DNA of 64,000 bases from Lacticaseibacillus absianus (GTDB lineage Bacteria > Bacillota > Bacilli > Lactobacillales > Lactobacillaceae), in NCBI RefSeq assembly GCF_013407595.1, contig NZ_JABEKX010000001.1:638522-702521 (forward strand), in the 5' to 3' direction. Each line of letters begins with the position of its first letter. The stretch's first letter is position 1. The notes below the pieces were generated by a model. The model had not been told where the DNA came from and made no database searches. It saw nothing but the letters and a program-made list of their open reading frames with translations. The position numbers and the translations under genes were made by a program. Of the stretch, positions 1 to 64,000 are shown piece after piece.

Positions 1-1560
1 CGGACGGCGATCGGGGACCGGTTGACGGCGCTGGCGACTCGCCAAGGCCAGCTGGCGGACACCGCAACGGGACTGGCGGCGACCCTCCAGCAGCTGCAGG
101 CTAGCCGGACTGCGATGGGTCAGCCCGCAAGTGCCGCTTTGACCCAGGCGATCGCCCGCCTCCAGCACCTGGCGACGGTTGCGACAACGGTGCAGATCCA
201 GGCGCGCGCCTTGGCGCAGTCGGTCCCGACAATGCGCGTCACCGACTTGCAGGCCAAGCTCACGGCGCTGAGCACGGCTGGTCAGACGGTGGCTGATGCC
301 GCAACTGCCCTGCAGCAGTTGGATCTGAGCACGGGTATCCGGCAGGTGCTCGTGGACTTCAAGGCCTTACTGCAGGACGCGAAGACGACGCTGGCGGCCC
401 TGAACGATCAGCTGCTACCAGAACTTCCGCAGCTACTGGCGACGACCAAGTCGGTGTTGCGCCAAGCCAACACGTTTCTCAAGCAGGCCCAGACGCAGCT
501 GCCGGCGCTGCGCCAGGAGCTGGAAGCGGCCAACACGCTGCTCAACGGGCACATGCAGCTGATCACCAGCGGTATCACCACTGTGGCGGGGCTCTACCAG
601 ACGGAATTCCCGGCGCTGCAGCAGAAGCTGACGCGCGCGACCGCGTTCATCCAACAAGACTTGCCCGCCGTCGAAGCCCAGTTGACCGAGACGCTGGGGC
701 TGGCGAACACCAAGATGCCGGTCCTGGCGAGTGGGCTCGCAGATGCGCAGGCCTTCATCGACACTGACTGGCCCACGCTCAAAGACGCGATCCAGCGCGG
801 CGCAGCGGCGATCCGCAAGGGGGAGCAGTCGATCGATCTCACGCAGCTGATCAAGTTGCTCAAGCGCGACGCGACGAAGGAGGCGAACTTCCTGGCCGCG
901 CCAGTCACGCTGCACGAAACCGCCCTGTACCACATCCCGACTTACGGCTCCCAGTCCGCGCCGTTTTACCTCGCACTGTGCATCTGGGTCGGGGCACTGC
1001 TGCTCGGGGCGATCCTGATCACCGAGTACAGTCTACCGGCGGCGCTGGCGGGGGCGACGGTGCGTCAGCAGTATATCGCCCGCTGGCTGACGTTCGCCGG
1101 GCTGGGGATGCTGCAGGCGCTGATCGCGGCCGTCGGCAACCTGGTCTTGATCGGCACTTACGTCGTGAACAAGCCGCTGTACCTGCTGTTTGCGATGCTG
1201 CTCAGCCTTGTGTTCGTGTCGATCCTCTACGCCTTGATCGCGTTGTTCGGCAACATCGGCAAGGGCTTGGGGATCATCATCTTGGTCCTGTCGATCTCCG
1301 GGGCCGGCGGGAACTTCCCGGTCGTCTTATCCGGTCAGTTCTTCCAGGCGATCAACCCGTGGCTCCCGTTCACCTATGCGGTCAACCTGCTGCGGGAGAC
1401 CGTCGGGGGCATCTACTGGCCGAACCTTTGGGTAGACATCTGGGCGCTGCTGGCTTTTGGCGCCGGGGCGTTCCTGTTGGGGCTGATGCTGAAAGCGCCG
1501 ATCCGGCCGTGGATCGATAAGATGCACGCCGTGACGCGCAAGAGCAAGATCATTGAATAG
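1..1560 (+). CDS. YhgE/Pip-family membrane protein, C-terminal part (5' truncated by window)
   Basis: The frame is open from base 1, so the true start lies outside the window and the TTG at 22 is only the first possible start inside it. The visible part has about 300 residues rich in Ala, Gln, Leu and Thr, predicted as long extracellular coiled-coil helices. After this come five or so hydrophobic segments in the last 200 residues, as in the ABC-2-like C-terminal domain of YhgE/Pip proteins. That family has one N-terminal membrane helix, a long coiled-coil ectodomain and a membrane C-terminus; some members act as phage-infection proteins or accessory factors in protein or teichoic acid export. 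The gene ends at a TAG just before a strong hairpin. Family assignment is fairly confident; substrate and role are unknown. Confidence 0.75.
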   Translation, partial: RTAIGDRLTALATRQGQLADTATGLAATLQQLQASRTAMGQPASAALTQAIARLQHLATVATTVQIQARALAQSVPTMRVTDLQAKLTALSTAGQTVADAATALQQLDLSTGIRQVLVDFKALLQDAKTTLAALNDQLLPELPQLLATTKSVLRQANTFLKQAQTQLPALRQELEAANTLLNGHMQLITSGITTVAGLYQTEFPALQQKLTRATAFIQQDLPAVEAQLTETLGLANTKMPVLASGLADAQAFIDTDWPTLKDAIQRGAAAIRKGEQSIDLTQLIKLLKRDATKEANFLAAPVTLHETALYHIPTYGSQSAPFYLALCIWVGALLLGAILITEYSLPAALAGATVRQQYIARWLTFAGLGMLQALIAAVGNLVLIGTYVVNKPLYLLFAMLLSLVFVSILYALIALFGNIGKGLGIIILVLSISGAGGNFPVVLSGQFFQAINPWLPFTYAVNLLRETVGGIYWPNLWVDIWALLAFGAGAFLLGLMLKAPIRPWIDKMHAVTRKSKIIE

Positions 1561-1597
1561 CGATTGAGGCAGACCCCATTGGGACCAGCTGAAACAA

Positions 1598-1637
1598 CCC
1601 ATCCCCCTGTCATTGTGGCAGGGGGATGGGCTGTCTT
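1598..1637. terminator. Bidirectional terminator between convergent genes
   Basis: A perfect 12-bp stem (1598-1609 with 1619-1630) with a 9-base loop lies between the convergent YhgE-like and YdcF-like genes. The T-rich tail is short on both sides. Confidence 0.7.
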
Positions 1638-1667
1638 CAGACCGGCACGCCGTTCAGCGAGTCTGGC

Positions 1668-2717
1668 TCAAGCGAGGCCTTGCTGAAGCGCCACGGCAAT
1701 GGCGAACAGTGCGATCAAGCCGATGATGATCATGTGGCGACGCTTGTGGATCACGACGAACGCGAGGTACTCACGGATCACCGCGTTCGGCAGAAAATAA
1801 AACGAAGTGGCTGCGCCGACCCCGTTCGCCTTCAACCCCGCCGCCTTGGCGAAGATACCCGCGCGAAAGAGGTGGTAGTTGTTAGTGAAGAAGGTCGCCT
1901 TGAACGGCCGCTCGCCCCAGACCGAGCGGATCAAGGCGGCGGAGAACTTCATGTTCTGATAGGTCGTCTTGGAGGCGTCTTCGACCAGCGTGTCGGCTGC
2001 CGGGATCCCCTGCGCGATGGCGTAGCGCTGCATGGCCAGCCCCTCCGGCAGCTTCTCGTCGCCGCCTTGGCCGCCGGAGAAGATCAGCACCGGGTGCTTG
2101 CCCGTTTTTTGGATCTGCTTGCGGTAGAAGCGCAACCCGGCGTTGATCCGTGCGGCGAGTAGCGGTGAGACGCGCTCGCCGTCCAGCAAGCCGGCCCCTA
2201 ACACGATCAGGAAGTCCTGGTCGTGGCGCGGCCGGTAGAAGTTGTACAGGACCAGGACCGTCAGGAAGTTGTACAGCGCCACCAGCTCGTAGGCGATGCT
2301 CAGGCTGAAGAAGACCGCCAGCCCGTTGTACAGCGGGTCCGGCAGCCACTGGCGGCCGAAGCTTGCGGCGAGCTCCAGCAGCAGGAGCCCGCCGGCGAGC
2401 ACCAGCGTCAGCATGTTGCCCAGCGAGTGGCCCTCACGGCGCCAGACCACCCAGGCATTCCAGAGCAGCCAGACCAAGTGTAGCGCGAACAACAGGCCGA
2501 TGATCAGGATGGCGATGATGAACAGCGTTCCGCAGACGGCGATCAGCAGGCGGTTGCCGGTCTGCAGGATCCAGGCGGCTAAGGCGCCGAGCCCGGCGAT
2601 CAAGAACAGGTTGAACAGCAACCCGTTGGCGAGGCGGCGGGGCTCCCAGAGGAAGCTGCCGAAGAAGAGGCCGCCGAAGAAGAGGGCGGGCAAGTAGAAG
2701 AGCAGGCTAAAAGACAT
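1668..2717 (-). CDS. YdcF/DUF218-family membrane protein
   Basis: 349 residues. About the first 190 residues carry five or six hydrophobic segments. The DUF218 domain follows from about residue 190, with its typical opening (residues DFLIVLGAGLLDGERVSP) and the later SGGQGGDE and EDASKTTYQNM motifs. DUF218 proteins (YdcF, SanA, ElyC) are linked to envelope maintenance, possibly lipid-carrier or vancomycin-related functions, but the reaction is not established. The ATG at 2717 was chosen because it sits behind GAAAGGAAA and opens a hydrophobic N-terminus; the open frame extends 68 codons further without a ribosome binding site. It appears monocistronic and ends at the terminator shared with the upstream gene. 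Confidence 0.8.
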   Translation of the reverse strand: MSFSLLFYLPALFFGGLFFGSFLWEPRRLANGLLFNLFLIAGLGALAAWILQTGNRLLIAVCGTLFIIAILIIGLLFALHLVWLLWNAWVVWRREGHSLGNMLTLVLAGGLLLLELAASFGRQWLPDPLYNGLAVFFSLSIAYELVALYNFLTVLVLYNFYRPRHDQDFLIVLGAGLLDGERVSPLLAARINAGLRFYRKQIQKTGKHPVLIFSGGQGGDEKLPEGLAMQRYAIAQGIPAADTLVEDASKTTYQNMKFSAALIRSVWGERPFKATFFTNNYHLFRAGIFAKAAGLKANGVGAATSFYFLPNAVIREYLAFVVIHKRRHMIIIGLIALFAIAVALQQGLA

Positions 2718-2759
2718 CGCGGGTTTCCTTTCGAGGTGGTGATGAGTGCGGCATGGGGT

Positions 2760-2765
2760 TATAAT
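2760..2765 (+). promoter_or_regulatory. -10 box of the Nudix gene
   Basis: A perfect TATAAT lies 33 bases before the Nudix start codon, overlapping the upstream region of the divergent YdcF-like gene. No good -35 box is visible at the right spacing. Confidence 0.5.
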
Positions 2766-2798
2766 GAAGCCACTATTGGAAATAGGAGAGAATCGCGC

Positions 2799-3245
2799 AT
2801 GATCGAACCAGTCTTTGGCCAAAAAGATCCGACAGTGGCTTATACCACGCGCATCGGCGTCTACGGGGTGATCCCGGACGCCAGCGGTAAGCGGCTCCTG
2901 ATCCTGCAGGCGCCGAACCACGCCTTGTTCCTGCCGGGCGGCGAAGTTGAGGCGGGCGAAAGCGACGCGCAGACGCTGGCCCGCGAGTTGCTGGAGGAAT
3001 TCGGCGTGCGCGTCACGCAGGGCGCGCGGCTCGGCCGTGCCAGTGAGTATTTTTACTCACACCACCGGCAGACGGCGTATTACCACCCGGCGACCTTCTA
3101 CGCCGCCACGGCGCCGACGTGCGTCGCCGCGCCGCTAGAGGACTTCAATACGCTGATGCTGATGCCGATCGAATTGGCGGCGGCACAGCTCAAGCGCCCG
3201 ACGCACCGCTGGGCCGTGGCCCAGTGGCTGAAGGCGCAACGGTAG
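2799..3245 (+). CDS. Nudix hydrolase
   Basis: 148 residues. The Nudix box is complete: G at the start of GGEVEAGES, then E, then RELLEEFG, matching GX5EX7REUXEEXGU. These residues bind the divalent metal that hydrolyses a nucleoside diphosphate linked to another group. The N-terminus includes a GVYGVIPD strand typical of MutT-like folds. Start at ATG 2799 is set by TAGGAGAG eight bases upstream; the frame is open from 2736 but lacks a binding site there. Substrate could be an oxidised nucleotide or a sugar nucleotide and cannot be told from the sequence. A single-gene unit with its own terminator. Confidence 0.85.
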   Translation: MIEPVFGQKDPTVAYTTRIGVYGVIPDASGKRLLILQAPNHALFLPGGEVEAGESDAQTLARELLEEFGVRVTQGARLGRASEYFYSHHRQTAYYHPATFYAATAPTCVAAPLEDFNTLMLMPIELAAAQLKRPTHRWAVAQWLKAQR

Positions 3246-3264
3246 ATCACGCGGGGCGCCTGCG

Positions 3265-3296
3265 GGGACGTGACGTTGGTCGCGTCCCTTTTTTTT
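3265..3296 (+). terminator. Rho-independent terminator of the Nudix gene
   Basis: A 10-bp stem with one mismatch (3265-3274 with 3279-3288), loop GTTG, then eight T residues. Confidence 0.85.
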
Positions 3297-3305
3297 GCGC
3301 CGAAC

Positions 3306-4646
3306 TCACTGCGCGATCAGAGTCCCGTTGAGCAGGTAAGCCTGAAACGCCGCGTACAGGTCGGCGTGTAGCGCGTCGCGGTCCTGGCTGAGCATCACCT
3401 TCGGGAAGTAGAAGCGCTTGTCGCCTGCGGCCTGGCCGCTGATCGCCGCGACCAACCGCGACAGGGTGGAGAGCTCTTCCAGGGTGCCGTCGGGTTGGAT
3501 GATCTCGATCTGCGTCTTCGGGTTGGCCGCACTGGGGTCATACTGGTCGTAAGGCAGGTCGAAGCTGTCGTTTTCGGCCGTGTAGTAGTCGGGGTCGTAA
3601 CCGACCTGCTCGACGAGGTCGCGCAGGCGCGGCAGCAGCGGCGCGGTACGATCCGTGAAGGTGACCGACTTCAGCGGTCGGCGGCTCAAGAAGCGATCGG
3701 CCAAGTCGCGCAGCACCGGATCGGGGTAGTCGAGCCAGTAGGTGAAGTAGGTGTTCAAGACGCCGTCGTCCAGCCGCAGGTAGTCCTTCAGGGTGAAGTT
3801 GCGGTCAAAAAACGGGATCAACAGCCGCGGGTTGAACTTGCTGTCGAACTGGCCGTCCTCGTACAGCGTCTTGGCCCGCTGCAGCAGGTGGGTGAGGATC
3901 ATCTCCATGCCGCGGGAGACCGGGTGGAAGTAGATCTGCTGGTACATCTGGAAGCGGCTGACGATGTAGTCTTCGACCGCGTGCATACCGTTAGCGTCGA
4001 AGCCGATCCCGCCGGCGTATGGCCGCATCACGCGCAGGATCCGGGTGAGGTCGAACTCGCCGTACTTGGTCCCGGTGTTGTAAGCGTCGCGCAGCAGGTA
4101 GTCCATCCGGTCGGCGTCGATCTGGCTGGAGATCATCTGCACGACTTGCGGATTCGGGTAAGTGTGCGCGATCACGCTGGCCACCTGAGCTGGGAAGCCC
4201 GGCGCAACGCTGCGCAGGATGCGGTTGACGTTGGTCGTCGGATCGGTCAGGATCTGGCGGGTGATCGCCTCGTGGTCGGTGCCGAAGATGTGCTCGAAGG
4301 TGTGCGAGTACGGGCCGTGGCCGATGTCGTGCAACAAGGCCGCACACAGCGCAACGAGTCGCTCCGAGTCATCCCAGAGGCCATCGCCGGCGGTCTGCGT
4401 CGGGTAGTTGACGGCAAAATTGTCGCAGATCTGGCGGGTGATCTCGTACACCCCGAGACTGTGGGTGAAGCGGGTGTGTTCGGCGCCTTGGAAGACCTCA
4501 TCGGCCACGCCGAGCTGCTTGATGCGGCGCAGACGCTGGAACTCTGGCGTGTCGATCAGGTCGAGGATCACCTGGTGGTGGACATGGATGTAGTTGTGGA
4601 CCGGATCGCGAAAGACTTTTTCACGCGGTAAGTATTGGATCGTCAT
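3306..4646 (-). CDS. HD-domain phosphohydrolase (YwfO/dGTPase-like)
   Basis: 446 residues. The HD metal-binding residues are plain: H62 in HTRFTHSLG, the HD pair in LLHDIGHGPYSHTFE (about 106-107), and a downstream Asp in QIDADRMDYLLRD. This is the layout of the SAMHD1/dGTPase-like branch that includes B. subtilis YwfO, which dephosphorylates deoxynucleoside triphosphates. The ATG at 4646 follows AAGGAGG and overlaps the stop of the upstream LipL-like gene by four bases (ATGA), so the two are translationally coupled. In B. subtilis ywfO and lipL (ywfL) also lie close together, which supports both assignments. Confidence 0.85.
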   Translation of the reverse strand: MTIQYLPREKVFRDPVHNYIHVHHQVILDLIDTPEFQRLRRIKQLGVADEVFQGAEHTRFTHSLGVYEITRQICDNFAVNYPTQTAGDGLWDDSERLVALCAALLHDIGHGPYSHTFEHIFGTDHEAITRQILTDPTTNVNRILRSVAPGFPAQVASVIAHTYPNPQVVQMISSQIDADRMDYLLRDAYNTGTKYGEFDLTRILRVMRPYAGGIGFDANGMHAVEDYIVSRFQMYQQIYFHPVSRGMEMILTHLLQRAKTLYEDGQFDSKFNPRLLIPFFDRNFTLKDYLRLDDGVLNTYFTYWLDYPDPVLRDLADRFLSRRPLKSVTFTDRTAPLLPRLRDLVEQVGYDPDYYTAENDSFDLPYDQYDPSAANPKTQIEIIQPDGTLEELSTLSRLVAAISGQAAGDKRFYFPKVMLSQDRDALHADLYAAFQAYLLNGTLIAQ

Positions 4647-5476
4647 GGCGTGCCTCCTTCAAGCGCGGCGTTGCGGCGGGCCATATCCGCGGTGGCGGTG
4701 GCCAGGGCCTCAGTGTATGCCGCTTGGGTCAATGCCTGCGGAACGGCGAGTGGATCGACGGTGGCGCCGGCGTCGCGCAGCGCGGCGACGAGCTTGGCCG
4801 CCAGCGTCGTCGGGGTGTCGACCACCCCGGTCAGGGTCGTCAGCGCCCCCATCGCGGCGGGGTCGACCCGCGGGTAGACCGGCCGTGCGGCGCGTTCAGC
4901 CTGGGCGGCGGTGTAAAACGCGCGCATCAAGGCGCCGCGCGCCGGCTGGTCGCCGGCGACGCTGATGTAGGCCATCACGACCGTGCCCTGGCTGGTGCGG
5001 CGCTGGGCCAGCCCGGCGAACTTGCGCCCCTTGAGGCTGAGATCAAAGCGCCCGGGGCAGTAAGACGTCGCCACCTCGCCGACCTCAAGCGGCCGACCGA
5101 GCGCTGCGGCCACCCAATCCGCCATCAGCTGGTAGGCGGCCGGGATGCTCAGCGTCTCCGCAGGCAGGAACAAGCTTGCGTTGAGCACCTGCGCGTCGCT
5201 GACGACGCCCAGCCCGCCGGAATTGCGGACGAAGAGGTGGTAGCCGGCGCGGCGCAGGTGCTGGACCCCGGCGTCGAGCGCCGGCAAGCGCATATCTTGC
5301 ATGCCCAGCACCACCGTCTGCGGGACCGTCCAGAAGTGGGCGATCACCGCCGGTAGTGAGACCGGGCGGGCGAGCAAGGCGTTCGTGTGGGCGAAGCTGG
5401 CCTGTCCGGCCCCGGTGCTGAAGTGCTGGCTGAGCACACCGACCGGCCCGTTGTGGGTCAGGGCTGCGAGTGACAT
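4643..5476 (-). CDS. LipL/LipM-like octanoyl or lipoyl transferase (BPL/LplA/LipB fold)
   Basis: 277 residues. The fold signature is the VRNSGGLGVVSDAQVLN segment (about 83-99), which corresponds to the RRxxGGxxV.HD motif of biotin/lipoate protein ligases. A Cys at 140 (SYCPGRFDLS) followed by GRKFAG (Lys152) and QRR matches the nucleophilic Cys region of LipL/LipM octanoyltransferases rather than ATP-dependent LplA. The predicted role is moving an octanoyl or lipoyl group onto the lipoyl domain of a dehydrogenase or GcvH. Start at ATG 5476 follows AAGGGAGG; the frame extends 45 codons upstream without a binding site. First gene of a two-gene operon with the HD hydrolase. A simple lipoate ligase is the alternative. 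Confidence 0.75.
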   Translation of the reverse strand: MSLAALTHNGPVGVLSQHFSTGAGQASFAHTNALLARPVSLPAVIAHFWTVPQTVVLGMQDMRLPALDAGVQHLRRAGYHLFVRNSGGLGVVSDAQVLNASLFLPAETLSIPAAYQLMADWVAAALGRPLEVGEVATSYCPGRFDLSLKGRKFAGLAQRRTSQGTVVMAYISVAGDQPARGALMRAFYTAAQAERAARPVYPRVDPAAMGALTTLTGVVDTPTTLAAKLVAALRDAGATVDPLAVPQALTQAAYTEALATATADMARRNAALEGGTP

Positions 5477-5498
5477 GTGAAGACCTCCCTTTGTCTCC

Positions 5499-5504
5499 AT
5501 TATA
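5499..5504 (-). promoter_or_regulatory. -10 box for the lipL-like/HD operon
   Basis: TATAAT on the minus strand 23 bases upstream of the LipL-like start codon. The -35 region is not well conserved. Confidence 0.5.
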
Positions 5505-5632
5505 GTAGAACTGGCGCGCGAGTACACCCAGCAGCGGCGGAAAACTCGGTGGCTGCCGGTGAGACTGCTACAGCTGGACCGGTTGTCGCAATTCCGGGTA
5601 TGCACCGGCATACCAACTAAGTTCGCGCTGGA

Positions 5633-5661
5633 TTGTCACCGCTTACGCGACGTGCTACCAT
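5633..5661 (+). promoter_or_regulatory. Promoter of the FGE-like gene
   Basis: TTGTCA (5633-5638), a 17-base spacer and TACCAT (5656-5661), ending 30 bases before the start codon. Confidence 0.55.
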
Positions 5662-5691
5662 CGGATTATCAGTACAGAGGAGGAGATCTAG

Positions 5692-6633
5692 ATGATACAG
5701 ATCGCAGGCGGGTCCTACCCACTCGGCACGAACGATCCCACGAAGGGGTTCTTCAGCGATAACGAGACCCCGCAGCGCCAAGTCACCCTGCCGGCGTATG
5801 CCATCGACGCGACGACTGTCACGAACGCCGAATTCGCCGCCTTCGTGGCCGCCACGCAGTACCGCACCGAGGCGGAGCAGTTCGGGGATTCCTTCGTATT
5901 CCACGGCCTGCTTGACGCGGCGACGAAGGCGGCGAGCACGCCGGTGCCGGGGTTGCCTTGGTGGCTGGCCGTCGCCGGGGCGGATTGGGCCCATCCGTTC
6001 GGGCCGCAGTCGGATCTGACGGGGCTGATGGATCACCCGGTCGTGCATGTCTCGCGGACCGATGCGCTGGCGTACTGCGCGTGGGCGGGCAAGGACCTGC
6101 CGACCGAGGCCGAGTGGGAAGTGGCTGCCCGTGGTGGCGCCGGCTATGACCACTGGTACTGGGGTGATTGCCTGACGGCCGGCGGCACCTTCCACGCGAA
6201 CACCTTCCAGGGCGATTTTCCCCGCACCAACGACGCGGCGGACGGCTATGTCGGCACGGCGCCGGTGCGCACCTATGCGCCCAACGGCTACGGGCTGTAC
6301 CAAGTGATCGGTAACGTGTGGGAGTGGTGTCTGAATCCGGCTCGCATCCCGCTCAGCGCGTTCGAAATGCTGACCGCGCGCGACTATGCGCAGATGCACA
6401 CGCTGGCACCGGATCAGGTCTTCGCCACGCGCGGCGGATCGTTTCTCTGCCACGAGTCGTATTGCCAGCGCTACCGCCTCTCGGCCCGCAACGGCCAGCG
6501 CGGCCAGTCGAGCGCCAGCAACCTCGGCTTCCGCTGCGTGCGCCATGCGGTGACCGCGACCGTGGCGCCCAGCCGACAGGCGCAGCGCGCGGCCGACTGG
6601 TGCGACTGCTGTCAGTCGGGCCCGACTGACTGA
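5692..6633 (+). CDS. Formylglycine-generating enzyme (SUMF1/EgtB-fold) homologue
   Basis: 313 residues. The FGE-sulfatase domain spans nearly the whole protein: the start MIQIAGGSYPLGT, DHPVVHVS, the LPTEAEWEVAARGG block (136-149) and NVWEW (208-212). The C-terminal core RGGSFLCHESYCQRYR carries Cys253 and Cys258, and SSASNLGFRC follows. The two cysteines, five residues apart, match the copper-binding pair of true FGE, which converts a Cys in CxPxR of a sulfatase to formylglycine; most bacterial relatives in other pathways lack this pair. A short Cys-rich tail (WCDCCQ) follows and is unusual. The start is supported by GAGGAG seven to eight bases upstream. No sulfatase gene is in the window, so the target must be elsewhere or the enzyme serves another role. 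Confidence 0.8.
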   Translation: MIQIAGGSYPLGTNDPTKGFFSDNETPQRQVTLPAYAIDATTVTNAEFAAFVAATQYRTEAEQFGDSFVFHGLLDAATKAASTPVPGLPWWLAVAGADWAHPFGPQSDLTGLMDHPVVHVSRTDALAYCAWAGKDLPTEAEWEVAARGGAGYDHWYWGDCLTAGGTFHANTFQGDFPRTNDAADGYVGTAPVRTYAPNGYGLYQVIGNVWEWCLNPARIPLSAFEMLTARDYAQMHTLAPDQVFATRGGSFLCHESYCQRYRLSARNGQRGQSSASNLGFRCVRHAVTATVAPSRQAQRAADWCDCCQSGPTD

Positions 6634-6692
6634 CCGGGTCGCGCGGCAGTGACACCCAGCGCGCGCGCCTGCCACGCACGCGGCAGGTAAGG

Positions 6693-6698
6693 TATAAT
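6693..6698 (+). promoter_or_regulatory. -10 box upstream of the DUF1934 gene and rpoE
   Basis: A perfect TATAAT 24 bases before the DUF1934 start. Just upstream, 6668-6687 holds an imperfect dyad with arms CCTGCC and GGCAGG, which could be an operator or a weak terminator of the FGE gene. Confidence 0.5.
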
Positions 6699-6721
6699 GG
6701 AGCCAAAGGACGGTGAATACA

Positions 6722-7168
6722 ATGGATTTAGCACATGGGGTGTCGATCCAGATCCACTTGGAGACGTATGTGGAGCAGGAAGGCACAACGGAGAAGCACG
6801 TCTTCGACGAGCCGGGGACGCTGGTGCAGGTCGGCGATACACTGTATATCCGCTACCGTGAAGTGGACCCGGCGGCCGGCACCGATTACCCGGTCACGCT
6901 GAAGCTGCGCGGGGATGGGAGCGTGCAGCTGGCGCGCGGCGCCAGCGACGCGGACACCCACCTGCGGCTGCATTTTGCCAACGAGCGCCGCATCCTGACG
7001 CGGTACCGGACGCCTTACGGGGACATCCCGGTCGAGACGGTCACCCCGCGGCTGGACGTGCGCCTGACCGAGGCCCCGCTCAGCGGAGAGATCTACATTG
7101 AATACGAGCTGCTGGCCAACGGCGAGCACCTGGGAAATTACCGGATGAGATTGCAATTTTCAGTCTGA
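6722..7168 (+). CDS. DUF1934 (YwiB-like) beta-barrel protein
   Basis: 148 residues, no signal peptide or membrane segment. Alternating beta-strand segments ([50 protein letters not shown]) fit DUF1934, a small calycin-like barrel of unknown function. It usually sits just before rpoE in lactobacilli, as here, which suggests co-transcription of the two. Start at ATG 6722 was preferred: the GTG at 6713 is only two bases from AAAGGA, too close for a ribosome. Confidence 0.7.
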
Positions 7169-7211
7169 ACAGGTATTATCAGGAATAGACTGTGGAAAGG
7201 GCGTGTACCGG

Positions 7212-7835
7212 TTGAAACTAGACGTATTTGCCGACGCGAACAAAGCTGAATTGTCCATGATCGAGGTGGCGCGCGCCATTCTCGAAGAGAAAGGTGACAC
7301 CATGCCTTTCGTGGACATCGTGAATGAGATCCAAACTTATCTGGGCAAGCGCGACGAGGAAGTGCGTGACCGCTTGCCGCAATTCTACACGGACCTGAAC
7401 GTGGATGGGAGCTTTATCTCCTTAGGCGACAACGTCTGGGGCCTGCGCGAATGGTACCCATACGAATCCGTCGACGAAGAGGTCAACCACCCCGAAGACG
7501 AAGACGACGCGCCACGCCGCAAGAAGCGCAAGAAGGTCAACGCCTTCTTGGCTGACGTGGCCGACGACGATGACGTCATCGACTACAACGACGACGATCC
7601 AGAAGACGACGACTTCGAGGACGACGACGAGGAAGAAGAAGAGGCCGAAGACGACACCGAGGCGGAAGACTTCACCGAAGACGCCGACGCGGATCCGGAC
7701 GAGACAGACGACCCGGACGACGCGTTGCCTGACGGGATCGAAGGCCAGCTGGCCGAGTTCGGTGACGACGAAGAAGACGATGACGACGAAGAAGACACCG
7801 ACTTCTCCGCGGACACGGACGACAGCGACGACTAA
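7212..7835 (+). CDS. rpoE: DNA-directed RNA polymerase delta subunit
   Basis: 207 residues. The N-terminal HARE-HTH domain (about 1-90) contains [27 protein letters not shown] and [13 protein letters not shown] short basic patch RRKKRKK (about 100-106) follows. The last 100 residues are almost all Asp and Glu, predicted disordered. Delta binds core polymerase in Firmicutes, speeds recycling and makes initiation sensitive to the initiating NTP. The start was set at TTG 7212, ten bases after GGAAAGGG, giving MKLDVFAD as in orthologues; the in-frame GTG at 7203 is one base from the binding site. It precedes pyrG as in other lactobacilli and ends at a strong terminator. Confidence 0.95.
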
Positions 7836-7847
7836 GCACGACCGAAG

Positions 7848-7886
7848 ACAGGGACCGGCCACCGCCGGTCCCTGTTGCGTTATTTT
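7848..7886 (+). terminator. rpoE terminator
   Basis: A perfect 12-bp stem (7848-7859 with 7864-7875), loop CACC, then a T-rich tract. Confidence 0.85.
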
Positions 7887-8023
7887 GTCCCGGTGGCGCG
7901 GGCCGCTCGGGAGGTGGGGTGTCATCTTACCCTAGGTGGCGGACGCCCGCCTGCGGCCACCGCGCTGGAAGCGTGTTCTTGCCCAGACGCGGGCGTCGGC
8001 GGGCGGTCACCGGGAGAAAACCC

Positions 8024-9766
<1,743 letters not shown>

Positions 9767-9767
9767 A

Positions 9768-9806
9768 CCCAAAAAGGGATCGGCCAGCGGCCGATCCCTT
9801 TTTGGG
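9768..9806. terminator. Bidirectional terminator after pyrG
   Basis: A perfect 18-bp stem (9768-9785 with 9789-9806) with an AGC loop; each arm carries a five-base A or T run, so it can work for pyrG and for the convergent merR-type gene. Confidence 0.9.
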
Positions 9807-9828
9807 TACGCCGCGCGCCGCGGCCCGG

Positions 9829-10284
9829 TCAGGCCACCGGCTTGGCGCCTTGGGCAGCGAGCAGCGCCTCGATCTCGGCCTGCGGCAGGTCGCGGTAGTG
9901 AGACCAATCGGGCTGAGGGCGGTGCGCCGCCGCTGCGGCGGCGCAGGCGGTGTGGAAGGCCAGCTTGCGGTGTAGGTGCGTCATCGCGTCGGCCAGGGCC
10001 TGCTGCTTGGCGGCCAGCACCGCCTCTTGGCCGGCGAGCAGGGCAACGATGCCGGGCTCACCGCCGGGGCGGTCGGCCAGCGCGAAGAAGGTCTGGAGCT
10101 GCTCTAGCGTCATGCCCGCCTGCTTGAAGCAGCAGAGCGTCTTGAGCCGGTTGATGTGGCGTTGCGCGTAGACCCGGCGGCCGTTGCAGCGCGGCACGTC
10201 CGTGAGCAGGCCGAGTGTTTCGTAGTAGCGTAGGGTGGACGTCGGCAGGTCGAACTGCTGGCTGAGTTGGGTGATCGTCACCAT
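9829..10284 (-). CDS. MerR-family transcriptional regulator
   Basis: 151 residues. The N-terminal winged-helix motif is clear: VTITQLSQQFDLPTSTLRYYE, then NGRRVYAQRHINRLK. A dimerisation helix (about 80-115) follows. The C-terminal part lacks a metal-type Cys array, so it resembles MerR regulators that sense organic compounds or oxidative stress and control aldo/keto reductases in lactobacilli. The start at 10284 has AAGGAGG upstream. It is divergent from the aldo/keto reductase, with a MerR-style operator between them (10313-10343), so it probably controls that gene and itself. Confidence 0.85.
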   Translation of the reverse strand: MVTITQLSQQFDLPTSTLRYYETLGLLTDVPRCNGRRVYAQRHINRLKTLCCFKQAGMTLEQLQTFFALADRPGGEPGIVALLAGQEAVLAAKQQALADAMTHLHRKLAFHTACAAAAAAHRPQPDWSHYRDLPQAEIEALLAAQGAKPVA

Positions 10285-10312
10285 TTTTTGGGGGCCTCCT
10301 TGATGATAACGC

Positions 10313-10343
10313 TTTACTTCAAGTCTACTTGAAGGCGTAGACT
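10313..10343 (+). promoter_or_regulatory. MerR-type promoter/operator of the aldo/keto reductase
   Basis: TTTACT (10313-10318) and TAGACT (10338-10343) are 19 bases apart, the long spacer that MerR proteins correct by twisting DNA. An 8-2-8 inverted repeat, CTTCAAGT (10317-10324) and ACTTGAAG (10327-10334), starts within the -35 box and runs into the spacer, where MerR dimers bind. Confidence 0.75.
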
Positions 10344-10363
10344 GAGTTCAAGAGGTGATTAGA

Positions 10364-11353
10364 ATGTATCTTGCAGCAGAAGAACGATATCAGAACATGA
10401 CCTACAACCGAGTGGGGCGCTCCGGCCTGCGCCTGCCCGCCTTGTCGCTGGGCATGTGGCACAATTTCGGGAGCGTCGACCCGCTGAGCAACCAACGGGC
10501 GGTGGTCGAGGCCGCCTTCGACCATGGGGTCACGCACTTTGACTTGGCCAACAACTACGGGCCGGATGCAGGGAGCGCCGAGGCGAACTTCGGCCGCATC
10601 CTGCACGACGAGCTGGCGGCGTATCGAGATGAGCTGATCGTCTCGACCAAGGCCGGCTTCTATATGTGGCCCGGCCCGTACGGGGAGTGGGGCTCCAAGA
10701 AGAGCATCGTCGCGTCCTGCGACCAGAGCCTGCGCCGGCTGGGGCTCGATTACGTCGACATCTTCTACCACCACCGGCCGGATCCGGACACCCCGATCGA
10801 AGAGACTGCGGCGGCCTTGGACGGGCTGGTGCGGCAGGGCAAGGCGCTGTATATCGGGATCTCGAATTACTCCGCGGAGCAGACCGCGGCGATCATTCCC
10901 GTGTTCCGCCGCCTCGGCACGCCGTTCATCATTCACCAGGTCAGCTACAGCATGTTCAACCGCGCGCCCGAAGACGGCCTGTTCGCGGAGCTGGAGCGGG
11001 AATCCGTCGGGGCGATCACTTTCTCGCCGCTAGCGCAGGGTCTGCTGACCGACCGCTACCTCGACGGGATCCCGGCGGACTCGCGCGCGGCGCGGTCCTC
11101 CAGCCCGTTCCTGCACCCGGACAACGTGGCCCAGACGATCGACAAGGTGCGTCAGCTCAACGCGCTGGCCGAAGCACGTGGCCAGAGCCTGGCGGCGATG
11201 GCCCTGGCGTGGAACCTGCGGCAACCGAGCGTTGCGAGCGTCTTGATCGGGGCCTCGCGGGTCAGCCAACTGCTGGCGAACCTGAAGGCGTTGGACAACC
11301 TGACCTTTGCCCCAGAAGAATTGGCCGCGATCGAGACCGTGCTCAAGGCCTGA
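10364..11353 (+). CDS. Aldo/keto reductase (YghZ/YhdN-like)
   Basis: 329 residues, a TIM-barrel AKR. The catalytic tetrad can be seen: Asp and Tyr in HFDLANNYGPDAGSAE, Lys in VSTKAGFY and His in FYHHRPDP. The GSKKSI segment and the NADPH-binding end (SVLIGASRVSQLLAN) fit the branch that includes E. coli YghZ, which reduces small aldehydes such as methylglyoxal or glyceraldehyde 3-phosphate with NADPH. Start at ATG 10364 follows AGAGGTGAT; the GTG at 10355 overlaps that site. Regulated by the divergent MerR protein through the 19-bp-spacer promoter. The physiological substrate is not known. Confidence 0.88.
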   Translation: MYLAAEERYQNMTYNRVGRSGLRLPALSLGMWHNFGSVDPLSNQRAVVEAAFDHGVTHFDLANNYGPDAGSAEANFGRILHDELAAYRDELIVSTKAGFYMWPGPYGEWGSKKSIVASCDQSLRRLGLDYVDIFYHHRPDPDTPIEETAAALDGLVRQGKALYIGISNYSAEQTAAIIPVFRRLGTPFIIHQVSYSMFNRAPEDGLFAELERESVGAITFSPLAQGLLTDRYLDGIPADSRAARSSSPFLHPDNVAQTIDKVRQLNALAEARGQSLAAMALAWNLRQPSVASVLIGASRVSQLLANLKALDNLTFAPEELAAIETVLKA

Positions 11354-11366
11354 AGATGATACGAAA

Positions 11367-11389
11367 AGTCGGGTGCTCCCCGGCTTTTT
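11367..11389 (+). terminator. Terminator of the aldo/keto reductase gene
   Basis: A 7-bp stem (11367-11373 with 11379-11385, one G-T pair) followed by T residues. Confidence 0.65.
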
Positions 11390-11718
11390 GTGTACAATGA
11401 AAAGTGGTCCCATAACTTTTGTGCATTTTGCGCAGTGATGAGCATTACGGCCGGTGGCGTGGATGAAAATGGACCAGACCACCGGGACTTTTCTGAAAAA
11501 GTCCCGGGAGAACGGTGAGGCTTTGGGGTGAGCACGACGGACTGGCCGCGATTGACCTTGTTTTTTGACCGAAAGTTCATTAAAATGAAACGATGAACGT
11601 GTGTTTTCGCACGTCTCCCCTATCAGTGAACGACAGCACCACTTGAAGCAGTGAACGCCTAGGTCAGCTTCAGCCTATTTGGACAAGTGAACGTTATTTA
11701 AGCGAGGAATAATTCATA
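11390..11718 (+). other. murA upstream region with a hairpin and repeated AGTGAACG
   Basis: No convincing gene lies here. It holds an 11-bp perfect hairpin (11482-11492 with 11497-11507, loop CTGA) with no T tract after it. AGTGAACG occurs three times (11625-11632, 11650-11657, 11686-11693), with a related ATGAACG at 11593. The region before these repeats has TTGACC at 11552 but no clean -10 at standard spacing. The repeats could be binding sites for a regulator of murA; this is inference. Confidence 0.4.
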
Positions 11719-12981
11719 ATGAAAAAAATGCTGATCCACGGCGGCAAGAAGCTCTCTGGAACAGTCGTGATCGGTGGGGCCAAAAACAGCACGGTCGCGC
11801 TGATCCCGGCGGCGATCCTGTCCCGCACCCCCGTCAAGCTTGATTCTGTCCCGCATATCCAAGACGTCTATAACCTGATGGACCTGCTCAGTGAGATGAA
11901 CGTGCGCTCGACGTTCGACGATTGCGTGATGACGATCGACCCGACCGACATCCAAGACGTCCCGTTGCCTAACGGTAAGATCAAGAGCCTGCGCGCGTCC
12001 TACTACTTCATGGGCGCGCTGTTAGGGCGCTTCGGCCAGGCCATCGTCGGCCTGCCCGGCGGCGACGATATCGGGCCGCGGCCGATCGATCAGCACATCA
12101 AGGGGTTCGAGGCGCTCGGCGCGAAAGTGAGCAATGAGCACGGCGCGATCGCCATTCGTGCGCCCAAAGAAGGCCTGCACGGCGCACGCATCTTCCTCGA
12201 CATGGTCTCTGTCGGCGCGACCATCAACGTGATCCTCGCCGCGGTGACCGCGCACGGCCGCACCGTGATCGAGAACGCGGCGAAGGAGCCCGAGATCATC
12301 GACCTGGCGACCTACCTGAACAACATGGGCGCCCAGATCCGTGGGGCGGGGACCGATGTGATCCGCATTGAAGGGGTCGCCGAGCTGGCGGCGCACAACG
12401 CGCACACCATCATCCCGGACCGCATCGAAGCCGGGACCTACCTGGCGATGGCCGCGGCGATCGGCGACGGCGTCAAGGTCCAAAACATCATCTCCGAGCA
12501 CTTGGACGCGTTTTTGGCCAAGCTTGAGGAGATGGGGGTCACCATGGACGTCGGCGAGGACAGCATCTTCGTCTACCCGTCCGGCGACCTGCGCATGGTG
12601 CAGATCAAGACGATGCCGTATCCGGGCTTTGCCACCGACCTGCAGCAGCCGGTCACGCCACTACTGCTCAAGGCGCACGGGGAAGGGCTGATCATCGACA
12701 CCATCTACCCGAAGCGTGTGCGTCACATCCCGGAACTGATCCGCATGGGCGCGAACATCACGGTCGAAAACGACGTGATCATGCTGCACCACGCCGACCA
12801 GCTGCAGGGCGCAGAAGTCGCCGCCGAGGAGATCCGCGCCGGCGCCTGTCTGATGACCGCGGCCCTGATGGCGGATGGCGACACCGTCATCACCAAGGCG
12901 GAGAACATCCTGCGCGGTTACGACCGTGTGATCATGAAGCTCCGCGCGCTCGGGGCGAGCGTCGAGCTGGTCGAGGATTAG
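11719..12981 (+). CDS. murA: UDP-N-acetylglucosamine 1-carboxyvinyltransferase (Cys-to-Asp type)
   Basis: 420 residues, full length. It transfers enolpyruvate from PEP to UDP-GlcNAc, the first committed step of peptidoglycan synthesis. [16 protein letters not shown] (19-34) and the late [12 protein letters not shown] motif are conserved. The active-site loop reads [13 protein letters not shown], where most enzymes have LPGGC: the usual catalytic Cys is Asp116 (codon GAC at 12064-12066). The same change in mycobacterial MurA keeps activity and prevents alkylation by fosfomycin. Position between pyrG and rpmE2 matches the second Gram-positive copy (murAB/murZ), so another murA may exist elsewhere. 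The binding site before ATG 11719 is AGCGAGGAA. Confidence 0.95.
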
Positions 12982-13070
12982 TTGCGCCACCGGAGCAGAT
13001 ATGGTACACTGCTAGAGTTGTCACAAGAATAATCTCTAGGTCAGGCAATGCCCTAGGGCAAAGGAGAAAA
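12982..13070 (+). promoter_or_regulatory. rpmE2 promoter and structured leader
   Basis: TTGCGC (12982-12987), a 17-base spacer and TACACT (13005-13010) form the promoter. The 5' leader contains a possible hairpin with CTAGG arms around 13034-13056, just upstream of the ribosome binding site. It may serve autogenous control by L31, as in other Firmicutes L31 leaders; no known consensus was matched in detail. Confidence 0.5.
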
Positions 13071-13075
13071 CGATT

Positions 13076-13324
13076 ATGAAGCAAGGCATCCACCCAGAAT
13101 ATCACCAAGTTGTGTTCATGGACTCCGCGACCGGGTTCAAGTTCATCTCCGGTTCCACCAAGAACTCCAACGAGACCATCGAAGTCGACGGTGAGACCTA
13201 CCCACTGGTTCGTGTGGAAATCTCCTCTGATTCCCACCCGTTCTACACCGGTAAGCAGAAGTTCAGCAAGGCTGACGGCCGTGTTGATCGCTTCAACAAG
13301 AAGTACGGGCTTACTTCCAAGTAA
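13076..13324 (+). CDS. rpmE2: 50S ribosomal protein L31 type B
   Basis: 82 residues, the size of type B L31. The sequence begins [16 protein letters not shown] and includes [16 protein letters not shown] and [12 protein letters not shown]. It lacks the CXXC zinc ligands of type A, so it is the zinc-independent form that can replace the zinc-bearing paralogue on the ribosome when zinc is scarce. AAAGGAG lies before ATG 13076. It follows murA as in other lactobacilli but has its own promoter. Confidence 0.97.
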
Positions 13325-13366
13325 AGACCACTTACAAGCGGGGTTGTGCCATAACCCCGCTGATAT

Positions 13367-13414
13367 AAAGGATCCGGATGAAAATCGTGAAGATTTCCGT
13401 TCGGATCCTTTTTG
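13367..13414 (+). terminator. rpmE2 terminator
   Basis: AAAGGATCCG (13367-13376) pairs with CGGATCCTTT (13402-13411), with an inner GAAAATC/GATTTC stem, then T residues. A second GC hairpin without T tract (13337-13345 with 13353-13361) lies just upstream. Confidence 0.8.
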
Positions 13415-13432
13415 TGTTGTGTCGAGATTGAT

Positions 13433-13470
13433 GAATAGGGGCAAGCTGGCAGGCCAGCTTGCCCCTATTC
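13433..13470. repeat. Perfect 17-bp inverted repeat
   Basis: Arms 13433-13449 and 13454-13470 are perfect complements with a CAGG loop. There is no T tract. A smaller AAGGTGAA/TTCACCTT hairpin follows closely. This could be a repeat element or the end of a lost mobile element. Confidence 0.6.
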
Positions 13471-14009
13471 ACTGCCATCAAGGTGAAGCCCATTTGCCGG
13501 TTCACCTTAGCGTTACCACGAACGGTGAACCTGGTGAAGTGTAAATAGGCCTTCAGATATCCCAAAACTGATGCAACGTCAACCTTGCGTGGCACGTAGA
13601 GTGACGCGCTTTTGCCAGCGGTTTCCCTTATCCCGTTCCAAGCTTAGTGATCCGTAAAATTGCCCAGAGCGTTGAAAACGGTGCCTGCCGATCACCACAG
13701 TCAAAGTGAACCGATGGGACGCTCAATTAACTTTGATCCGTTCAAAGCCCGTCTGAGCATGACGGTATACCAAACCAAAATAATTGTGTGCGTTGCCATT
13801 TGGCATTCCTGATATAACAATATTGTCACTTCGTGTATAAAGGTATACCAAAGAACATTTTTTGATTGACAAGGGATGCTGCTACATGTAGTCTAACAAA
13901 AAGTAAGTTTATTTCGTCATGCTGCTACGGTTTCGGGAGGCGGCGGCGCAATTGTAGCGGCAATTGGAACCGGAAGATAATTAGACGGTTAGGGAAAGGG
14001 GAAAATGCC
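13471..14009 (+). other. Gene-poor stretch with lower GC and possible peptide remnant
   Basis: No complete gene is supported. The base composition is visibly more AT-rich than the flanks. The 11-mer GGTATACCAAA appears twice (13764-13774 and 13842-13852), and TTGTCA (13823-13828) could be a -35 box before the second copy. ATGCTGCTAC is repeated at 13876 and 13919. A short frame ending at TAA (13975-13977) encodes a Gly/Ala-rich tail, ATVSGGGGAIVAAIGTGR, without a start codon in frame. It resembles the end of a class II bacteriocin, but this is weak evidence. Confidence 0.35.
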
Positions 14010-14285
14010 ATGCACTCAGCCTTGTTGTTTGTGACCTTTGTCCTAATTGCACGTTGGATTCGTACTGAAGATCCCCTTGCGGTCCAACTGAGACGCGTAC
14101 CGGTGAACTGGGGCGAATATCTGAAGACAAGTCTGTTTCACCTGTATTTGTTCCTTATGCTTTACGATTTCTCTGCTGGTTTCGGGCCTATGGATAAGTA
14201 CCGTGTGATTTGGCTAATAATGTTTGTTCCCGTTTACTTAATTGAACGAGTTTGGAGTTTGATCAAGTTCAAATACGCTCAATGA
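14010..14285 (+). CDS. Small membrane protein of unknown function
   Basis: 91 residues from ATG 14010; the frame is open to 13866 but the extension is Arg/Cys-rich and has no binding site. GGAAAGGGGAAAA precedes the ATG. Three hydrophobic segments are visible: residues about 3-14, 44-55 and 66-80, separated by charged loops, with a basic C-terminus. No family is recognised. It lies just after the Gly-rich bacteriocin-like remnant and before the HTH regulator, so an immunity or signal-related role is possible but unproven. Base use is more AT-rich than in the core genes, in line with acquisition. Confidence 0.5.
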   Translation: MHSALLFVTFVLIARWIRTEDPLAVQLRRVPVNWGEYLKTSLFHLYLFLMLYDFSAGFGPMDKYRVIWLIMFVPVYLIERVWSLIKFKYAQ

Positions 14286-14298
14286 ACAGTGATTGGAC

Positions 14299-14353
14299 AA
14301 CACCTCAGCAAGCATAATTGTGGCGCCAGTCATCGATTAGCATAGGTGTTTTT
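14299..14353 (+). terminator. Possible terminator after the small membrane gene
   Basis: AACACCT (14299-14305) pairs with AGGTGTT (14344-14350) across a long loop, followed by TTT. Stem is short, so support is modest. Confidence 0.4.
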
Positions 14354-14489
14354 ACGTCTCGTGGCTTTTGATGACGTGCATACACGTGAGCTTGGACGCG
14401 TGGGGGTTATTAGGGGTCAAGGTCGATCGATGCATTGATATCTTGCAATTTGTCCTGGTTTTTCTCACAATAGAGCAGAGGTGTCGAAG

Positions 14490-16406
14490 ATGAGTGAGAA
14501 TGAACCGTATTATAAGTTATTGGACGAGATGCGCAGCAGTTATCATGTGACGGTCAAGCAAGTCTGTGATTATGCTGGTTTCTCAGACCGAACCTACCGG
14601 CGGATTCAGCGTGGCGAGGCAAGCCCGACAGTCGAAAGCTTCTGTCGCTGGTGGGCTTTTTTTAATATTTTTCCAAACGCCGGGGGTGGCAACCGCATGA
14701 TGCAGGCGGCTAACTTTCCCATCACGACCTACATCAATAACGTCCTTGACCATCTGCGTCAAGACGTTACGATCGCGCAACCCGAAGAGATGCGCGCCAA
14801 GTTGACCGCATTCAGCCAGCGCTTCAAGCAAGACGACTTTCAGATCCTGTTGAAGTTACTGGATCTGCGGCTTGCGTCGACGCAGGCCGAACGGTCAGCG
14901 CTGGCGAAATCTGTTATCACAGCGCTGAAGCGGCGGCACTTTTGGACTGACTTTGAGACGCAGTGCTTCTTGATCATTGCGCCTTACCTCAGCTGGACGG
15001 TCGTTTCGCACTGCATGATGCGCTACTTGGCATACGTTAACCCGCAAGGCGAGCCAAGGCCTCGGATTCACTTTATATATTGGTATGAGTTGCTATTGCT
15101 CAACTACATTCAAATGGCGGCGCAGACGCATATTTACGAAAACGTCTCGCTGGCATTGTCTTGGGGCCGGGGTGTTGGGCCGCAGCCAGAAGACGGCTCG
15201 ATCGATAGACAGATGATCTATGCCCTGATCGGCCAGCTTGTTCCCATGTTTCAGTCAGCGTCACCCGATGGTGCAGCGATCGCAACGGTGTTCCAGCCAG
15301 TGCGCCAAGCGGCCGCGACCTTGGCCGCGGGGCATTCGCTACGCTTAACCACGCGGCTGACACGGTTAGAACAAGCGCTTGTAACCAATGCGCCTTATCA
15401 TCACGATCGGCATCCGCGCCAGGTGCTCACACCGTTTCCAGTGCCGTACGTCAAGGCGGACAGCCCAGGGCAGCGGCTCGATCAGTTGCGGCAGGCACGT
15501 CAGTTCAGTATCAAGGAGCTGTGTGAAGTTGCGGGGATCTCGCGGTCGGTCTATCGCCGCTTCTGCGCAGACGGCAGTGGTCTGCGCATTGATGAGCTAT
15601 GTCGGGCGCTGGATGGGATTCGCGGCAAACTGTCAGATGTCTTGCTGATATCCGATTTCCCCTTCTGGCTAGATATCTATTATCCGATGGTGTCGGCGCT
15701 ACTTCAGTGCTATGGCAGTGGCAGTGTTCCTGATTCAGTTCTACCAGGGATCGAACGGGTCCATACCGAGGCGATGGCGGCCGGCAATCCAGTATTTCTG
15801 GCCCGCTGGCTCACGCTCGAACGTTGTCGCATTGAGGTGCAGCAAGGCGATATCGCGGCGGCGCCTTTTGGCCAACAAGAGCTTGAGCTGATGTCGGGGT
15901 ACGACACTTGGTATTCAACAGATTATTACAATCTTCAGTACGTGCTTGATTACGGAGACCTGAAGATCGCGCAACGCGTCATGAAGCGGCTAATTGAGGC
16001 GATGCCGAAAGGGCAGTATTACCTGTTGGATGTTAACTTTCAGATGCGTGTGATCATCTGGTTGAATCTGCTCAGCGCGATGTACAAAACAAAGGACGCG
16101 ACGGCGATCAAGGCGGTCACTAAGGTCATTCTACACCTAGAGATGCCTGCGGGTATCGGTAGTGGCGAGATCCTGTGGTGCATACTGCAGCGCTACTGTC
16201 ACTATGTTGACACAGTGATCGACGGCACCGCCGAAGAGGCCCGCGCAAAGTGGACATCGCTAGAGCAGTTGGTTCAAACACTGACGCCAGGCGAAAAGCC
16301 GCCGGTCTGGTTCTTCTTCGGAGACAACCAGCAGGCGCTTGTGGCACATTATCTAGGTGAAGGTGCGCACGACTATTTGGGTGAATTATATGAAATCTAT
16401 CGGTAA
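14490..16406 (+). CDS. Large transcriptional regulator with two HTH domains
   Basis: 638 residues. One XRE-like HTH is at about 15-45 (VTVKQVCDYAGFSDRTYRRI), and a second at about 338-375 (FSIKELCEVAGISRSVYRRF). Both are followed by an all-helical stretch rich in Leu and Tyr, which resembles the TPR-like domain of Rgg/PlcR peptide-sensing regulators. The protein therefore looks like two regulator units joined head to tail. ATG 14490 is set by AGAGG eight bases upstream; the GTG at 14481 overlaps that site. A weak promoter TTGCAA-17-CACAAT lies at 14443-14471. It precedes the giant LPQTG adhesin in the same direction, with a terminator in between, so control of the adhesin is a reasonable guess. 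No cognate pheromone gene was identified. Confidence 0.7.
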   Translation: MSENEPYYKLLDEMRSSYHVTVKQVCDYAGFSDRTYRRIQRGEASPTVESFCRWWAFFNIFPNAGGGNRMMQAANFPITTYINNVLDHLRQDVTIAQPEEMRAKLTAFSQRFKQDDFQILLKLLDLRLASTQAERSALAKSVITALKRRHFWTDFETQCFLIIAPYLSWTVVSHCMMRYLAYVNPQGEPRPRIHFIYWYELLLLNYIQMAAQTHIYENVSLALSWGRGVGPQPEDGSIDRQMIYALIGQLVPMFQSASPDGAAIATVFQPVRQAAATLAAGHSLRLTTRLTRLEQALVTNAPYHHDRHPRQVLTPFPVPYVKADSPGQRLDQLRQARQFSIKELCEVAGISRSVYRRFCADGSGLRIDELCRALDGIRGKLSDVLLISDFPFWLDIYYPMVSALLQCYGSGSVPDSVLPGIERVHTEAMAAGNPVFLARWLTLERCRIEVQQGDIAAAPFGQQELELMSGYDTWYSTDYYNLQYVLDYGDLKIAQRVMKRLIEAMPKGQYYLLDVNFQMRVIIWLNLLSAMYKTKDATAIKAVTKVILHLEMPAGIGSGEILWCILQRYCHYVDTVIDGTAEEARAKWTSLEQLVQTLTPGEKPPVWFFFGDNQQALVAHYLGEGAHDYLGELYEIYR

Positions 16407-16454
16407 GGCCGACGTCTCTTAGCAGACAGATATTAGATTCAGATCCATCATGAG

Positions 16455-16482
16455 GAGCTGCCAAGTTGGTCGCTCTTTTTTT
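16455..16482 (+). terminator. Terminator of the two-HTH regulator gene
   Basis: A GAGC/GCTC and CCAA/TTGG stem interrupted by a 2-base mismatch (16455-16475), followed by seven T residues. Confidence 0.65.
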
Positions 16483-16542
16483 GGCGCCATTCAGAGAAAC
16501 TGTGTATAAATTTCCCACTTTTTGAGCCTTTAGTCCGAAACG

Positions 16543-16571
16543 TTTACGCCATTATCAAAGATTAGTTAATG
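16543..16571 (+). promoter_or_regulatory. Possible adhesin promoter
   Basis: TTTACG (16543-16548), a 17-base spacer and TTAATG (16566-16571), 39 bases before the start codon. Both boxes are imperfect. Confidence 0.35.
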
Positions 16572-16610
16572 TAGACGCGTTACAGGTAGTAAGGGAGAGG
16601 AAGGCTAAAG

Positions 16611-19600
16611 ATGTCAAAAAAAGTGGTAAAAGCACACGAACGGTTTGTCCGCGACACATACGACATGAAGAAACATTTCAAATTATATAAAGCAGGGAAG
16701 AACTGGCTTATCGCTGGGACAGTCCTTGCCAGCTTAGGCCTAGGCGCCTTGAGCACCAAACAAAATGACGTCTCCGCGGCGACTACCACGGATACGGATG
16801 ATCAAAATACCAGCTCGACTGCTTCATTGACTGCGCAAAAGAGCGTCATACTAAAGTCAAGCGTGCAGACCCCGGTCTCCGCGGCCGCTAACACGTCAAC
16901 TCAACAGGCCACAACTGAAGCTGCTACCGCCGATCAGGCCCAAACGGCTAAAACGACATCGACCGCTAGCGTTGCAAGCACGCCCGTGACCACCACTGGT
17001 GAGACATCTTCGGCGGATGCAAACGATGGCTATGCGTGGCTCAAGTTTGTTGATGAAGACAATAATAACGCGGTAATTGGGACATTCCAGCAAAAAGCTA
17101 GTTGGGAATATACAAATCGCGATAGTGACATTACCATTTTCAACGGAATAGAGACTAAGGAATTTCTAGATCTCTATGAATTTGATACCTCAAAGATCAG
17201 TCAAGATGGTGACGGCGCGGAAGCCCAGCTCATTACGGATAGTAAAGGCAACAAATATTACATTGAAAACATAATGGACGAGCAGCAAGGCAAAACGTAT
17301 ACGATAGAACTCAAGCATAAGCACACGACAAGCGAGCAGACACTGACGACTACTCGAACGATCAACTATCAGTACCAGGATGGAACCAAGGCTGCGGACA
17401 GTGTGGAACAGCCGCTAACGTGGCAGCTTCAGTCCGATACTGACGATGTGCTTAGTTTTGCTGCGGCAGGAACAGGCTCACTCTCGTATCAGCAAACTGG
17501 GACTGGATTCTTGGCGGCCGAGCTGGATGACAACGGAGAACCGGTGCTTTCCAATGGTGAACTTGTTCCCGCAACGGGTGATGCGTACGATATTAGATAC
17601 GATGATGCCAAGGCTAAGGCCACCACGACGGTTCGGACCCCGGAAACGGCCTCATACCCAGAACAAGATGCAGCAATCGTTAAGTATGCCACTCCCGACA
17701 AGACGAGCACGGCAGAAGCGAGTGCAGTTGACGCGGACGGGAACCCAACCGACCTGACGGATACCATCACCTACACCCCGGTCACTCGTACCCCCGTCAC
17801 CAACCCAGCTGATTCAGACCTCAAGAAGGTCGTCACCGAAACGGTCAACTACGTCGATGCGGCTGGCAATGTGTTGCGCACCAACAAAAACGTCAGCCAA
17901 GTCGCGTTTTATCGGACCGCAACAGGTGCAACTGATGGCGCTTGGATCTACACCGACTGGACGACCCAACAAGACGGCGTTTCTCGTTCCGCAGATGACC
18001 AGCAAGGCGTCATGCAGGCGCTGAACCAAGGCTACTTCGCTAACCCTGAAGGCTTGAAGGCCACGTACCTCAACACGGCTATCGATGGTACCGAGACGGC
18101 CAAGACGAACGACGATGTGACGCTCAATGGCCAGGATGCCAATACCGAAGTGGTTCGGACCATTCAGTGGACGCCGGTCACCTACACGCCGGCGAACAAC
18201 CCGAATAATCTGGTGCTGACGCACACGGTCACCGAAGTCGATACCTACGGCGGCCCAGTGAACACGACAGCAACGAAGATTGTGGCGACGTTCTACCGCA
18301 CGGCCACGCTGAAGGATGCCAGTGCGGACCCGACGGTGGCGGACAATTACAGTTACTCTGGCTGGACGACGAACGCTGACGGGGTGTCGACCTCCGATGA
18401 TACCTCGGTGACTGTCGGTGCAGCCGATGACAAGACGCCGACCGGCTACACGATGAGTGCAACCAGTCAAGTTGATGATGGCGAAGTCGCTGCGGACAAC
18501 CAGGCGCTTACGGTCACGGCTGACAATAGCACCGTCGCGCGCGATTTTACCTACGCGAAGATGACCGGCACCGTCAATGTGCACTATGTCTATCAAGGTG
18601 CAACCGGCGTGAAGCTGCTGCCAGATGAAACCATTACTGGTGAGTATGGTGACGACTATGTCCCAGACTTACAGGCCTACATTGCCGGTTTCTCTAAGTA
18701 CGGCGATGGGCAAACCACGATCACCGATATTGATGGCAATGCGCTGAGCGATGGCGATGGCGCACTGGACACGACGAAGCTTCATTTTGTCGCGATCGAT
18801 GACACCTATGGGTACCAGATCAACGGCGTGCAAGACGGCACGGGTGTTGACGCCGAGTTCAACTCCGATGGGCAGGACGTCTGGTTGATTTTTGACGCTG
18901 AACCAAAAGGCGGGACTGCCACTGCCGGAGATACCGTCAAGGTGGCGAAGTTCACGGACGCCAACGGTGACGGGCACACGCTGATCACCACGATCGGTGG
19001 GACGGATGGCAAGATCAAGCAGGTCGTTGTCAATGATGGCCGCGCAGGGACCAACGGGACGAATGGAGTCGATGGCGCTGACGGGGCCAACGGGGACACG
19101 ATTCAGACTCAGCGGTTCACCGATGACAATGGCGATCAACACACCCTGATTGTGACGATCAGTGGTACTGACGGCTCGATCCACACGCAGGTCATCAACG
19201 ACGGCAAGGATGGCTCGACGCTGACCACGGCGCCGGTCAAGGATACCCAAGGAAATGTGGTCGGGTACACCATTCTCGTAGACGGGACCCCGTCTGGCAC
19301 GATCCTGAATGGTGTCAAGGGTGACCAAGGGGATGATGGCCAGACCCCAGTCTTCACCCCAACGACCGACGAGAACGGGAATGTCACCGGCTACACCGTC
19401 ACGCTTGATGGCAACCCGGTGGCAGAGATCAAGAACGGTGTGGATGGGAAGACGCCTGTCATCACGACCGTGCCATTGCTCGATGAAACCGGCAATGCGA
19501 TCGGCACAACCGTTACCATCACGACACCGGGCGCGGATGAGGCACCACAGGTGTTCAACATCACCAATGGTCAGGACGGCAAGACGCCTGAAGTCGTGGA

Positions 19601-21473
19601 CAACGGCGATGGCACCTTCTCCCTGACAATCGATGGCAAGCCTGTTGCAACGCTGAAGAACGGGACCGACGGCAAGGACGGCTCAACTGTCACCACGACC
19701 CCGATCAAGGACGCCAACGGCGACGTGATCGGCTACACCATTTTGGTTGATGGTAAGCCATCGGGCACGATCCTCAACGGCTTGAACGGCCAAGACGGCG
19801 CCCCAGGTAAGAACGGCGCTGACGGTGTCTCGCCAGTCATCACGCCGGCAACAGACGATGCCGGGAATGTCATCGGGTATACCATCACAGTTGATGGTAA
19901 AGAAGTAGGCGAACTCAAAAACGGCCGTGACGGCGTTGATGGTGAAGACGGCAAAACACCGATCTTCACGCCGATCACGGATCAGGATGGCCGGATCATT
20001 GGCTATAACATCACCACCGACGGCAAAACCGTTGCCACCGTGATGAACGGCCAAGACGGTGAGGACGGGAAGACCCCGGTGATCACCACGACGCCTGAGT
20101 TAGATCAGGCCGGCAATCCGGTTGGCACCATCATCACCGTTACCACCCCAGGCAGCGATGAAGCGCCGCAAGTGATCACTGTCCACAACGGCACCGACGG
20201 CCGGGATGGGGTCGATGGTCAGACGCCACAGGTCAAGGCTGTCACCAACGAAGATGGGACAACCGCTTACGAGTTCTACATCACCAACGACGATGGGTCC
20301 GAGACACCAGTTGGCACCGTGGCGGCGCCTAAGGATGGCAAGACGCCAACCGTTGCCCCGGACTACGATACCGATGGCAACGTTGATGGCTGGATCTTCA
20401 CGCTCAATGGCGTTGATTACATCGTCAAGAACGGTGTCGATGGCCAAAATGGGACTGATGGTAGGAATGGTATTGACGGCCGAGATGGCACTGACGGCCA
20501 GGACGGCCGGGACGGCGCTGACGGCCAGGATGGTCAAGACGGTGCTGACGGCCAGGATGGTCAAGACGGTGCTGACGGCCAGGATGGCCAAGACGGTGCT
20601 GACGGTAAGGACGGTCAAGACGGCGCTGATGGTAAGGACGGTCAAGATGGTGCTGACGGCCAGGATGGCCGAGATGGCACTGACGGCCGGGACGGTCAAG
20701 ATGGCACTGACGGTAAGGATGGTCAAGATGGTGCTGACGGCCAGGACAGTCAAGATGGTGCTGACGGTAAGGACGGTCAAGACGGCACTGACGGCCAGGA
20801 TGGCCGAGATGGCACTGACGGCCGGGACGGTCAGGACGGCAGTACTGAGAATACCAACATCAATATTAACGTCAACATCAACCACAATGATGGTGATGAT
20901 CAAGCGACGACTGATGAGGATCAAGATGGCGACATCGTGATCAATAATGGTGGGCACATCATTATCATCAACAATGGCAACACTGACAATAGTGGCAACG
21001 ACGGCGGTAACACCGACAACAACGGCAACGACGGCGGTAACACCGACAACAACGGCAACGACGGCGGTAACACCGACAACAACGGCAACGACGGCGACAA
21101 CACCGACAACGACGGCAACGACGGCGACAACACCGACAACAACGGCAACGACGGCGACAACAACGGCAATGACGGTGACACCACCCTCACCCCAATCCGC
21201 AACGTGGTGGGGACCGGAACGGATACGCTCACTGATCTGAGTAATACCGGAACGGATAACGAGCAGATCACGCCGCAGCCGACGATCGCGGCGGCAGTGG
21301 GCGACCAAACAGCCCTTTACCGTCAAAAGACGCGGCAGCTCCCTCAGACGGGCGACCAGGCTAGCCCGAAGCTCGCAATGTACGGGGTCGGCCTGACGAT
21401 CGCGACTGCGATCACCGCGTTCGGCGTTGCTCGGCGCAAGCGCCAAGACGAAGACGGTGATTCGCTGTACTAA
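16611..21473 (+). CDS. Giant LPQTG-anchored mucin-binding-like adhesin
   Basis: 1620 residues. A KxYKxGKxW signal peptide (K24, Y26, K27, G29, K30, W32) sends it to the accessory or main Sec route. A Thr/Ala/Ser-rich linker (55-140) and a folded N-terminal region follow. Two repeats with FYRTAT motifs (about 407-517 and 527-643) and a MucBP-like domain (about 649-735) resemble mucus-binding proteins. About ten 60-70-residue repeats with alternating GYT/GTILNG and KNGVDGKTP motifs follow (about 760-1270). Then come a collagen-like Gly-Xaa-Asp stretch (1274-1410) and an Asn/Asp/Gly-rich segment (1412-1525). The LPQTG at 1577-1581, a hydrophobic helix and a basic tail RRKRQ complete the sorting signal. 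Likely role: attachment to host mucus or plant or food surfaces. The glycosyltransferase just downstream may decorate it. Confidence 0.88.
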   Translation: MSKKVVKAHERFVRDTYDMKKHFKLYKAGKNWLIAGTVLASLGLGALSTKQNDVSAATTTDTDDQNTSSTASLTAQKSVILKSSVQTPVSAAANTSTQQATTEAATADQAQTAKTTSTASVASTPVTTTGETSSADANDGYAWLKFVDEDNNNAVIGTFQQKASWEYTNRDSDITIFNGIETKEFLDLYEFDTSKISQDGDGAEAQLITDSKGNKYYIENIMDEQQGKTYTIELKHKHTTSEQTLTTTRTINYQYQDGTKAADSVEQPLTWQLQSDTDDVLSFAAAGTGSLSYQQTGTGFLAAELDDNGEPVLSNGELVPATGDAYDIRYDDAKAKATTTVRTPETASYPEQDAAIVKYATPDKTSTAEASAVDADGNPTDLTDTITYTPVTRTPVTNPADSDLKKVVTETVNYVDAAGNVLRTNKNVSQVAFYRTATGATDGAWIYTDWTTQQDGVSRSADDQQGVMQALNQGYFANPEGLKATYLNTAIDGTETAKTNDDVTLNGQDANTEVVRTIQWTPVTYTPANNPNNLVLTHTVTEVDTYGGPVNTTATKIVATFYRTATLKDASADPTVADNYSYSGWTTNADGVSTSDDTSVTVGAADDKTPTGYTMSATSQVDDGEVAADNQALTVTADNSTVARDFTYAKMTGTVNVHYVYQGATGVKLLPDETITGEYGDDYVPDLQAYIAGFSKYGDGQTTITDIDGNALSDGDGALDTTKLHFVAIDDTYGYQINGVQDGTGVDAEFNSDGQDVWLIFDAEPKGGTATAGDTVKVAKFTDANGDGHTLITTIGGTDGKIKQVVVNDGRAGTNGTNGVDGADGANGDTIQTQRFTDDNGDQHTLIVTISGTDGSIHTQVINDGKDGSTLTTAPVKDTQGNVVGYTILVDGTPSGTILNGVKGDQGDDGQTPVFTPTTDENGNVTGYTVTLDGNPVAEIKNGVDGKTPVITTVPLLDETGNAIGTTVTITTPGADEAPQVFNITNGQDGKTPEVVDNGDGTFSLTIDGKPVATLKNGTDGKDGSTVTTTPIKDANGDVIGYTILVDGKPSGTILNGLNGQDGAPGKNGADGVSPVITPATDDAGNVIGYTITVDGKEVGELKNGRDGVDGEDGKTPIFTPITDQDGRIIGYNITTDGKTVATVMNGQDGEDGKTPVITTTPELDQAGNPVGTIITVTTPGSDEAPQVITVHNGTDGRDGVDGQTPQVKAVTNEDGTTAYEFYITNDDGSETPVGTVAAPKDGKTPTVAPDYDTDGNVDGWIFTLNGVDYIVKNGVDGQNGTDGRNGIDGRDGTDGQDGRDGADGQDGQDGADGQDGQDGADGQDGQDGADGKDGQDGADGKDGQDGADGQDGRDGTDGRDGQDGTDGKDGQDGADGQDSQDGADGKDGQDGTDGQDGRDGTDGRDGQDGSTENTNININVNINHNDGDDQATTDEDQDGDIVINNGGHIIIINNGNTDNSGNDGGNTDNNGNDGGNTDNNGNDGGNTDNNGNDGDNTDNDGNDGDNTDNNGNDGDNNGNDGDTTLTPIRNVVGTGTDTLTDLSNTGTDNEQITPQPTIAAAVGDQTALYRQKTRQLPQTGDQASPKLAMYGVGLTIATAITAFGVARRKRQDEDGDSLY
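20430..20840 (+). repeat. Collagen-like Gly-Xaa-Asp coding repeat
   Basis: About 45 triplets in which every third residue is Gly and the third position is nearly always Asp, with Xaa mostly Ala, Gln, Arg, Lys or Thr. The DNA is built of near-identical 18- and 27-base units (GACGGCCAGGATGGTCAAGA variants), prone to slippage and recombination that keep the frame. Confidence 0.85.
20993..21173 (+). repeat. 30-bp tandem repeat coding GNDGGNTDNN
   Basis: Five to six copies of a 30-base unit encode ten residues (G-N-D-G-G/D-N-T-D-N-N/D), forming the flexible spacer just before the wall anchor. Copies are nearly identical and length variation between strains is expected. Confidence 0.85.
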
Positions 21474-21502
21474 GCGGCGCACCTGATCACTGGACGTGAG
21501 AG

Positions 21503-21552
21503 ACAAGCTGCATGGTCGCACTCGAGGTGCAGCGACTGTGTAGCTTGTTTGC
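21503..21552 (+). terminator. Possible adhesin terminator
   Basis: ACAAGCT (21503-21509) pairs with AGCTTGT (21542-21548), with an inner GTCGC/GCGAC stem. The T tract is short. Confidence 0.5.
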
Positions 21553-21603
21553 GTCTGATCGTTCAGACGTCACTGGAGATGTCCAATAAGGAGGACAGGA
21601 CAA

Positions 21604-22593
21604 ATGGCTCATTTGATCAGCATTATCTGCGTCGTCAACGATGCACAGGAGGAAACGCTCGCGATTCCTTTATCTTCGATCAACAACCAGATGGGGTTCG
21701 AGTTTGATCAGCTTGAGGTCGTCTTGATCGACAACGGCAGGTACCGCCTGTCTGATCCGGGTCAGTTCAAGCTTTTTTCCAATCTCAACATTCGCTATGT
21801 TGACGCCGAGGAGGTGCTGGCATGGGAAGCGGCATTCAATCGTGGGATCGACTTGTCAGACGGGCAGTACCTGCTCTTCATGGGGCCGGATGGCATGCTG
21901 AATCAGACGAGTGTGTTGCAATCGCTGACGACGGCGATCACGGCACACCCGAAGGCGGAGCTGCTCTCAGGCCTCGTGTTGGCGCAAGACATTACCCGTA
22001 AGCGTGAGACGGTCTACAAGGTCGGCCAGGATCTGACGACGATGCGGGGCACCTGTGTGAAGCGCGACCTGCTGGCGCGCACGAAGCAACGGTGGGCGGT
22101 CATGCCACCCTATTCGGATGAGCTCTTCAGCCGAGTGTTGACCCAGTTGGCGGGAGAACGCGCCACGGTTGACGAGATCTTCTACTCGCGCTTTACGCAC
22201 CGTAACGTTTCGCCGGAAGTGATGGCCCCTGCAACGCCTGACTTGAGTCCGGATTGGCTCAGGATGATCGGGGCGTATTTGCACCAACTGCAGGCGTACG
22301 ACCAGGACGTGTATGACAATGCGGTCGCCCGGGTCTTCATCCGGTTTTATACGCAGATGGCGGGGATCCCGACGAGCCGGCGGCAAGCGCTGTTGGATGA
22401 ACTGCAACAACTGCTGGCGCAACACCGCGCCGCTTGGCCACAGGTGTTGCGCGTCATCGATCAAGTCAAGCAGCGGGACAAGTCACCCCGGGCCCCCTGG
22501 AACAAATGGCCGAAGCAGTTTGCGGGGTATGTCCAGACTTTCGATGGTTACCTCACCCAGGGTGGGGTCGCCGTCAGCCAAGACAAGCATTGA
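21604..22593 (+). CDS. Glycosyltransferase family 2-like (GT-A) protein
   Basis: 329 residues. The N-terminus follows the GT2 pattern: LISIICVVNDAQ, then LEVVLIDNGRY, NRGIDLSDGQYLLFMGPDG. The usual DXD metal motif is replaced by MGPDGML, as in some distant members. The C-terminal third is helical and charged. GT2 enzymes move a sugar from a nucleotide donor to a polysaccharide, lipid or protein. It lies 130 bases after the adhesin with its own AAGGAGGA site, so glycosylation of that adhesin is the most natural guess; an acceptor in a wall polysaccharide is the alternative. No transmembrane segment is visible. Confidence 0.65.
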   Translation: MAHLISIICVVNDAQEETLAIPLSSINNQMGFEFDQLEVVLIDNGRYRLSDPGQFKLFSNLNIRYVDAEEVLAWEAAFNRGIDLSDGQYLLFMGPDGMLNQTSVLQSLTTAITAHPKAELLSGLVLAQDITRKRETVYKVGQDLTTMRGTCVKRDLLARTKQRWAVMPPYSDELFSRVLTQLAGERATVDEIFYSRFTHRNVSPEVMAPATPDLSPDWLRMIGAYLHQLQAYDQDVYDNAVARVFIRFYTQMAGIPTSRRQALLDELQQLLAQHRAAWPQVLRVIDQVKQRDKSPRAPWNKWPKQFAGYVQTFDGYLTQGGVAVSQDKH

Positions 22594-22667
22594 GTTGGCG
22601 TCACCCCACCGGGTCGTGATGGGACCGGTCCCGCGCGTGGGGGCGTTGGGCAAGAAAGGGTTAAGTG

Positions 22668-23324
22668 ATGAGAGCATGGACAGATTTGACTGGCTGTCGC
22701 TTCGGCCGGCTGGTTGTGCTGCGACCGGCGCTCGAGTCCGCGCGGAAGCCGTCGCGCTGGCTGTGTCGCTGTGATTGTGGGCAGGAGACGATCGTGGCCA
22801 CTTATTCGCTGGTTGCGGGGCGCAAGCGCAGTTGCGGTTGCCTCAAGCGACACCCCAAGGCCATCGACCTGACGGGTCAGCGGTTCGGTCGCCTGGTCGT
22901 CCTGCACCGCGCCGGCACGCTGGCAAAGAATGGCAACGCGCTGTGGTGCTGTCAGTGTGATTGTGGCAACCAAAAAACGATCGATGTCCAGACGCTCAAG
23001 GCGGGCTTCGCGAAAAGTTGTGGGTGCTTGCGCCGGCAAAGATCCAAGCAGCGGATTCAAAGCAATCCGAAGACCAGTGCTCACATGGGTGACACGTCGG
23101 GCTTCTTTGACGCGTCAGGCGTCCCGCTCGTTGCGTATCAGATCCGGCGGCGCAATCGTTCAGGGGTCTTGGGGGTCTCCTTCGATAAAGGCTCGGGGAA
23201 GTGGGTCGCACGCATGATGAAGGCCGGCAAGCTGGTGCTGAATAAGTCGTTTCAAAACTTTGAGGATGCGGTCGACGCCAGACGGGCGGCGGAGCGCAAG
23301 TATTTGCCTGAGCGGTTCAGGTGA
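22668..23324 (+). CDS. AP2-domain protein with two Cys-rich ribbons
   Basis: 218 residues. Two copies of a unit DLTGxRFGRLVVL...CxCDCG...SCGCL (residues 7-58 and 67-120) look like zinc ribbons: Cys33, 35, 37, 56, 58 and Cys95, 97, 99, 118, 120. An AP2/ERF-like DNA-binding domain closes the protein (about 162-215: SGVLGVSFDKGSGKWVAR). Such proteins are common in phages and Firmicutes mobile DNA, often as relatives of HNH homing endonucleases that have lost the nuclease. No nuclease motif is seen. ATG 22668 is favoured by AAAGGG seven bases upstream. Function unknown; it may be a DNA-binding remnant of a mobile element or a regulator. Confidence 0.7.
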   Translation: MRAWTDLTGCRFGRLVVLRPALESARKPSRWLCRCDCGQETIVATYSLVAGRKRSCGCLKRHPKAIDLTGQRFGRLVVLHRAGTLAKNGNALWCCQCDCGNQKTIDVQTLKAGFAKSCGCLRRQRSKQRIQSNPKTSAHMGDTSGFFDASGVPLVAYQIRRRNRSGVLGVSFDKGSGKWVARMMKAGKLVLNKSFQNFEDAVDARRAAERKYLPERFR

Positions 23325-23427
23325 CGCGCGGCCTGTCGTCTCAAGCCGATCGACGGATAGGGGGCGGCGACGGTGCGATCGACTCAACCGGCTATTGGCG
23401 TTGGTGACGAGGGGCCCTAAAGATGCG

Positions 23428-23480
23428 AACATCCCGATGATCGTGGTGGCAGAACACCATGATCATCGGGATGTTTGGGT
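23428..23480. terminator. Terminator after the AP2 gene
   Basis: A 15-bp perfect outer stem (23428-23442 with 23461-23475), one mismatch, and a 5-bp inner stem. T/G-rich tail on the plus strand. It also separates the convergent NFACT-R gene. Confidence 0.8.
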
Positions 23481-23527
23481 TGAGGTGGTGATGGTATCAG
23501 ATCGGATGTGACTAAATTAACGTGGCG

Positions 23528-24385
23528 TTAATCATCTGGACTGAGCGCGTCGGCCGCAGCCTCTGCCAATCGCTGCACCAAGGCTGGGTCGGGCCGCACG
23601 GTCAGCGACCGGGCCCGGCCGGCGAAGGTGACGAGTCCCGGTTTGGCACCGCGCGGCTTCTGAAGCTGGGCGACTTTGAGGATGTCGACCGGGACTGGGC
23701 GGTCGCCGCGGCCCTTGCTGAAGTAAGCGGCGAGGTTCGCCGCCTCGCGTAGCGCCTGTGCGCTTGGCGTGGCGCTGTGCAAGACGACGTGGGCCCCAGG
23801 TAGGTCGTGGACGTGTAGCCAAGTGTCGGTCTTCGGGGCGGTCAGGGTGAGGCGGTCATTCTGACGGCTGTTCTTGCCGACTTCCACGAGGACGTGATCG
23901 GCGGTCCAGAAGCGCCGCGGCCGCGCTGGGGCCACCGAGGGAGCCGCCGGCGTCAGCCCGTGGTCGGCTGGCAATGTGCGCACCATGGCGTCGAGCTGGT
24001 CGGGGGTGGCGGCGGACAACGCCGTCAGCTGGGCCTGGGCGTCGACTTGGAGGGCCTGCGCCGCAGCCAGCTTGGTCTGCACCGTGGCCTGGCCGCGTTT
24101 GGCCTTGTGCGCGCGGGCGAAGTAGGCGTCTGCGTTGGCCATCACGGTCAGTGCGGGGTCTAAGGGGATCGTGAGCGGTCGCGCCGTCGTGTAGTCCGGC
24201 AGGGTCACGTGATCAGGCCGCCCGGTGATCTGATGGGCGTAGGTCTTGAGCAGCGTCCCTCGCAGCTGCAGCGCGTCGACGGACGCCAGTTGGGTCTGGG
24301 CGCGCTGCAAGGCGCGCACGTCATGGGTCGCCCGGTCGAGCTGATGTTGCCAGTACTGGGTCAGTTGCATTAATGGGGTCATCAT
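23528..24385 (-). CDS. Short NFACT-R (DUF814) protein lacking the NFACT-N domain
   Basis: 285 residues. The first 140 residues form a helical arm with a central GTLLKTYAHQITG segment, as in the coiled-coil middle domain of RqcH/FbpA proteins. From about residue 165 comes the NFACT-R domain, with WLHVHDLPGAHVVLHS, REAANLAAYFSKGRG, VPVDILKVAQLQKPRGAKPG and TLTVRPD-like ends. RqcH (about 570 residues) adds alanine tails on stalled 50S subunits, and NFACT-N and the HhH part are needed for that. Here those are absent: the start at 24385 has AAAGGAG upstream and nothing resembling NFACT-N precedes it. It may be a truncated paralogue with a new role, or a remnant. The open frame extending to 24790 reads an antisense of the neighbour and is not real. 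Confidence 0.75.
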   Translation of the reverse strand: MMTPLMQLTQYWQHQLDRATHDVRALQRAQTQLASVDALQLRGTLLKTYAHQITGRPDHVTLPDYTTARPLTIPLDPALTVMANADAYFARAHKAKRGQATVQTKLAAAQALQVDAQAQLTALSAATPDQLDAMVRTLPADHGLTPAAPSVAPARPRRFWTADHVLVEVGKNSRQNDRLTLTAPKTDTWLHVHDLPGAHVVLHSATPSAQALREAANLAAYFSKGRGDRPVPVDILKVAQLQKPRGAKPGLVTFAGRARSLTVRPDPALVQRLAEAAADALSPDD

Positions 24386-24425
24386 GCGCAAGCTCCTTTG
24401 CCGAAAAGCGATGAACAACAGGTCC

Positions 24426-24455
24426 AGTGTAGCACGCAGTGGCCGGGGAAACCAA
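24426..24455 (-). promoter_or_regulatory. Promoter of the NFACT-R gene
   Basis: On the minus strand TTGGTT (24450-24455), 18-base spacer and TACACT (24426-24431), 41 bases before the start codon. Confidence 0.4.
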
Positions 24456-24504
24456 CGGCCGTCATGGACACCGGTCGGTTGTGGGCGCATCGACTCAGGG
24501 CGTG

Positions 24505-24542
24505 GGGCCAAAACAAGCCCGAGGCGAAGGCCTTGGGCTTGT
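24505..24542 (-). terminator. Terminator of the FMN reductase operon
   Basis: On the minus strand a stem of 13 pairs (24513-24525 with 24530-24542) has loop CTTC and is followed by TTT. Confidence 0.7.
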
Positions 24543-24554
24543 GCAGGCGTCAGT

Positions 24555-25910
24555 TTAGCTTTCAGAGGCGCCGGTGTCGGCGTCTGGCGTGCTCGGGGCG
24601 ACTGGTGGGACCAACGGCGTTGCCGCCTTGGTCTCTGACGCGCCAGTAGAGGCATCAGGGGTCGAGGCGACTGGTGGGACCAGCGGGGTGGCCGCCTTCG
24701 CTTCAGAAGCGCCGGTATCGGCGTCCGGGGTGGTCGGCGCTTCCGGCTTGCTGTGCGCGGAGGCACCGGTCGTCGCGTCGGCTTGGGCACCTGGGGCTTG
24801 GACCAGGGTCTGGCCGGTGCGCTTCAGGTAATCGGCGACGATCGGCCACGTATCGAGGACCCATTCGTTGACGCCACGGTAGTTGCCGTCGGCGTCGTGC
24901 ATCGCCTGGTAGTAGTGCATGATCCACTTCGCGTTGACCTTGTTGCCCGGGACCGGCATCGCGAAGCGGTCGGTCTGGCCGCTTCGAAGCATCCAGATCA
25001 CCTGCTTAACGTGGTCTTGCGCGCGCTGTGGGTGGCACATCGCCGCGGCGTTGCCGACCTGGCTCGGGTAGCACGGGGCCAGCATGTCGTCGTGGTCGAG
25101 GAAGTGGTTGTAGTAGATGAACTGGTTATTGTCATCCATGAAGGTGGCTTCCATCGGGAATGTGTTGAGGAACCAGTTGAGCTGGTCGACGGTCAACAGC
25201 CCGCGGTCGAGTTTCACGTAATCCTGACCGGAGGCGGCGTTGGTCTTCGCGGCGCCCTGTTCGACCCAGTCCTCGGCGCCGGCTGGCACGTCGATGGTGG
25301 TGTCGACCGGACGCCCGGCGTCCAGATCCTCTTGCCGCCAGGGTTCGGTATGCGTTTTCTCCTGCATCGAGGCGAGCACCGACACCCAGCGGACGAACTT
25401 CGCCATCACGCTCCCGAGGAACTTGACGGTGCGCTCGTCGCTCAGGTTGCCGTGGTCGTCGAAGGCGGTGCGGACGTCGGCGAGCAGGAACTCGTCGCTT
25501 GGCATCACCAAGGCGCCGACGCCTGGGGCTTCGAGGATCTGGCGCAAGGCGAGCTGGGCGCGCGAGGACCCCTGGGTGAAGTAGGAGGCTCCGACGATCA
25601 GGGTCGGCTTATTGGTGAACGGGTGGACGTTGAAAGACAGCCACTCGATGACGTTCTTCAGGGCCGGCGCCACGGTGTGGTTGTGCTCCGGCGTGGCGAG
25701 GATCACCCCATCGGCAGCTTCGATCTTGTGGGTCAGGTACTGGATCGGCGCGCTTTGGGTCTGGTCGTCGTCCTGGTTGAACATCGGGACGTCGTTGATG
25801 CTCAAGATCTCGATGTCCGCCAGGTCTGCGTACTTGCTGGCGATGAAGGTGACGAGTTTGCGGTTATAAGAGTCATCGGCGATGGAGCCGGCGATCGCGA
25901 CTAATTTCAT
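24555..25910 (-). CDS. NADPH-dependent FMN reductase fused to a PAS-like domain
   Basis: 451 residues. The N-terminal flavodoxin-like domain (1-175) has the FMN-reductase signatures LVAIAGSIADDSYNRKL, LATPEHNHTVAPALKN and GASYFTQGSSRAQLALR. A linker leads to a second domain (about 245-375) with TVDQLNWFLNTFPMEATFMDDNNQFIYYN, which looks like a PAS or sensor-type fold. The last 75 residues are a low-complexity tail with repeats of ASEAKAATPLVPPVA. The reductase part transfers electrons from NADPH to FMN, quinones or azo compounds; the PAS-like part may bind a ligand. Operon with the upstream single-domain reductase: only two bases separate them. Start at 25910 has GGAGGAA upstream. The physiological acceptor is unknown. 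Confidence 0.8.
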   Translation of the reverse strand: MKLVAIAGSIADDSYNRKLVTFIASKYADLADIEILSINDVPMFNQDDDQTQSAPIQYLTHKIEAADGVILATPEHNHTVAPALKNVIEWLSFNVHPFTNKPTLIVGASYFTQGSSRAQLALRQILEAPGVGALVMPSDEFLLADVRTAFDDHGNLSDERTVKFLGSVMAKFVRWVSVLASMQEKTHTEPWRQEDLDAGRPVDTTIDVPAGAEDWVEQGAAKTNAASGQDYVKLDRGLLTVDQLNWFLNTFPMEATFMDDNNQFIYYNHFLDHDDMLAPCYPSQVGNAAAMCHPQRAQDHVKQVIWMLRSGQTDRFAMPVPGNKVNAKWIMHYYQAMHDADGNYRGVNEWVLDTWPIVADYLKRTGQTLVQAPGAQADATTGASAHSKPEAPTTPDADTGASEAKAATPLVPPVASTPDASTGASETKAATPLVPPVAPSTPDADTGASES

Positions 25911-25912
25911 GG

Positions 25913-26515
25913 TTATTCCTCCGTTCCTTCGTCCCAGTCCGCCGCTTCGGCGTTCAGCGAGTGGACGAGTTGTGTGTTGATATCGACGAAGATCTGTAGG
26001 TCCTTCATCAACCCATCGAGCTGGCGCACCAGGGTCTCATCCTTGAGGTCGCCGTTGTCGTCGAAGGCCTGAAGCGAGTGGCCGACCATGAACTCAGCGC
26101 TAGGCATGATGCGCGCGTCCAGTTCCGGGGACTCCAAGATCAAGCGCAGTTGCGCCTGGGCCCGGGACGTGCCCAATGCCCCGTAAGAGGCACCGGTGAT
26201 CAGTACCGGCTTGCCCGCGAACGGGCTGATGTGATACGACAGCCAGGCCAATGCAGAGCTCAAGACGGCCGGCACTGCGTGGTCGTACTCCGGCGTGGCG
26301 AAGATCACGCCGTCTGCAGCGTCGATCTTCTCAGCCAGCGCCGTCGCGGCGGCGGGGATGCTGTGATCTTTCGTCTTATAAAACAGTGGCAGGTCATCGA
26401 TCTCGACGAGCTCGACCGTTGCGTATGGCGCGTAGTGACGCTGGATGAATTGTAACAGTTGACGGTTCGTGGAGTGGCGCGAGTTCGTGCCGGCGATCCC
26501 AATGTAATGCTTCAT
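25913..26515 (-). CDS. NADPH-dependent FMN reductase
   Basis: 200 residues, single flavodoxin-like domain. YIGIAGTNSRHSTNRQLLQF holds the phosphate-binding loop, and ATPEYDHAVPAVLSSALAW and TGASYGALGTSRAQAQLR are the typical FMN-reductase blocks. The C-terminus is acidic. It precedes the PAS-fused paralogue in one operon and shares its domain, which suggests a duplication or a heteromeric pair. It is expressed from a promoter with an overlapping inverted repeat (26570-26601). AAAGGGG precedes ATG 26515. A role in redox stress or quinone reduction is likely, but the substrate is not known. Confidence 0.85.
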   Translation of the reverse strand: MKHYIGIAGTNSRHSTNRQLLQFIQRHYAPYATVELVEIDDLPLFYKTKDHSIPAAATALAEKIDAADGVIFATPEYDHAVPAVLSSALAWLSYHISPFAGKPVLITGASYGALGTSRAQAQLRLILESPELDARIMPSAEFMVGHSLQAFDDNGDLKDETLVRQLDGLMKDLQIFVDINTQLVHSLNAEAADWDEGTEE

Positions 26516-26569
26516 TTAGATTGACCCCTTTACTCAAAAGTCTGCTTGCGTGATGACAAGTACAAGTGA

Positions 26570-26601
26570 ATTATTGCACAGATTGTAAGCCCATACAATC
26601 T
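26570..26601 (-). promoter_or_regulatory. Promoter/operator of the FMN reductase operon
   Basis: On the minus strand TTGTAT (26593-26598) and AATAAT (26570-26575) are 17 bases apart. An 8-6-8 inverted repeat AGATTGTA (26580-26587) and TACAATCT (26594-26601) covers the -35 and spacer, and another GATTGT lies at 26611-26616. The repressor, likely a MarR- or HxlR-type factor, is not in the window. Confidence 0.65.
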
Positions 26602-26655
26602 GAACCGGGGGATTGTCATCTATCTTATTTTGGCCCGCGATCTATCTTTGCTGGG

Positions 26656-27675
26656 TCACACTGGGACCGGCACGCGCCACCCGGTCGGGGCTGGCCGATC
26701 GCCGAACTGGATCCCGGTCAGCTCACGGTATAGCGCGCGCGTCGTCGGGCCGGTGGTGCCATCACCGAAGCGGTGGGTCTCAGTGCCAGTTGTGATGCTG
26801 GCGATCGGGGTGATCACCGCGGCTGTACCGCACGCCCCGGCTTCGCGGTAGCGCGCCAGCCCGTCAATGGGGATGCGGGTCTCGCGAACATTGAGGCCCA
26901 GTCGCGTGCGGGCTAAGTCGAGCAGCGAGTACTTAGTGATACTGGGCAGGATCGACGGGGAAGCCGGCGTATCCAGCGTGGTCCCGTCCTGGCTGACGGC
27001 AAAAAAGTTCGCCGAGCCGACTTCTTCGATGTAGCGGTGTTCCAGCGGGTCGAGGTAGATCGCGTCCCCGTACCCGGCCGCGTGGGCGGCGGCGCCGGCC
27101 TGAAGGCTCGCGGCGTAGTTGCCGCCGACTTTGCTCTGACCGGTGCCGTAGTGGGCCGCTCGGTCGGCGCGGTCGGCGACGACGAAGCGCGTCGGCACCA
27201 GGCCGCCCTTGAAGTAGGCCCCGACCGGCATCGCGAAGATGGTGAAGAGGTACGCTCGCGCTGGTGCGACGCCGATGTTATCGCCGACACCGAGCAGCAG
27301 CGGGCGCAGGTAGAGCGTCGCGCCGCTGCCGTAAGGGGGCACGTAATCGTGGTTCGCGGCGACGACGGCCTGCACCGCGGCGATGAACTGCGCTTCGGGG
27401 ACGGCCGGCATCAGCAGGCGTGCAGCCGAGTTGGCCAGGCGCTTGGCGTTTTGGTCCGGGCGAAACAAGTTGATCGTGCCGTCGGCCGCTCGGTACGCCT
27501 TGAGCCCCTCGAAGGCGGATTGGCCGTAATGCAGCGCCGGGCTGCCGACACTGAGCGTGAGCTGGTTGCCTTGCACCAGGTCACCAGCGTCCCAAGCGCC
27601 GTCTCGCCAGTGCGCCTCGTAGCGGTAGGGCAGTTCCATGTAGTCGAAACCGAGTTCGGTCCAGTTGATCGTCAT
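26656..27675 (-). CDS. ilvE: Branched-chain amino acid aminotransferase
   Basis: 339 residues, a fold-type IV PLP enzyme. SPALHYGQSAFEGLKAYR is the substrate-side entry, the PLP Lys is in GTGQSKVGGNYAASL, and EEVGSANFFAV and EAGACGTAAVITPI bind the cofactor phosphate. It interconverts Leu, Ile and Val with their 2-oxo acids, for synthesis or degradation to flavour acids. ATG 27675 follows AAGGAGGATGA; the open frame upstream to 27780 has no site. Monocistronic, and no ilv biosynthetic genes are nearby, so it may act mainly in catabolism. Divergent from the sugar kinase gene. Confidence 0.95.
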   Translation of the reverse strand: MTINWTELGFDYMELPYRYEAHWRDGAWDAGDLVQGNQLTLSVGSPALHYGQSAFEGLKAYRAADGTINLFRPDQNAKRLANSAARLLMPAVPEAQFIAAVQAVVAANHDYVPPYGSGATLYLRPLLLGVGDNIGVAPARAYLFTIFAMPVGAYFKGGLVPTRFVVADRADRAAHYGTGQSKVGGNYAASLQAGAAAHAAGYGDAIYLDPLEHRYIEEVGSANFFAVSQDGTTLDTPASPSILPSITKYSLLDLARTRLGLNVRETRIPIDGLARYREAGACGTAAVITPIASITTGTETHRFGDGTTGPTTRALYRELTGIQFGDRPAPTGWRVPVPV

Positions 27676-27834
27676 GCCGTCATCCTCCTTGTCGCGTGTG
27701 GCTGATCGAACCCTAAGCCTAGCCCAAAGCGCGGCGTTCGGCAAGCGATCCGGTCCGATAAGCTGACACGTGGGGGCCAAAAAGCATTGCGGCGGGCTGG
27801 GTTATGGGTGATACTGGCGTCAGGAGATGGAATG

Positions 27835-29319
27835 ATGACTAAAGTGATGATCGGTGTCGACATCGGCACCACGAGTACCAAGGTCGTGCTGTTCGACGCC
27901 GCGGGGCAGGTCCTGGCGAGCGCGAATAACGGCTACCCGCTGATCCAGACCCAGCCGGATATGGCGGAGCAGGACCCGGAGGCGATCTGGGCCGCGGTCC
28001 AAGCGGGTGTGCGCACCGTCGCTGCTGCAGTGCCGCCTGCGCTGATCGCCGGGGTGAGCTTTTCGGCCGCAATGCACAGCCTGATGCTGGTCGATCCGAC
28101 CGGTCGCCCGATGACGCGCCTGCTGACTTGGGCGGACAACCGCGCCCAAGCCGCCGCCACGGCGCTGCAGGCGCGACCAGATGCCGCAGCCCTGTTCGAC
28201 CGGTTGGGAGTGCCGCTTCAGGCGATGACGCCGCTGGCCAAGCTGATGCGCTGGCGTCAGACCCAGCCCGCGCAGCTTCGCGCCGCGCGGTGGGCCTGCG
28301 GGATCAAAGACTACGTGCTGGCCAAACTGACGGATCAGTGGGTGCAAGACGCCTCGTTGGCCAACGCGACCGGCCTATTCGATCGGCTCGCCCAGGACTG
28401 GGACACGACTGCCTTGGCCTTGGCGGGCGTGTCGGCGACGCAGCTGCCACGACTGGTCGAGACGACGGCGACGCTGCCGCTGACGCCGGCCGGTGCGGCG
28501 GCCCTTGCCCTACCGGTGGGCCTGCCGTGCATCGTCGGGGCCTCCGATGGGGTGTTGAGCAACCTAGGGGTCGGTGCGCAGCCCGGTGATCTGGTCGTCA
28601 CGGTCGGGACCTCTGGCGCGGTCCGTCAGACCACGGCGGCGTCTGCCGCTGACCCGGCTGGGCGCTTGTTCACCTACACGCTGACCCCGGGCCAGTGGGT
28701 GGTTGGCGGGCCGATCAACAACGGCGGTGATGTGCTGCGCTGGGTGCGCGACACGCTGATGCCCGGTGTACCTTACGACGCCGTCACGGCGCGCGCCGCA
28801 CAGGCCCGGGCCGGTAGTGACGGGCTCTTGTTCCTGCCTTACCTCAACGGAGAGCGCGCGCCACTATGGACCGGCGACGCCCGCGGGAGTTACCTCGGGT
28901 TGACCGCGCGCCACGGTCAGCCCGAGATGATCCGCGCGGCGATGGAGGGGGTCGTCTTCGCGCTGCGCGACGTCGCGGCCCTGGTCCTCGCGCTGGGCAC
29001 GCGCCCGACACGCGTGCTGGCCAACGGGGGGTTCGCCAACAGTCCGCTGTGGTGCCAGATGCTCGCCGACGTGTTCGAGCAGCCGGTCACGTTGCCTGCG
29101 GGGCTGGCGAGCACGGCCTGGGGCGCCGCGCGCTTGGGGTGGCAGGCGCTCGGTGTCACGACCCACACGCCGACGACCGGCGTTACGTACCGCCCCGGTC
29201 CGGATGCCACACGCTACGGCCAACTGTGGCCGGTCTGGCAACAGGCCAGCCGGGCGTTGCTGCCGCTGTCGGCCAGTCTGGCCACGTTGCAGCGTGATGA
29301 CACGATAATCCCGGTGTGA
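27835..29319 (+). CDS. gntK: FGGY-family carbohydrate kinase, probably gluconokinase
   Basis: 494 residues. The N-terminal FGGY motif is KVMIGVDIGTTSTKVVLFD, with SFSAAMHSLMLVD and the TWADNRA block after it. The ATP-binding C-terminal half has VTVGTSGAVR, GGPINNGGDVLRWVRD and VLANGGFANSPLWCQMLADV. These blocks match B. subtilis/L. casei GntK-type gluconokinases (gluconate to 6-phosphogluconate); a xylulokinase is less likely. No gluconate permease or gnd gene is next to it. There are two adjacent ATG codons (27832 and 27835); 27835 has the better spacing to AGGAG. Single-gene unit. Confidence 0.8.
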   Translation: MTKVMIGVDIGTTSTKVVLFDAAGQVLASANNGYPLIQTQPDMAEQDPEAIWAAVQAGVRTVAAAVPPALIAGVSFSAAMHSLMLVDPTGRPMTRLLTWADNRAQAAATALQARPDAAALFDRLGVPLQAMTPLAKLMRWRQTQPAQLRAARWACGIKDYVLAKLTDQWVQDASLANATGLFDRLAQDWDTTALALAGVSATQLPRLVETTATLPLTPAGAAALALPVGLPCIVGASDGVLSNLGVGAQPGDLVVTVGTSGAVRQTTAASAADPAGRLFTYTLTPGQWVVGGPINNGGDVLRWVRDTLMPGVPYDAVTARAAQARAGSDGLLFLPYLNGERAPLWTGDARGSYLGLTARHGQPEMIRAAMEGVVFALRDVAALVLALGTRPTRVLANGGFANSPLWCQMLADVFEQPVTLPAGLASTAWGAARLGWQALGVTTHTPTTGVTYRPGPDATRYGQLWPVWQQASRALLPLSASLATLQRDDTIIPV

Positions 29320-29469
29320 TGCGGCTCGAGTCAAAATCCAAGGTTTTTGACGGCGTCCGTGTTATTCTATGCCCATGCGGTGGCAGCCAACGGCACCGCA
29401 TCCGGTCGGGCGGTCTTCCACCTCACTTTCGCTGCCCCGCCGGGCTGCGGCGCACCCCCGCAGCAACGA

Positions 29470-29518
29470 TACCCAAAAAGGCGGCCTGTCTCCTCCTGGT
29501 CAGAGGAAACAGGCCGTT
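29470..29518 (-). terminator. glf terminator
   Basis: On the minus strand ACGGCCTGT and TCCTC pair with GAGGA and ACAGGCCGC across 29480-29517, followed by five T residues. Confidence 0.75.
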
Positions 29519-29525
29519 GGTCGTG

Positions 29526-30638
29526 TCAGTGGACGGGTGCAGTTTGGGCCCAGTCGTCCAGGGCGGTGCGAATGACCTGGTCCATGTTGTAGTACTGGTA
29601 CGCCCCGAGGCGCCCGGCGAAGTGAACATTGGGCTCGTGGGCTGCCAGCGCCTGGTACTGCTGGTAGCGGGCCGTGTTGGCCGCGTCGTTGACCGGGTAG
29701 AAGGGGGCGAGGCCCGGCCGCCAGTCCTGCGGGTACTCGCGCGTGATGACCGTCTGCGGGGTGGTAACGTTGGTGAAGTGCTTGTGCTCGATGATGCGGG
29801 TGAACGGCTCGGCGTGGCTGGTGTAGTTGACCACGGCGTTACCTTGGTAGTTCGCCAGCGGCAGGGTCTCGGTCTCGAAGCGCAGCGAGCGGTAGCCCAG
29901 CGCACCGAGTGTGTAGTCGAAGTAGGCGTCGATCGGGCCGGTGTAGATGACCTGACGCGCTTGCGCGACCAAGGCAGCGCGATCCGCCAAAAAATCGCAG
30001 TTCAGCCGCACCGTGATGCGCGGATCGGCGAGCTGCGCGGCGACGAGCGCGGTGTAGCCGGCTTCGGGGATGCCCTGATAGCGGTCGTTGAAATAGTTAT
30101 TGTCATACGTGAACCGCAGCGGCAGGCGCCGGATGATGAAGGCGGGCAGGTCGCGACAGTCGCGGCCCCACTGCTTCTCGGAGTATTCCTTCACCAGCGT
30201 GTGGTACAGGTCGGTGCCGACCAACGCGATCGCTTGCTCTTCCAGGTTGGTCGGGGTGCAGCCGGCCATCGTCGCCCGCTGCGCGGTGATCTTGGCTTCG
30301 GCTTCCGCCGGGGTGGTCACGCCCCACAGTGCGTGGAACGTGTTCATGTTGAAGGGCAGGTGGTAGAGCTGACCGTGGAAGTTCGCGAGCGGCGCATTGG
30401 TGAAGCGGTTAAACCGCGCGAAGCGCTGGACATAGGCCCAGACCGCGTCGTCGCTGGTGTGAAAAATGTGTGCGCCGTAGCGGTGCACATCGATCCCGGC
30501 GATCTGCTCGGTGTAGGCGTTGCCGGCGATGTGCGAGCGGCGGTCGATCACTAAGGCCGTGCGCCCGGCCGCTGCCGCCTGCTGGGCGAAGGTCGCCCCG
30601 TACAGACCGGCGCCGACGATCAGGTAGTCGTATGTCAT
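29526..30638 (-). CDS. glf: UDP-galactopyranose mutase
   Basis: 370 residues. The FAD-binding Rossmann motif GAGLYGATFAQQAAAAGRTALVIDRR is at the N-terminus. HIAGNAYTE, HRYGAHIFHT and KQWGRDCRDLP are the known Glf blocks. The enzyme converts UDP-galactopyranose to UDP-galactofuranose, the donor for galactofuranose in cell-wall or exopolysaccharides. AGAGGAG precedes the ATG at 30638. It is divergent from a glycosyltransferase gene that has been broken by an IS3 element, so the two probably belonged to one wall-glycan function. Confidence 0.95.
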   Translation of the reverse strand: MTYDYLIVGAGLYGATFAQQAAAAGRTALVIDRRSHIAGNAYTEQIAGIDVHRYGAHIFHTSDDAVWAYVQRFARFNRFTNAPLANFHGQLYHLPFNMNTFHALWGVTTPAEAEAKITAQRATMAGCTPTNLEEQAIALVGTDLYHTLVKEYSEKQWGRDCRDLPAFIIRRLPLRFTYDNNYFNDRYQGIPEAGYTALVAAQLADPRITVRLNCDFLADRAALVAQARQVIYTGPIDAYFDYTLGALGYRSLRFETETLPLANYQGNAVVNYTSHAEPFTRIIEHKHFTNVTTPQTVITREYPQDWRPGLAPFYPVNDAANTARYQQYQALAAHEPNVHFAGRLGAYQYYNMDQVIRTALDDWAQTAPVH

Positions 30639-30687
30639 GGTGGAAGGCTCCTCTTGAGGTATTACAATCTATTTTACACGTATTCGC

Positions 30688-30716
30688 TTGTTAAGCATCA
30701 AAACTTCTAATAATAT
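30688..30716 (+). promoter_or_regulatory. Promoter of the interrupted glycosyltransferase
   Basis: TTGTTA (30688-30693), 17-base spacer and TAATAT (30711-30716), 35 bases before the ATG. Confidence 0.55.
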
Positions 30717-31364
30717 AGGAAACGTGGCTAAATTAGAAAGTAGGAATCAACATGAAACTCTTGAGCGTCGTCGTCCCGTGTTACAACTCCGCAGCCTACA
30801 TGGCGCACTGCATCGAGGCTTTGCTGACCGGTGGACCGGCGCTGGAGGTCGTGATCGTCGACGACGGGTCGACCGATGAGACCGCTCAGCTGGCGGATGA
30901 CTACGCGGCGGCGCAACCGGACCGCGTGCGTGTGGTCCATGAGGTCAACGGTGGGCACGGGGCCGCGATCAACAGCGGGCTGGCCGTGGCGACCGGGCGG
31001 TTTTTCAAAGTCGTGGACTCCGATGATTGGCTGGACCCCGACGCCTTGGCCCAGCTGATGGCGCACCTGGCGGACCCCGCTTACACCGACGGGCTGGACA
31101 TGCTGATCTGCAACTTCATCTATGACAAGGTCGATGCGGCGCATAAGAAGACCATGCAGTTCCACCAGCTGTTGCCGACCGACCGGGCCTTCGGCTGGGA
31201 TCAGGTGCACCTACCGGCGGGCAAGTACTTCCTGATGCACGCGGTGCTCTACCGGACCGCGATGCTTCGCGACGCGCACTTGCAGCTGCCGGCGCACACG
31301 TTCTGGATTTAAGTCAAGTTTCGAGACAGTGAATCTATTTGATTTGTGTGTTCCGAGTTTATAG

Positions 31365-32264
31365 TCAGGCGTTACAATTCAGCGCATGACCATGCCAGTG
31401 AGTTATTTCATATTGAACTGGACTCATCATTTCTAGTCCAGAATGGATCCGAGTGCGGTTATACCACTTCTCGATATATTCGAAGATGTTTGTTCGTGCT
31501 TGTTCAAAAGTGCGGTAATTCTCTGGGAAAACGTAATGTTCCTCTTTTTTGAATGAGGCATGAAATGACTCGATGATTGCATTATCGTACGGCGTTGCTT
31601 TACGACTATACGAGTGCTTAGCGCCGACAGAAATCAGGATTTCTTCGAAGGCAACGCCGGTAAACTGACTGCCAAGATCTGTGTGTACGGTCAATCCTTC
31701 AAAGACGTTACGATCAATCAATGCGTTACTAAATGCTTTAATAACTAAGGTTTCGGTCATATCGCGGCCGTACGCAAAACCGACGATACGGCGTGAAAAC
31801 AAGTCCATGAAGGTACATAAATAAGTCCAACCATCTTTCGCCGTTTGAACGTAAGTAATATCACCGGCCCATTTCTGATTGATAGCTGTTGTACTAAAGT
31901 CTTGTGCCAATAGGTTGTTCCGCTCAGCTACTGGATTTGCTGCTGGTGCTGCGCGATATTTTCGGCGAGTGATCGAACGCAATCCTTCTTCACGCATGAG
32001 CTTTTGGATCAATTTTTGACCAACGTGGTCCTCCCGTTGTTGGTTGATCATAAAGGTGAGCTTGGGTGCGCCGTATCGGCCTTTTGCGGCTTTATAGGCG
32101 ACGTGTAGTTGTGCTCGTATTTCTTCCCGACGCTTCTCGGTTGGCGTTTCTTCGTGATTGCAGTAGCGATAATAAGAACCTCGTGGTACGGATAAAGCAT
32201 CGGTGGCTGTGACGATCGGGAAGTCGTGAGTTTCAATAAAGGCATACAAATCGCGGTTCGTCAC
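31365..32264 (-). CDS. IS3-family transposase orfB (DDE integrase core)
   Basis: 299 residues. An N-terminal HTH_21-like helical region (YYRYCNHEETPTEKRREEIR, GRYGAPKL) precedes the rve integrase core. The catalytic triad is Asp in WAGDITYVQT, Asp in TVHTDLGSQF and Glu in NAIIESFHASFKKE. The start shown is the GTG at 32264, four bases inside orfA; expression is probably as an OrfAB fusion by -1 slippage on AAAAAAAG at 32293-32300, which joins LKK to SLGHLRETKQ and then the OrfB frame. Frame intact and no stop inside, so the element may be active. Confidence 0.95.
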   Translation of the reverse strand: MTNRDLYAFIETHDFPIVTATDALSVPRGSYYRYCNHEETPTEKRREEIRAQLHVAYKAAKGRYGAPKLTFMINQQREDHVGQKLIQKLMREEGLRSITRRKYRAAPAANPVAERNNLLAQDFSTTAINQKWAGDITYVQTAKDGWTYLCTFMDLFSRRIVGFAYGRDMTETLVIKAFSNALIDRNVFEGLTVHTDLGSQFTGVAFEEILISVGAKHSYSRKATPYDNAIIESFHASFKKEEHYVFPENYRTFEQARTNIFEYIEKWYNRTRIHSGLEMMSPVQYEITHWHGHALNCNA

Positions 32265-32521
32265 TTGCTTTGTTTCGCGAAGATGCCCAAGGCTTTTTTT
32301 AGGATCTCATTCTCCTGCTTCATTTGAAGGTATTCGGCTCGCATCTTCGCATATTCTGCACTTGAAGGATCCTTGGTCGATGCTTGTTTATGCTCAGTGA
32401 ACCATTTGCCCAAAGTTGCGATGGGAACGTCGTAGTCTTTACTTAATTCGCCTGGTCCTTTGCCGGCAGCGTGTAGTTCGATGAGCATGTCTTTGAAATC
32501 TTGGTTGTACTTCTTAGCCAT
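32261..32521 (-). CDS. IS3-family transposase orfA
   Basis: 86 residues. The helix-turn-helix is at DMLIELHAAGKGPGELSKDYDVPIATLGKWF and a leucine-zipper-type coiled coil follows (EYLQMKQENEILKKALG). The protein binds the terminal repeats. ATG 32521 follows GGAGGATC. The end contains the slippery A7G where ribosomes shift by -1 into orfB. Confidence 0.93.
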   Translation of the reverse strand: MAKKYNQDFKDMLIELHAAGKGPGELSKDYDVPIATLGKWFTEHKQASTKDPSSAEYAKMRAEYLQMKQENEILKKALGIFAKQSK

Positions 32522-33066
32522 AACAGATCCTCCAGTAATCATACTTTGATGTCATTATACTAGATTCACTGTCTCACTTTTGAGGGTAACACCATTCTAC
32601 GAAGACAACCTGTACGTGTTCTACCCGCTGCCGCACGTCAAGCAGATGCGCTATCTGGACCTTGACCTCTACCATTACTACATCGGGCGTGCCGATCAGT
32701 CCGTCAACGAAAGCGTGATGATCGGCCGGATCGATCAGCAGCTGCGCGTCAACCGCGCGATGGTCGATTTTTACCAGGCCGCAGCCGTCACCGACCCCGC
32801 ACTGGCGCGCTACATGCGCGGCTACCTCGGGATCATTACCGGGATCTCCTCGATCTTGTTGCTGCGCGCGCACACCCAAGCCGCTCTGCAGAAGAAGCAG
32901 GCGCTGTGGCGCTACATCCAAGCGCAAGCCCCGACGCTGTACACGCAGTTGCGCCACGGGCTGATCGGCCGCGCTGTGAACCTCCCCGGTCGAGTCGGGC
33001 GGGCGACGACGGTGCGCGCATACCGCATCGTGCAGCGCGTGTACCAGTTCAACTGAAGCCCATTCT

Positions 33067-33146
33067 GCAAAAAAAGCAAGTGCCGGTGGTGTGCCCCGGG
33101 TTTGGCTAACGCCAGACCTGGGGCATACCACCGGCACTGCTCTTTT
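33067..33146. terminator. Long bidirectional terminator
   Basis: A 19-bp stem with one mismatch (33079-33097 with 33120-33138) carries a second inner stem with loop TAAC. The minus strand has a run of seven T residues after it (complement of 33068-33074) and the plus strand TCTTTT, so it serves the esterase and the old glycosyltransferase gene. Confidence 0.8.
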
Positions 33147-33159
33147 GGGTTCGGGACGG

Positions 33160-33945
33160 TCACAAGAGCGTCTGGTCCAGGAACTGGACCGTGTCGGCGA
33201 ACACGGCGTCGAGGTAGCCCTTGCCGTGGGCGCTACCGGCTATCGCCTGTACCGTGAAGGGCACGTGCGCGTCTGCCAGGGCTGCGGCCATCTGCAAGAC
33301 GCCGCTCATCGGGACGAATTCGGCCAGCGCGTTGGCGAGAAACATCGGACCAGTCTTCGCGGTGACGCGCGGTGCAGGGGTGGCCGCGGCGTACTGCGCG
33401 GGATCGGGCAGGTAATTGGTGATGAACCACTTGTAGAACTCGGGGTCACGACCGCCTTGGTTGATCGTCGCACTGGCGGCGTGTGTTGCGCCCTCGGGAT
33501 CGCGCGGGCGTGGGGTCACGTCGGGGTGTGCCGCCAGCCACGGCGCGATGTCGAGGATGCCGGACAGCGAGACTGCCGGCAGGCCGAAGCGGATCGCGAG
33601 CTCGACGGCCATGTTGCCGCCGGCGCTGGCGCCGACCGCGGCGAGGTGGGCCGCCGGGAACGGCAGGTCATGGGTGCGGCACCAGGTCAACAAGGTCGCC
33701 ATATCGTCCAGTGGGGCGGGATAGGGGGCGACCTTGGCGAGCCGGTAGTTCGGCGCGAGCACGAAGTACCCCGCTTGCGCCAGGCGCTCGGCCCAATCGG
33801 CGTCTTTGTGCTTGTCACCTTGGAACCAGCCGCCGCCGTGGATCAGCACGATCCCACCTTTGGCCGGCTGGGCCGGCTGGTAGAGGTCAACGGTCAGCGC
33901 ATGCGCTTCATCATAGTAGACATCAGTTGCGATCAGTTGGGACAT
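33160..33945 (-). CDS. Alpha/beta hydrolase (carboxylesterase/lipase-like)
   Basis: 261 residues. VLIHGGGWFQGD is the oxyanion-hole motif of the hormone-sensitive-lipase/esterase branch. The nucleophile elbow is VGASAGGNMAVELA (Ser in GASAG). The catalytic His lies in IAGSAHGKGY near the C-terminus, and an Asp in DAHVPFTV may complete the triad. No signal peptide, so intracellular. AAAGGAGGT precedes ATG 33945; the upstream open frame to 34002 lacks a site. Probable hydrolysis of short-chain esters; natural substrate unknown. Confidence 0.85.
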   Translation of the reverse strand: MSQLIATDVYYDEAHALTVDLYQPAQPAKGGIVLIHGGGWFQGDKHKDADWAERLAQAGYFVLAPNYRLAKVAPYPAPLDDMATLLTWCRTHDLPFPAAHLAAVGASAGGNMAVELAIRFGLPAVSLSGILDIAPWLAAHPDVTPRPRDPEGATHAASATINQGGRDPEFYKWFITNYLPDPAQYAAATPAPRVTAKTGPMFLANALAEFVPMSGVLQMAAALADAHVPFTVQAIAGSAHGKGYLDAVFADTVQFLDQTLL

Positions 33946-34016
33946 GGCGTACCTCCTTTTAGTCGTTGACTCCACCGTACGCGGTCTGCCGCCGAAAGGC
34001 AACTAATCGGTCCGAC

Positions 34017-34054
34017 CACGCAAAAAGGCGCGCGTTTGCGCGCCTTTTTGCGTG
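34017..34054. terminator. Bidirectional terminator of brnQ
   Basis: A perfect 17-bp stem (34017-34033 with 34038-34054), loop GTTT, with five-base A and T runs in the arms. Confidence 0.9.
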
Positions 34055-34096
34055 ACCATTGCGGCGTCCCCGAAGGCTTTTGGGGTGGGACGCCGG

Positions 34097-35482
34097 TCAG
34101 TTCGTCTCCGTGGCCTCAGTGGTGCGCCGCTGGCGAACGACATGTAGGCCCAGCCCCAAGGCGAGGCCGACGACGGCCGGCACGACCCAGCCCATGCCGA
34201 GGCTGGCGAACGGCAGGTAGGCGTCACGGAAGTGCGTCAGCGCCAGGCCGACCGCGCTTTGGCTGACCACCGCCGGGAAGGAGGCGACCATGTCGAACAG
34301 CGCTGGTAGCGTGGTGAAGCCGACGACGAAGCCGTAGACCACGGGATCGTGGTGGAACAGGCGCCCGGTCACCGACAGCAGGATCAGCACCATCGCGAAC
34401 GGGTAGAGGAACATCAGCATCGGCGTGGACCAGGCGATGATGGTCGCCAGCCCGAAGTTCGCCGTCAAGAAGCTGGCGAAGCTCATCAGGACCAGCCACT
34501 GTACGTAGCTGAGGGCCGGGAAGTGCTTATGGAAGTCTTGGGCGAACGCAGCGACCAGGCCGACCGCGGTGGTCAGGCAGGTGACCGTCAAGAGCGTCGC
34601 CAGCAGTGCGTGACCGGCGCTGCCGAAGTAGAAGGTGACGATCTGATTGAAGGCGGTGCCGCCTTCCGCGGAGACCTTGAAGTTGGCCAGTGACTGGGCG
34701 CCCAAGATGATCAGGAACAGGTAGACCAGCCCGATCATCGCGGTGGCCAAGACCCCGGCCTTGGCGGTCACCTTGGCGACGCTGCTCTGTCGGTGCAGGC
34801 CCAAGCCACGCACCGCGGTGACGACGGTGACCCCGAAGGCCAGGCCTGCCAGCGCATCCATCGTGTTATACCCCTGCAAAAAGCCGTTGAAGAAGCTGTC
34901 ACCCAACGCGGCGTAACCGGTCGTGCTGCCTTGGCGCCCGGCGCTCCCCATCGAGTGGGTGAAGCCGAAGAAGAAGACGAAGAACAACAGGACTAAGAAG
35001 ACCGGATTCAGGGCCTTGCCGACCGCCCCGGCGATCCGCTGTTCCTTATAGGAGAGCAGGAAGGCGGCGAGGAAGAACAGCGCGGAGAAGACCAGCAGGC
35101 CGACCGTCTGCATCTCCTTCGGCAGCATCGGGGCGATCCCGGTGGTGAAGGAGACCGTTGCCGTCCGCGGCGTGCCGAACAACGGGCCGATGGTCAGGTG
35201 GATCAAGACCATGAACAAGACGGCGAACCATTTGCCCAGCGGCAGGCCGATGTCATAGACCCCTTCCGCGTGCATCGCTGATACCGCCAAGACGGAGAGC
35301 AGCGGCAAGACCACCGCGGTGACGAGAAAGCCCAGGGCAGCTGGCACCCAGTTGCTCCCGGCGAGCTGGCCGAGGTGCAACGGGAAGATCAGGTTCCCTG
35401 CGCCGAAGAACAGGCCGAACAGCATCGAGGCGACGACGACGTATTCTTTGGTGCTCAAGTGTTTTTCTTCAAGTGTTGGCAT
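34097..35482 (-). CDS. brnQ: Branched-chain amino acid transporter
   Basis: 461 residues, about 12 hydrophobic segments of the LIVCS family. The family blocks GLFFGAGNLIFPLHLGQLAG, GPLFGTPRTATVSF and GYNTMDALAGLAFG are clear. It imports Leu, Ile and Val with Na+ or H+. The ATG at 35482 follows GGAGGG. It is expressed from a T-box leader (35567-35884) with an isoleucine specifier, so it should be induced when tRNA-Ile is uncharged. A terminator follows. Confidence 0.95.
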   Translation of the reverse strand: MPTLEEKHLSTKEYVVVASMLFGLFFGAGNLIFPLHLGQLAGSNWVPAALGFLVTAVVLPLLSVLAVSAMHAEGVYDIGLPLGKWFAVLFMVLIHLTIGPLFGTPRTATVSFTTGIAPMLPKEMQTVGLLVFSALFFLAAFLLSYKEQRIAGAVGKALNPVFLVLLFFVFFFGFTHSMGSAGRQGSTTGYAALGDSFFNGFLQGYNTMDALAGLAFGVTVVTAVRGLGLHRQSSVAKVTAKAGVLATAMIGLVYLFLIILGAQSLANFKVSAEGGTAFNQIVTFYFGSAGHALLATLLTVTCLTTAVGLVAAFAQDFHKHFPALSYVQWLVLMSFASFLTANFGLATIIAWSTPMLMFLYPFAMVLILLSVTGRLFHHDPVVYGFVVGFTTLPALFDMVASFPAVVSQSAVGLALTHFRDAYLPFASLGMGWVVPAVVGLALGLGLHVVRQRRTTEATETN

Positions 35483-35566
35483 GAATGATCCCTCCAGAAA
35501 ATGGTGTGTGTCTGTGTGCGGCTAATCGGTATAATGTCACTGTCCATCTGGTCACCATCTCCTTTT

Positions 35567-35884
35567 TTTGCAACAAAAACGGCACCCCCAGATCCATTGG
35601 ATCCAAGGGTGCCTGTGCACGTTACCACCTTGTCGTCACCGGCGCGTCACCACGCCGGTCTCAATACGTACGGCCTGATCGGCGATACGCGTACACGATA
35701 ATGGGTGTCCCCATGGCGCGTTACTTGGTTTCGGCGCCCTGCTCGAAAGGGATATTCACCACCCCACGTCTGCTTCCTCACACCTACCGAAGCTCGCTGA
35801 AAACGTTGGGGCGATTACTGGTCTTTCTCGTTGCATTTTGGTTTGTTGGTAATGAGTTTACCATGAGATGCGTGGGTGTCAACC
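35567..35884 (-). promoter_or_regulatory. T-box riboswitch upstream of brnQ, isoleucine-type
   Basis: Minus strand: promoter TTGACA (35877-35882), 16-base spacer, TAAACT (35855-35860). The leader has a Stem I-like region and a specifier loop GGTGAATATCCCTTTCGAGC where ATC (35751-35753) is the likely codon, for Ile. AAGGTGGTAACG (35620-35631) matches the T-box core that pairs with uncharged tRNA. A terminator stem (35599-35613 with 35581-35595) and T-rich 35571-35580 follow. Uncharged tRNA should stabilise the antiterminator. Confidence 0.88.
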
Positions 35885-35915
35885 CTCATTTTGTTTTTTG
35901 TGCGCGGGATGTGGG

Positions 35916-35943
35916 TGAAAAGAGCGGCGTGAAGGCGTCACGC
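35916..35943 (-). terminator. Terminator of the murK-mupG operon
   Basis: On the minus strand GCGTGA and TCACGC (35938-35943 with 35927-35932) form a short stem followed by CTCTTTT. Confidence 0.5.
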
Positions 35944-35962
35944 TGGGGCCGAAAGTGTCGGC

Positions 35963-37051
35963 TCAGCCGATGAACTTAAACTTGCTCCACGGCTTGATGA
36001 ACTCGAGTAGCATCAGTTCCTCCGGGGCGATGTGGCCGATCTTGTTCTTACGCGGCTCACGGTGTGGGGCGAGGACGATCTGCAGCTCGTTCTTGTAGAT
36101 CCCGAAGTTGTCGTTGCCGACTAAGACGTCACCGACCTGGAACTCGTCTGTGTTATCGTGTGGGGCGTTGGGCACGGCCTTGTAGGTCACACGCGACATG
36201 GTGGAGCGGATCACGTTCGGGTTGATGTCGCCGCGGCGGAAGTGCTGTGGCGTCAGCGCGACCGTTTTTTCGATGTCGTTGACACCTGGGACAAAGTCGA
36301 GGTGAAACTGGATCTGGTAACGGTCGATGGCCGCCAAGGCGGCGAGTTCGGCCTCGCTGGCGTAGGCGTTGCCGATGATCACGTCATCGATCAGATTCCC
36401 GGCCCACAGGTGCTTGGCCTGGACTTCGATCGGCAGGCGTCGGTCGGCTTCAAGCGTTGGCAGGCCGTCGTTCACGTTCCACGGGCCCATCGTGCCGACC
36501 TGACTGGCAACGAACGCGGCGCTGTGAATGTTGAACTGGCGGAAGCGCTCGGAACAGGCGACGAAGAAGTCGTAGGGCAGCGCCGTGCCGACTTGTGGGT
36601 AGAAGTTGTGACAGCCGTACAAGAAGCTGGTGTTGGCCTGGTAGCTGACGATGTTGTTCAGGTAGTCGACGTTGTTACTCATGTTCAGCTCGATGATCAG
36701 CCCGTCAGGATTGTAAGAGAGCATCGCTTCGGTCGCCCCGTCGAAGCCCTGGTCGAGCCGGATCCCGGCGACGTGCAAGTCGGCGAAGAACTTCAGATCC
36801 GAATACGAGATGCCGAGCTGGTCGAAGATGCGCGGTGAGACGTCGAGGATGGTCTGATAACCGAGCGTGTTGCCATAGTCGACGATCTTTTGGAACTTAG
36901 CCTTGGTCTCGTCGACAGTGCCGGCGACCTCCAGCATGCTCATGAAGATCCGGGTGAAGCCGTAGCGGTGGCCAAGGTCGAGGTAACGGCGATCGGCTTC
37001 GTAATCACTGTGATCAGGGTAGATGGATAACCCGAGTTGACGCATTGTCAT
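35963..37051 (-). CDS. mupG: 6-phospho-N-acetylmuramidase (DUF871/MupG family)
   Basis: 362 residues, full length. LGLSIYPDHSDYEADRRYLDLGHRYGFTRIFMSML opens a TIM barrel; IRLDQGFDG and IIELNMSNN are the DUF871 core, and a C-terminal beta domain follows (NKIGHIAPEELMLLEFIKPW). MupG of staphylococci cleaves MurNAc-6-phosphate-GlcNAc to MurNAc 6-phosphate and GlcNAc. AGGAGG precedes ATG 37051; a second ATG is at 37045. It is the second gene of an operon with murK, 12 bases apart, and lies beside murQ and an RpiR regulator, which fits a role in peptidoglycan sugar recovery. Confidence 0.88.
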   Translation of the reverse strand: MTMRQLGLSIYPDHSDYEADRRYLDLGHRYGFTRIFMSMLEVAGTVDETKAKFQKIVDYGNTLGYQTILDVSPRIFDQLGISYSDLKFFADLHVAGIRLDQGFDGATEAMLSYNPDGLIIELNMSNNVDYLNNIVSYQANTSFLYGCHNFYPQVGTALPYDFFVACSERFRQFNIHSAAFVASQVGTMGPWNVNDGLPTLEADRRLPIEVQAKHLWAGNLIDDVIIGNAYASEAELAALAAIDRYQIQFHLDFVPGVNDIEKTVALTPQHFRRGDINPNVIRSTMSRVTYKAVPNAPHDNTDEFQVGDVLVGNDNFGIYKNELQIVLAPHREPRKNKIGHIAPEELMLLEFIKPWSKFKFIG

Positions 37052-37063
37052 GGGCAGGACCTC

Positions 37064-37963
37064 CTAGGATTCGTGTTGCCACTTGGGCCAAAAGACGACG
37101 GCATGGGCATTGTTCGTCGGGATGTCGATGAATTCGATCGCTGGCGCCACCTGGTGGACGGCGTCGATCAGCGTCTGACGCACGAGCTGGTTATGCTGGA
37201 GCACCGTGCCAGATAGCGCCACCCGCTGGGGCCGGGGACCGATGAAGCGCGCATAAAGGGTGAGGACCTGGCCCGCGAGCGCGCGGGCGCGGGACTTGAG
37301 CAACGCGATGGCGTCTGGATTGCCCTTGTCGGCCAAGTCGGCGACGATCATCGCGAGTTCGGCATTGGTCTTGCGATCCTGCGCGTAGAAGGTCGCAACG
37401 GCCGTGGCGATGCTAGTGGTCTTCAGGCCTTTGAGCAAGGCGAGTGTCAAGCCGTCGGTCTGGCCAGCATCCGCTTGGTCAAGCACACGTTTGAGGGCGG
37501 CCTTGCTGATGTCATACGCACTGCCTTCATCACCGAGGATGTAGCCCCATCCGCCAACGCGCAGGAACTCACCGTGCTGGCGGCCGTAGACGACTGAACC
37601 GGTGCCGGAGATGACCAGCGCACCGTCTTCGCCTTGAAGGCCGTTCAACAGCGCTAGCTTCGCATCACTGATCACCTGCGTCTCGATCTGGTAGCGACGT
37701 TGGATCGCGCTTGTGACGTCGGCTTGTTTGCCGGAAGTCTCGATCCCGGCGATCCCGAGCAGGATCAATCCGATCTCACCGGGCTCGCGCGGAGTGATCA
37801 ATCGGTCGAGGACGTGAGTCAGATTGGCCATCGCCCCATCTGGATCAAAGACCACATTCCCTGGGCCGCCTGTGACCGATTGGATCAATTGATCCGTCTC
37901 GGGCGCCCAAACTTGTCCGACGATGTGGGTCCCGCCACAATCGACGCCGATCAGATATGTCAT
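37064..37963 (-). CDS. murK: MurNAc/GlcNAc kinase-like protein (BadF/BadG/BcrA ATPase family)
   Basis: 299 residues, the size of MurK. The ASKHA phosphate loop is LIGVDCGGTHIVGQVW; VISGTGSVVYGR and GGWGYILGDEGSAYDISKAALK are the family signatures. MurK of Clostridium phosphorylates MurNAc and GlcNAc at C6. Next to MupG and divergent from murQ, the likely job here is phosphorylation of the GlcNAc that MupG releases. Substrate preference (GlcNAc or MurNAc) cannot be read from sequence. First gene of the minus-strand operon. Confidence 0.85.
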   Translation of the reverse strand: MTYLIGVDCGGTHIVGQVWAPETDQLIQSVTGGPGNVVFDPDGAMANLTHVLDRLITPREPGEIGLILLGIAGIETSGKQADVTSAIQRRYQIETQVISDAKLALLNGLQGEDGALVISGTGSVVYGRQHGEFLRVGGWGYILGDEGSAYDISKAALKRVLDQADAGQTDGLTLALLKGLKTTSIATAVATFYAQDRKTNAELAMIVADLADKGNPDAIALLKSRARALAGQVLTLYARFIGPRPQRVALSGTVLQHNQLVRQTLIDAVHQVAPAIEFIDIPTNNAHAVVFWPKWQHES

Positions 37964-38048
37964 AATGTCCCTCCGTGGTTTGAATTGTTCCGATATTCGT
38001 GACCGGGGCTTGACTTGAAGCCCTTACATGAGTAAATTATAGCTGAAA

Positions 38049-38061
38049 GAAATTTTATTTC
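38049..38061. promoter_or_regulatory. Palindromic operator between murK and murQ
   Basis: GAAAT-TTT-ATTTC is a perfect 5-3-5 palindrome in the divergent intergenic region. The same pattern recurs before the GH1/PTS operon (39998-40010). It is the likely site for the RpiR regulator encoded at 39051. A second inverted repeat, TTGGAA/TTCCAA, lies at about 38082-38099. Confidence 0.6.
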
Positions 38062-38128
38062 AACGTGTCAATTCAATTCTTGGAATTTTTTTCCAAAATG
38101 AGTTGACTCAGCTAAGGAGTACGCGTGA

Positions 38129-39031
38129 ATGAAATCAGAAACTGAACAACGTAATCCCCGTTCGATGAACGTGGACACGATGAGCACTGAGGCGATCTTG
38201 CGTCTGATCAACTCAGAAGACCAAAAAGTCCCGGCGGCGATCGGGCAGCCAGAAGTACTGGCGGCGATCGCACAGGTCGTGGCCGCTGTCGACAGAGCGA
38301 TCGCCTCGGGCGGGCACGTCTTTTATGTCGGTGCCGGCACCAGTGGTCGGCTCGGTGTGCTGGACGCGGCTGAGACCGTGCCCACATACGGGGTGAGTCC
38401 GCAGTTGTTTCAAAGCCTGATCGCAGGCGGCGAAGGCGCAATGATCAAGGCGGTCGAAGGCGCCGAAGACAGCGCGGCACTCGGGCGTGAAGACTTGATC
38501 GCACGGCACTTTGCGCAGAATGATTTTCTCCTTGGCATTGCCGCGAGCGGGCGGACACCTTATGTGATCGGGGCGCTAGATTATGCGCGGTCGCTCGGCG
38601 CGGAAACCGGCGCGTTGAGCTGTAACCCCGACGCCGAGATCAGTAAGCATGCAGACCTGCCGATCGAAGTCGTTGTCGGGCCTGAGGTCGTCACCGGCTC
38701 GACGCGCATGAAGGCGGGGACTGCCCAAAAATTGGTTTTGAATATGATCTCCACGACCAGTATGATTAACGCAGGTAAAGTTTACGGTAATCTGATGGTC
38801 GACGTCTTGCCGACGAACGAAAAGCTGGTCGACCGCGCGAAGCGGATCATCCAGGCGGCAACAGACGTCAGCTTTGAAGAAGCCGCAACGTACTATGAAC
38901 GTGCTGCGCACCGGCCGAAACTTGCGATCGTGATGATCTTGACGGGGCAAGGGGCCGATGCGGCGCAGGCGCTACTCGATGCCTGCGGTGGTCGGATTGC
39001 GCAGGCCGTCAAGCGCGCCAACCAAAACTAA
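38129..39031 (+). CDS. murQ: N-acetylmuramic acid 6-phosphate etherase
   Basis: 300 residues, the usual length. The SIS domain opens with VFYVGAGTSGRLGVLDAAE (about 64-82); EGAEDSAALGREDL contains the active-site Glu region, and VVTGSTRMKAGTAQKLVLNMIST is the second signature. The C-terminus holds a UBA-like helical segment. It splits the D-lactyl ether of MurNAc 6-phosphate, giving GlcNAc 6-phosphate and D-lactate. AAGGAG precedes ATG 38129. It is followed 19 bases later by the RpiR gene and shares the operator region with murK. Confidence 0.96.
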   Translation: MKSETEQRNPRSMNVDTMSTEAILRLINSEDQKVPAAIGQPEVLAAIAQVVAAVDRAIASGGHVFYVGAGTSGRLGVLDAAETVPTYGVSPQLFQSLIAGGEGAMIKAVEGAEDSAALGREDLIARHFAQNDFLLGIAASGRTPYVIGALDYARSLGAETGALSCNPDAEISKHADLPIEVVVGPEVVTGSTRMKAGTAQKLVLNMISTTSMINAGKVYGNLMVDVLPTNEKLVDRAKRIIQAATDVSFEEAATYYERAAHRPKLAIVMILTGQGADAAQALLDACGGRIAQAVKRANQN

Positions 39032-39050
39032 TTAGAGAAGAGGATCCCTC

Positions 39051-39920
39051 ATGAGTGTACGGGGCAATATCCAAAATGCAAGCCACGAATTGTCAACGAC
39101 GGAGAACCAGATCGCCGATTATGTCTTAGCGCATCCGAATGAAGTGCTGAACATGAGCGTACAGGACTTGGCCAAAGCGTCGGGGACCAGCGCCTCGACC
39201 GTCAGTCGGTTTGCCCGGCGGTTGAACTTCGGGGGCTACAACGAGCTGAAACTGCAGTTGTCCGCTGATCTGACGGCCGTAGATAATGATAGCGCCCTTT
39301 ATGAGGAGATCCAGCGCGATGAGAGCCTCTATGCGATCAAGTCGAAGCTCCTGAACAACGCGGAGCGATCGTTGCGGGAGACCGTGGATCAGATCCGACC
39401 GGAGCGCGTTGAAGAAGTCATCACGCGCCTTCAAAAATGCAGGCAGATCCTGCTATTTGGGGTCGGCGCGTCCTACCTCGTGATCGAGAACATCGCCCAG
39501 AAGTGGTCCCGGCTCGGTTATGCCTGTGTCGCCAGTGACGACCCCAACCAGATCCTGCCGCTGATCGTGACGACCAACCCCAAGGACAGTGTGCTGTGGT
39601 TGGTCTCCAACAGCGGGGAGTCGCCGGAGGTCGTCTTAGCGGCGCAGCTGGCCAAAGAAGCCGGGGTCCCGATCATCACGACGACCAAGATGGGCACGAA
39701 TACGCTGAGTCGGCTGGGGGACGTGAGTGTTCAGACCTCGCAGCCGATGGAAAGCAGCACGCGGATCGCGGCCACCCAGTCGCTCCACGCGCAGTTCATG
39801 CTGATCGACATCGTCTACTATGCTTTTGTCAGCAAGCACTATACCAATGCAAGCAAAAATGTAAACATCTCCAGGAAAGCGATCGAAACGTACAAACAGT
39901 CAATGCACAACGGTTTTTGA
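39051..39920 (+). CDS. RpiR-family regulator, MurR-like
   Basis: 289 residues. The N-terminal HTH_6 domain includes TENQIADYVLAHPNEVLNMSVQDLAKASGTSASTVSRFARRL (about 17-58); a SIS domain from about 125 to 260 (LLFGVGASYLVIENIAQKWS, VSNSGESPEVVLAAQLAKEAG) binds a phosphorylated amino sugar. MurR in E. coli responds to MurNAc 6-phosphate and controls murQP. Its place between murQ and the PTS operon, with GAAAT-N3-ATTTC palindromes on both sides, points to control of the whole locus. GAGGATCCC is the binding site for ATG 39051. Confidence 0.9.
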   Translation: MSVRGNIQNASHELSTTENQIADYVLAHPNEVLNMSVQDLAKASGTSASTVSRFARRLNFGGYNELKLQLSADLTAVDNDSALYEEIQRDESLYAIKSKLLNNAERSLRETVDQIRPERVEEVITRLQKCRQILLFGVGASYLVIENIAQKWSRLGYACVASDDPNQILPLIVTTNPKDSVLWLVSNSGESPEVVLAAQLAKEAGVPIITTTKMGTNTLSRLGDVSVQTSQPMESSTRIAATQSLHAQFMLIDIVYYAFVSKHYTNASKNVNISRKAIETYKQSMHNGF

Positions 39921-39964
39921 TTTTCACTGAAAAATCAGACCAATATTTTATTTTGGCGTATTAA

Positions 39965-40024
39965 GAAATTGTGTTTCATTTTATGACATAAACGGTTGAA
40001 ATGTAATTTCTTAGGTGCTACGAT
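39965..40024 (+). promoter_or_regulatory. Promoter and RpiR operators of the GH1/PTS operon
   Basis: TTGAAA (39996-40001), a 17-base spacer and TACGAT (40019-40024) form the promoter. The palindrome GAAAT-GTA-ATTTC (39998-40010) overlaps the -35 box, and a weaker copy GAAAT-TGT-GTTTC lies at 39965-39977. Confidence 0.65.
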
Positions 40025-40051
40025 GAACTCAGCAAAAATGAAAGGGGTTTT

Positions 40052-41500
40052 ATGATGAGCAGAGTCTTATGGGGCGGTGCCACTTCCGCGAGCCAGTATG
40101 AGGGCGGGTTCACGGATGGGAAGGGCCTTGATACGCAAGACTGTCGGCCATACTTACCGCGGACCAGCAATGCGACGACCCAGACGCGGTTGTTGACCCA
40201 AGCGCTGATCGATGAGGCCAAAGACCCAAACAGCAAACAGTTCTACCCGTTCCGGGTCGGCACGAAGGGCTACGAATACGGGTTACAGGATGTGGCGCTC
40301 CTCAAGGAACTGGGACTTGATGTCTACCGGCTGTCGATCAGCTGGTCCCGCCTGTTTCCGACGGGTGAAGAAGTGGAACCGAATCCCAAAGGCGTGGCCT
40401 ACTACGATGCGATCCTGCACAAGCTTCACGATGCAGGGATCAAGATCTTCGTCACGATGAACCACTACGCGATCCCGCTGGCGATCGTTGAGAAGTACCG
40501 TGGTTGGACCAACCGGAAGACGATCGATCTGTATGTCCACTTCGCCGAGTTCGTCCTCGGCAAGTGGGGCGACATCGTGGACTACTGGTTGCCGTTCAAC
40601 GAGATCAACGCCGGATACTTCAGTCCGTATAACGGGGTGAGTCTCGTCAAGCCGGCTGATGCAGGCTACGACTACGACGACGTATTCAAGTCGCTGCATG
40701 GGCAGTTCGTGGCGAACGCTAAGACTGTGCAGATCGGACGCAAGCTTGGCGTTAAGGGCACATTCGGCGCGATGGTCTCATGCTTCTGCTATTACCCGCT
40801 GACCCCAAGCCCGGAAGATAATCTGGAATTGGTCAAGGACGAGGAGATCAACCAGTGGTACTGCATGGACATTCTCTCCAAGGGGTACTACCCGTACTAC
40901 GCACAGCCGTTCTTTGATCAACACGACGTGACCTTCGAGATCACTGACGAAGACAAGCGACTGCTACGCGACTATACGTGTGATTTCGTCTCGTTCTCTT
41001 ACTATTCCAGTTCGATCTGCACGGTCCAAGAGAACCAATCACAGACTGCGGGCAACCTGGTCGTCACGACGAAGAACCCTTACCTCAAGGCCAGCGAATG
41101 GGGCTGGCAGATCGACCCAGTGGGGATGCGGACAACGCTCCACAAGGTCTACGACCGGTACAACAAGCCGGTCATCATCTCTGAAAACGGTTTTGGCGCA
41201 CGCGACACGCTGGAAGCAGATGGCGCGGTTCACGACCAATACCGTATCGATTACTTTAAAGCGCATTTTGATGAAATCCTAAAAGCAAAGGAAGAAGGAG
41301 TTGATGTCAGGGCATACATCGCATGGGGCATCATCGATATCGTCTCTGCGGGAAGTTGCGAAATGGCCAAGCGTTATGGCGTCGTGTACGTTGACGCGGA
41401 TAACGAGGGGCAAGGGAGTTATAAGCGGTACAAGAAGGATAGCTATTATTGGTACCGGGACTTCATCAAAAATGAAGCTGCAAAGGAGGAATTGTCATGA
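40052..41500 (+). CDS. GH1 6-phospho-beta-glycosidase
   Basis: 482 residues. LWGGATSASQYEGGF opens the TIM barrel. The acid/base Glu is in YWLPFNEINAG and the nucleophile in PVIISENGFGARD; the phosphate-binding end includes SYKRYKKDSYYWYRD, as in 6-phospho-beta-glucosidases and -galactosidases. It hydrolyses PTS-imported disaccharides phosphorylated at O6 of the non-reducing sugar. First gene of the operon with PTS IIB, IIC, a small membrane protein and IIA. Substrate could be phospho-chitobiose, cellobiose or a muropeptide disaccharide; the neighbours favour an amino sugar. Two ATG codons (40052, 40055) are near AAAGGGG. Confidence 0.93.
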   Translation: MMSRVLWGGATSASQYEGGFTDGKGLDTQDCRPYLPRTSNATTQTRLLTQALIDEAKDPNSKQFYPFRVGTKGYEYGLQDVALLKELGLDVYRLSISWSRLFPTGEEVEPNPKGVAYYDAILHKLHDAGIKIFVTMNHYAIPLAIVEKYRGWTNRKTIDLYVHFAEFVLGKWGDIVDYWLPFNEINAGYFSPYNGVSLVKPADAGYDYDDVFKSLHGQFVANAKTVQIGRKLGVKGTFGAMVSCFCYYPLTPSPEDNLELVKDEEINQWYCMDILSKGYYPYYAQPFFDQHDVTFEITDEDKRLLRDYTCDFVSFSYYSSSICTVQENQSQTAGNLVVTTKNPYLKASEWGWQIDPVGMRTTLHKVYDRYNKPVIISENGFGARDTLEADGAVHDQYRIDYFKAHFDEILKAKEEGVDVRAYIAWGIIDIVSAGSCEMAKRYGVVYVDADNEGQGSYKRYKKDSYYWYRDFIKNEAAKEELS

Positions 41501-41799
41501 AGAAAGTACTGTTCGTTTGTTCGGGTGGCATGTCGAGTGCCATCGTTGAAAAAGCGTTGAAGGCGGAAGCAGACAAGGCGGGCGTTGAGCTTGAAGCTAA
41601 TGCGGTCGGTTCTGGCGAAGCACAGGACGCGATCGCTGGCAACGACTGGGACATCGTCTTGGTCGCACCACAAGTGCGCAACCGGTTCAACACGTTCAAG
41701 GAGTATGCAGACGCCAAAGGGATCCGGATCGAAAACATCCCACCGCGCGACTACAGCCCGCTTGGCGGGAAGCATCTCCTCGATCTCATTCAAAAATAG
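41497..41799 (+). CDS. PTS IIB component, lactose/cellobiose family
   Basis: 100 residues. KKVLFVCSGGMSSAIVEKAL carries the phosphocysteine Cys8. DWDIVLVAPQVRNRFN is the family second block. It accepts phosphate from IIA and passes it to the sugar bound by IIC. It overlaps the GH1 stop by four bases (ATGA), so translation is coupled. Confidence 0.95.
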   Translation: MKKVLFVCSGGMSSAIVEKALKAEADKAGVELEANAVGSGEAQDAIAGNDWDIVLVAPQVRNRFNTFKEYADAKGIRIENIPPRDYSPLGGKHLLDLIQK

Positions 41800-41813
41800 A
41801 GAGGTGAAATACC

Positions 41814-43085
41814 GTGAATAGTTTCTTCGATATGTTGGACACGAAGTTTGCCCAACCGCTCTCCAAAATCTCCGAACAGCGCCACTTGCGCGCGGTTCGT
41901 GATGGGGTCATCTCAGCGATCCCACTGATCATCATCGGGAGTTTCTTCCTGATCGTTGCGATGCCACCGATCCCAACTAACTGGGCCTACCATGTATGGG
42001 CGACTGCGCACGTTCAGCAGATCATGATCCCATACCGGATGACCTTCTGGATCATGTCCTTATACATCTGTTTTGGCGTCGGCTATAACCTCGCGAAGAG
42101 TTATGACCTCGATCCACTGGCCGGGGGGCAGCTGTCCGTTGCGACCTTCCTGCTCTCCATCATGCCGACCTTCACCAAGTCTGGGAGCATCATGCTCGAC
42201 ATGTCCACGCTGGGCTCTGTCGGGATCTTCCCCTGCATGATCTTGGCGATCTTTGCGGTCGAAGTATTGCGTTTTTGCAAGCAGCACAACCTGATGTTCA
42301 AGATGCCAGAGCAAGTGCCAAGCTCTGTTGCGCACTCGTTTGAAGCGGTCATCCCCGCCGGGTTTCTGATGATCGTGATGACCCTGATCAACGTGGTCTT
42401 CAAGATCAACCTGGAGCAAGTGATCCAGACGATCTTCTCCCCACTGGTCAAGGCAGGGGATACCCTGCCAGGGGTCTTGGTCCCTGTCTTCTTGGTCGTC
42501 TTCTTCTGGTTCTTCGGGATCCACGGGGATTCGATCGTGGGTTCCGTTGCCCGTCCCGTATGGCTGCAGTACTTCACTGAGAACGCTGAAAAAGTGGCGC
42601 ACGGTGGGGTCGCAACGCATATTGCACCCGAGACCTTCTTCCAGTGGTTCATCTGGATCGGTGGGTCTGGTGCGACCATCGGCTTGATCATCGCGGCGCT
42701 GATCGTCGGTCGGGCCAAGTACACGAAGTCGATCACCCGCGCTTGCGCGGTCCCAGCCCTGTTCAACATCAATGAGCCGATCATCTTCGGTTTCCCTGTC
42801 ATGCTGAACCCGATCTTCTTGATCCCGTTCATCCTGGCGCCGATCGTGATGACGCTGGTCACTTGGTTCGCCTTCTCCCTCGGCCTTGTGCACATGATGT
42901 TCGTTCAGCCGCCTTGGACGCTGCCGGCACCGATCGGGGCCTTCCTGGCCACCGGTGGTGACTGGCGCGCGATCGTTTTGTGCCTGATCAACATTGCTAT
43001 TGCGACCGTGATCTACTTCCCATTCGTTCGGATGTACGATAAGAACGAACTGGCGAAGGAAAACGGTGAGATCGTGGAGGACTGA
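41814..43085 (+). CDS. PTS IIC component, lactose/cellobiose family
   Basis: 423 residues from GTG 41814, which follows GAGGTGAAA. About ten hydrophobic segments; RDGVISAIPLIIIGSFFLIVA, WFFGIHGDSIVGSV and CAVPALFNINEPIIFGFPVMLNP (the conserved NEP loop) are typical of cellobiose-family permeases. It forms the membrane channel and transfers phosphate onto the incoming sugar. The permease sits beside mupG, murK and murQ, whereas known MurNAc permeases (MurP) belong to the glucose family. This points to import of a disaccharide or amino sugar rather than MurNAc alone. Confidence 0.95.
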   Translation: MNSFFDMLDTKFAQPLSKISEQRHLRAVRDGVISAIPLIIIGSFFLIVAMPPIPTNWAYHVWATAHVQQIMIPYRMTFWIMSLYICFGVGYNLAKSYDLDPLAGGQLSVATFLLSIMPTFTKSGSIMLDMSTLGSVGIFPCMILAIFAVEVLRFCKQHNLMFKMPEQVPSSVAHSFEAVIPAGFLMIVMTLINVVFKINLEQVIQTIFSPLVKAGDTLPGVLVPVFLVVFFWFFGIHGDSIVGSVARPVWLQYFTENAEKVAHGGVATHIAPETFFQWFIWIGGSGATIGLIIAALIVGRAKYTKSITRACAVPALFNINEPIIFGFPVMLNPIFLIPFILAPIVMTLVTWFAFSLGLVHMMFVQPPWTLPAPIGAFLATGGDWRAIVLCLINIAIATVIYFPFVRMYDKNELAKENGEIVED

Positions 43086-43088
43086 TCA

Positions 43089-43376
43089 ATGATGCGTACA
43101 TCTCGGAACCGCAGACAGCCGAACTTCTTGAGCGCTGCCGTGTTCATCGGTGGGCTTGCGATCATCAACCTGGTGATCATCTTTCTGAATGATACACTTC
43201 ATTCCAAACCGCTGATGTTTTTCGGTAATACGATTGGGATCGGCTTGCTGTTCCCAGCTGTACTGCTGTACATTGAGCGTAAAGAGAAATTCGTGCTCCC
43301 ACGGTACTTATATTTTGTGGTGATGACGACGATCGCGATGAGCATTCTCATGTACTTGTTCGTCTATCGTTTCTAA
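43089..43376 (+). CDS. Small membrane protein in the PTS operon
   Basis: 95 residues with three predicted helices (about 15-33, 41-60, 71-92) after a short basic N-terminus. No family recognised. GGAGGACTG precedes ATG 43089; ATG 43092 is a second choice. It lies three bases after IIC and 21 before IIA. Such small proteins in PTS operons are not characterised; it may be an accessory subunit of IIC. Confidence 0.65.
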   Translation: MMRTSRNRRQPNFLSAAVFIGGLAIINLVIIFLNDTLHSKPLMFFGNTIGIGLLFPAVLLYIERKEKFVLPRYLYFVVMTTIAMSILMYLFVYRF

Positions 43377-43397
43377 TTTAGGAAGTAGGGTTTATTC

Positions 43398-43712
43398 ATG
43401 GAACAACTTGAAAATCAGATCTTTGAGATCATTACGCATGCTGGCACGGCGCGAGCAAACCTGTATGAAGCACTCGAAGCAACGCGCGAAGGCGACACCG
43501 ACAAGAGTGCGGCCTTGATGAAGGAAGCGGATAGCGAGATGACGCTTGCCCACAATGTGCAGACCGAGCTGATCACGGCCGACCTGCAAGGGGAAACGAA
43601 GATCTCACTGCTGCTGATCCACGCGCAAGACCAGCTGATGACCACGATGAGTGAACAGACCCTCATTCAGCAGATGATCAAGATGCAAGAGGAACTCAAC
43701 GCTTTACGCTGA
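43398..43712 (+). CDS. PTS IIA component, lactose/cellobiose family
   Basis: 104 residues, all-helical. The phosphorylated His is His75 in LLLIHAQDQLMT. It takes phosphate from HPr and gives it to IIB, completing the PTS of this operon. It forms a trimer in the family. Followed by a terminator, so the operon ends here. Confidence 0.95.
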   Translation: MEQLENQIFEIITHAGTARANLYEALEATREGDTDKSAALMKEADSEMTLAHNVQTELITADLQGETKISLLLIHAQDQLMTTMSEQTLIQQMIKMQEELNALR

Positions 43713-43759
43713 TATATTTCCGCGGCAGTGTATGGTCGCAGAATGTGACACGTTAACAG

Positions 43760-43785
43760 GACACGCAGAGAGTGCGTGTCTTTTT
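43760..43785 (+). terminator. Terminator of the PTS operon
   Basis: An 8-bp stem (43760-43767 with 43773-43780) with five T residues after it. Confidence 0.8.
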
Positions 43786-43816
43786 ATGGGAATACTTGTG
43801 AAAGGAGTAACAAGAC

Positions 43817-45517
43817 ATGGAACGTAAATTTGGGTTATTGGTCGCTGGGTTAATCGGTTTGACCGTCACGGCGGGGGCGCTGAGTGCAGGTCACGAGGTC
43901 AAAGCGGCAGAGGACGTGGCACCGCTGGAATGGCAAAGCTCCGTTCAAAAAGCCGTGGACGCCTTCGAAGACAAGGGCGGCTACTATACTGGGCGAAAGA
44001 TCCCGGAAGGCTTCACGCAGAATACATGGATGGGGATGGATGAGGCGGTCACGCTTGATCCGAGCGGTCAGGCGACGATCGATGTGGCGAAGGCGCGGCC
44101 TTCCTTCTGCTCGTCTGCGATCTATATGCTCTTCTTGAAGTCATTATCTAACTGGTCGACCGACTACAACCATCCGATCACGGCGAAGAGTTGGATTAAC
44201 CTGAAGCCTTACACTATGGACGACACGGCTTACCCGATTCAAGGTGACGGTGTCGGAGCATGGGGCATGGCCAACTCTAACGGCCCTGGCTATGCCGTTC
44301 TTCTTAACCAGTTGGGCATGGGGAAGAATTACTATGTTGGCTTGGCGAGTGAATATTCCACTGAAGTGGCTCGGCTTGCCGCATTCGCGCAAGGCCAGAA
44401 GTACGATGTGATGAAGATCTTCTGGAACGACTCGGTCGGCAAGGACGAGGCGGGTCACCTCGTCCTCTATCTAGGTCGTGAGGATGAGACGGATCCGACG
44501 ACTGGGAAGGTGACCCATTACATCAAGTACTGGTCTTCTAATGGCAGCACGACGGACATCAATGCCGGTTATAGCGTCGCTAAATGTAATATCGATAAGA
44601 TCAAGCGGGCCGTCTTTACGCGCGTGACCGCGCCGTCTAATATCAATCAGGTCGAGTCGATCGCACCCGTAGACAAGAATCAGTTCCTTGCTGATCTGAG
44701 CGATAAGATCGATGCGACAACGGCGCAGGTCAAATCCTTCTGTGGGATCGACGATCAAGCGACGGTGCAGGCGCAGGCGGTCGATCTCAACGGGCAAGTG
44801 CTCCAGCAGATCCAGGTCAGCTATCCAGATGGTCCCGTTCATTTTGGCGCTTATCAAGCGGTAGCACCAAAACTGGCCGGCTATCGCTATGTCGGTGTCG
44901 ATAACGGTAAGGTGACGGGCAAGAAGAGTGTGCCGGCGACGGGTATGCTCGCAAACCGTGGCGTGAACGGCACGATCAGCTTTGTTTACGCACATACGTA
45001 TACGCTGACGACGTCAAGACAAACGGGAACGATCACCTATCTCGACCAGCAGAAGCGGACGTGTCATGCGGCTGGGCGGACAACACCAGTGACGTTCTTG
45101 CGTGTGACAGATCAAGTGACGCATCGGACGGTGACCTATTATCGGTTGGGCGTTGCTGATGCGCCAGCACTGACACTCGCTGGGGTACCCGCAGTGTCAG
45201 GCTGGCAGGTCGGCACGCAGGTCACGCTGCCAGCGGTCGCCGCGCCTTCTGTCAAAGGGCTCACACCTAACGTGACGGCGATCAAGCTGATTGCACGCGC
45301 CGGTGCGGCGGCCCCACAGGGTACGATCAGTTACCATCGGACGCAGGCTCCTGCCATCGCGAAAAAAGTCAGTGACAACACCGTCAAGACCGCGGCGAAG
45401 ACGACCAAATTGCCACAGACTGGCGAGACAACGACCCACATGATGGCATTGATCGGTGGCGCGGTGTTGCTGATCATCACTGGCACGTTGCTGAACCGCA
45501 AAAAAGCGGACGATTAG
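43817..45517 (+). CDS. LPQTG-anchored protein with a putative Cys/His hydrolase domain
   Basis: 566 residues. A signal peptide of about 30 residues is followed by a domain of about 230 residues, with Cys98 in ARPSFCSSA, GVGAWGMANSNGPGYA (146-160), MKIFWNDSVGKDEAGHLVLYLG with His214, and YWSSNG (238-243). The decayed copy downstream keeps the same blocks, so they are the conserved core. Cys early and His in a GHLVLYLG strand is the arrangement of NlpC/P60- and CHAP-type peptidoglycan hydrolases, but no known family was matched with certainty. A beta-rich region with a possible MucBP-like repeat follows (about 305-395), then LPQTG at 532-536, a hydrophobic helix and RKK. Its place next to a MurNAc-salvage operon suggests a wall-bound muropeptide hydrolase. 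Confidence 0.72.
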   Translation: MERKFGLLVAGLIGLTVTAGALSAGHEVKAAEDVAPLEWQSSVQKAVDAFEDKGGYYTGRKIPEGFTQNTWMGMDEAVTLDPSGQATIDVAKARPSFCSSAIYMLFLKSLSNWSTDYNHPITAKSWINLKPYTMDDTAYPIQGDGVGAWGMANSNGPGYAVLLNQLGMGKNYYVGLASEYSTEVARLAAFAQGQKYDVMKIFWNDSVGKDEAGHLVLYLGREDETDPTTGKVTHYIKYWSSNGSTTDINAGYSVAKCNIDKIKRAVFTRVTAPSNINQVESIAPVDKNQFLADLSDKIDATTAQVKSFCGIDDQATVQAQAVDLNGQVLQQIQVSYPDGPVHFGAYQAVAPKLAGYRYVGVDNGKVTGKKSVPATGMLANRGVNGTISFVYAHTYTLTTSRQTGTITYLDQQKRTCHAAGRTTPVTFLRVTDQVTHRTVTYYRLGVADAPALTLAGVPAVSGWQVGTQVTLPAVAAPSVKGLTPNVTAIKLIARAGAAAPQGTISYHRTQAPAIAKKVSDNTVKTAAKTTKLPQTGETTTHMMALIGGAVLLIITGTLLNRKKADD

Positions 45518-45541
45518 TCGAGTCTCTGAAGCGAGATGAAC

Positions 45542-46407
45542 ATGAAAAAAGTCAAGGGGGCACCGCGTCTATGGCGCATAGCCGCGCAGCAGGCACTCGC
45601 TCAGTTCGAGGATGGCAGGGGGATTATACGGGGCACAAGCAGTTGCCGCAATTCTGTCGGACCGCCTGGGAGGGGCTAGACCAGGTGCTGAGGGTGGCAG
45701 CTGGTGGTCAGATGACCGTAGACATCAGCCGGGTGAGACCGTCATTTTGTTCGGCTGCGGTGTATACGCACTTTCTTAAGACATTTGAGCTGTGGGCGCA
45801 GTTGACACATCAAGCTGTCGCGCATGAGGTGTGGGCATCACTGCGGCCGTACACCGTTCAGGACCGGCAGTGTCCGGTCCAGCACGCGGCGATGGCGCTT
45901 GGGGAATGGCCAACGCCAATGGCCCAGGGTTTGCGGCATTGGCACACCGCATCGGCTTTGGTGAGAGTGTGTATGTCGGCTTATCTGCAGACTATCCCGA
46001 TCTGATGACTCGAGTGGCTCGCTTTCGAGTGGGGCGGCGATACGATGTGATGAAGCTCTTCTGGAATGAATCGATCGGTCGGGACGAAGCCGGTCACCTC
46101 GTCTTACTCGTAGGTGATGCTCTCGCAACAGGACCCTGAGACAGGGGAATGGTGTCTCGACTACTGGTCTTCCAGTGGCCCTCAGGGGGACTTGGCGGGC
46201 GGCGATGGGACGACCAGTTGCTCGATTGACCGGATCCAACGGGCGGTGATCACACGGGTCACAAACCCAAGCGCAATTCTCCAAGTTCAGAATTTGCATC
46301 CGGATGACAGAGACAGATCTCTGGCGGCGCTCAAGGCTGACATCGATGCAAGTCCGATGGCACTACAGGTCGCTGCGGGAATCGGCAGTCAGGATTTTAA
46401 ACAATGA
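45542..46407 (+). pseudogene. Decayed paralogue of the LPQTG hydrolase domain
   Basis: Homologous to the catalytic domain of the gene just upstream: it keeps FEDGRG..DYTGHK, RPSFCSAAVY, GAWGMANANGPGFAAL, MKLFWNESIGRDEAGHLVLL and YWSSSG. At least three frameshifts separate the blocks (near 45620, 45890 and 46115), and it has no signal peptide or wall anchor. It appears to be a tandem duplication that has decayed. The active-site-like Cys and His are still coded, so decay is recent or the copy diverged before it broke. Confidence 0.8.
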
Positions 46408-46452
46408 GCTGGCTAAGTCTCTTAAATCCACTGGTGCTCACAGCTGTAGACG

Positions 46453-46481
46453 GCGTATCGTACGCGATACGCTGTTTTTTT
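46453..46481 (+). terminator. Terminator after the pseudogene
   Basis: Perfect 8-bp stem (46453-46460 with 46465-46472), loop TACG, then TG and seven T residues. Confidence 0.8.
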
Positions 46482-46677
46482 GTGCCATGAAGTCAAGTGT
46501 ACTTATAACTACGATTTGTCCCCATGTAACAGCGACTTGTCACAAGTATCATGTTTTTGACGAATTGACGATGTTATAACTAAGTCTGTAGTAAGCACCC
46601 AATAACAGACCGGATATGATTGCCCCTTGCCGGGCAGTATGATTGCCTCATCAAATCTAAATTGGTGAGGTAATTTT

Positions 46678-46863
46678 ATGGATGAGAAACCTGAGATTGT
46701 TCGGATCAAATTAGAGGATGACCAGCGGCGGGCGCCACTGAGCACTGCCACCAAGGCCTTTCAAGTTAAGATTGACACCAACAAAACGGTTGTAGTGTAT
46801 AACCATATCCAGGGCTATATCCTGGATGCCTTGATGAAGGCGGTGTTCGCCAATGCTCATTGA
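46678..46863 (+). CDS. IS66 accessory protein TnpA-like (short)
   Basis: 61 residues. The first of three IS66 genes; it has a short helical region with basic residues and overlaps tnpB by 11 bases. It is much shorter than typical TnpA (about 130 residues), but similar short versions occur in lactobacilli. Required with TnpB for transposition in related elements; how it acts is not known. Confidence 0.65.
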   Translation: MDEKPEIVRIKLEDDQRRAPLSTATKAFQVKIDTNKTVVVYNHIQGYILDALMKAVFANAH

Positions 46864-47245
46864 TATCCACAAGCTCAGCGGCATTTATTTGATTTGTGGT
46901 AAGACCGACTTGCGTCGTGGTATTGAAGGCTTGGCTGGAGTTATCCAAGAGGAATATCATCTGGATCCGTACAGTCGGGCACTGTTTCTATTTTGCGGGA
47001 CCCGCAAGGATCGGTTTAAGGCCCTATATTGGGCTGGCGATGGATTTATCCTGCTCTACAAGCGAATTGAGGACGGCCGGCTACAGTGGCCAACGACTCA
47101 AAATGAGGTTAAGAAACTCCACGCTAAGCAATTAGAGCGTCTTTTATCTGGTTGGGGATTGGAGTCGACGGTAAACCAGTTTTGTCCAAGAAATAATGGT
47201 AGAAAGCCCGTCGCACCAGTGGTACACTCAACCCAACATCAATGA
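46853..47245 (+). CDS. IS66 accessory protein TnpB
   Basis: 130 residues. It contains the IS66 Orf2 block: KTDLRRGIEGLAGVI, PYSRALFLFCGTRKDRFKALYW, GDGFILLYKRIEDGRLQWP. ATG 46853 lies inside the end of tnpA. It acts with TnpA and TnpC in transposition, role not established. Not to be confused with the RNA-guided TnpB nuclease of IS605 elements. Confidence 0.9.
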   Translation: MLIDIHKLSGIYLICGKTDLRRGIEGLAGVIQEEYHLDPYSRALFLFCGTRKDRFKALYWAGDGFILLYKRIEDGRLQWPTTQNEVKKLHAKQLERLLSGWGLESTVNQFCPRNNGRKPVAPVVHSTQHQ

Positions 47246-47261
47246 ATCGAGGGCTACGCCC

Positions 47262-48791
47262 ATGGTCACTACGACTGAAGATCTGCTCAAACAGGCACTC
47301 GAGCAAAATCGAGAACTCATGAAACAAGTTCAGGCGCTCACCGAGCAGGTCGCGTATTTAACTCGGAAACTCTACGGCTCCCATTCGGAGAAGATGACCG
47401 ATCCTAATCAGCTGTCTCTTCTGGGAGATAACAGTGTTTTTACCGACCCAGAGCAGACTGGGCAACAAAGCGAAGAAATAGTCGTAGTAAAAGCCAAGCG
47501 CAAGCCTAAAAGCAGTCGCGGTGAATCAATCGATCCAAAATTGCCCATCGAAGAAACCGTGATCACTCGAAAAAGTGAGCTGTGTGATCATGGTCATCAG
47601 CTGGCTAAAGTGGGCAAGCATCTCGTGCGTGAAGTGGTCCAACACATACCAGGCAGATTGTATGTTGAGCGTATCTTTGAAGAGACATACAAGTGTCCGG
47701 AATGTGAGCTCGAGGATGGTGTGAGTCACCTGTATCAAGGACAAGCGCCGCAGGCGTTGTTCCCGCACAGTCTCGCGACCTCGTCGCTAGTCGCTGAGTT
47801 GCTCTATCAGAAATACATGCTGGGTACACCGCTTTATCGTCAGATATTAGAATGGCGCCGAGCGGGTCTTCTACTCAGTGAGACGACCATGACAAACTGG
47901 GTAATCAACGCGGCAGAAATCGTCAGACCAGTCTATGACCTGATGCACGAGTACCTCCTGTCAGAGCGGTTCCTGCAAGGCGACGAAACACCGTTCCAAG
48001 TGCTGAGAGAACCGGGTAAGTCGGCAAAGAGTAAATCATACATCTGGGTAGAACGCAGTATTCGCCTCGCCGACCAGCAGGTCGTCTACTACGCTTATGG
48101 CAACACCCGCTCTGGTAAGTTCGCGCAGCGAATATACTCAGGCTATACTGGGGTCCTGCAGTGTGATGGCTATGCCGGATATAATCTTCTTGGCGACAGC
48201 GTCATCCGTGTTGGTTGTTGGGCGCACGTTCGGCGTAAATTCTACGACGACGCAGCGAAGGTTAAAGGTAAATTTACCAGCACGAAACCGCTAGAGCTGC
48301 TCAACCAGATGTTCCACCTTGAGACACAATGGGCGCTCTTATCACCGGCCGAGCGTCTGAAATGTCGACAGGCAGAACTAGAACCTCTGATTGATCAGTT
48401 CTGGGCTTGGTGTGATCAGGCCGCGCCGGCGCCGAAATCGCGACTGGGTGTCGCTCTGACCTACGCTTTGAATCAGCGGTGCATGCTTAATCGAGTCTTG
48501 GAGTTTGGCGAGATTGATTTGAGCAACAATGCATCAGAGCGGAACATGAAGTCCTTCGTGATTGGACGAAAGAACTGGCTGTTCGCCACCAGCCCAAAGG
48601 GGGCCGAAGCCAATGCGATCTGGATGACGATCGTTGAGACTGCCAAAGCCAACGGACTGGATCCACGAAGTTACATTGAGCGACTTCTGCATGGGCTGTC
48701 ACAACTGTCTGCCTCACCAACGAGGGAACAAGCTGAGGCTTATTTACCTTGGAATCAGCATCTAAAGCCAGCAACTAGCGAAACCGCGTAA
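47262..48791 (+). CDS. IS66-family transposase TnpC
   Basis: 509 residues. A coiled-coil N-terminus (LLKQALEQNRELMKQVQALTEQ) is followed by a zinc-finger region (CDHGHQLAKVG ... YKCPEC), and the IS66 DDE catalytic core. Motifs include FLQGDETPFQVL, VLQCDGYAGYN, GCWAHVRRKFYD and EIDLSNNASERNMKSFVIGRKNW. A small C-terminal IS66_C segment ends the protein. The ATG at 47262 was taken because the 22-residue extension overlaps tnpB. The frame is intact. Confidence 0.95.
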   Translation: MVTTTEDLLKQALEQNRELMKQVQALTEQVAYLTRKLYGSHSEKMTDPNQLSLLGDNSVFTDPEQTGQQSEEIVVVKAKRKPKSSRGESIDPKLPIEETVITRKSELCDHGHQLAKVGKHLVREVVQHIPGRLYVERIFEETYKCPECELEDGVSHLYQGQAPQALFPHSLATSSLVAELLYQKYMLGTPLYRQILEWRRAGLLLSETTMTNWVINAAEIVRPVYDLMHEYLLSERFLQGDETPFQVLREPGKSAKSKSYIWVERSIRLADQQVVYYAYGNTRSGKFAQRIYSGYTGVLQCDGYAGYNLLGDSVIRVGCWAHVRRKFYDDAAKVKGKFTSTKPLELLNQMFHLETQWALLSPAERLKCRQAELEPLIDQFWAWCDQAAPAPKSRLGVALTYALNQRCMLNRVLEFGEIDLSNNASERNMKSFVIGRKNWLFATSPKGAEANAIWMTIVETAKANGLDPRSYIERLLHGLSQLSASPTREQAEAYLPWNQHLKPATSETA

Positions 48792-48872
48792 GCAATGAAG
48801 GGTCGCAATCCAAAAATAGGATTGCGGCCCTTCTCAGTTTGCAAGACGGTCGATTATTGGGTGCTTACAGTC

Positions 48873-48886
48873 TGTAAGCGGAATCA
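48873..48886 (+). promoter_or_regulatory. Candidate cre site for the second PTS gene
   Basis: TGTAAGCGGAATCA matches the catabolite-responsive consensus TGWNANCGNTNWCA at all but one position. Its first four bases belong to the IS66 target duplication, so the element inserted at its left edge. Confidence 0.45.
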
Positions 48887-48934
48887 TTCTATTAGCCGCA
48901 TCGGGTGACCGGTGCGCGAAGGGGAGGAAAAGTT

Positions 48935-50218
48935 ATGCAAGCATTCATTGCATTCATGGAAAAGCACTTCTTGCCGATCGCCTCTAAGGTCGGGAACCAG
49001 CGCCACTTAGTCGCGATCCGCGATGCGTTCGCCGCGACCATGCCTTTGATGATCCTGGGCGCCTTTGCGACCTTGATCAACAACCTGCCGATCCCAGGGT
49101 ATCAGGATCTGATGAACAGGATCTTCAGCGAGAAGATCAAGGGCGGCGCGTATATCTGGACGACGCTTGGGGGCAACCTCTGGAACGGGACGTTCGCGGT
49201 CTTAGCCGTTTTGATCGCGTTCATGGTCGCCTACAACTTAGCGAAGTCTTACGGCACCGCCGCGGCCGCGGCGGGGGTCACCAGCCTGGGTTCGTTCTTC
49301 GTGGTCGGCGGTGCGGCCGGGATGGACAGCACAGGGCTGTTCATCGCCTTGCTGGTCGCGATCATTTCCACTGAGATGTTCCGGAAACTGTACGCGAACC
49401 CGAAGCTGGTCATCAAGATGCCGGACAGTGTGCCACCTGCAGTGGCGACCTCATTTGCGGCACTGTTGCCGAGCATGATCACGATGACGGTGCTGGGGCT
49501 GGTCACCACGTTCTTCCAGGCGGCACACGTCGAGAACCTGGTCACGAGTTTTTACCAAGCCGTGCAGCAGCCGTTCATGGGCATGGCCAACACCTACCCG
49601 ACGGCACTTCTGCTGGCCTTCATCACGCCGTTCCTGTGGTTCTTCGGGCTGCACGGTGCGAACATGATCGACCCATTCATGCAGACGATCAACGCCCCAG
49701 CGATCGCGGCCAATGCGGCGGCACTGAAGGCGGGCAAGGCGATCCCGTATATCGTCAACAAGCCTCTGTTTGACTCCTTCGTCAACCAAGGGGGGACCGG
49801 GCTGACGATCGGGCTGATCATCGCGATCTTCCTGTTTGCCCGCAAGAACAAGGCGTACACGTCCATCGCGGGGTTATCCTTCGCCCCAGGGCTTTTCAAC
49901 ATCAACGAGCCACTGACGTTCGGCCTGCCGATCGTCTTGAACCCGATCCTCTTGATCCCGTATGTGCTGACGCCAATGATCGCGATCTCGGTCGCATACT
50001 TCGCGACGGCCTCCGGCTTCATGCCGGCCTGCACGGTCATGGCCCCATGGGTCACGCCACCGATCATCGGCGGGATCATCTCCACGGCCAGCTGGCAGGG
50101 TGGGGTGATTGCAGCCCTCAACCTGGTCCTCTCGGTCGTGATCTACGCCCCATTCGTCGTGATGGCGACGGCCGTTCAGAACAAGAAGGACGAAGCGGCC
50201 GCGGCACAACGCGCCTGA
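48935..50218 (+). CDS. PTS IIC component, lactose/cellobiose family (second copy)
   Basis: 427 residues from ATG 48935 behind GGGGAGGAAAA. The permease has the usual blocks: RDAFAATMPLMILGAFATLIN, FLWFFGLHGANMIDP and LSFAPGLFNINEPLTFGLPIVLNP. It transports and phosphorylates a disaccharide. No IIA or IIB gene is next to it; it must borrow them, perhaps from the operon at 41497-43712. The IS66 element sits 66 bases before the start, so its original promoter has been split. Closed by a terminator. Confidence 0.94.
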   Translation: MQAFIAFMEKHFLPIASKVGNQRHLVAIRDAFAATMPLMILGAFATLINNLPIPGYQDLMNRIFSEKIKGGAYIWTTLGGNLWNGTFAVLAVLIAFMVAYNLAKSYGTAAAAAGVTSLGSFFVVGGAAGMDSTGLFIALLVAIISTEMFRKLYANPKLVIKMPDSVPPAVATSFAALLPSMITMTVLGLVTTFFQAAHVENLVTSFYQAVQQPFMGMANTYPTALLLAFITPFLWFFGLHGANMIDPFMQTINAPAIAANAAALKAGKAIPYIVNKPLFDSFVNQGGTGLTIGLIIAIFLFARKNKAYTSIAGLSFAPGLFNINEPLTFGLPIVLNPILLIPYVLTPMIAISVAYFATASGFMPACTVMAPWVTPPIIGGIISTASWQGGVIAALNLVLSVVIYAPFVVMATAVQNKKDEAAAAQRA

Positions 50219-50228
50219 TCTTCGCTCG

Positions 50229-50255
50229 ACAGCCTCCTCGTGAGGCTGTTTTTTT
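50229..50255 (+). terminator. Terminator of the second PTS gene
   Basis: 8-bp perfect stem (50229-50236 with 50242-50249) followed by T residues. Confidence 0.85.
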
Positions 50256-50359
50256 GCCTGTCGGTGTGGCGACACTAGGCAGGGGGACGACTAGGGACCA
50301 GTTGCCCCGGCACATGTCACAACTTGTCACAAAAACGTGAAATGTCACATCCAATCGCG

Positions 50360-50365
50360 TACAAT
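50360..50365 (+). promoter_or_regulatory. -10 box of the second RpiR gene
   Basis: TACAAT at 50360-50365. Upstream the heptamer TGTCACA occurs three times (50315-50321, 50325-50331, 50343-50349), a candidate site for autoregulation. Confidence 0.4.
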
Positions 50366-50401
50366 AAGGTTATCCGATGGGTTTTGGAGGGGGAACAAAG
50401 G

Positions 50402-51184
50402 ATGCTATTTGTTGAGGAGACGCCGGCGTTGACGGAGACTGAGATGACGATCTACCGCGAGATCATCCAGCACATGGACAAGGTGGTGCTGATGCGGATC
50501 CGGGACCTGGCCGACGCGACGTACTGCAGTACCGCCAGTATTCAGCGGTTTTGCCAGAAATTCGGCTGCAGCGGCTGGGCAGAGTTCAAGACCAAGCTGC
50601 GGATCTATGCGGAGAGCCAGGCGACCGCCACGCAGCTCCCGACGGACATCGATGCCGGCGAGATCGTGCGCGCGATCACGGCGACCAACGAGCACCAGTA
50701 CCAACAGGCGCTCGATGCCGCCGCCGAGCTGCTGCACGCCCACGAGCAAGTCTACTGGCTGGGCTGTGGCACGAGCCGCATCGTGGCGGAGTTCGGCGCA
50801 ATCACGTACTCTAACAGTGTGAACATGTCGTTGGCGCTGTCCGACCCGCTGAACCGGCCGCTCTTGGACTACCCGGAGTCGGTCTACCGGTCGATGGCCT
50901 TCGTGATGTGCTCCGCGTCGGGGGAAAACCGGGTGGTGCTGGGCTACACCAACGAACTGTTGCGTCACCATGTGCCGGTGATCGCGATCACGAACTCCAG
51001 CCGCTCGACGCTTGCGCACCTGGCGACGGTGACGCTGCCATACTATGTCACGCCACAGGACCTGGACGGGTCGAACCTGACCAGTCAGGCGCCGGCGATC
51101 TATATCATCGAGAAGCTGACTCGCCGGACGATGGGACTGCGCCACCCGCTGCGCCAGATGGAGCCGGGGGTCGTGGAGCGCTGA
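50402..51184 (+). CDS. RpiR-family transcriptional regulator
   Basis: 260 residues. HTH_6 is at about 10-75 (ETEMTIYREIIQHMDKVVLMRIRDLADATYCSTASIQRFCQKFG). A SIS domain follows (VYWLGCGTSRIVAEFGAITY, MCSASGENRVVLGYTNELLRHHVPVIAITN). It probably senses a sugar phosphate. Located between the second PTS gene and rpiA, it could control either; rpiA has its own strong promoter. ATG 50402 is chosen as the first start after GGAGGG; alternatives upstream lack sites and the distance (11 bases) is slightly long. Function of the ligand unknown. Confidence 0.85.
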   Translation: MLFVEETPALTETEMTIYREIIQHMDKVVLMRIRDLADATYCSTASIQRFCQKFGCSGWAEFKTKLRIYAESQATATQLPTDIDAGEIVRAITATNEHQYQQALDAAAELLHAHEQVYWLGCGTSRIVAEFGAITYSNSVNMSLALSDPLNRPLLDYPESVYRSMAFVMCSASGENRVVLGYTNELLRHHVPVIAITNSSRSTLAHLATVTLPYYVTPQDLDGSNLTSQAPAIYIIEKLTRRTMGLRHPLRQMEPGVVER

Positions 51185-51212
51185 GGCGCGGTGGCCAGAC
51201 CGACCAAAGCGC

Positions 51213-51241
51213 TTGACAGGCAGGGCGGCGGTCGGTAGAGT
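51213..51241 (+). promoter_or_regulatory. rpiA promoter
   Basis: TTGACA (51213-51218), 17-base spacer, TAGAGT (51236-51241). Confidence 0.75.
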
Positions 51242-51270
51242 CGAGAGTGAGAAGTCAACAGGAGGGTATC

Positions 51271-51960
51271 ATGACGACACAGGATGAATTGAAGCAGCAA
51301 GCCGCGGCCCAGGCCGTGGCGATGGTCCAGCCCAACACGGTGCTGGGCGTCGGGACCGGGTCGACTGTCGCGTTCTTCATTGATGCGCTGGGGGCGCGCA
51401 ACCGCGAGACGCCGCTGGCCCTGACCGCGGTCGTGACGACCTCGAACCGCAGCAAGACGCAGCTGGAAGCCAATGGGTTCACAGTCAGCGAGTTGGCGGC
51501 GGTCGACCATGTCGACTTGTGTGTCGACGGGGCCGATCGCGTCGACCACCAGCTGGACGGGATCAAGGGCGGCGGCGGCGCGCTGACGCTGGAGAAGAAC
51601 GTCGCGATCAACGCGACGCGCAACGTCTGGATCGTCGATGAAAGCAAGGTCGTCACGCGGCTCGGCGGGTTCCCGCTACCGGTCGAGGTGTTGCCGGTCA
51701 GCGCGGAACAGAATCTGCGGAAGTTTACTGCGGCGGGGCTTGCACCGGCCTTTCGCCTGCAGGCCGACGGTAGCCGGTATGTCACCCACTACGGCAACTA
51801 CATCCTCGACCTCGGCGTCAGCCCACTGCCGATCCCGCATGGCCTAGCGAGCTACCTGGATGCGACTGTCGGGGTCGTCGAACACGGCCTGTTCCTCGAC
51901 CTAGCCGATGAGGTCCTGATCGCACAGGCCGACGGGACGATCGCGCACTGGACACGCTGA
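51271..51960 (+). CDS. rpiA: Ribose-5-phosphate isomerase A
   Basis: 229 residues. VLGVGTGSTVAFFIDAL binds phosphate; VDGADRVDHQLDGIKGGGGAL carries the active-site Asp and Lys region, with the catalytic Glu just after (LEKNVA). It interconverts ribose 5-phosphate and ribulose 5-phosphate in the pentose phosphate pathway. GGAGGG precedes ATG 51271 and a full promoter lies upstream, so it is transcribed alone. Terminated by a strong hairpin. Confidence 0.96.
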   Translation: MTTQDELKQQAAAQAVAMVQPNTVLGVGTGSTVAFFIDALGARNRETPLALTAVVTTSNRSKTQLEANGFTVSELAAVDHVDLCVDGADRVDHQLDGIKGGGGALTLEKNVAINATRNVWIVDESKVVTRLGGFPLPVEVLPVSAEQNLRKFTAAGLAPAFRLQADGSRYVTHYGNYILDLGVSPLPIPHGLASYLDATVGVVEHGLFLDLADEVLIAQADGTIAHWTR

Positions 51961-51998
51961 TGGCCAGTTGATCTGGGCCCGCGCATCGGTCGACCATT

Positions 51999-52039
51999 CA
52001 AAAAACGATCCCCCAGTCTAGCCGGGGGATCGTTTTTTG
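51999..52039. terminator. Bidirectional terminator between rpiA and pcp
   Basis: Perfect 16-bp stem (51999-52014 with 52024-52039); arms include a six-base A run and a six-base T run. Confidence 0.9.
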
Positions 52040-52043
52040 GGGT

Positions 52044-52691
52044 TTAAGCGATAGTGCCTTCGATGGTCTCGATGTCAGGCTTGCCGTCGCGTTCGACGAT
52101 CGCCGCGATCGCGGCGGTCAGGCCGGCGACCGCGTCATCTAGGGACAGCGCCGGGGTGTTCGGCCGGTTGGTCACCTGTTCGGGCAAAAACGGGATGTGG
52201 ATGAATCCGGCCTTGATGGCCGGGAACTGCTTATCGCGCATGTACTGCACCTGGTACATGATGTGGTTGCAGACGTAGGTGCCGGCCGTCGTCGACACGG
52301 CGGCTGGCAGCCCGGCGGCGCGGATCGCGCGGGTCATCGCTTTGACCGGCAGCTGGGTGAAGTAGGCGGTCTCGCCATCTTCGTGGATCGTGCGATTGAG
52401 CGGCTGGAAGCCGGCGTTGTCCGCGATGCGCCCGTCGTCGAAATTGATCGCCACGCGCTCCGGGGTCAGCCCGAAGCGCCCGCCGGCCTGGCCGACGTTG
52501 AGCACGTAATCCGGTTGTTCGCGCTCGATCGCGGCGCGGACGACGTCTGCGGAGACGTCGAATTTGGTCGGGATCTCCAGTTTGATGATCGTCGCGCCGT
52601 CGATCGTGTCGGGCAAGCGGCGCACGGATTCGATGGCGGGATTGATCCGGTCTTCACCGAAGGGATCGAAGCCTGTAACAAGAATTTTCAT
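52044..52691 (-). CDS. pcp: Pyroglutamyl-peptidase I
   Basis: 215 residues, peptidase family C15. [17 protein letters not shown] opens the fold, the Glu is in LTPERVAIN, the Cys nucleophile in [15 protein letters not shown] and the His in [12 protein letters not shown]. It removes N-terminal pyroglutamate from peptides in the cytoplasm. It is the last gene of an operon with DUF969 and DUF979 membrane proteins, a constant trio in Firmicutes, likely for uptake and use of 5-oxoprolyl peptides or 5-oxoproline. Confidence 0.96.
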
Positions 52692-52706
52692 TATGCGTGC
52701 CTCCTA

Positions 52707-53621
52707 TTAGAACGCCAGAACATACATCAGCCCGATCTGGACCACCAGCATCAGCAAAGCGACTGGCGCTTGCTGCTTGATGACGCCCATCGGGTCTTCC
52801 ATCTCCTGCAACGCGACGGGCAGACTGTTGAAGTTTGCGGCCATCGGGGTCAGCAGGGTGCCACAGTAGCCGGCGGTCATCCCGATCGCAGCGACGACGG
52901 CGGGGTTGCCCCCTTGCGCGACGACGAACGGGATCCCGACGGCGGCGGTGATCACCGCGAAGGCGGCAAAGGCGTTCCCCATGATCGCGGTGAACAGCGC
53001 CATCGCGATGCAGTACAGTGCGACGCCCAGCAGGTGGTTGCCGGCAGGGAAAACGCCTGCGATCAGCTTGGCCGTCAGCTCGCCGACGCCGGCTGCGGTG
53101 AAGACCGCGCCCAGCGTCGCCAGCAGCTGGGGCAGGATCCCGGCGGCGCCGACCGAGCGGACCATCCGCTGGGTGTCGGTGTAGACTTCACTGACTGGCG
53201 CCTTGGCGAGGATCATCGCCATGATTAACGAGACCAGCGCCCCGATGCCGATCCCGACTTGGCCGCCAAGGGTCGTGAACTGGGCGATCGCAATGGAGAC
53301 AGCCGCCAGCACGATGCTCGGCGCGAAGACCCAGCCGCCGATGCGCTGGGCCTCGGCCGCGGCCCGCTTCAGGTCCAGGCTCGGCAGGGTGCCGAGGCGG
53401 ATCTGCTTGAAGGCGGCCAGCAGTCCGATCAAGACGATCATGCCCCCGACGATGGTGTAAGGGATCAGGGTCCCGAAGGCGAAGATCACCGCCAGCAGAC
53501 CCCAGAACAGGCCGGTCCCGTAGCGCGCCGGGTTGGTCCGATCGCGTAGGGACTCGATCCCGGCGATCGCCATGATCGCTCCGATCAAGGCGTAAAGGGC
53601 AAGCAGTAAGGTGTCGACCAT
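52707..53621 (-). CDS. DUF979 membrane protein
   Basis: 304 residues with about eight hydrophobic segments. Always found with DUF969 and often with pcp; together they look like two subunits of a transporter. FTAIMGNAFAAFAVITAAVGIPFVVAQGGNP and MTAGYCGTLLTPMAANFNSLP are conserved. The start overlaps the DUF969 stop by one base. Substrate inferred as pyroglutamyl compounds from the neighbour only. Confidence 0.9.
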   Translation of the reverse strand: MVDTLLLALYALIGAIMAIAGIESLRDRTNPARYGTGLFWGLLAVIFAFGTLIPYTIVGGMIVLIGLLAAFKQIRLGTLPSLDLKRAAAEAQRIGGWVFAPSIVLAAVSIAIAQFTTLGGQVGIGIGALVSLIMAMILAKAPVSEVYTDTQRMVRSVGAAGILPQLLATLGAVFTAAGVGELTAKLIAGVFPAGNHLLGVALYCIAMALFTAIMGNAFAAFAVITAAVGIPFVVAQGGNPAVVAAIGMTAGYCGTLLTPMAANFNSLPVALQEMEDPMGVIKQQAPVALLMLVVQIGLMYVLAF

Positions 53622-54289
53622 CAGCGTGCCTCCTTTGCGTTGAAGCGGCGATCGAACCAGACGTTATAGGCGACCACGATCACCAGGGTCACCAAGGCGA
53701 CGGGGATCGAATTCATCACGACCTGGTTTGGCGTCACGGGGTGCTTGAGCGTCGTCATTGTCTGCGAGATCAGGAGCACCCCACCGGACGCGACGAACAG
53801 GTTCTGGGCAAAAAAGTTCCCGAAGTTGTCGACCGCCGCAGCGCGGCCCTTGATCAGGTCGATCTCAGGGTCGGTCAGGGGCCGCTTGGCTTCGGCCGCG
53901 GCCGTCACCATCGGGGTGATCAGCGGGCGGACGAACTGGACTTGGCCAGACAGGGAGATGCCGAAGATCCCGCCGAGCTCGCGGATCGCGAGGTACAAGT
54001 TGAGGATGCGGCTCGGGGTCAGGCGCTTGAGCTTCTTGATCGCGTTGACGGCAACCTCCTTGAGCCCGTGGCGCTCGACTAACCCGATCATCGGCAGGGT
54101 GAGGAAGAACAGCGAGACGGGCCGGTTGGTGACGAAGCTTTCGCCCAGCGTGGCCAAGAGCGTCGGGATGCTCATCCCGGAGAACAGGCCGGTCGCGATC
54201 GCGGCGATCACGACGACGGCGGTGGTGTCCCACTTCAGGGCGAACCCGATCACGATGATCAGGATACCGATCAGCTTGAGATATTCCAT
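53621..54289 (-). CDS. DUF969 membrane protein
   Basis: 222 residues, five or six hydrophobic segments. EYLKLIGILIIVIGFALKWDTTAVVVIAAIATGL and LTLPMIGLVERHGLKE are typical of DUF969. It is the first gene of the operon DUF969-DUF979-pcp and probably forms a transport complex with DUF979. GAAAGAAGGG lies before ATG 54289. Confidence 0.9.
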   Translation of the reverse strand: MEYLKLIGILIIVIGFALKWDTTAVVVIAAIATGLFSGMSIPTLLATLGESFVTNRPVSLFFLTLPMIGLVERHGLKEVAVNAIKKLKRLTPSRILNLYLAIRELGGIFGISLSGQVQFVRPLITPMVTAAAEAKRPLTDPEIDLIKGRAAAVDNFGNFFAQNLFVASGGVLLISQTMTTLKHPVTPNQVVMNSIPVALVTLVIVVAYNVWFDRRFNAKEAR

Positions 54290-54444
54290 TGGAACCCTTC
54301 TTTCTATGATGGCTTGAGCGGGCGGCGTGGGCGTGTGGCTCAGGGGACCACGCTGCGCCGCTCGACGAATGCGGCAAGTGTCTCTTTCAGACTACGCGTG
54401 GTGGGGCGGAATCGTCAAGTGAGCCCTTGCGCTGGCGGGACCTC

Positions 54445-54487
54445 AAAAAGCCCGCGCAGGCGATACAACTCATCGCGGTGCGCGGGC
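54445..54487 (-). terminator. lysC terminator
   Basis: Minus strand: GCCCGCGCA (54479-54487) pairs with TGCGCGGGC (54450-54458), followed by five T residues. Confidence 0.85.
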
Positions 54488-54496
54488 ATAGTCGGC

Positions 54497-55864
54497 TCAC
54501 GGGTGGGGGTGGGTCTCGCTCAAGGCGTAGATCGCCCGGACCGCGTCGGCGGCGCGGTCGGCCGGGACGCCCAGCATCAGACTGATGCGCGAGGCCCCTT
54601 GGTTGAGGATCGAAGGGGCGATGCCGATGTCGGCGAGGCAGCCCATGATCTGGGCGATGATCGTCGGCTTGGCGTACAGGCCCTCGCCGACGACCATCAG
54701 GATCGCGATGTCGTCGAGCCACTCGAGGTGGTCCGGGTGGAGCTTGCGCGTGATGTCATCGGTCAGCGCCTCCTTGATCCCGGCGCCGAGTTGGGCCTTG
54801 TCGATGATCACCGTCAGGTCGTCGATCCCGCTGGGCATATGCTCGTACGAGACGCCGTACTGCTCGAAGATCCGCAGGAGGCGCAGCGTGAAGCCGACTT
54901 GCGCGTTGATCAAGTAACGGTGCAGGTACAGGGCGACGAAGTTGTGCTTGGCCGCCACCCCGGTGATGTGGTGGTGGTGATTGACGTTTTTGGTCGGGGC
55001 GATGATGGTCCCGCGCGCAGCCGGCTCGTTGGTGTTCTTGACGTTGACCGGGATGTTCGCTTGGCTCATCGGGATGATCGCCTCGTCGTTGAACACCGTG
55101 AAGCCGGCGTAGGCGAGCTCGCGCATCTCCCGGTAGGTCAGGGTCTTGATCGCCCGTGGGTGGGCGACGATCCGCGGATCGGCCGCGTACACGGAGGAGA
55201 CGTCGGTGAAGTTCTCGTACAACTCGGCGCCTAGCCCACGCGCCAGGATCGAGCCAGTGATGTCCGAACCGCCGCGCGCGAAGGTTGCGATGTGGCCGGC
55301 CCGGTCGTAGGCAAAAAAGCCGGGGACGATGATGGTCTCGTCTGGGGCCAAGTTGAACTCGGCGATCCGGGCGTAGGAGTCCGGGGCGATGTTGGCCGCC
55401 CGCGGCCGCCCGGACACAACCATGCCCAGGGCCTTGGGGTCGACGAAGCGCGCGTTGACCCCGCGGTGGCGCATCACGGCGGCGACCAAGCGGGCGTTCA
55501 TGAACTCCCCTTGGGCCATGAACGTGGCGGTCAGGTAGTCGAGGTTCAGGTAGGACTGGCGCGTCATCTGCAAGAGGTGCTGGCGCAGGTGGCCGACGAT
55601 CGTGTCGGGCATCCCGAAGTCGGCGGTGATGTCGGCGTAGCGCGCGATGATCGCGTCGACCGAAGCGGTCACGTCGGCGCCGGCGATGACGGCCTGGGCG
55701 AGTTGCCCCAGCAGGTCGGTGACTTTGATGTCGCCCTTGAACCGCTTGCCGGGGGCGGACACGACGACGACGCGGCGGGTCGGGTCGGCGGCGATGATGT
55801 CTAGGACTTTGGCGAGTTGCGGCCCGGTTGCAAGCGACGAGCCGCCGAATTTGATCACTTTCAC
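54497..55864 (-). CDS. lysC: Aspartate kinase
   Basis: 455 residues. KVIKFGGSSLATG is the nucleotide-binding start of the kinase fold; FARGGSDITGSILARGL and the EIYTDVSSVYAADPR-like block (ENFTDVSSVYAADPR) follow. Two ACT domains fill the C-terminal third (about 300-450), the usual regulatory part for lysine or threonine feedback. It phosphorylates aspartate, the first step towards lysine, diaminopimelate, threonine and methionine. It starts at GTG 55864 behind AAAGAGG. Divergent from the dap operon but not behind the lysine riboswitch. Confidence 0.95.
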   Translation of the reverse strand: MKVIKFGGSSLATGPQLAKVLDIIAADPTRRVVVVSAPGKRFKGDIKVTDLLGQLAQAVIAGADVTASVDAIIARYADITADFGMPDTIVGHLRQHLLQMTRQSYLNLDYLTATFMAQGEFMNARLVAAVMRHRGVNARFVDPKALGMVVSGRPRAANIAPDSYARIAEFNLAPDETIIVPGFFAYDRAGHIATFARGGSDITGSILARGLGAELYENFTDVSSVYAADPRIVAHPRAIKTLTYREMRELAYAGFTVFNDEAIIPMSQANIPVNVKNTNEPAARGTIIAPTKNVNHHHHITGVAAKHNFVALYLHRYLINAQVGFTLRLLRIFEQYGVSYEHMPSGIDDLTVIIDKAQLGAGIKEALTDDITRKLHPDHLEWLDDIAILMVVGEGLYAKPTIIAQIMGCLADIGIAPSILNQGASRISLMLGVPADRAADAVRAIYALSETHPHP

Positions 55865-55899
55865 GATGATTCCTCTTTAAGGTTGTCTTTTAATGTTCA

Positions 55900-55928
55900 A
55901 GTTAACCGCCAAGCGGTGGCTGTGTCAA
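55900..55928 (-). promoter_or_regulatory. lysC promoter
   Basis: Minus strand TTGACA (55923-55928), 17-base spacer, TTAACT (55900-55905). The leader is only about 30 bases, too short for a riboswitch. Confidence 0.75.
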
Positions 55929-55933
55929 TAGGC

Positions 55934-55962
55934 TTGACAGGCGTCTGCGAAACGCGTACCCT
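55934..55962 (+). promoter_or_regulatory. dap operon promoter
   Basis: TTGACA (55934-55939), 17-base spacer, TACCCT (55957-55962). Its -35 box and that of lysC form a perfect inverted repeat, TGTCAA-TAGGC-TTGACA. Confidence 0.75.
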
Positions 55963-55974
55963 AGGGGCAATTAC

Positions 55975-56221
55975 ATGATAGAGGTCGCGGTCGCCATCAG
56001 TATCGCATCCAAGCCTGACACAAGGCGTTGCGGATGCGGGAAAGGGAACACCGCCGAAGTCTACGCGCCTGTGTCGGCGTGTCGGTTGGGGCACGGGTGA
56101 ATAGCCGGTGAACTGTCGCAGCAATGCGGAGCGCTATCGTTGACGATATGGACGATTCTCGCCATCACGCGGTGGCGGCGGCCCATCTGGTGAGCGACTT
56201 GCGCCAGACGGGCCTTTTTTT
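55975..56221 (+). promoter_or_regulatory. Lysine riboswitch (L box) with terminator
   Basis: The P1 helix is 55975-55981 with 56134-56140. Conserved L-box elements appear in order: AGAGGTCGCG, AGTA, GGGAAAGGG, CGCCGAAG, TTGGGGCA, GGTGAACTGTC, GGAGCGC. An alternative hairpin (CGCCATC with GGTGGCG at 56159-56178) is followed by a terminator stem (56180-56190 with 56204-56214, one mismatch) and seven T residues. Lysine binding should favour termination and shut the dap operon. Confidence 0.93.
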
Positions 56222-56246
56222 GCACACATCACAAGGAGGATGAACC

Positions 56247-56963
56247 ATGCCACAGCCATTCAACGCAGAACAGATCATCGATTACATCGCCACCGCCCCG
56301 AAGACGACCCCGCTTCACGTCACCTTCAGCGGCGCGCTTGACCAGCTGACGCCGGTGCCGGCCGGCGTCGAGCACTTCTTCGATGTCAAGGTCGGCCAGC
56401 TCTTCGGCGACGCGGCGGCGATCCGGCCGTGGTTGGCGGCCAACGCGGCGGCGATCACGGCGACACACGTTGAGGTGACCGGGCGCAACACTGGGGTACC
56501 GATGCTGGACATTGAAGGGCTCAACGCCCGCATCGAACCCGGCGCGATCATTCGCGAGCACGTGACGATCGATGACAACGCGGTGATCATGATGGGCGCG
56601 GTGATCAATATCGGGAGCAAGATCGGCGCCGGCACCATGATCGATATGGGGGCGGTGCTGGGCGGTCGCGCGACCGTCGGCCAGCACTGCCACATCGGGG
56701 CCGGGGCGGTCCTAGCGGGGGTGGTCGAGCCCGCGTCGGCCACACCGGTGATCGTTGAAGACGATGTCCTGATCGGCGCCAACGCCGTCGTGCTGGAAGG
56801 GATCCGTGTCGGGACTGGTGCGGTGGTCGCCGCCGGGGCGATCGTGGTCAACGACGTGCCGGCGCACGCGGTGGTCGCAGGCGTCCCGGCGAAGGTGATC
56901 AAGATGAACGACGCCAAGACCCAGGGCAAGACGGCCTTGATCGACGCGTTGCGCACGCTGTGA
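56247..56963 (+). CDS. dapH: Tetrahydrodipicolinate N-acetyltransferase
   Basis: 238 residues. The left-handed beta-helix hexapeptide repeats run from about residue 90 to 200 ([54 protein letters not shown]). It acetylates L-2,3,4,5-tetrahydrodipicolinate in the acetyl branch of lysine synthesis. First gene of the riboswitch-controlled operon, behind AAGGAGGATGAACC. Also called dapD in lactobacilli. Confidence 0.95.
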
Positions 56964-56972
56964 GGCACGGCG

Positions 56973-58154
56973 ATGGCAGAACTGACTGACACGGCGCTAC
57001 GCGAGATCCGGCGCGACTTGCACCGGATCCCGGAGCTGGCGCTACACGAAACGCAGACGCAGGCGTACTTGCGCAAGCAGATCACGGCCTGGGCGACGCC
57101 GTTCATGCAGATCCGCACGGTGCCCGCGGTGCCCACCGCGTTGCTGGTCCGGCTGGCCGGCACGGCGCCGACGCGCACGATCGGCTACCGCACGGACATC
57201 GACGCGTTGCCCGTGGCGGAGGCGACGGGCCTGCCTTACGCCTCCACGCATCCCGGCGTGATGCACGCCTGCGGGCACGATGTGCACATGACCGTCGCGC
57301 TGGGCATCCTGCACCATTTTGCCCAGCACCAGCCCAAGGATAACCTGCTGTTCTTCTTCCAACCGGCGGAGGAGGCGGAGTACGGTGGCAAGCGCACCTT
57401 CGACGCCGGTGCCTTCACCGGTGAGTGGCGCCCGGATGAGTTCTACGGGCTGCACGACGACCCGGCGCGACCGGCGGGGCAGATCGCCACACGGCAAGGC
57501 ACGCTGTTTGCCGGGACCACGGAGATCCACCTGACCTTGACCGGGCGTGGTGGTCACGCGGCCTTCCCGCATCAGGCGACGGACGCATTGGTCGCGGCGG
57601 CGGCCTTCGTGATGCAAGTGCAGACGGTCGTGTCGCGCAATGTCGACCCGGTCCGCGGCGGTGTCGTCACCATCGGGGCGCTGCATGCCGGCACGATCGG
57701 CAACGTGATCGCCGACAGTGCGCACCTCGACGGCACGATCCGCGCGTTTCGCCAGACCGACATCGAGATGATGCAGGCGCGCGTCCGGGCGATCGCAGAC
57801 GGGATCGGCGCGACTTACGGCGTGGCCGTCGACCTGCAGCTGATCCAAGGCGGCTATATGCCGGTCGAAAACGCGCCGGCGCAGACGGCGGACTTGATCG
57901 CCTACATGCAACAGACCCCAGGGGTCGACTGGGCCGAAAGCGCGCCGGCGATGACCGGTGAGGACTTCGGCTTCTTGCTCCAGCAGTTCCCAGGTACGAT
58001 GGTGTGGCTGGGCGTCAATGATCCCGCCCACGCCTTGCACGATGCCGCGCTGGCACCGGACGAAGCCGCGCTGAGCCCGGGGGTCGACGCGTTGGTCGGG
58101 TTTTTGCGCCACCGGATGGGGATGCCCCAAGTTAAGGAGGAAACCAATGATTGA
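56973..58154 (+). CDS. N-acetyldiaminopimelate deacetylase (M20 family)
   Basis: 393 residues. M20 metallopeptidase with RDLHRIPELALHE, metal ligands in MHACGHDVHM, QPAEEAEYGGKR with catalytic Glu, and GRGGHAAFPHQATDAL in the dimerisation domain. In B. subtilis the equivalent gene is ykuR, next to dapH. It removes the acetyl group from N-acetyl-LL-diaminopimelate. Overlaps dapA by eight bases, so coupled. Confidence 0.93.
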   Translation: MAELTDTALREIRRDLHRIPELALHETQTQAYLRKQITAWATPFMQIRTVPAVPTALLVRLAGTAPTRTIGYRTDIDALPVAEATGLPYASTHPGVMHACGHDVHMTVALGILHHFAQHQPKDNLLFFFQPAEEAEYGGKRTFDAGAFTGEWRPDEFYGLHDDPARPAGQIATRQGTLFAGTTEIHLTLTGRGGHAAFPHQATDALVAAAAFVMQVQTVVSRNVDPVRGGVVTIGALHAGTIGNVIADSAHLDGTIRAFRQTDIEMMQARVRAIADGIGATYGVAVDLQLIQGGYMPVENAPAQTADLIAYMQQTPGVDWAESAPAMTGEDFGFLLQQFPGTMVWLGVNDPAHALHDAALAPDEAALSPGVDALVGFLRHRMGMPQVKEETND

Positions 58155-59016
58155 ACATGCGACGATCTTAACGGCGCTCGTCACGCCGTTCACCGCAACG
58201 GATGAGATCGATTGGCCGGCGCTCGACGCGTTGGTCGACCGGCTGATCGCGGCTCACACCGACGGCTTTGTCGTCGGGGCGACAACGGGGGAGTCCCCGA
58301 CGTTGACGCACGACGAGAAGCACGCGCTGGTCACCCACGTGATCGCCCAGGTCGCTGGCCGCGCCAGCATCGTCGCCAACGTCGGTACGAACAACACGCG
58401 TGAATCGGCGGCAACGGCCCGCGAGTTCAGCGCGCTGCCAGGTGTCGACGCGGTGCTGGCGGTCACGCCCTACTATAATAAGCCGAGCCAGGCGGGCATC
58501 ATCGCCCACTTCGAGGCGATCGCGGACGCGTCCAGCAAGCCGGTGATCATCTATAACATCCCCGGGCGCGTGGTCGTCACGGTGACCAACGAGACGCTGG
58601 CGACGCTGGCCCAGTACCCGAACATCGGCGGCGTCAAGCAGTGCACCACCGCGGAAGACCTCGCCTGGCTGGTCGCCCACACGCCGAGCGACTTTGCCGT
58701 GTACACCGGCGAAGATGACCAGACCTTGGCGGCGATCCAGGCTGGGGCGCGCGGGGTGATCTCCGTGGCGTCGCACCTGTACGGCCCGGAGATGCATGCG
58801 ATGATCGAAGCGGAACGCGCCGGGGATCACGCGGCCGCGGCGCAGGCGATGGCCTGGCTGACACCGCGGATGAACGCGCTGTTCGCGTTCCCGTCGCCGG
58901 AGCCGGTCAAGGCGGTGTTGGCTGCCCGCGGGGAGCTGGCGAACTACTTGCGGCTACCGCTGGTGCCGCTGACGGCCGCGGAGCAGGCGCAGGTGATGAC
59001 GAGTTTGGAGGACTGA
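58147..59016 (+). CDS. dapA: 4-Hydroxy-tetrahydrodipicolinate synthase
   Basis: 289 residues, TIM barrel of the DapA family. GATTGESPTLTHDEK is the substrate-binding block, AVTPYYNKPSQAG holds the catalytic Tyr, YNIPGRV follows, and the Schiff-base Lys is in GGVKQCT (usually GVKEAS/T). It condenses pyruvate with aspartate semialdehyde. ATG 58147 follows AAGGAGG inside the end of the deacetylase gene. Confidence 0.96.
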   Translation: MIEHATILTALVTPFTATDEIDWPALDALVDRLIAAHTDGFVVGATTGESPTLTHDEKHALVTHVIAQVAGRASIVANVGTNNTRESAATAREFSALPGVDAVLAVTPYYNKPSQAGIIAHFEAIADASSKPVIIYNIPGRVVVTVTNETLATLAQYPNIGGVKQCTTAEDLAWLVAHTPSDFAVYTGEDDQTLAAIQAGARGVISVASHLYGPEMHAMIEAERAGDHAAAAQAMAWLTPRMNALFAFPSPEPVKAVLAARGELANYLRLPLVPLTAAEQAQVMTSLED

Positions 59017-59018
59017 CC

Positions 59019-59765
59019 ATGACAACAGTATTGATCGCCGGTGTGTTCGGCAAAATGGGCAAGACCGTGACCCAGATGATCGCGGGGACAGCGGATCTGC
59101 AGGTGGTCGCCGGGCTGGCGAACGGTGAGGCCGACACGGCGGCGTTTCCCGTGTTCCAGCGCCTAGACGCGATCACGGTGACCGCGGATGTCTGGCTGGA
59201 CTTCACCGTCCCAGCTGCCGCGCGGGTCAACGCCGAGTACGCGTTGACGCACGGCATGGACGCCGTGATCGGCACCAGCGGGATGACCCCTGCCGACTTT
59301 GACGCGCTGGGCCAGCTGGCCCAGCAGCAGGGGCGCCACATCCTGATCGTGCCGAACTTTGCGATCTCGGCCGTGCTGATGATGCAGTTTGCGGCCAAGG
59401 CGGCCCAGTACTTCCCGGACGCCGAAGTGGTCGAGGCACACCACAGTGATAAGCTCGACGCGCCATCCGGCACCGCCCGGGCTACGGCGCAGGCGATCAG
59501 CGCTGCGCGCAAGGCCGCCCCGCTGGCGCCGCACCAAGACGCGCCGGCGCGCGGGGAGTGGATCGATGACGTGCCGGTGCACGCGTTGCGCCTACCGGGC
59601 TACGTCGCGCAAGAGGAAGTGTACTTCGGCGGCCCGGGCGAAAGCCTGACGGTGTCGCAGGTGTCGTTCGACCGCTCGAGCTTCATGGGCGGCGTCGCGC
59701 TGGCGCTACGCCACGTCCAGCACCTGCCGGACTCATTGACCGTCGGTTTGGACCGCCTGTTGTAG
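59019..59765 (+). CDS. dapB: 4-Hydroxy-tetrahydrodipicolinate reductase
   Basis: 248 residues. VLIAGVFGKMGKTVTQMI is the nucleotide-binding loop; the active-site block VEAHHSDKLDAPSGTA has the conserved His and Lys. It uses NAD(P)H to make tetrahydrodipicolinate. It starts two bases after dapA ends. Confidence 0.96.
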   Translation: MTTVLIAGVFGKMGKTVTQMIAGTADLQVVAGLANGEADTAAFPVFQRLDAITVTADVWLDFTVPAAARVNAEYALTHGMDAVIGTSGMTPADFDALGQLAQQQGRHILIVPNFAISAVLMMQFAAKAAQYFPDAEVVEAHHSDKLDAPSGTARATAQAISAARKAAPLAPHQDAPARGEWIDDVPVHALRLPGYVAQEEVYFGGPGESLTVSQVSFDRSSFMGGVALALRHVQHLPDSLTVGLDRLL

Positions 59766-59780
59766 GCCAAAGGAGGACGT

Positions 59781-60962
59781 ATGCCAGAACTCAAAGCGAG
59801 CCTCACGGGCCTGGGCAACCGGGCGATGGCGACAGTGCCCCCCAGCGCGATCCGCGCGGTGGACACTAAACTCTCGGCGATCCCGGGGCTCATTAAGCTG
59901 ACGCTGGGTGAGCCGGACTTTGCGGTGCCGGCGCACATCAAGGCGGCCACGCAAGCAGCGATCGCGGCAGACTGGTCGCATTACGCGCCATCGTTCGGCT
60001 ACCTCAGCCTGCGTCAGGCGATCGCCGACTACCTCGCAGAGCGCTTCCAGGCCCACTACGACCCTGAGCAAGAAGTCGTCGTGACCGTCGGGGCGACGGA
60101 AGGGATCCACGCGGCGATCGCCGGGTTGTTCAACCCCGGTGACACCCTGATCATCCCGACGCCGGCGTTTCCGCTTTACGAGGCGGTCGGGCGCATCGCC
60201 GGGTTGAACCTCGTGCTGGTCGACACGGCGCCAGAGTATGTGTTGACGGCGGCCCGGCTTCAGGCGACGCTTGCGGCGCACCCGGACGCCAAGGGCCTCG
60301 TCTTGAACTACCCGAGCAACCCGACCGGGGCGACTTACACGCACGCGCAGCTCGAGGCACTCGTCGCGGTGCTTGAGCAGACCGACCTGGTCGTGTTGTC
60401 CGATGAGATCTACGCGGAGCTGAGCTACGAGACCCCGCACCTGAGCCTGGGGGCGCTGTTGCCGGCCCAGACGGTGCTGATCTCGGGACTCTCGAAGTCC
60501 CACGCGATGACGGGCTACCGCATCGGCTACCTGGCCGGCCCGGCCGCACTGATCGCCTTAGTGGGCAAAATGCACCAATTCCTGGTCACCTGTGCGGCCA
60601 GCCCGATGATGAAGGCGGCGGAGGCTGCGCTGATTGACGGCCGCCAAGACGCCGCCCGCATGCGCGCCGAGTACCAAGCGCGCCGCGACCTGATGCTGAC
60701 GGCGCTGACCGCGGTGGGCTTCAGTGGACCGACGCCGGCCGGGGCGTTTTATATCTTCGCCCAGCTCCCGGCGCAGTTCGGGCAAGACGATGTCGCCTTC
60801 GTCGACGCACTGGCCCAAGAGGCCGGCGTCGGCGTCGTCCCGGGGTCGGTGTTCGGCCCCGGTGGCGCCGGCCACATCCGCCTGTCTTACGCCGCCAGCA
60901 CCGCCGCCTTGACGGAAGCGGCGGCCCGCATCCAGCGCTTCGTGCGCGCACATCAAGAATGA
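59781..60962 (+). CDS. patA: Class I aminotransferase (PatA-like, N-acetyl-LL-DAP aminotransferase)
   Basis: 393 residues. Fold-type I PLP enzyme: LGEPDFAVPAHIKAA, NYPSNPTGATY, VVLSDEIYAELSY and the PLP Lys in ISGLSKSHAMTGYRIGYLAG. In the acetyl branch PatA converts N-acetyl-2-amino-6-oxopimelate into N-acetyl-LL-diaminopimelate. Its place in the operon supports that role, although the enzyme may also use aspartate. AAAGGAGGA precedes ATG 59781. Confidence 0.92.
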   Translation: MPELKASLTGLGNRAMATVPPSAIRAVDTKLSAIPGLIKLTLGEPDFAVPAHIKAATQAAIAADWSHYAPSFGYLSLRQAIADYLAERFQAHYDPEQEVVVTVGATEGIHAAIAGLFNPGDTLIIPTPAFPLYEAVGRIAGLNLVLVDTAPEYVLTAARLQATLAAHPDAKGLVLNYPSNPTGATYTHAQLEALVAVLEQTDLVVLSDEIYAELSYETPHLSLGALLPAQTVLISGLSKSHAMTGYRIGYLAGPAALIALVGKMHQFLVTCAASPMMKAAEAALIDGRQDAARMRAEYQARRDLMLTALTAVGFSGPTPAGAFYIFAQLPAQFGQDDVAFVDALAQEAGVGVVPGSVFGPGGAGHIRLSYAASTAALTEAAARIQRFVRAHQE

Positions 60963-60974
60963 GGAAGTCTTAGT

Positions 60975-62063
60975 ATGAGCAAAAATGCCTATGTCGTTGC
61001 GATCCTCGGGGCCACCGGGGCAGTCGGGACGCGTTTGATCCAGCAACTTGAACAATCTACGATCCCGGTGGCGGCGGTCCGCCTGCTGGCCAGCCCGCGT
61101 TCGGCGGGCAAAGTCCTGCAGTTTCGCGGTGAGCCGGTCACCGTGACCGTTGCGACCCCTGAGGCGTTCGACGGGGTCGACTTGGTGCTCGCCAGTGCCG
61201 GTGGCAGCGTGTCCGGGCGTCTGCTGCCCGAGGCCGTGCGCCGCGGCGCGGTGTGCGTTGACAACACCAGCTTCTTTCGGATGAACCCGGACGTCCCGCT
61301 GGTGGTGCCCGAGGTCAACGAGGACGCGCTGGTCGACCATAACGGCATCATTGCCAACCCGAACTGCTCGACTATTCAGATGATGGTCGCCTTGGCGCCG
61401 ATCCGCGCCAAGTACGGCCTGCGCCGCATCGTGGTCTCGACTTACCAGGCGGCGAGCGGGGCGGGCCAAAGCGCGATCCAGGAGCTGCGCGATGAGGCGC
61501 AGGCCTACCTGAAAGGCGAGGCGATGACCGCCAGCGTGCTGCCGGTCAAGGGGGACAAGCGCCACTACCCGCTGGCGTTCAACTTGCTGCCGCAGATCGA
61601 CGTGTTCGAGGCCGATGGCTACACGCACGAAGAGTGGAAGATGATCCACGAGACCAAGAAGATCATGCTCGGGGACATGGACGACCCGGCGATCAAGGTC
61701 ACCGCGACCTGTGTACGTGTCCCGGTGCCGATCGGTCACGGCGAGTCCGTCTGGTTCGAAGTCGGCGCAGGCCAGACCCCAAGCGCGGATGAGCTGCGCG
61801 CGGCGCTGGCGGCCGCCCCCGGCGTCGTGGTCGAGGACGACCCGGCGACGCAGACCTATCCGCAGCCGCTCAACGCCGAAGGCAGCCGCGACACGTTCGT
61901 CGGCCGCATCCGCCCCGACCTGGAGACGCCAGGGGCGTATAACCTGTGGGTGGTCTCCGATAACCTGCTGAAGGGCGCGGCTTGGAACACCGTCCAGATC
62001 GCCGAGCGCTTGGTCGCCCGTGACCTGGTCCGCGTGCCGGCCGGCGCCGCGGCTAAGTTCTGA
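60975..62063 (+). CDS. asd: Aspartate-semialdehyde dehydrogenase
   Basis: 362 residues. [19 protein letters not shown] is the NADP loop; the Cys nucleophile is in [15 protein letters not shown], and [17 protein letters not shown] is the substrate block with the catalytic His. It reduces aspartyl phosphate to the semialdehyde that DapA uses. Last gene of the operon. The lysine pathway lacks only dapF and lysA here, which must lie elsewhere. Confidence 0.96.
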
Positions 62064-62114
62064 CGCGATGAGCCTGACCGGCGGCTGAGACCCAATGCGG
62101 TTTTAGCCCAGTGG

Positions 62115-62170
62115 ATAAGCGACAATGCCTGTGAGACCCGAGCTTGGGTTTTGCAGGCATTGTCGCTTAT
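62115..62170. repeat. Large hairpin after asd
   Basis: A perfect 17-bp stem (62115-62131 with 62154-62170) with a 22-base loop that contains an ACCC/GGGT pair. It has a weak T tract and may terminate the dap operon. The 12-mer CAGGCATTGTCG in its right arm recurs at 62255-62266. The remainder of 62064-62336 holds no gene I can support. Confidence 0.65.
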
Positions 62171-62336
62171 TCGGCTTGCGTTGCCCGGTCTAACGCAGTG
62201 AGTGACGCGCAGATAGGCGTTAGCATGGGAGTTGGATTTTGTCTCGTCTTGGTCAGGCATTGTCGGGCATCGACTGTGAGTCGTTGATGATGATTCAGCC
62301 GCTTTTCGGTTATCGCCCCAGTTTGGCCCGGTCCCC

Positions 62337-62365
62337 TTGCGTCGACGCGCGAATTCGCGTAGGCT
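62337..62365 (+). promoter_or_regulatory. Promoter of the ABC exporter
   Basis: TTGCGT (62337-62342), 17-base spacer and TAGGCT (62360-62365). The spacer holds the 12-bp palindrome CGCGAATTCGCG (62348-62359), a likely repressor site. Confidence 0.5.
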
Positions 62366-62398
62366 GGAAGGACTAGAGGAAAATTCAAGGAGGGTACG

Positions 62399-64000
62399 AT
62401 GAGGATACTGATCCCATACATTGGGCGTTATAAGCGAGATGCCATCTTGGCGACGTTGACCGTGGTCCTCCAGGTGTTCGCCACCCTGTGGCAGCCGCGG
62501 TTGTTGCAGACGGTGATGGAAGCAATCATGGCGCAGGACAAAACGACTGTGTTCAACCACGGGCTGGGGTTGATCGGGTTAGCGGTGCTCGGGATCGCGG
62601 CCGGGATCGCCAACACCGTGTTTTCGGCGCGCCTCGCGCTGAATGTCGCGACCGATCTGCGCACGGACCTGTACGGCCACGTGCAGACGTTTGCGTACGC
62701 CGACGTGGAAGCCTTTTCGGCGTCGAACTTGGTGGTGCGGATGACTAACGACATCAACCAGATCCAGCAGGTGGTGATGGCGACGTTCCAGCAAGTCGCC
62801 CGCATCCCGCTGGTGTTCGCGGGGGCGTTGGCGCTGGCGCTGATCACGATGCCGATGCAGTGGTGGGTGATCGCCCTGATGATGATCGTGATCGTTGCGA
62901 CTGCCGTGGTGACGTTCAAGCTGATGAGCAAGCTGTTCGCTCAGACGCAACAGGACCTGGAGGACGTGAACACGCTGGCGCGTGAGAACTTGATGGGGAT
63001 CCGCGTCGTCAAGTCCTTCGTGCAGGAACACAGCCAGATCACGCAGTTCGCCCAGACCTCTGACCGCCTGCGGGATGTGACCACCAAGATCGGGGAGATG
63101 TTCGCCGTCTTGATGCCGATCTTCTTTCTGACGGCGAACATCGCCGTGGCGGGCAGCGTCTACCTCGTCGGGGCACACCTGACCGCGCACCCGACGTATT
63201 TAGCGGCGATCTCCAGTTTTACCAGCTACCTGACTCAGATCCTGTTCGCCGTGATCAACGGCGCGTTCATGATGACCTTCGCCTCACGGGCGTTCATCTC
63301 GATGGGGCGGATCCACGAGGTGCTCGACCACCAGCCGAGCATGGCGTTCGTGCCTGCCGGCCCGGCGAAGGTGGCGGGAGACGTCACCTTCGAACACGTG
63401 ACCTTCACGTACCCTGGTGACACCCGCCCGACGCTTGAGGACGTCTCCTTCACGGCCAAGGCGGGGGAGATGGTCGGCATCGTCGGCGCGACCGGTAGTG
63501 GTAAGACCACGCTGGCGCAGCTGATCGCGCGGCTGTATGATCCAGAACGCGGGCGGGTCTTGGTCGGTGGGGTCGATGTGCGCGAGTTGCCCGAGGCGAC
63601 GCTGCGCCACGCGGTCGCCTATGTGCTGCAGCGCTCGACGCTGTTCTCAGGTACGATCGCCAGCAACCTGCAGCAAGTGCAGCCCAACGCGACCCCGGCC
63701 GTGATGGCCCGGGCGGCGGAGATCGCCCAGGCGGCCGAGTTCATCGACCGCCTACCGGAGGCCTACGACGCCCCAGTCGAGGAGCGCTCGGCCAATTTTT
63801 CGGGCGGGCAAAAGCAGCGCCTGGCGATCACGCGCGGCGTGATCGCAGACCCAGAGATCCTGATCCTCGATGACGCGACCAGCGCTTTGGACGCCCGCTC
63901 GGAGAAGCTGGTGCAAGAGGCGCTCGACCGCGAGCTGACGCACACGACGACGGTGGTGATCGCCGAGAAGATCGCCTCGATCGTGCGCGCCGATCAGATC
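62399..64000 (+). CDS. ABC exporter half-transporter, 3' end outside the window
   Basis: 534 residues visible, no stop. The ABC transmembrane domain fills about 1-300 with six hydrophobic segments. The ATPase domain has Walker A GATGSGKTT, Q loop YVLQRSTLF, signature FSGGQKQR and Walker B EILILDDATSALD. The catalytic Glu after Walker B is Asp492, and the H-loop His is Glu523 (IAEKIASI). Those changes are typical of the degenerate half of heterodimeric exporters such as LmrC of LmrCD or BmrC. The normal half is therefore expected just downstream, outside the window. AAGGAGGGT precedes ATG 62399. Likely drug or lipid export. Confidence 0.88.
   Translation, partial: MRILIPYIGRYKRDAILATLTVVLQVFATLWQPRLLQTVMEAIMAQDKTTVFNHGLGLIGLAVLGIAAGIANTVFSARLALNVATDLRTDLYGHVQTFAYADVEAFSASNLVVRMTNDINQIQQVVMATFQQVARIPLVFAGALALALITMPMQWWVIALMMIVIVATAVVTFKLMSKLFAQTQQDLEDVNTLARENLMGIRVVKSFVQEHSQITQFAQTSDRLRDVTTKIGEMFAVLMPIFFLTANIAVAGSVYLVGAHLTAHPTYLAAISSFTSYLTQILFAVINGAFMMTFASRAFISMGRIHEVLDHQPSMAFVPAGPAKVAGDVTFEHVTFTYPGDTRPTLEDVSFTAKAGEMVGIVGATGSGKTTLAQLIARLYDPERGRVLVGGVDVRELPEATLRHAVAYVLQRSTLFSGTIASNLQQVQPNATPAVMARAAEIAQAAEFIDRLPEAYDAPVEERSANFSGGQKQRLAITRGVIADPEILILDDATSALDARSEKLVQEALDRELTHTTTVVIAEKIASIVRADQI

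Follow-up and report, generated by a model that had tools for sequence, protein, structure and literature searches.

Growth of Lacticaseibacillus paracasei on chitobiose was reported to need ChbE and a cellobiose-type phosphotransferase system (PTS) (PMC12791066). As described in the available part of that report, the chb cluster resembles the locus analyzed here in its three-part lactose (Lac)-family PTS, in a GH170 enzyme from the same side of the family tree, and in the proposed intracellular splitting of a 6-phospho-disaccharide. It differs in its GntR regulator and DUF3284 protein, in its use for chitobiose, and in that MurQ, MurK, and a surface protein are absent from the cluster as presented. 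For the salvage of wall sugars, the mupG-murQ-murP-murR operon of Staphylococcus aureus (PMC6262408; record L367) likewise combines GH170, MurQ, and an RpiR regulator for disaccharide salvage. Unlike our locus, it relies on the glucose-family importer MurP, its GH170 falls on the other side, and the operon as given in the text available contains no MurK. The murQ-murR-murP-amiE-nagZ-ybbC cluster of Bacillus subtilis (PMC5061867) shares with our locus the pairing of wall-sugar salvage with extracellular trimming enzymes; however, import is through MurP, AmiE, NagZ, and YbbC stand where our locus has a wall-anchored Cys/His protein, and no GH170 is named in the accessible portion of that source.

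Gene content and a shared palindrome

The locus occupies positions 35963 to 46407 of the window, the whole 64-kb stretch of DNA that was analyzed. All genes named in the original prediction (mupG, murK, murQ, an RpiR regulator, GH1, a Lac PTS, and an anchored protein) were found in intact frames, and their families were confirmed (Table 1). The Pfam families were MupG_N plus MupG_C (GH170), BadF-type kinase, HTH_6 plus SIS (RpiR), GH1, Lac-family IIB, PTS EIIC, and Lac-family IIA. MurQ scored 375 bits against a TIGR00274 cut-off of 302, and IIC scored 387 against a lacE subfamily cut-off of 236, and GH1 fell short of the thresholds set for named 6-phospho-beta-glucosidase models. Among PDB entries, MurK was related to hexokinase 2e2n (E 5e-23) and to 8zo3, named a MurNAc/GlcNAc kinase (E 1.4e-22); when aligned by eye, Ser99 precedes the motif Asp, an arrangement that some relatives share, but a GGWG loop is present as in GlcNAc kinases. 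The small membrane protein gave no match in Pfam and NCBIfam searches, and a small ORF occupies the same position after IIC in several relatives.

Table 1. Features of the locus, in window coordinates
Feature	Position	Strand	Basis
GH170 6-phosphoglycosidase, ChbE side (called mupG)	35963..37051	-	Pfam MupG_N/MupG_C; tree
MurK, BadF-type MurNAc/GlcNAc kinase	37064..37963	-	PF01869; PDB relatives
Palindrome GAAATTTTATTTC, proposed RpiR operator, murK/murQ divergent promoter	38049..38061	.	
MurQ, MurNAc-6-phosphate etherase	38129..39031	+	TIGR00274 over cut-off
RpiR/MurR-family regulator	39051..39920	+	HTH_6 + SIS
Imperfect palindrome GAAATTGTGTTTC, possible second operator	39965..39977	.	
Palindrome GAAATGTAATTTC before GH1, overlapping promoter-like -35	39998..40010	.	
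GH1 6-phospho-beta-glycosidase, divergent	40052..41500	+	PF00232
PTS IIB, lactose/cellobiose family	41497..41799	+	PF02302; 54% to Priestia IIB
PTS IIC, lactose/cellobiose family	41814..43085	+	TIGR00410; tree
Small membrane protein between IIC and IIA	43089..43376	+	Position
PTS IIA, lactose/cellobiose family	43398..43712	+	PF02255
Terminator-like hairpin, gap between IIA and surface protein gene	43758..43786	+	-15.5 kcal/mol, z -4.5
Wall-anchored protein with a Cys/His domain (C98, H214) at the N terminus, Muc_B2-like repeat, and LPXTG anchor	43817..45517	+	
Decayed Cys/His-domain copy	45571..46407	+	Frame changes and stops

No glucose-family MurP importer was detected: two glucose-family references gave no match within the window, and the five glucose-family EIIB places of the genome were all below the MurP model cut-off (best, 204 versus 516 bits). 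Likewise, tblastn with one reference each for AnmK, NamZ (which we take to be the YbbC of the B. subtilis cluster), NagZ, and AmiE-like proteins found nothing in the 64-kb window. The locus has no DUF3284 protein, both matches in the genome being on another contig.

A perfect palindrome stands upstream of murK/murQ and again upstream of the GH1-PTS operon. It was present in 27 perfect copies over 14 of 23 related stretches, compared with about 1 in shuffles and 1 to 3 for five control palindromes. Its position before both operons, together with a recurrence far above that of the controls, suggests a single RpiR regulon spanning the murQ and GH1-PTS operons with the palindrome as putative operator, and agrees with the earlier view of these genes as one unit. 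The GH1 and murK/murQ upstream regions also had a weak stretch in common (2 of 40 shuffles were as good). At the surface protein gene, the palindrome was looked for and not found, the upstream region had no significant stretch in common with that of murK/murQ (20 of 40 shuffles as good), and the hairpin separating this gene from the PTS operon was not listed by a simple scan.

MurQ neighborhoods and placement of the GH170

A tree of 66 GH170 sequences was separated into two sides with a support of 100, side A holding the window enzyme, ChbE, and Borrelia sequences and side B holding S. aureus MupG. The window enzyme was 47% identical to ChbE, the chitobiose enzyme. The name mupG given originally was thus right as to the family, but not as to the S. 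aureus side. Side-A enzymes also occur in Enterococcus faecalis and Clostridioides difficile loci without annotated murQ, and side A is therefore not specific for wall sugars.

When neighbors within 6 kb were counted for 96 MurQ genes from the window's family, two main arrangements were found, the window being of the first type. Loci with a side-A GH170 carried MurK in 18/18 cases and a Lac-family IIC in 17/18, the sole exception (L107) lying at a contig edge, whereas side-B loci carried a glucose-family EIIBC in 32/36 cases and MurK in 0/36. The split was imperfect, with Lac IIC in 6/36 side-B loci, and three loci with MurK and Lac IIC had no GH170 within 6 kb. Overall, Lac IIC lay near murQ in 26 of the 96 loci, and 31 had none of these genes. 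In a pair test corrected for the MurQ tree, 4 independent pairs were left, and MurK, Lac IIC, and GH170-A agreed in about two to three of these and almost never opposed one another, which was not significant. An esterase gene was found in 15 of 22 MurK loci and is absent from the window locus. Within the window's genus, AnmK adjoins one locus (L112) and NamZ another (L113), with GH25 genes on both stretches. The counts bear out the predicted presence of a Lac-family PTS within a MurNAc-salvage locus, and they supply a testable rule that sets ChbE-type GH170 with MurK and a Lac PTS against MupG-type GH170 with MurP.

The nearest IIC seen (55%) was encoded on a Priestia megaterium plasmid (L246), together with IIB (54%), IIA, a side-A GH170, a BadF kinase, and RpiR, with MurQ and AnmK nearby. 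Unlike in the window, GH4 replaces GH1, there is a further PTS of the glucose family as well as a GntR gene, and the Cys/His protein is absent among the genes listed. In the IIC tree, the window and Priestia proteins paired (100) inside a 17-row group from MurQ-bearing stretches (95), apart from ChbC. Decayed remnants of the linkage were seen at two Cutibacterium murQ loci, which hold the Cys/His gene and pieces of GH1; that of Cutibacterium modestum has remnants of GH1, IIC, and IIA. The window GH1 was 58% identical over 247 aa to the C. modestum remnant, and among the places examined, GH1 accompanied this gene set only in the window and these remnants. At signature residues, compared with 27 other GH1 proteins, a few changes were common to the window and Cutibacterium, such as A140 (Glu in 26/27), which is not enough to assign a substrate. 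Since the core set recurs in relatives, around MurQ, on the Priestia plasmid, and as remnants in Cutibacterium, as the original prediction called for, its assembly appears to be more than chance.

Proposed route and competing readings

From the gene families, their linkage, the side of the GH170, the shared palindrome, and the domain fusions, all of which are read from the sequence, we infer the substrates and sugar order that follow. With middling confidence, neither high nor low, the whole locus is taken as one RpiR (MurR-type) regulon for cell-wall disaccharide use via the Lac PTS, GH170, MurK, and MurQ. The PTS (IIA, IIB, IIC, and the small membrane protein) would import GlcNAc-beta-1,4-MurNAc, the kind of product obtained from muramidases or lysozyme after peptide removal, and phosphorylate its GlcNAc end. 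GH170 would split GlcNAc-6P-MurNAc into GlcNAc-6P and MurNAc, MurK would phosphorylate the freed MurNAc, and MurQ would convert MurNAc-6P to GlcNAc-6P and D-lactate. GH1 may cut a second phosphorylated sugar from the same PTS, perhaps one with de-acetylated glucosamine. The wall-anchored protein may act extracellularly as a hydrolase, trimming wall fragments and perhaps taking off the peptide. The route first predicted thus keeps its single unit with a Lac-family PTS but changes its sugar, GlcNAc-MurNAc being likelier than the MurNAc-GlcNAc of S. aureus because the GH170 lies on the ChbE side. If side A frees GlcNAc-6P, the other half would remain unphosphorylated, which would explain why MurK occurs only with side A. 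GH170 enzymes labeled MupG by default would then comprise two groups with different sugars. Weighing against the proposal are the imperfect split between arrangements, the pair test, the MurQ loci with none of these genes, the side-A enzymes in loci without annotated murQ, the narrow occurrence of GH1 with this set, the lack of salvage-type neighbors for most Cys/His relatives, the palindrome missing from the surface protein gene and the hairpin before it, and the esterase gene missing here.

The same gene families could also follow the S. aureus logic behind another importer, with the Lac PTS bringing in MurNAc-GlcNAc, GH170 yielding MurNAc-6P and GlcNAc, MurK acting on GlcNAc, and MurQ on MurNAc-6P. 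Splitting of MurNAc-6P-GlcNAc is indeed an activity of S. aureus MupG (PMC6262408), and Clostridium acetobutylicum MurK is described as specific for MurNAc and GlcNAc (PMC10465942), according to the available parts of both sources. This order is considered unlikely, however, given the ChbE side of the window GH170 and given that free GlcNAc arises in S. aureus-type loci too, yet none of the side-B loci has MurK. It is more doubtful still that the GH1-PTS genes are an ordinary operon for beta-glucosides, cellobiose, or chitobiose that landed beside a MurNAc operon and functions independently of it. The GH1 and IIC models bear beta-glucoside and cellobiose names, the genome has 12 GH1 matches, and the two nearest GH1 relatives in the genus adjoin glucose-family-like PTS genes (by eye). 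Against it stand the palindrome common to both promoters, the clustering of IIC away from ChbC, the frequency of Lac IIC near murQ, and the C. modestum remnants. A substrate of GlcNAc-anhydroMurNAc, or a disaccharide whose peptide is removed inside the cell, would fit the AnmK genes adjoining L112 and the Priestia locus, as well as genes of the beta-lactamase and MLE families that lie close to Lac IIC in L127 and L157. It is regarded as improbable in view of the tblastn result for AnmK, NamZ, NagZ, and AmiE-like proteins in the window, and a Lac PTS is not known to transport peptide-bearing sugars.

More tentatively, and with some doubt, the GlcNAc-MurNAc reading may be widened to a separate MurNAc-salvage route (Lac PTS, ChbE-type GH170, MurK, and MurQ in one RpiR regulon) whose extracellular part would be a new family of wall-anchored Cys/His hydrolases, the set of GH1, PTS, and surface protein having moved between Bacillota and Actinomycetota. 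Several genera of lactic acid bacteria would then use muramidase-type wall fragments by a route that we found assigned nowhere. The original statement that this combination lacked a description held among open-licence papers, where none was found, but a Lac-family PTS with GH170 as such has been published for chitobiose, as far as the available text goes (PMC12791066).

The wall-anchored Cys/His protein

The predicted sortase-anchored surface protein was borne out by a C-terminal LPXTG anchor over both model cut-offs (TIGR01167, 26.1 versus 15.9 bits; PF00746, 20.9 versus 20 bits). The protein belongs to a secreted family in which one Cys and one His are nearly invariant. For the Cys/His domain, no Pfam model was found across 72 members, there was no PDB match, and neither the small NlpC/P60 set (7 rows) nor the small CHAP set (10 rows) was matched in hhalign. 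The surface protein alone as query against named genomes found no relative; a two-row alignment found 108. Among 398 genomes of the phylum, the domain was found in the window's own genome only. None was found in viral contigs or plasmids, and the one record filed under phages was bacterial in appearance.

Most relatives were from Bacteroidales, where salvage-type neighbors were not found. Over 70 loci, the commonest neighbors were housekeeping-like (by eye). The 101 neighbor proteins from 19 non-Bacteroidales loci fell into 168 Pfam families, and the 25 most frequent of these included no salvage enzyme. Reference proteins of the window locus, searched by tblastn near the relatives, matched only in L250, L256, L258, and L262. 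This secreted family, which has no name as yet and comes from bacteria of the gut and skin, may have the cell wall as its target. In two gut genomes, the Cys/His domain is fused to NamZ and a beta-lactamase-type domain, or to GH3.

Gene content and GH170 clades

The genes named in the original prediction (mupG, murK, murQ and an RpiR regulator next to a GH1 gene, a Lac-type PTS and an anchored protein) were all found with intact frames, with families assigned from Pfam and NCBIfam. In the window (C1:638522-702521), the GH170 and BadF-type kinase genes lie on the minus strand. On the plus strand follow, in order, murQ, the RpiR regulator, GH1, IIB, IIC, a small membrane protein, IIA and the wall-anchored protein, with a decayed copy of the N-terminal domain of this surface protein downstream. 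The window GH1 scored below the cut-offs of named models.

Features with coordinates, in the window unless a stretch handle (L-number) is shown
Feature	Position	Remarks
Glycosyltransferase-like gene	30752-33056	Apparently split by the pair below (by eye)
IS3-like transposase pair	31365-32542
Palindrome, perfect copy	38049	murK/murQ
Palindrome, one mismatch	39965
Palindrome, perfect copy	39998	5' of GH1
Wall-anchored surface protein	43817-45517
IS66-like genes	46853-48791	Directly 3' of decayed domain copy (by eye)
Second Lac-family IIC	48905-51960	With another RpiR-like gene and rpiA; closer to ChbC in the tree, but long branch, placement unsure
PF00756 esterase	L112:8793-9557	Example from the window's genus
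E. faecalis plasmid record	L244:6348-13063	GH170-A and PTS IIC with amidohydrolase, DgaE and sugar kinase genes
C. difficile plasmid record	L245:3745-12153	Same gene set as L244
Borreliella burgdorferi side-A GH170 homologue	L368:3501-4598; L247:5001-6098	Annotated alpha3-beta1 integrin-binding

A tree of 66 GH170 rows separated into two sides with a split support of 100. Side A, with 29 rows, contained the window GH170, the MurK-linked genes, Borrelia genes and ChbE of the published L. paracasei chitobiose cluster (47% identity to the window GH170), whereas S. aureus MupG (record L367, order mupG-murQ-EIIC-murR) fell among the 37 rows of side B. This placement of MupG rests on the tree, since its identities to the two sides are nearly equal (median of 33% to side B, barely over the 30% to side A) and its branch is long. 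A chb-like cluster was recognized in three genomes of the window's genus by gene order and a 139-residue DUF3284 protein. As the chb cluster is published for Lacticaseibacillus, the window was assigned to Lactobacillaceae and, as the probable genus, Lacticaseibacillus.

Linkage around MurQ in the family

MurQ matches were present in 90 of 201 genomes of the family. All strong matches in genomes other than that of the window (95) were sampled with up to 20 kb around each, and the window itself brought the total to 96 loci; neighbors within 6 kb of MurQ were counted by tblastn with reference proteins. MurK was found near MurQ at 22 loci, and a Lac-family IIC was present at 20 of these versus 6 of the remaining 74 (Fisher P = 2e-13, ignoring kinship between genomes). 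Side-A GH170 occurred at 18 loci, all with MurK and 17 with a Lac IIC. Side-B GH170 occurred at 36, with glucose-family EIIBC at 32, Lac IIC at 6 and MurK at none. The core of the linkage predicted for Lactobacillaceae recurred, with MurK, Lac IIC and GH170-A together at 17 of the 96 loci, in seven genus codes, window included. On the MurQ tree, only four supported independent pairs were available; two to three agreed and opposition was almost nil, which was not significant. Within 6 kb, 31 of the 96 loci had no match to MurK, Lac IIC, GH170 or glucose-family EIIBC.

A PF00756 esterase was close to MurQ at 15 of the 22 MurK loci versus 5 of the 74 others; a possible role for it is O-deacetylation of wall sugars. 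References for the esterase, AnmK, NamZ, NagZ and AmiE-like proteins gave no tblastn match in the 64-kb window. Within the window's genus, AnmK and RpiA adjoin the MurQ locus of L112, and NamZ and an acylphosphatase that of L113; both stretches carry short GH25 genes in which no signal peptide was seen by eye. Beta-lactamase-family and MLE-family genes lie near IIC in stretches L127 and L157. A further MurQ arrangement, in L101, L102 and L105, combines another Lac-family IIC with GH170-B, NagZ and RpiR, and L102 and L105 also carry a beta-lactamase-family (AmiE-like) protein.

Importer, predicted substrate and candidate operator

The window IIC paired with its counterpart on a Priestia plasmid (55% identity; support, 100) within a 17-row group (support, 95) in which every other row came from a MurQ-bearing stretch. 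ChbC fell outside this group, and the remaining MurQ-linked Lac IICs formed separate groups. No clear MurP was found in the window's genome, where the best of five glucose-family EIIB proteins scored 204 bits and the MurP model requires 516, and glucose-family references had no match within the 64-kb window. The Priestia stretch carries Lac IIC and IIB, GH4, IIA, GH170-A, BadF kinase, RpiR, MurQ and AnmK. Because it, like the window, has one Lac PTS with two phosphoglycosidases (there GH170 and GH4), our guess is that GH1 would serve a second substrate form, e.g., a de-acetylated one.

Growth of L. paracasei on chitobiose is reported to require ChbE and the PTS (PMC12791066). S. aureus MupG is described as cutting MurNAc-6P-GlcNAc, and its authors expected distant family members to have other functions (PMC6262408). 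Side-A GH170 would release GlcNAc-6P, with the enzymes for the other half of the sugar coming from each locus; where MurK and MurQ are present, that half would be MurNAc. On this combination, the sugar used by the window locus is predicted to be GlcNAc-MurNAc. Among open-licence papers, no account of a Lac-PTS wall-sugar route was found, in line with the remark that no description of this gene combination was known.

The E. faecalis and C. difficile GH170-A sets are perhaps for a disaccharide with terminal glucosaminic acid. The Borrelia side-A genes directly follow Lac-type PTS genes. From its position, the B. burgdorferi homologue is presumably BBB07. Its side-A homology and its place right behind the PTS genes suggest a phosphoglycosidase acting in the cell. 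Integrin binding is reported for BBB07 (PMC5073149).

The palindrome GAAATNNNATTTC occurs at four window sites with at most one mismatch, versus 1.0 expected, a number reached in 3 of 100 shuffles. Genome-wide, its 15-base form had 52 sites with up to two mismatches versus 23 for a control pattern, and two of the three sites with at most one mismatch were at this locus. In 23 related stretches, 27 perfect copies were spread over 14, mostly 5' of IIC or in the MurK-esterase interval, and 9 had none; base shuffles gave 0.9 copies and five control palindromes gave 1 to 3. As the palindrome lies at both promoters and recurs in relatives above controls, the locus is read as one putative RpiR regulon with the palindrome as candidate operator. 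The palindrome was not found upstream of the surface protein gene, and a hairpin of -15.5 kcal/mol (z, -4.5) with a U run lies between this gene and the PTS operon.

Surface protein family

The N-terminal domain of the surface protein matched no Pfam model. A two-row alignment search of named genomes gave 108 relatives among 159 candidates, of which 80 were kept; by record title they were mostly from gut or rumen Bacteroidales, with some clostridia and two Cutibacterium. Across 71 aligned rows, C98 and H214 were each conserved in 70 and N242 in 67. Among 72 members scanned, SLH was present in three, dockerin in three and LPXTG in two. One (L258, a Blautia MAG) had the domain fused with a beta-lactamase-family domain and NamZ, and one (L262, a Ruminococcus MAG) carried GH3 and dockerin. 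At 70 loci of family members, the most frequent neighbors resembled housekeeping genes by eye, and tblastn with reference proteins of the window locus gave matches in just four stretches (L250, L256, L258 and L262). At 19 loci outside Bacteroidales (101 neighbor proteins), the 25 commonest of 168 Pfam families included no salvage enzyme. Members without such neighbors count against a general wall role for the Cys/His family.

In C. modestum, the Cys/His gene and a BadF kinase gene overlap. Behind the Cys/His gene come the first half of GH1 (58%), the end of IIC and IIA (55%); IIB was not found at this locus. The IIC end was 62% identical to the window IIC versus 40% to Lactobacillaceae IIC_A. 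The upstream side has MurQ and a glucose-family EIIBC, and RpiR is present as a broken gene. In C. avidum, where murQ is spread over two frames, the Cys/His gene is flanked by murQ and a GH1 fragment. Two phyla thus have murQ loci that combine GH1, IIC, IIA and the Cys/His gene, and these genes would have moved jointly between them. Genes resembling those of serine hydrolases and prolyl oligopeptidases accompany a Cys/His gene in L242 (MT839170.1), a record labeled "Bacteriophage sp." that by eye looks like bacterial DNA.
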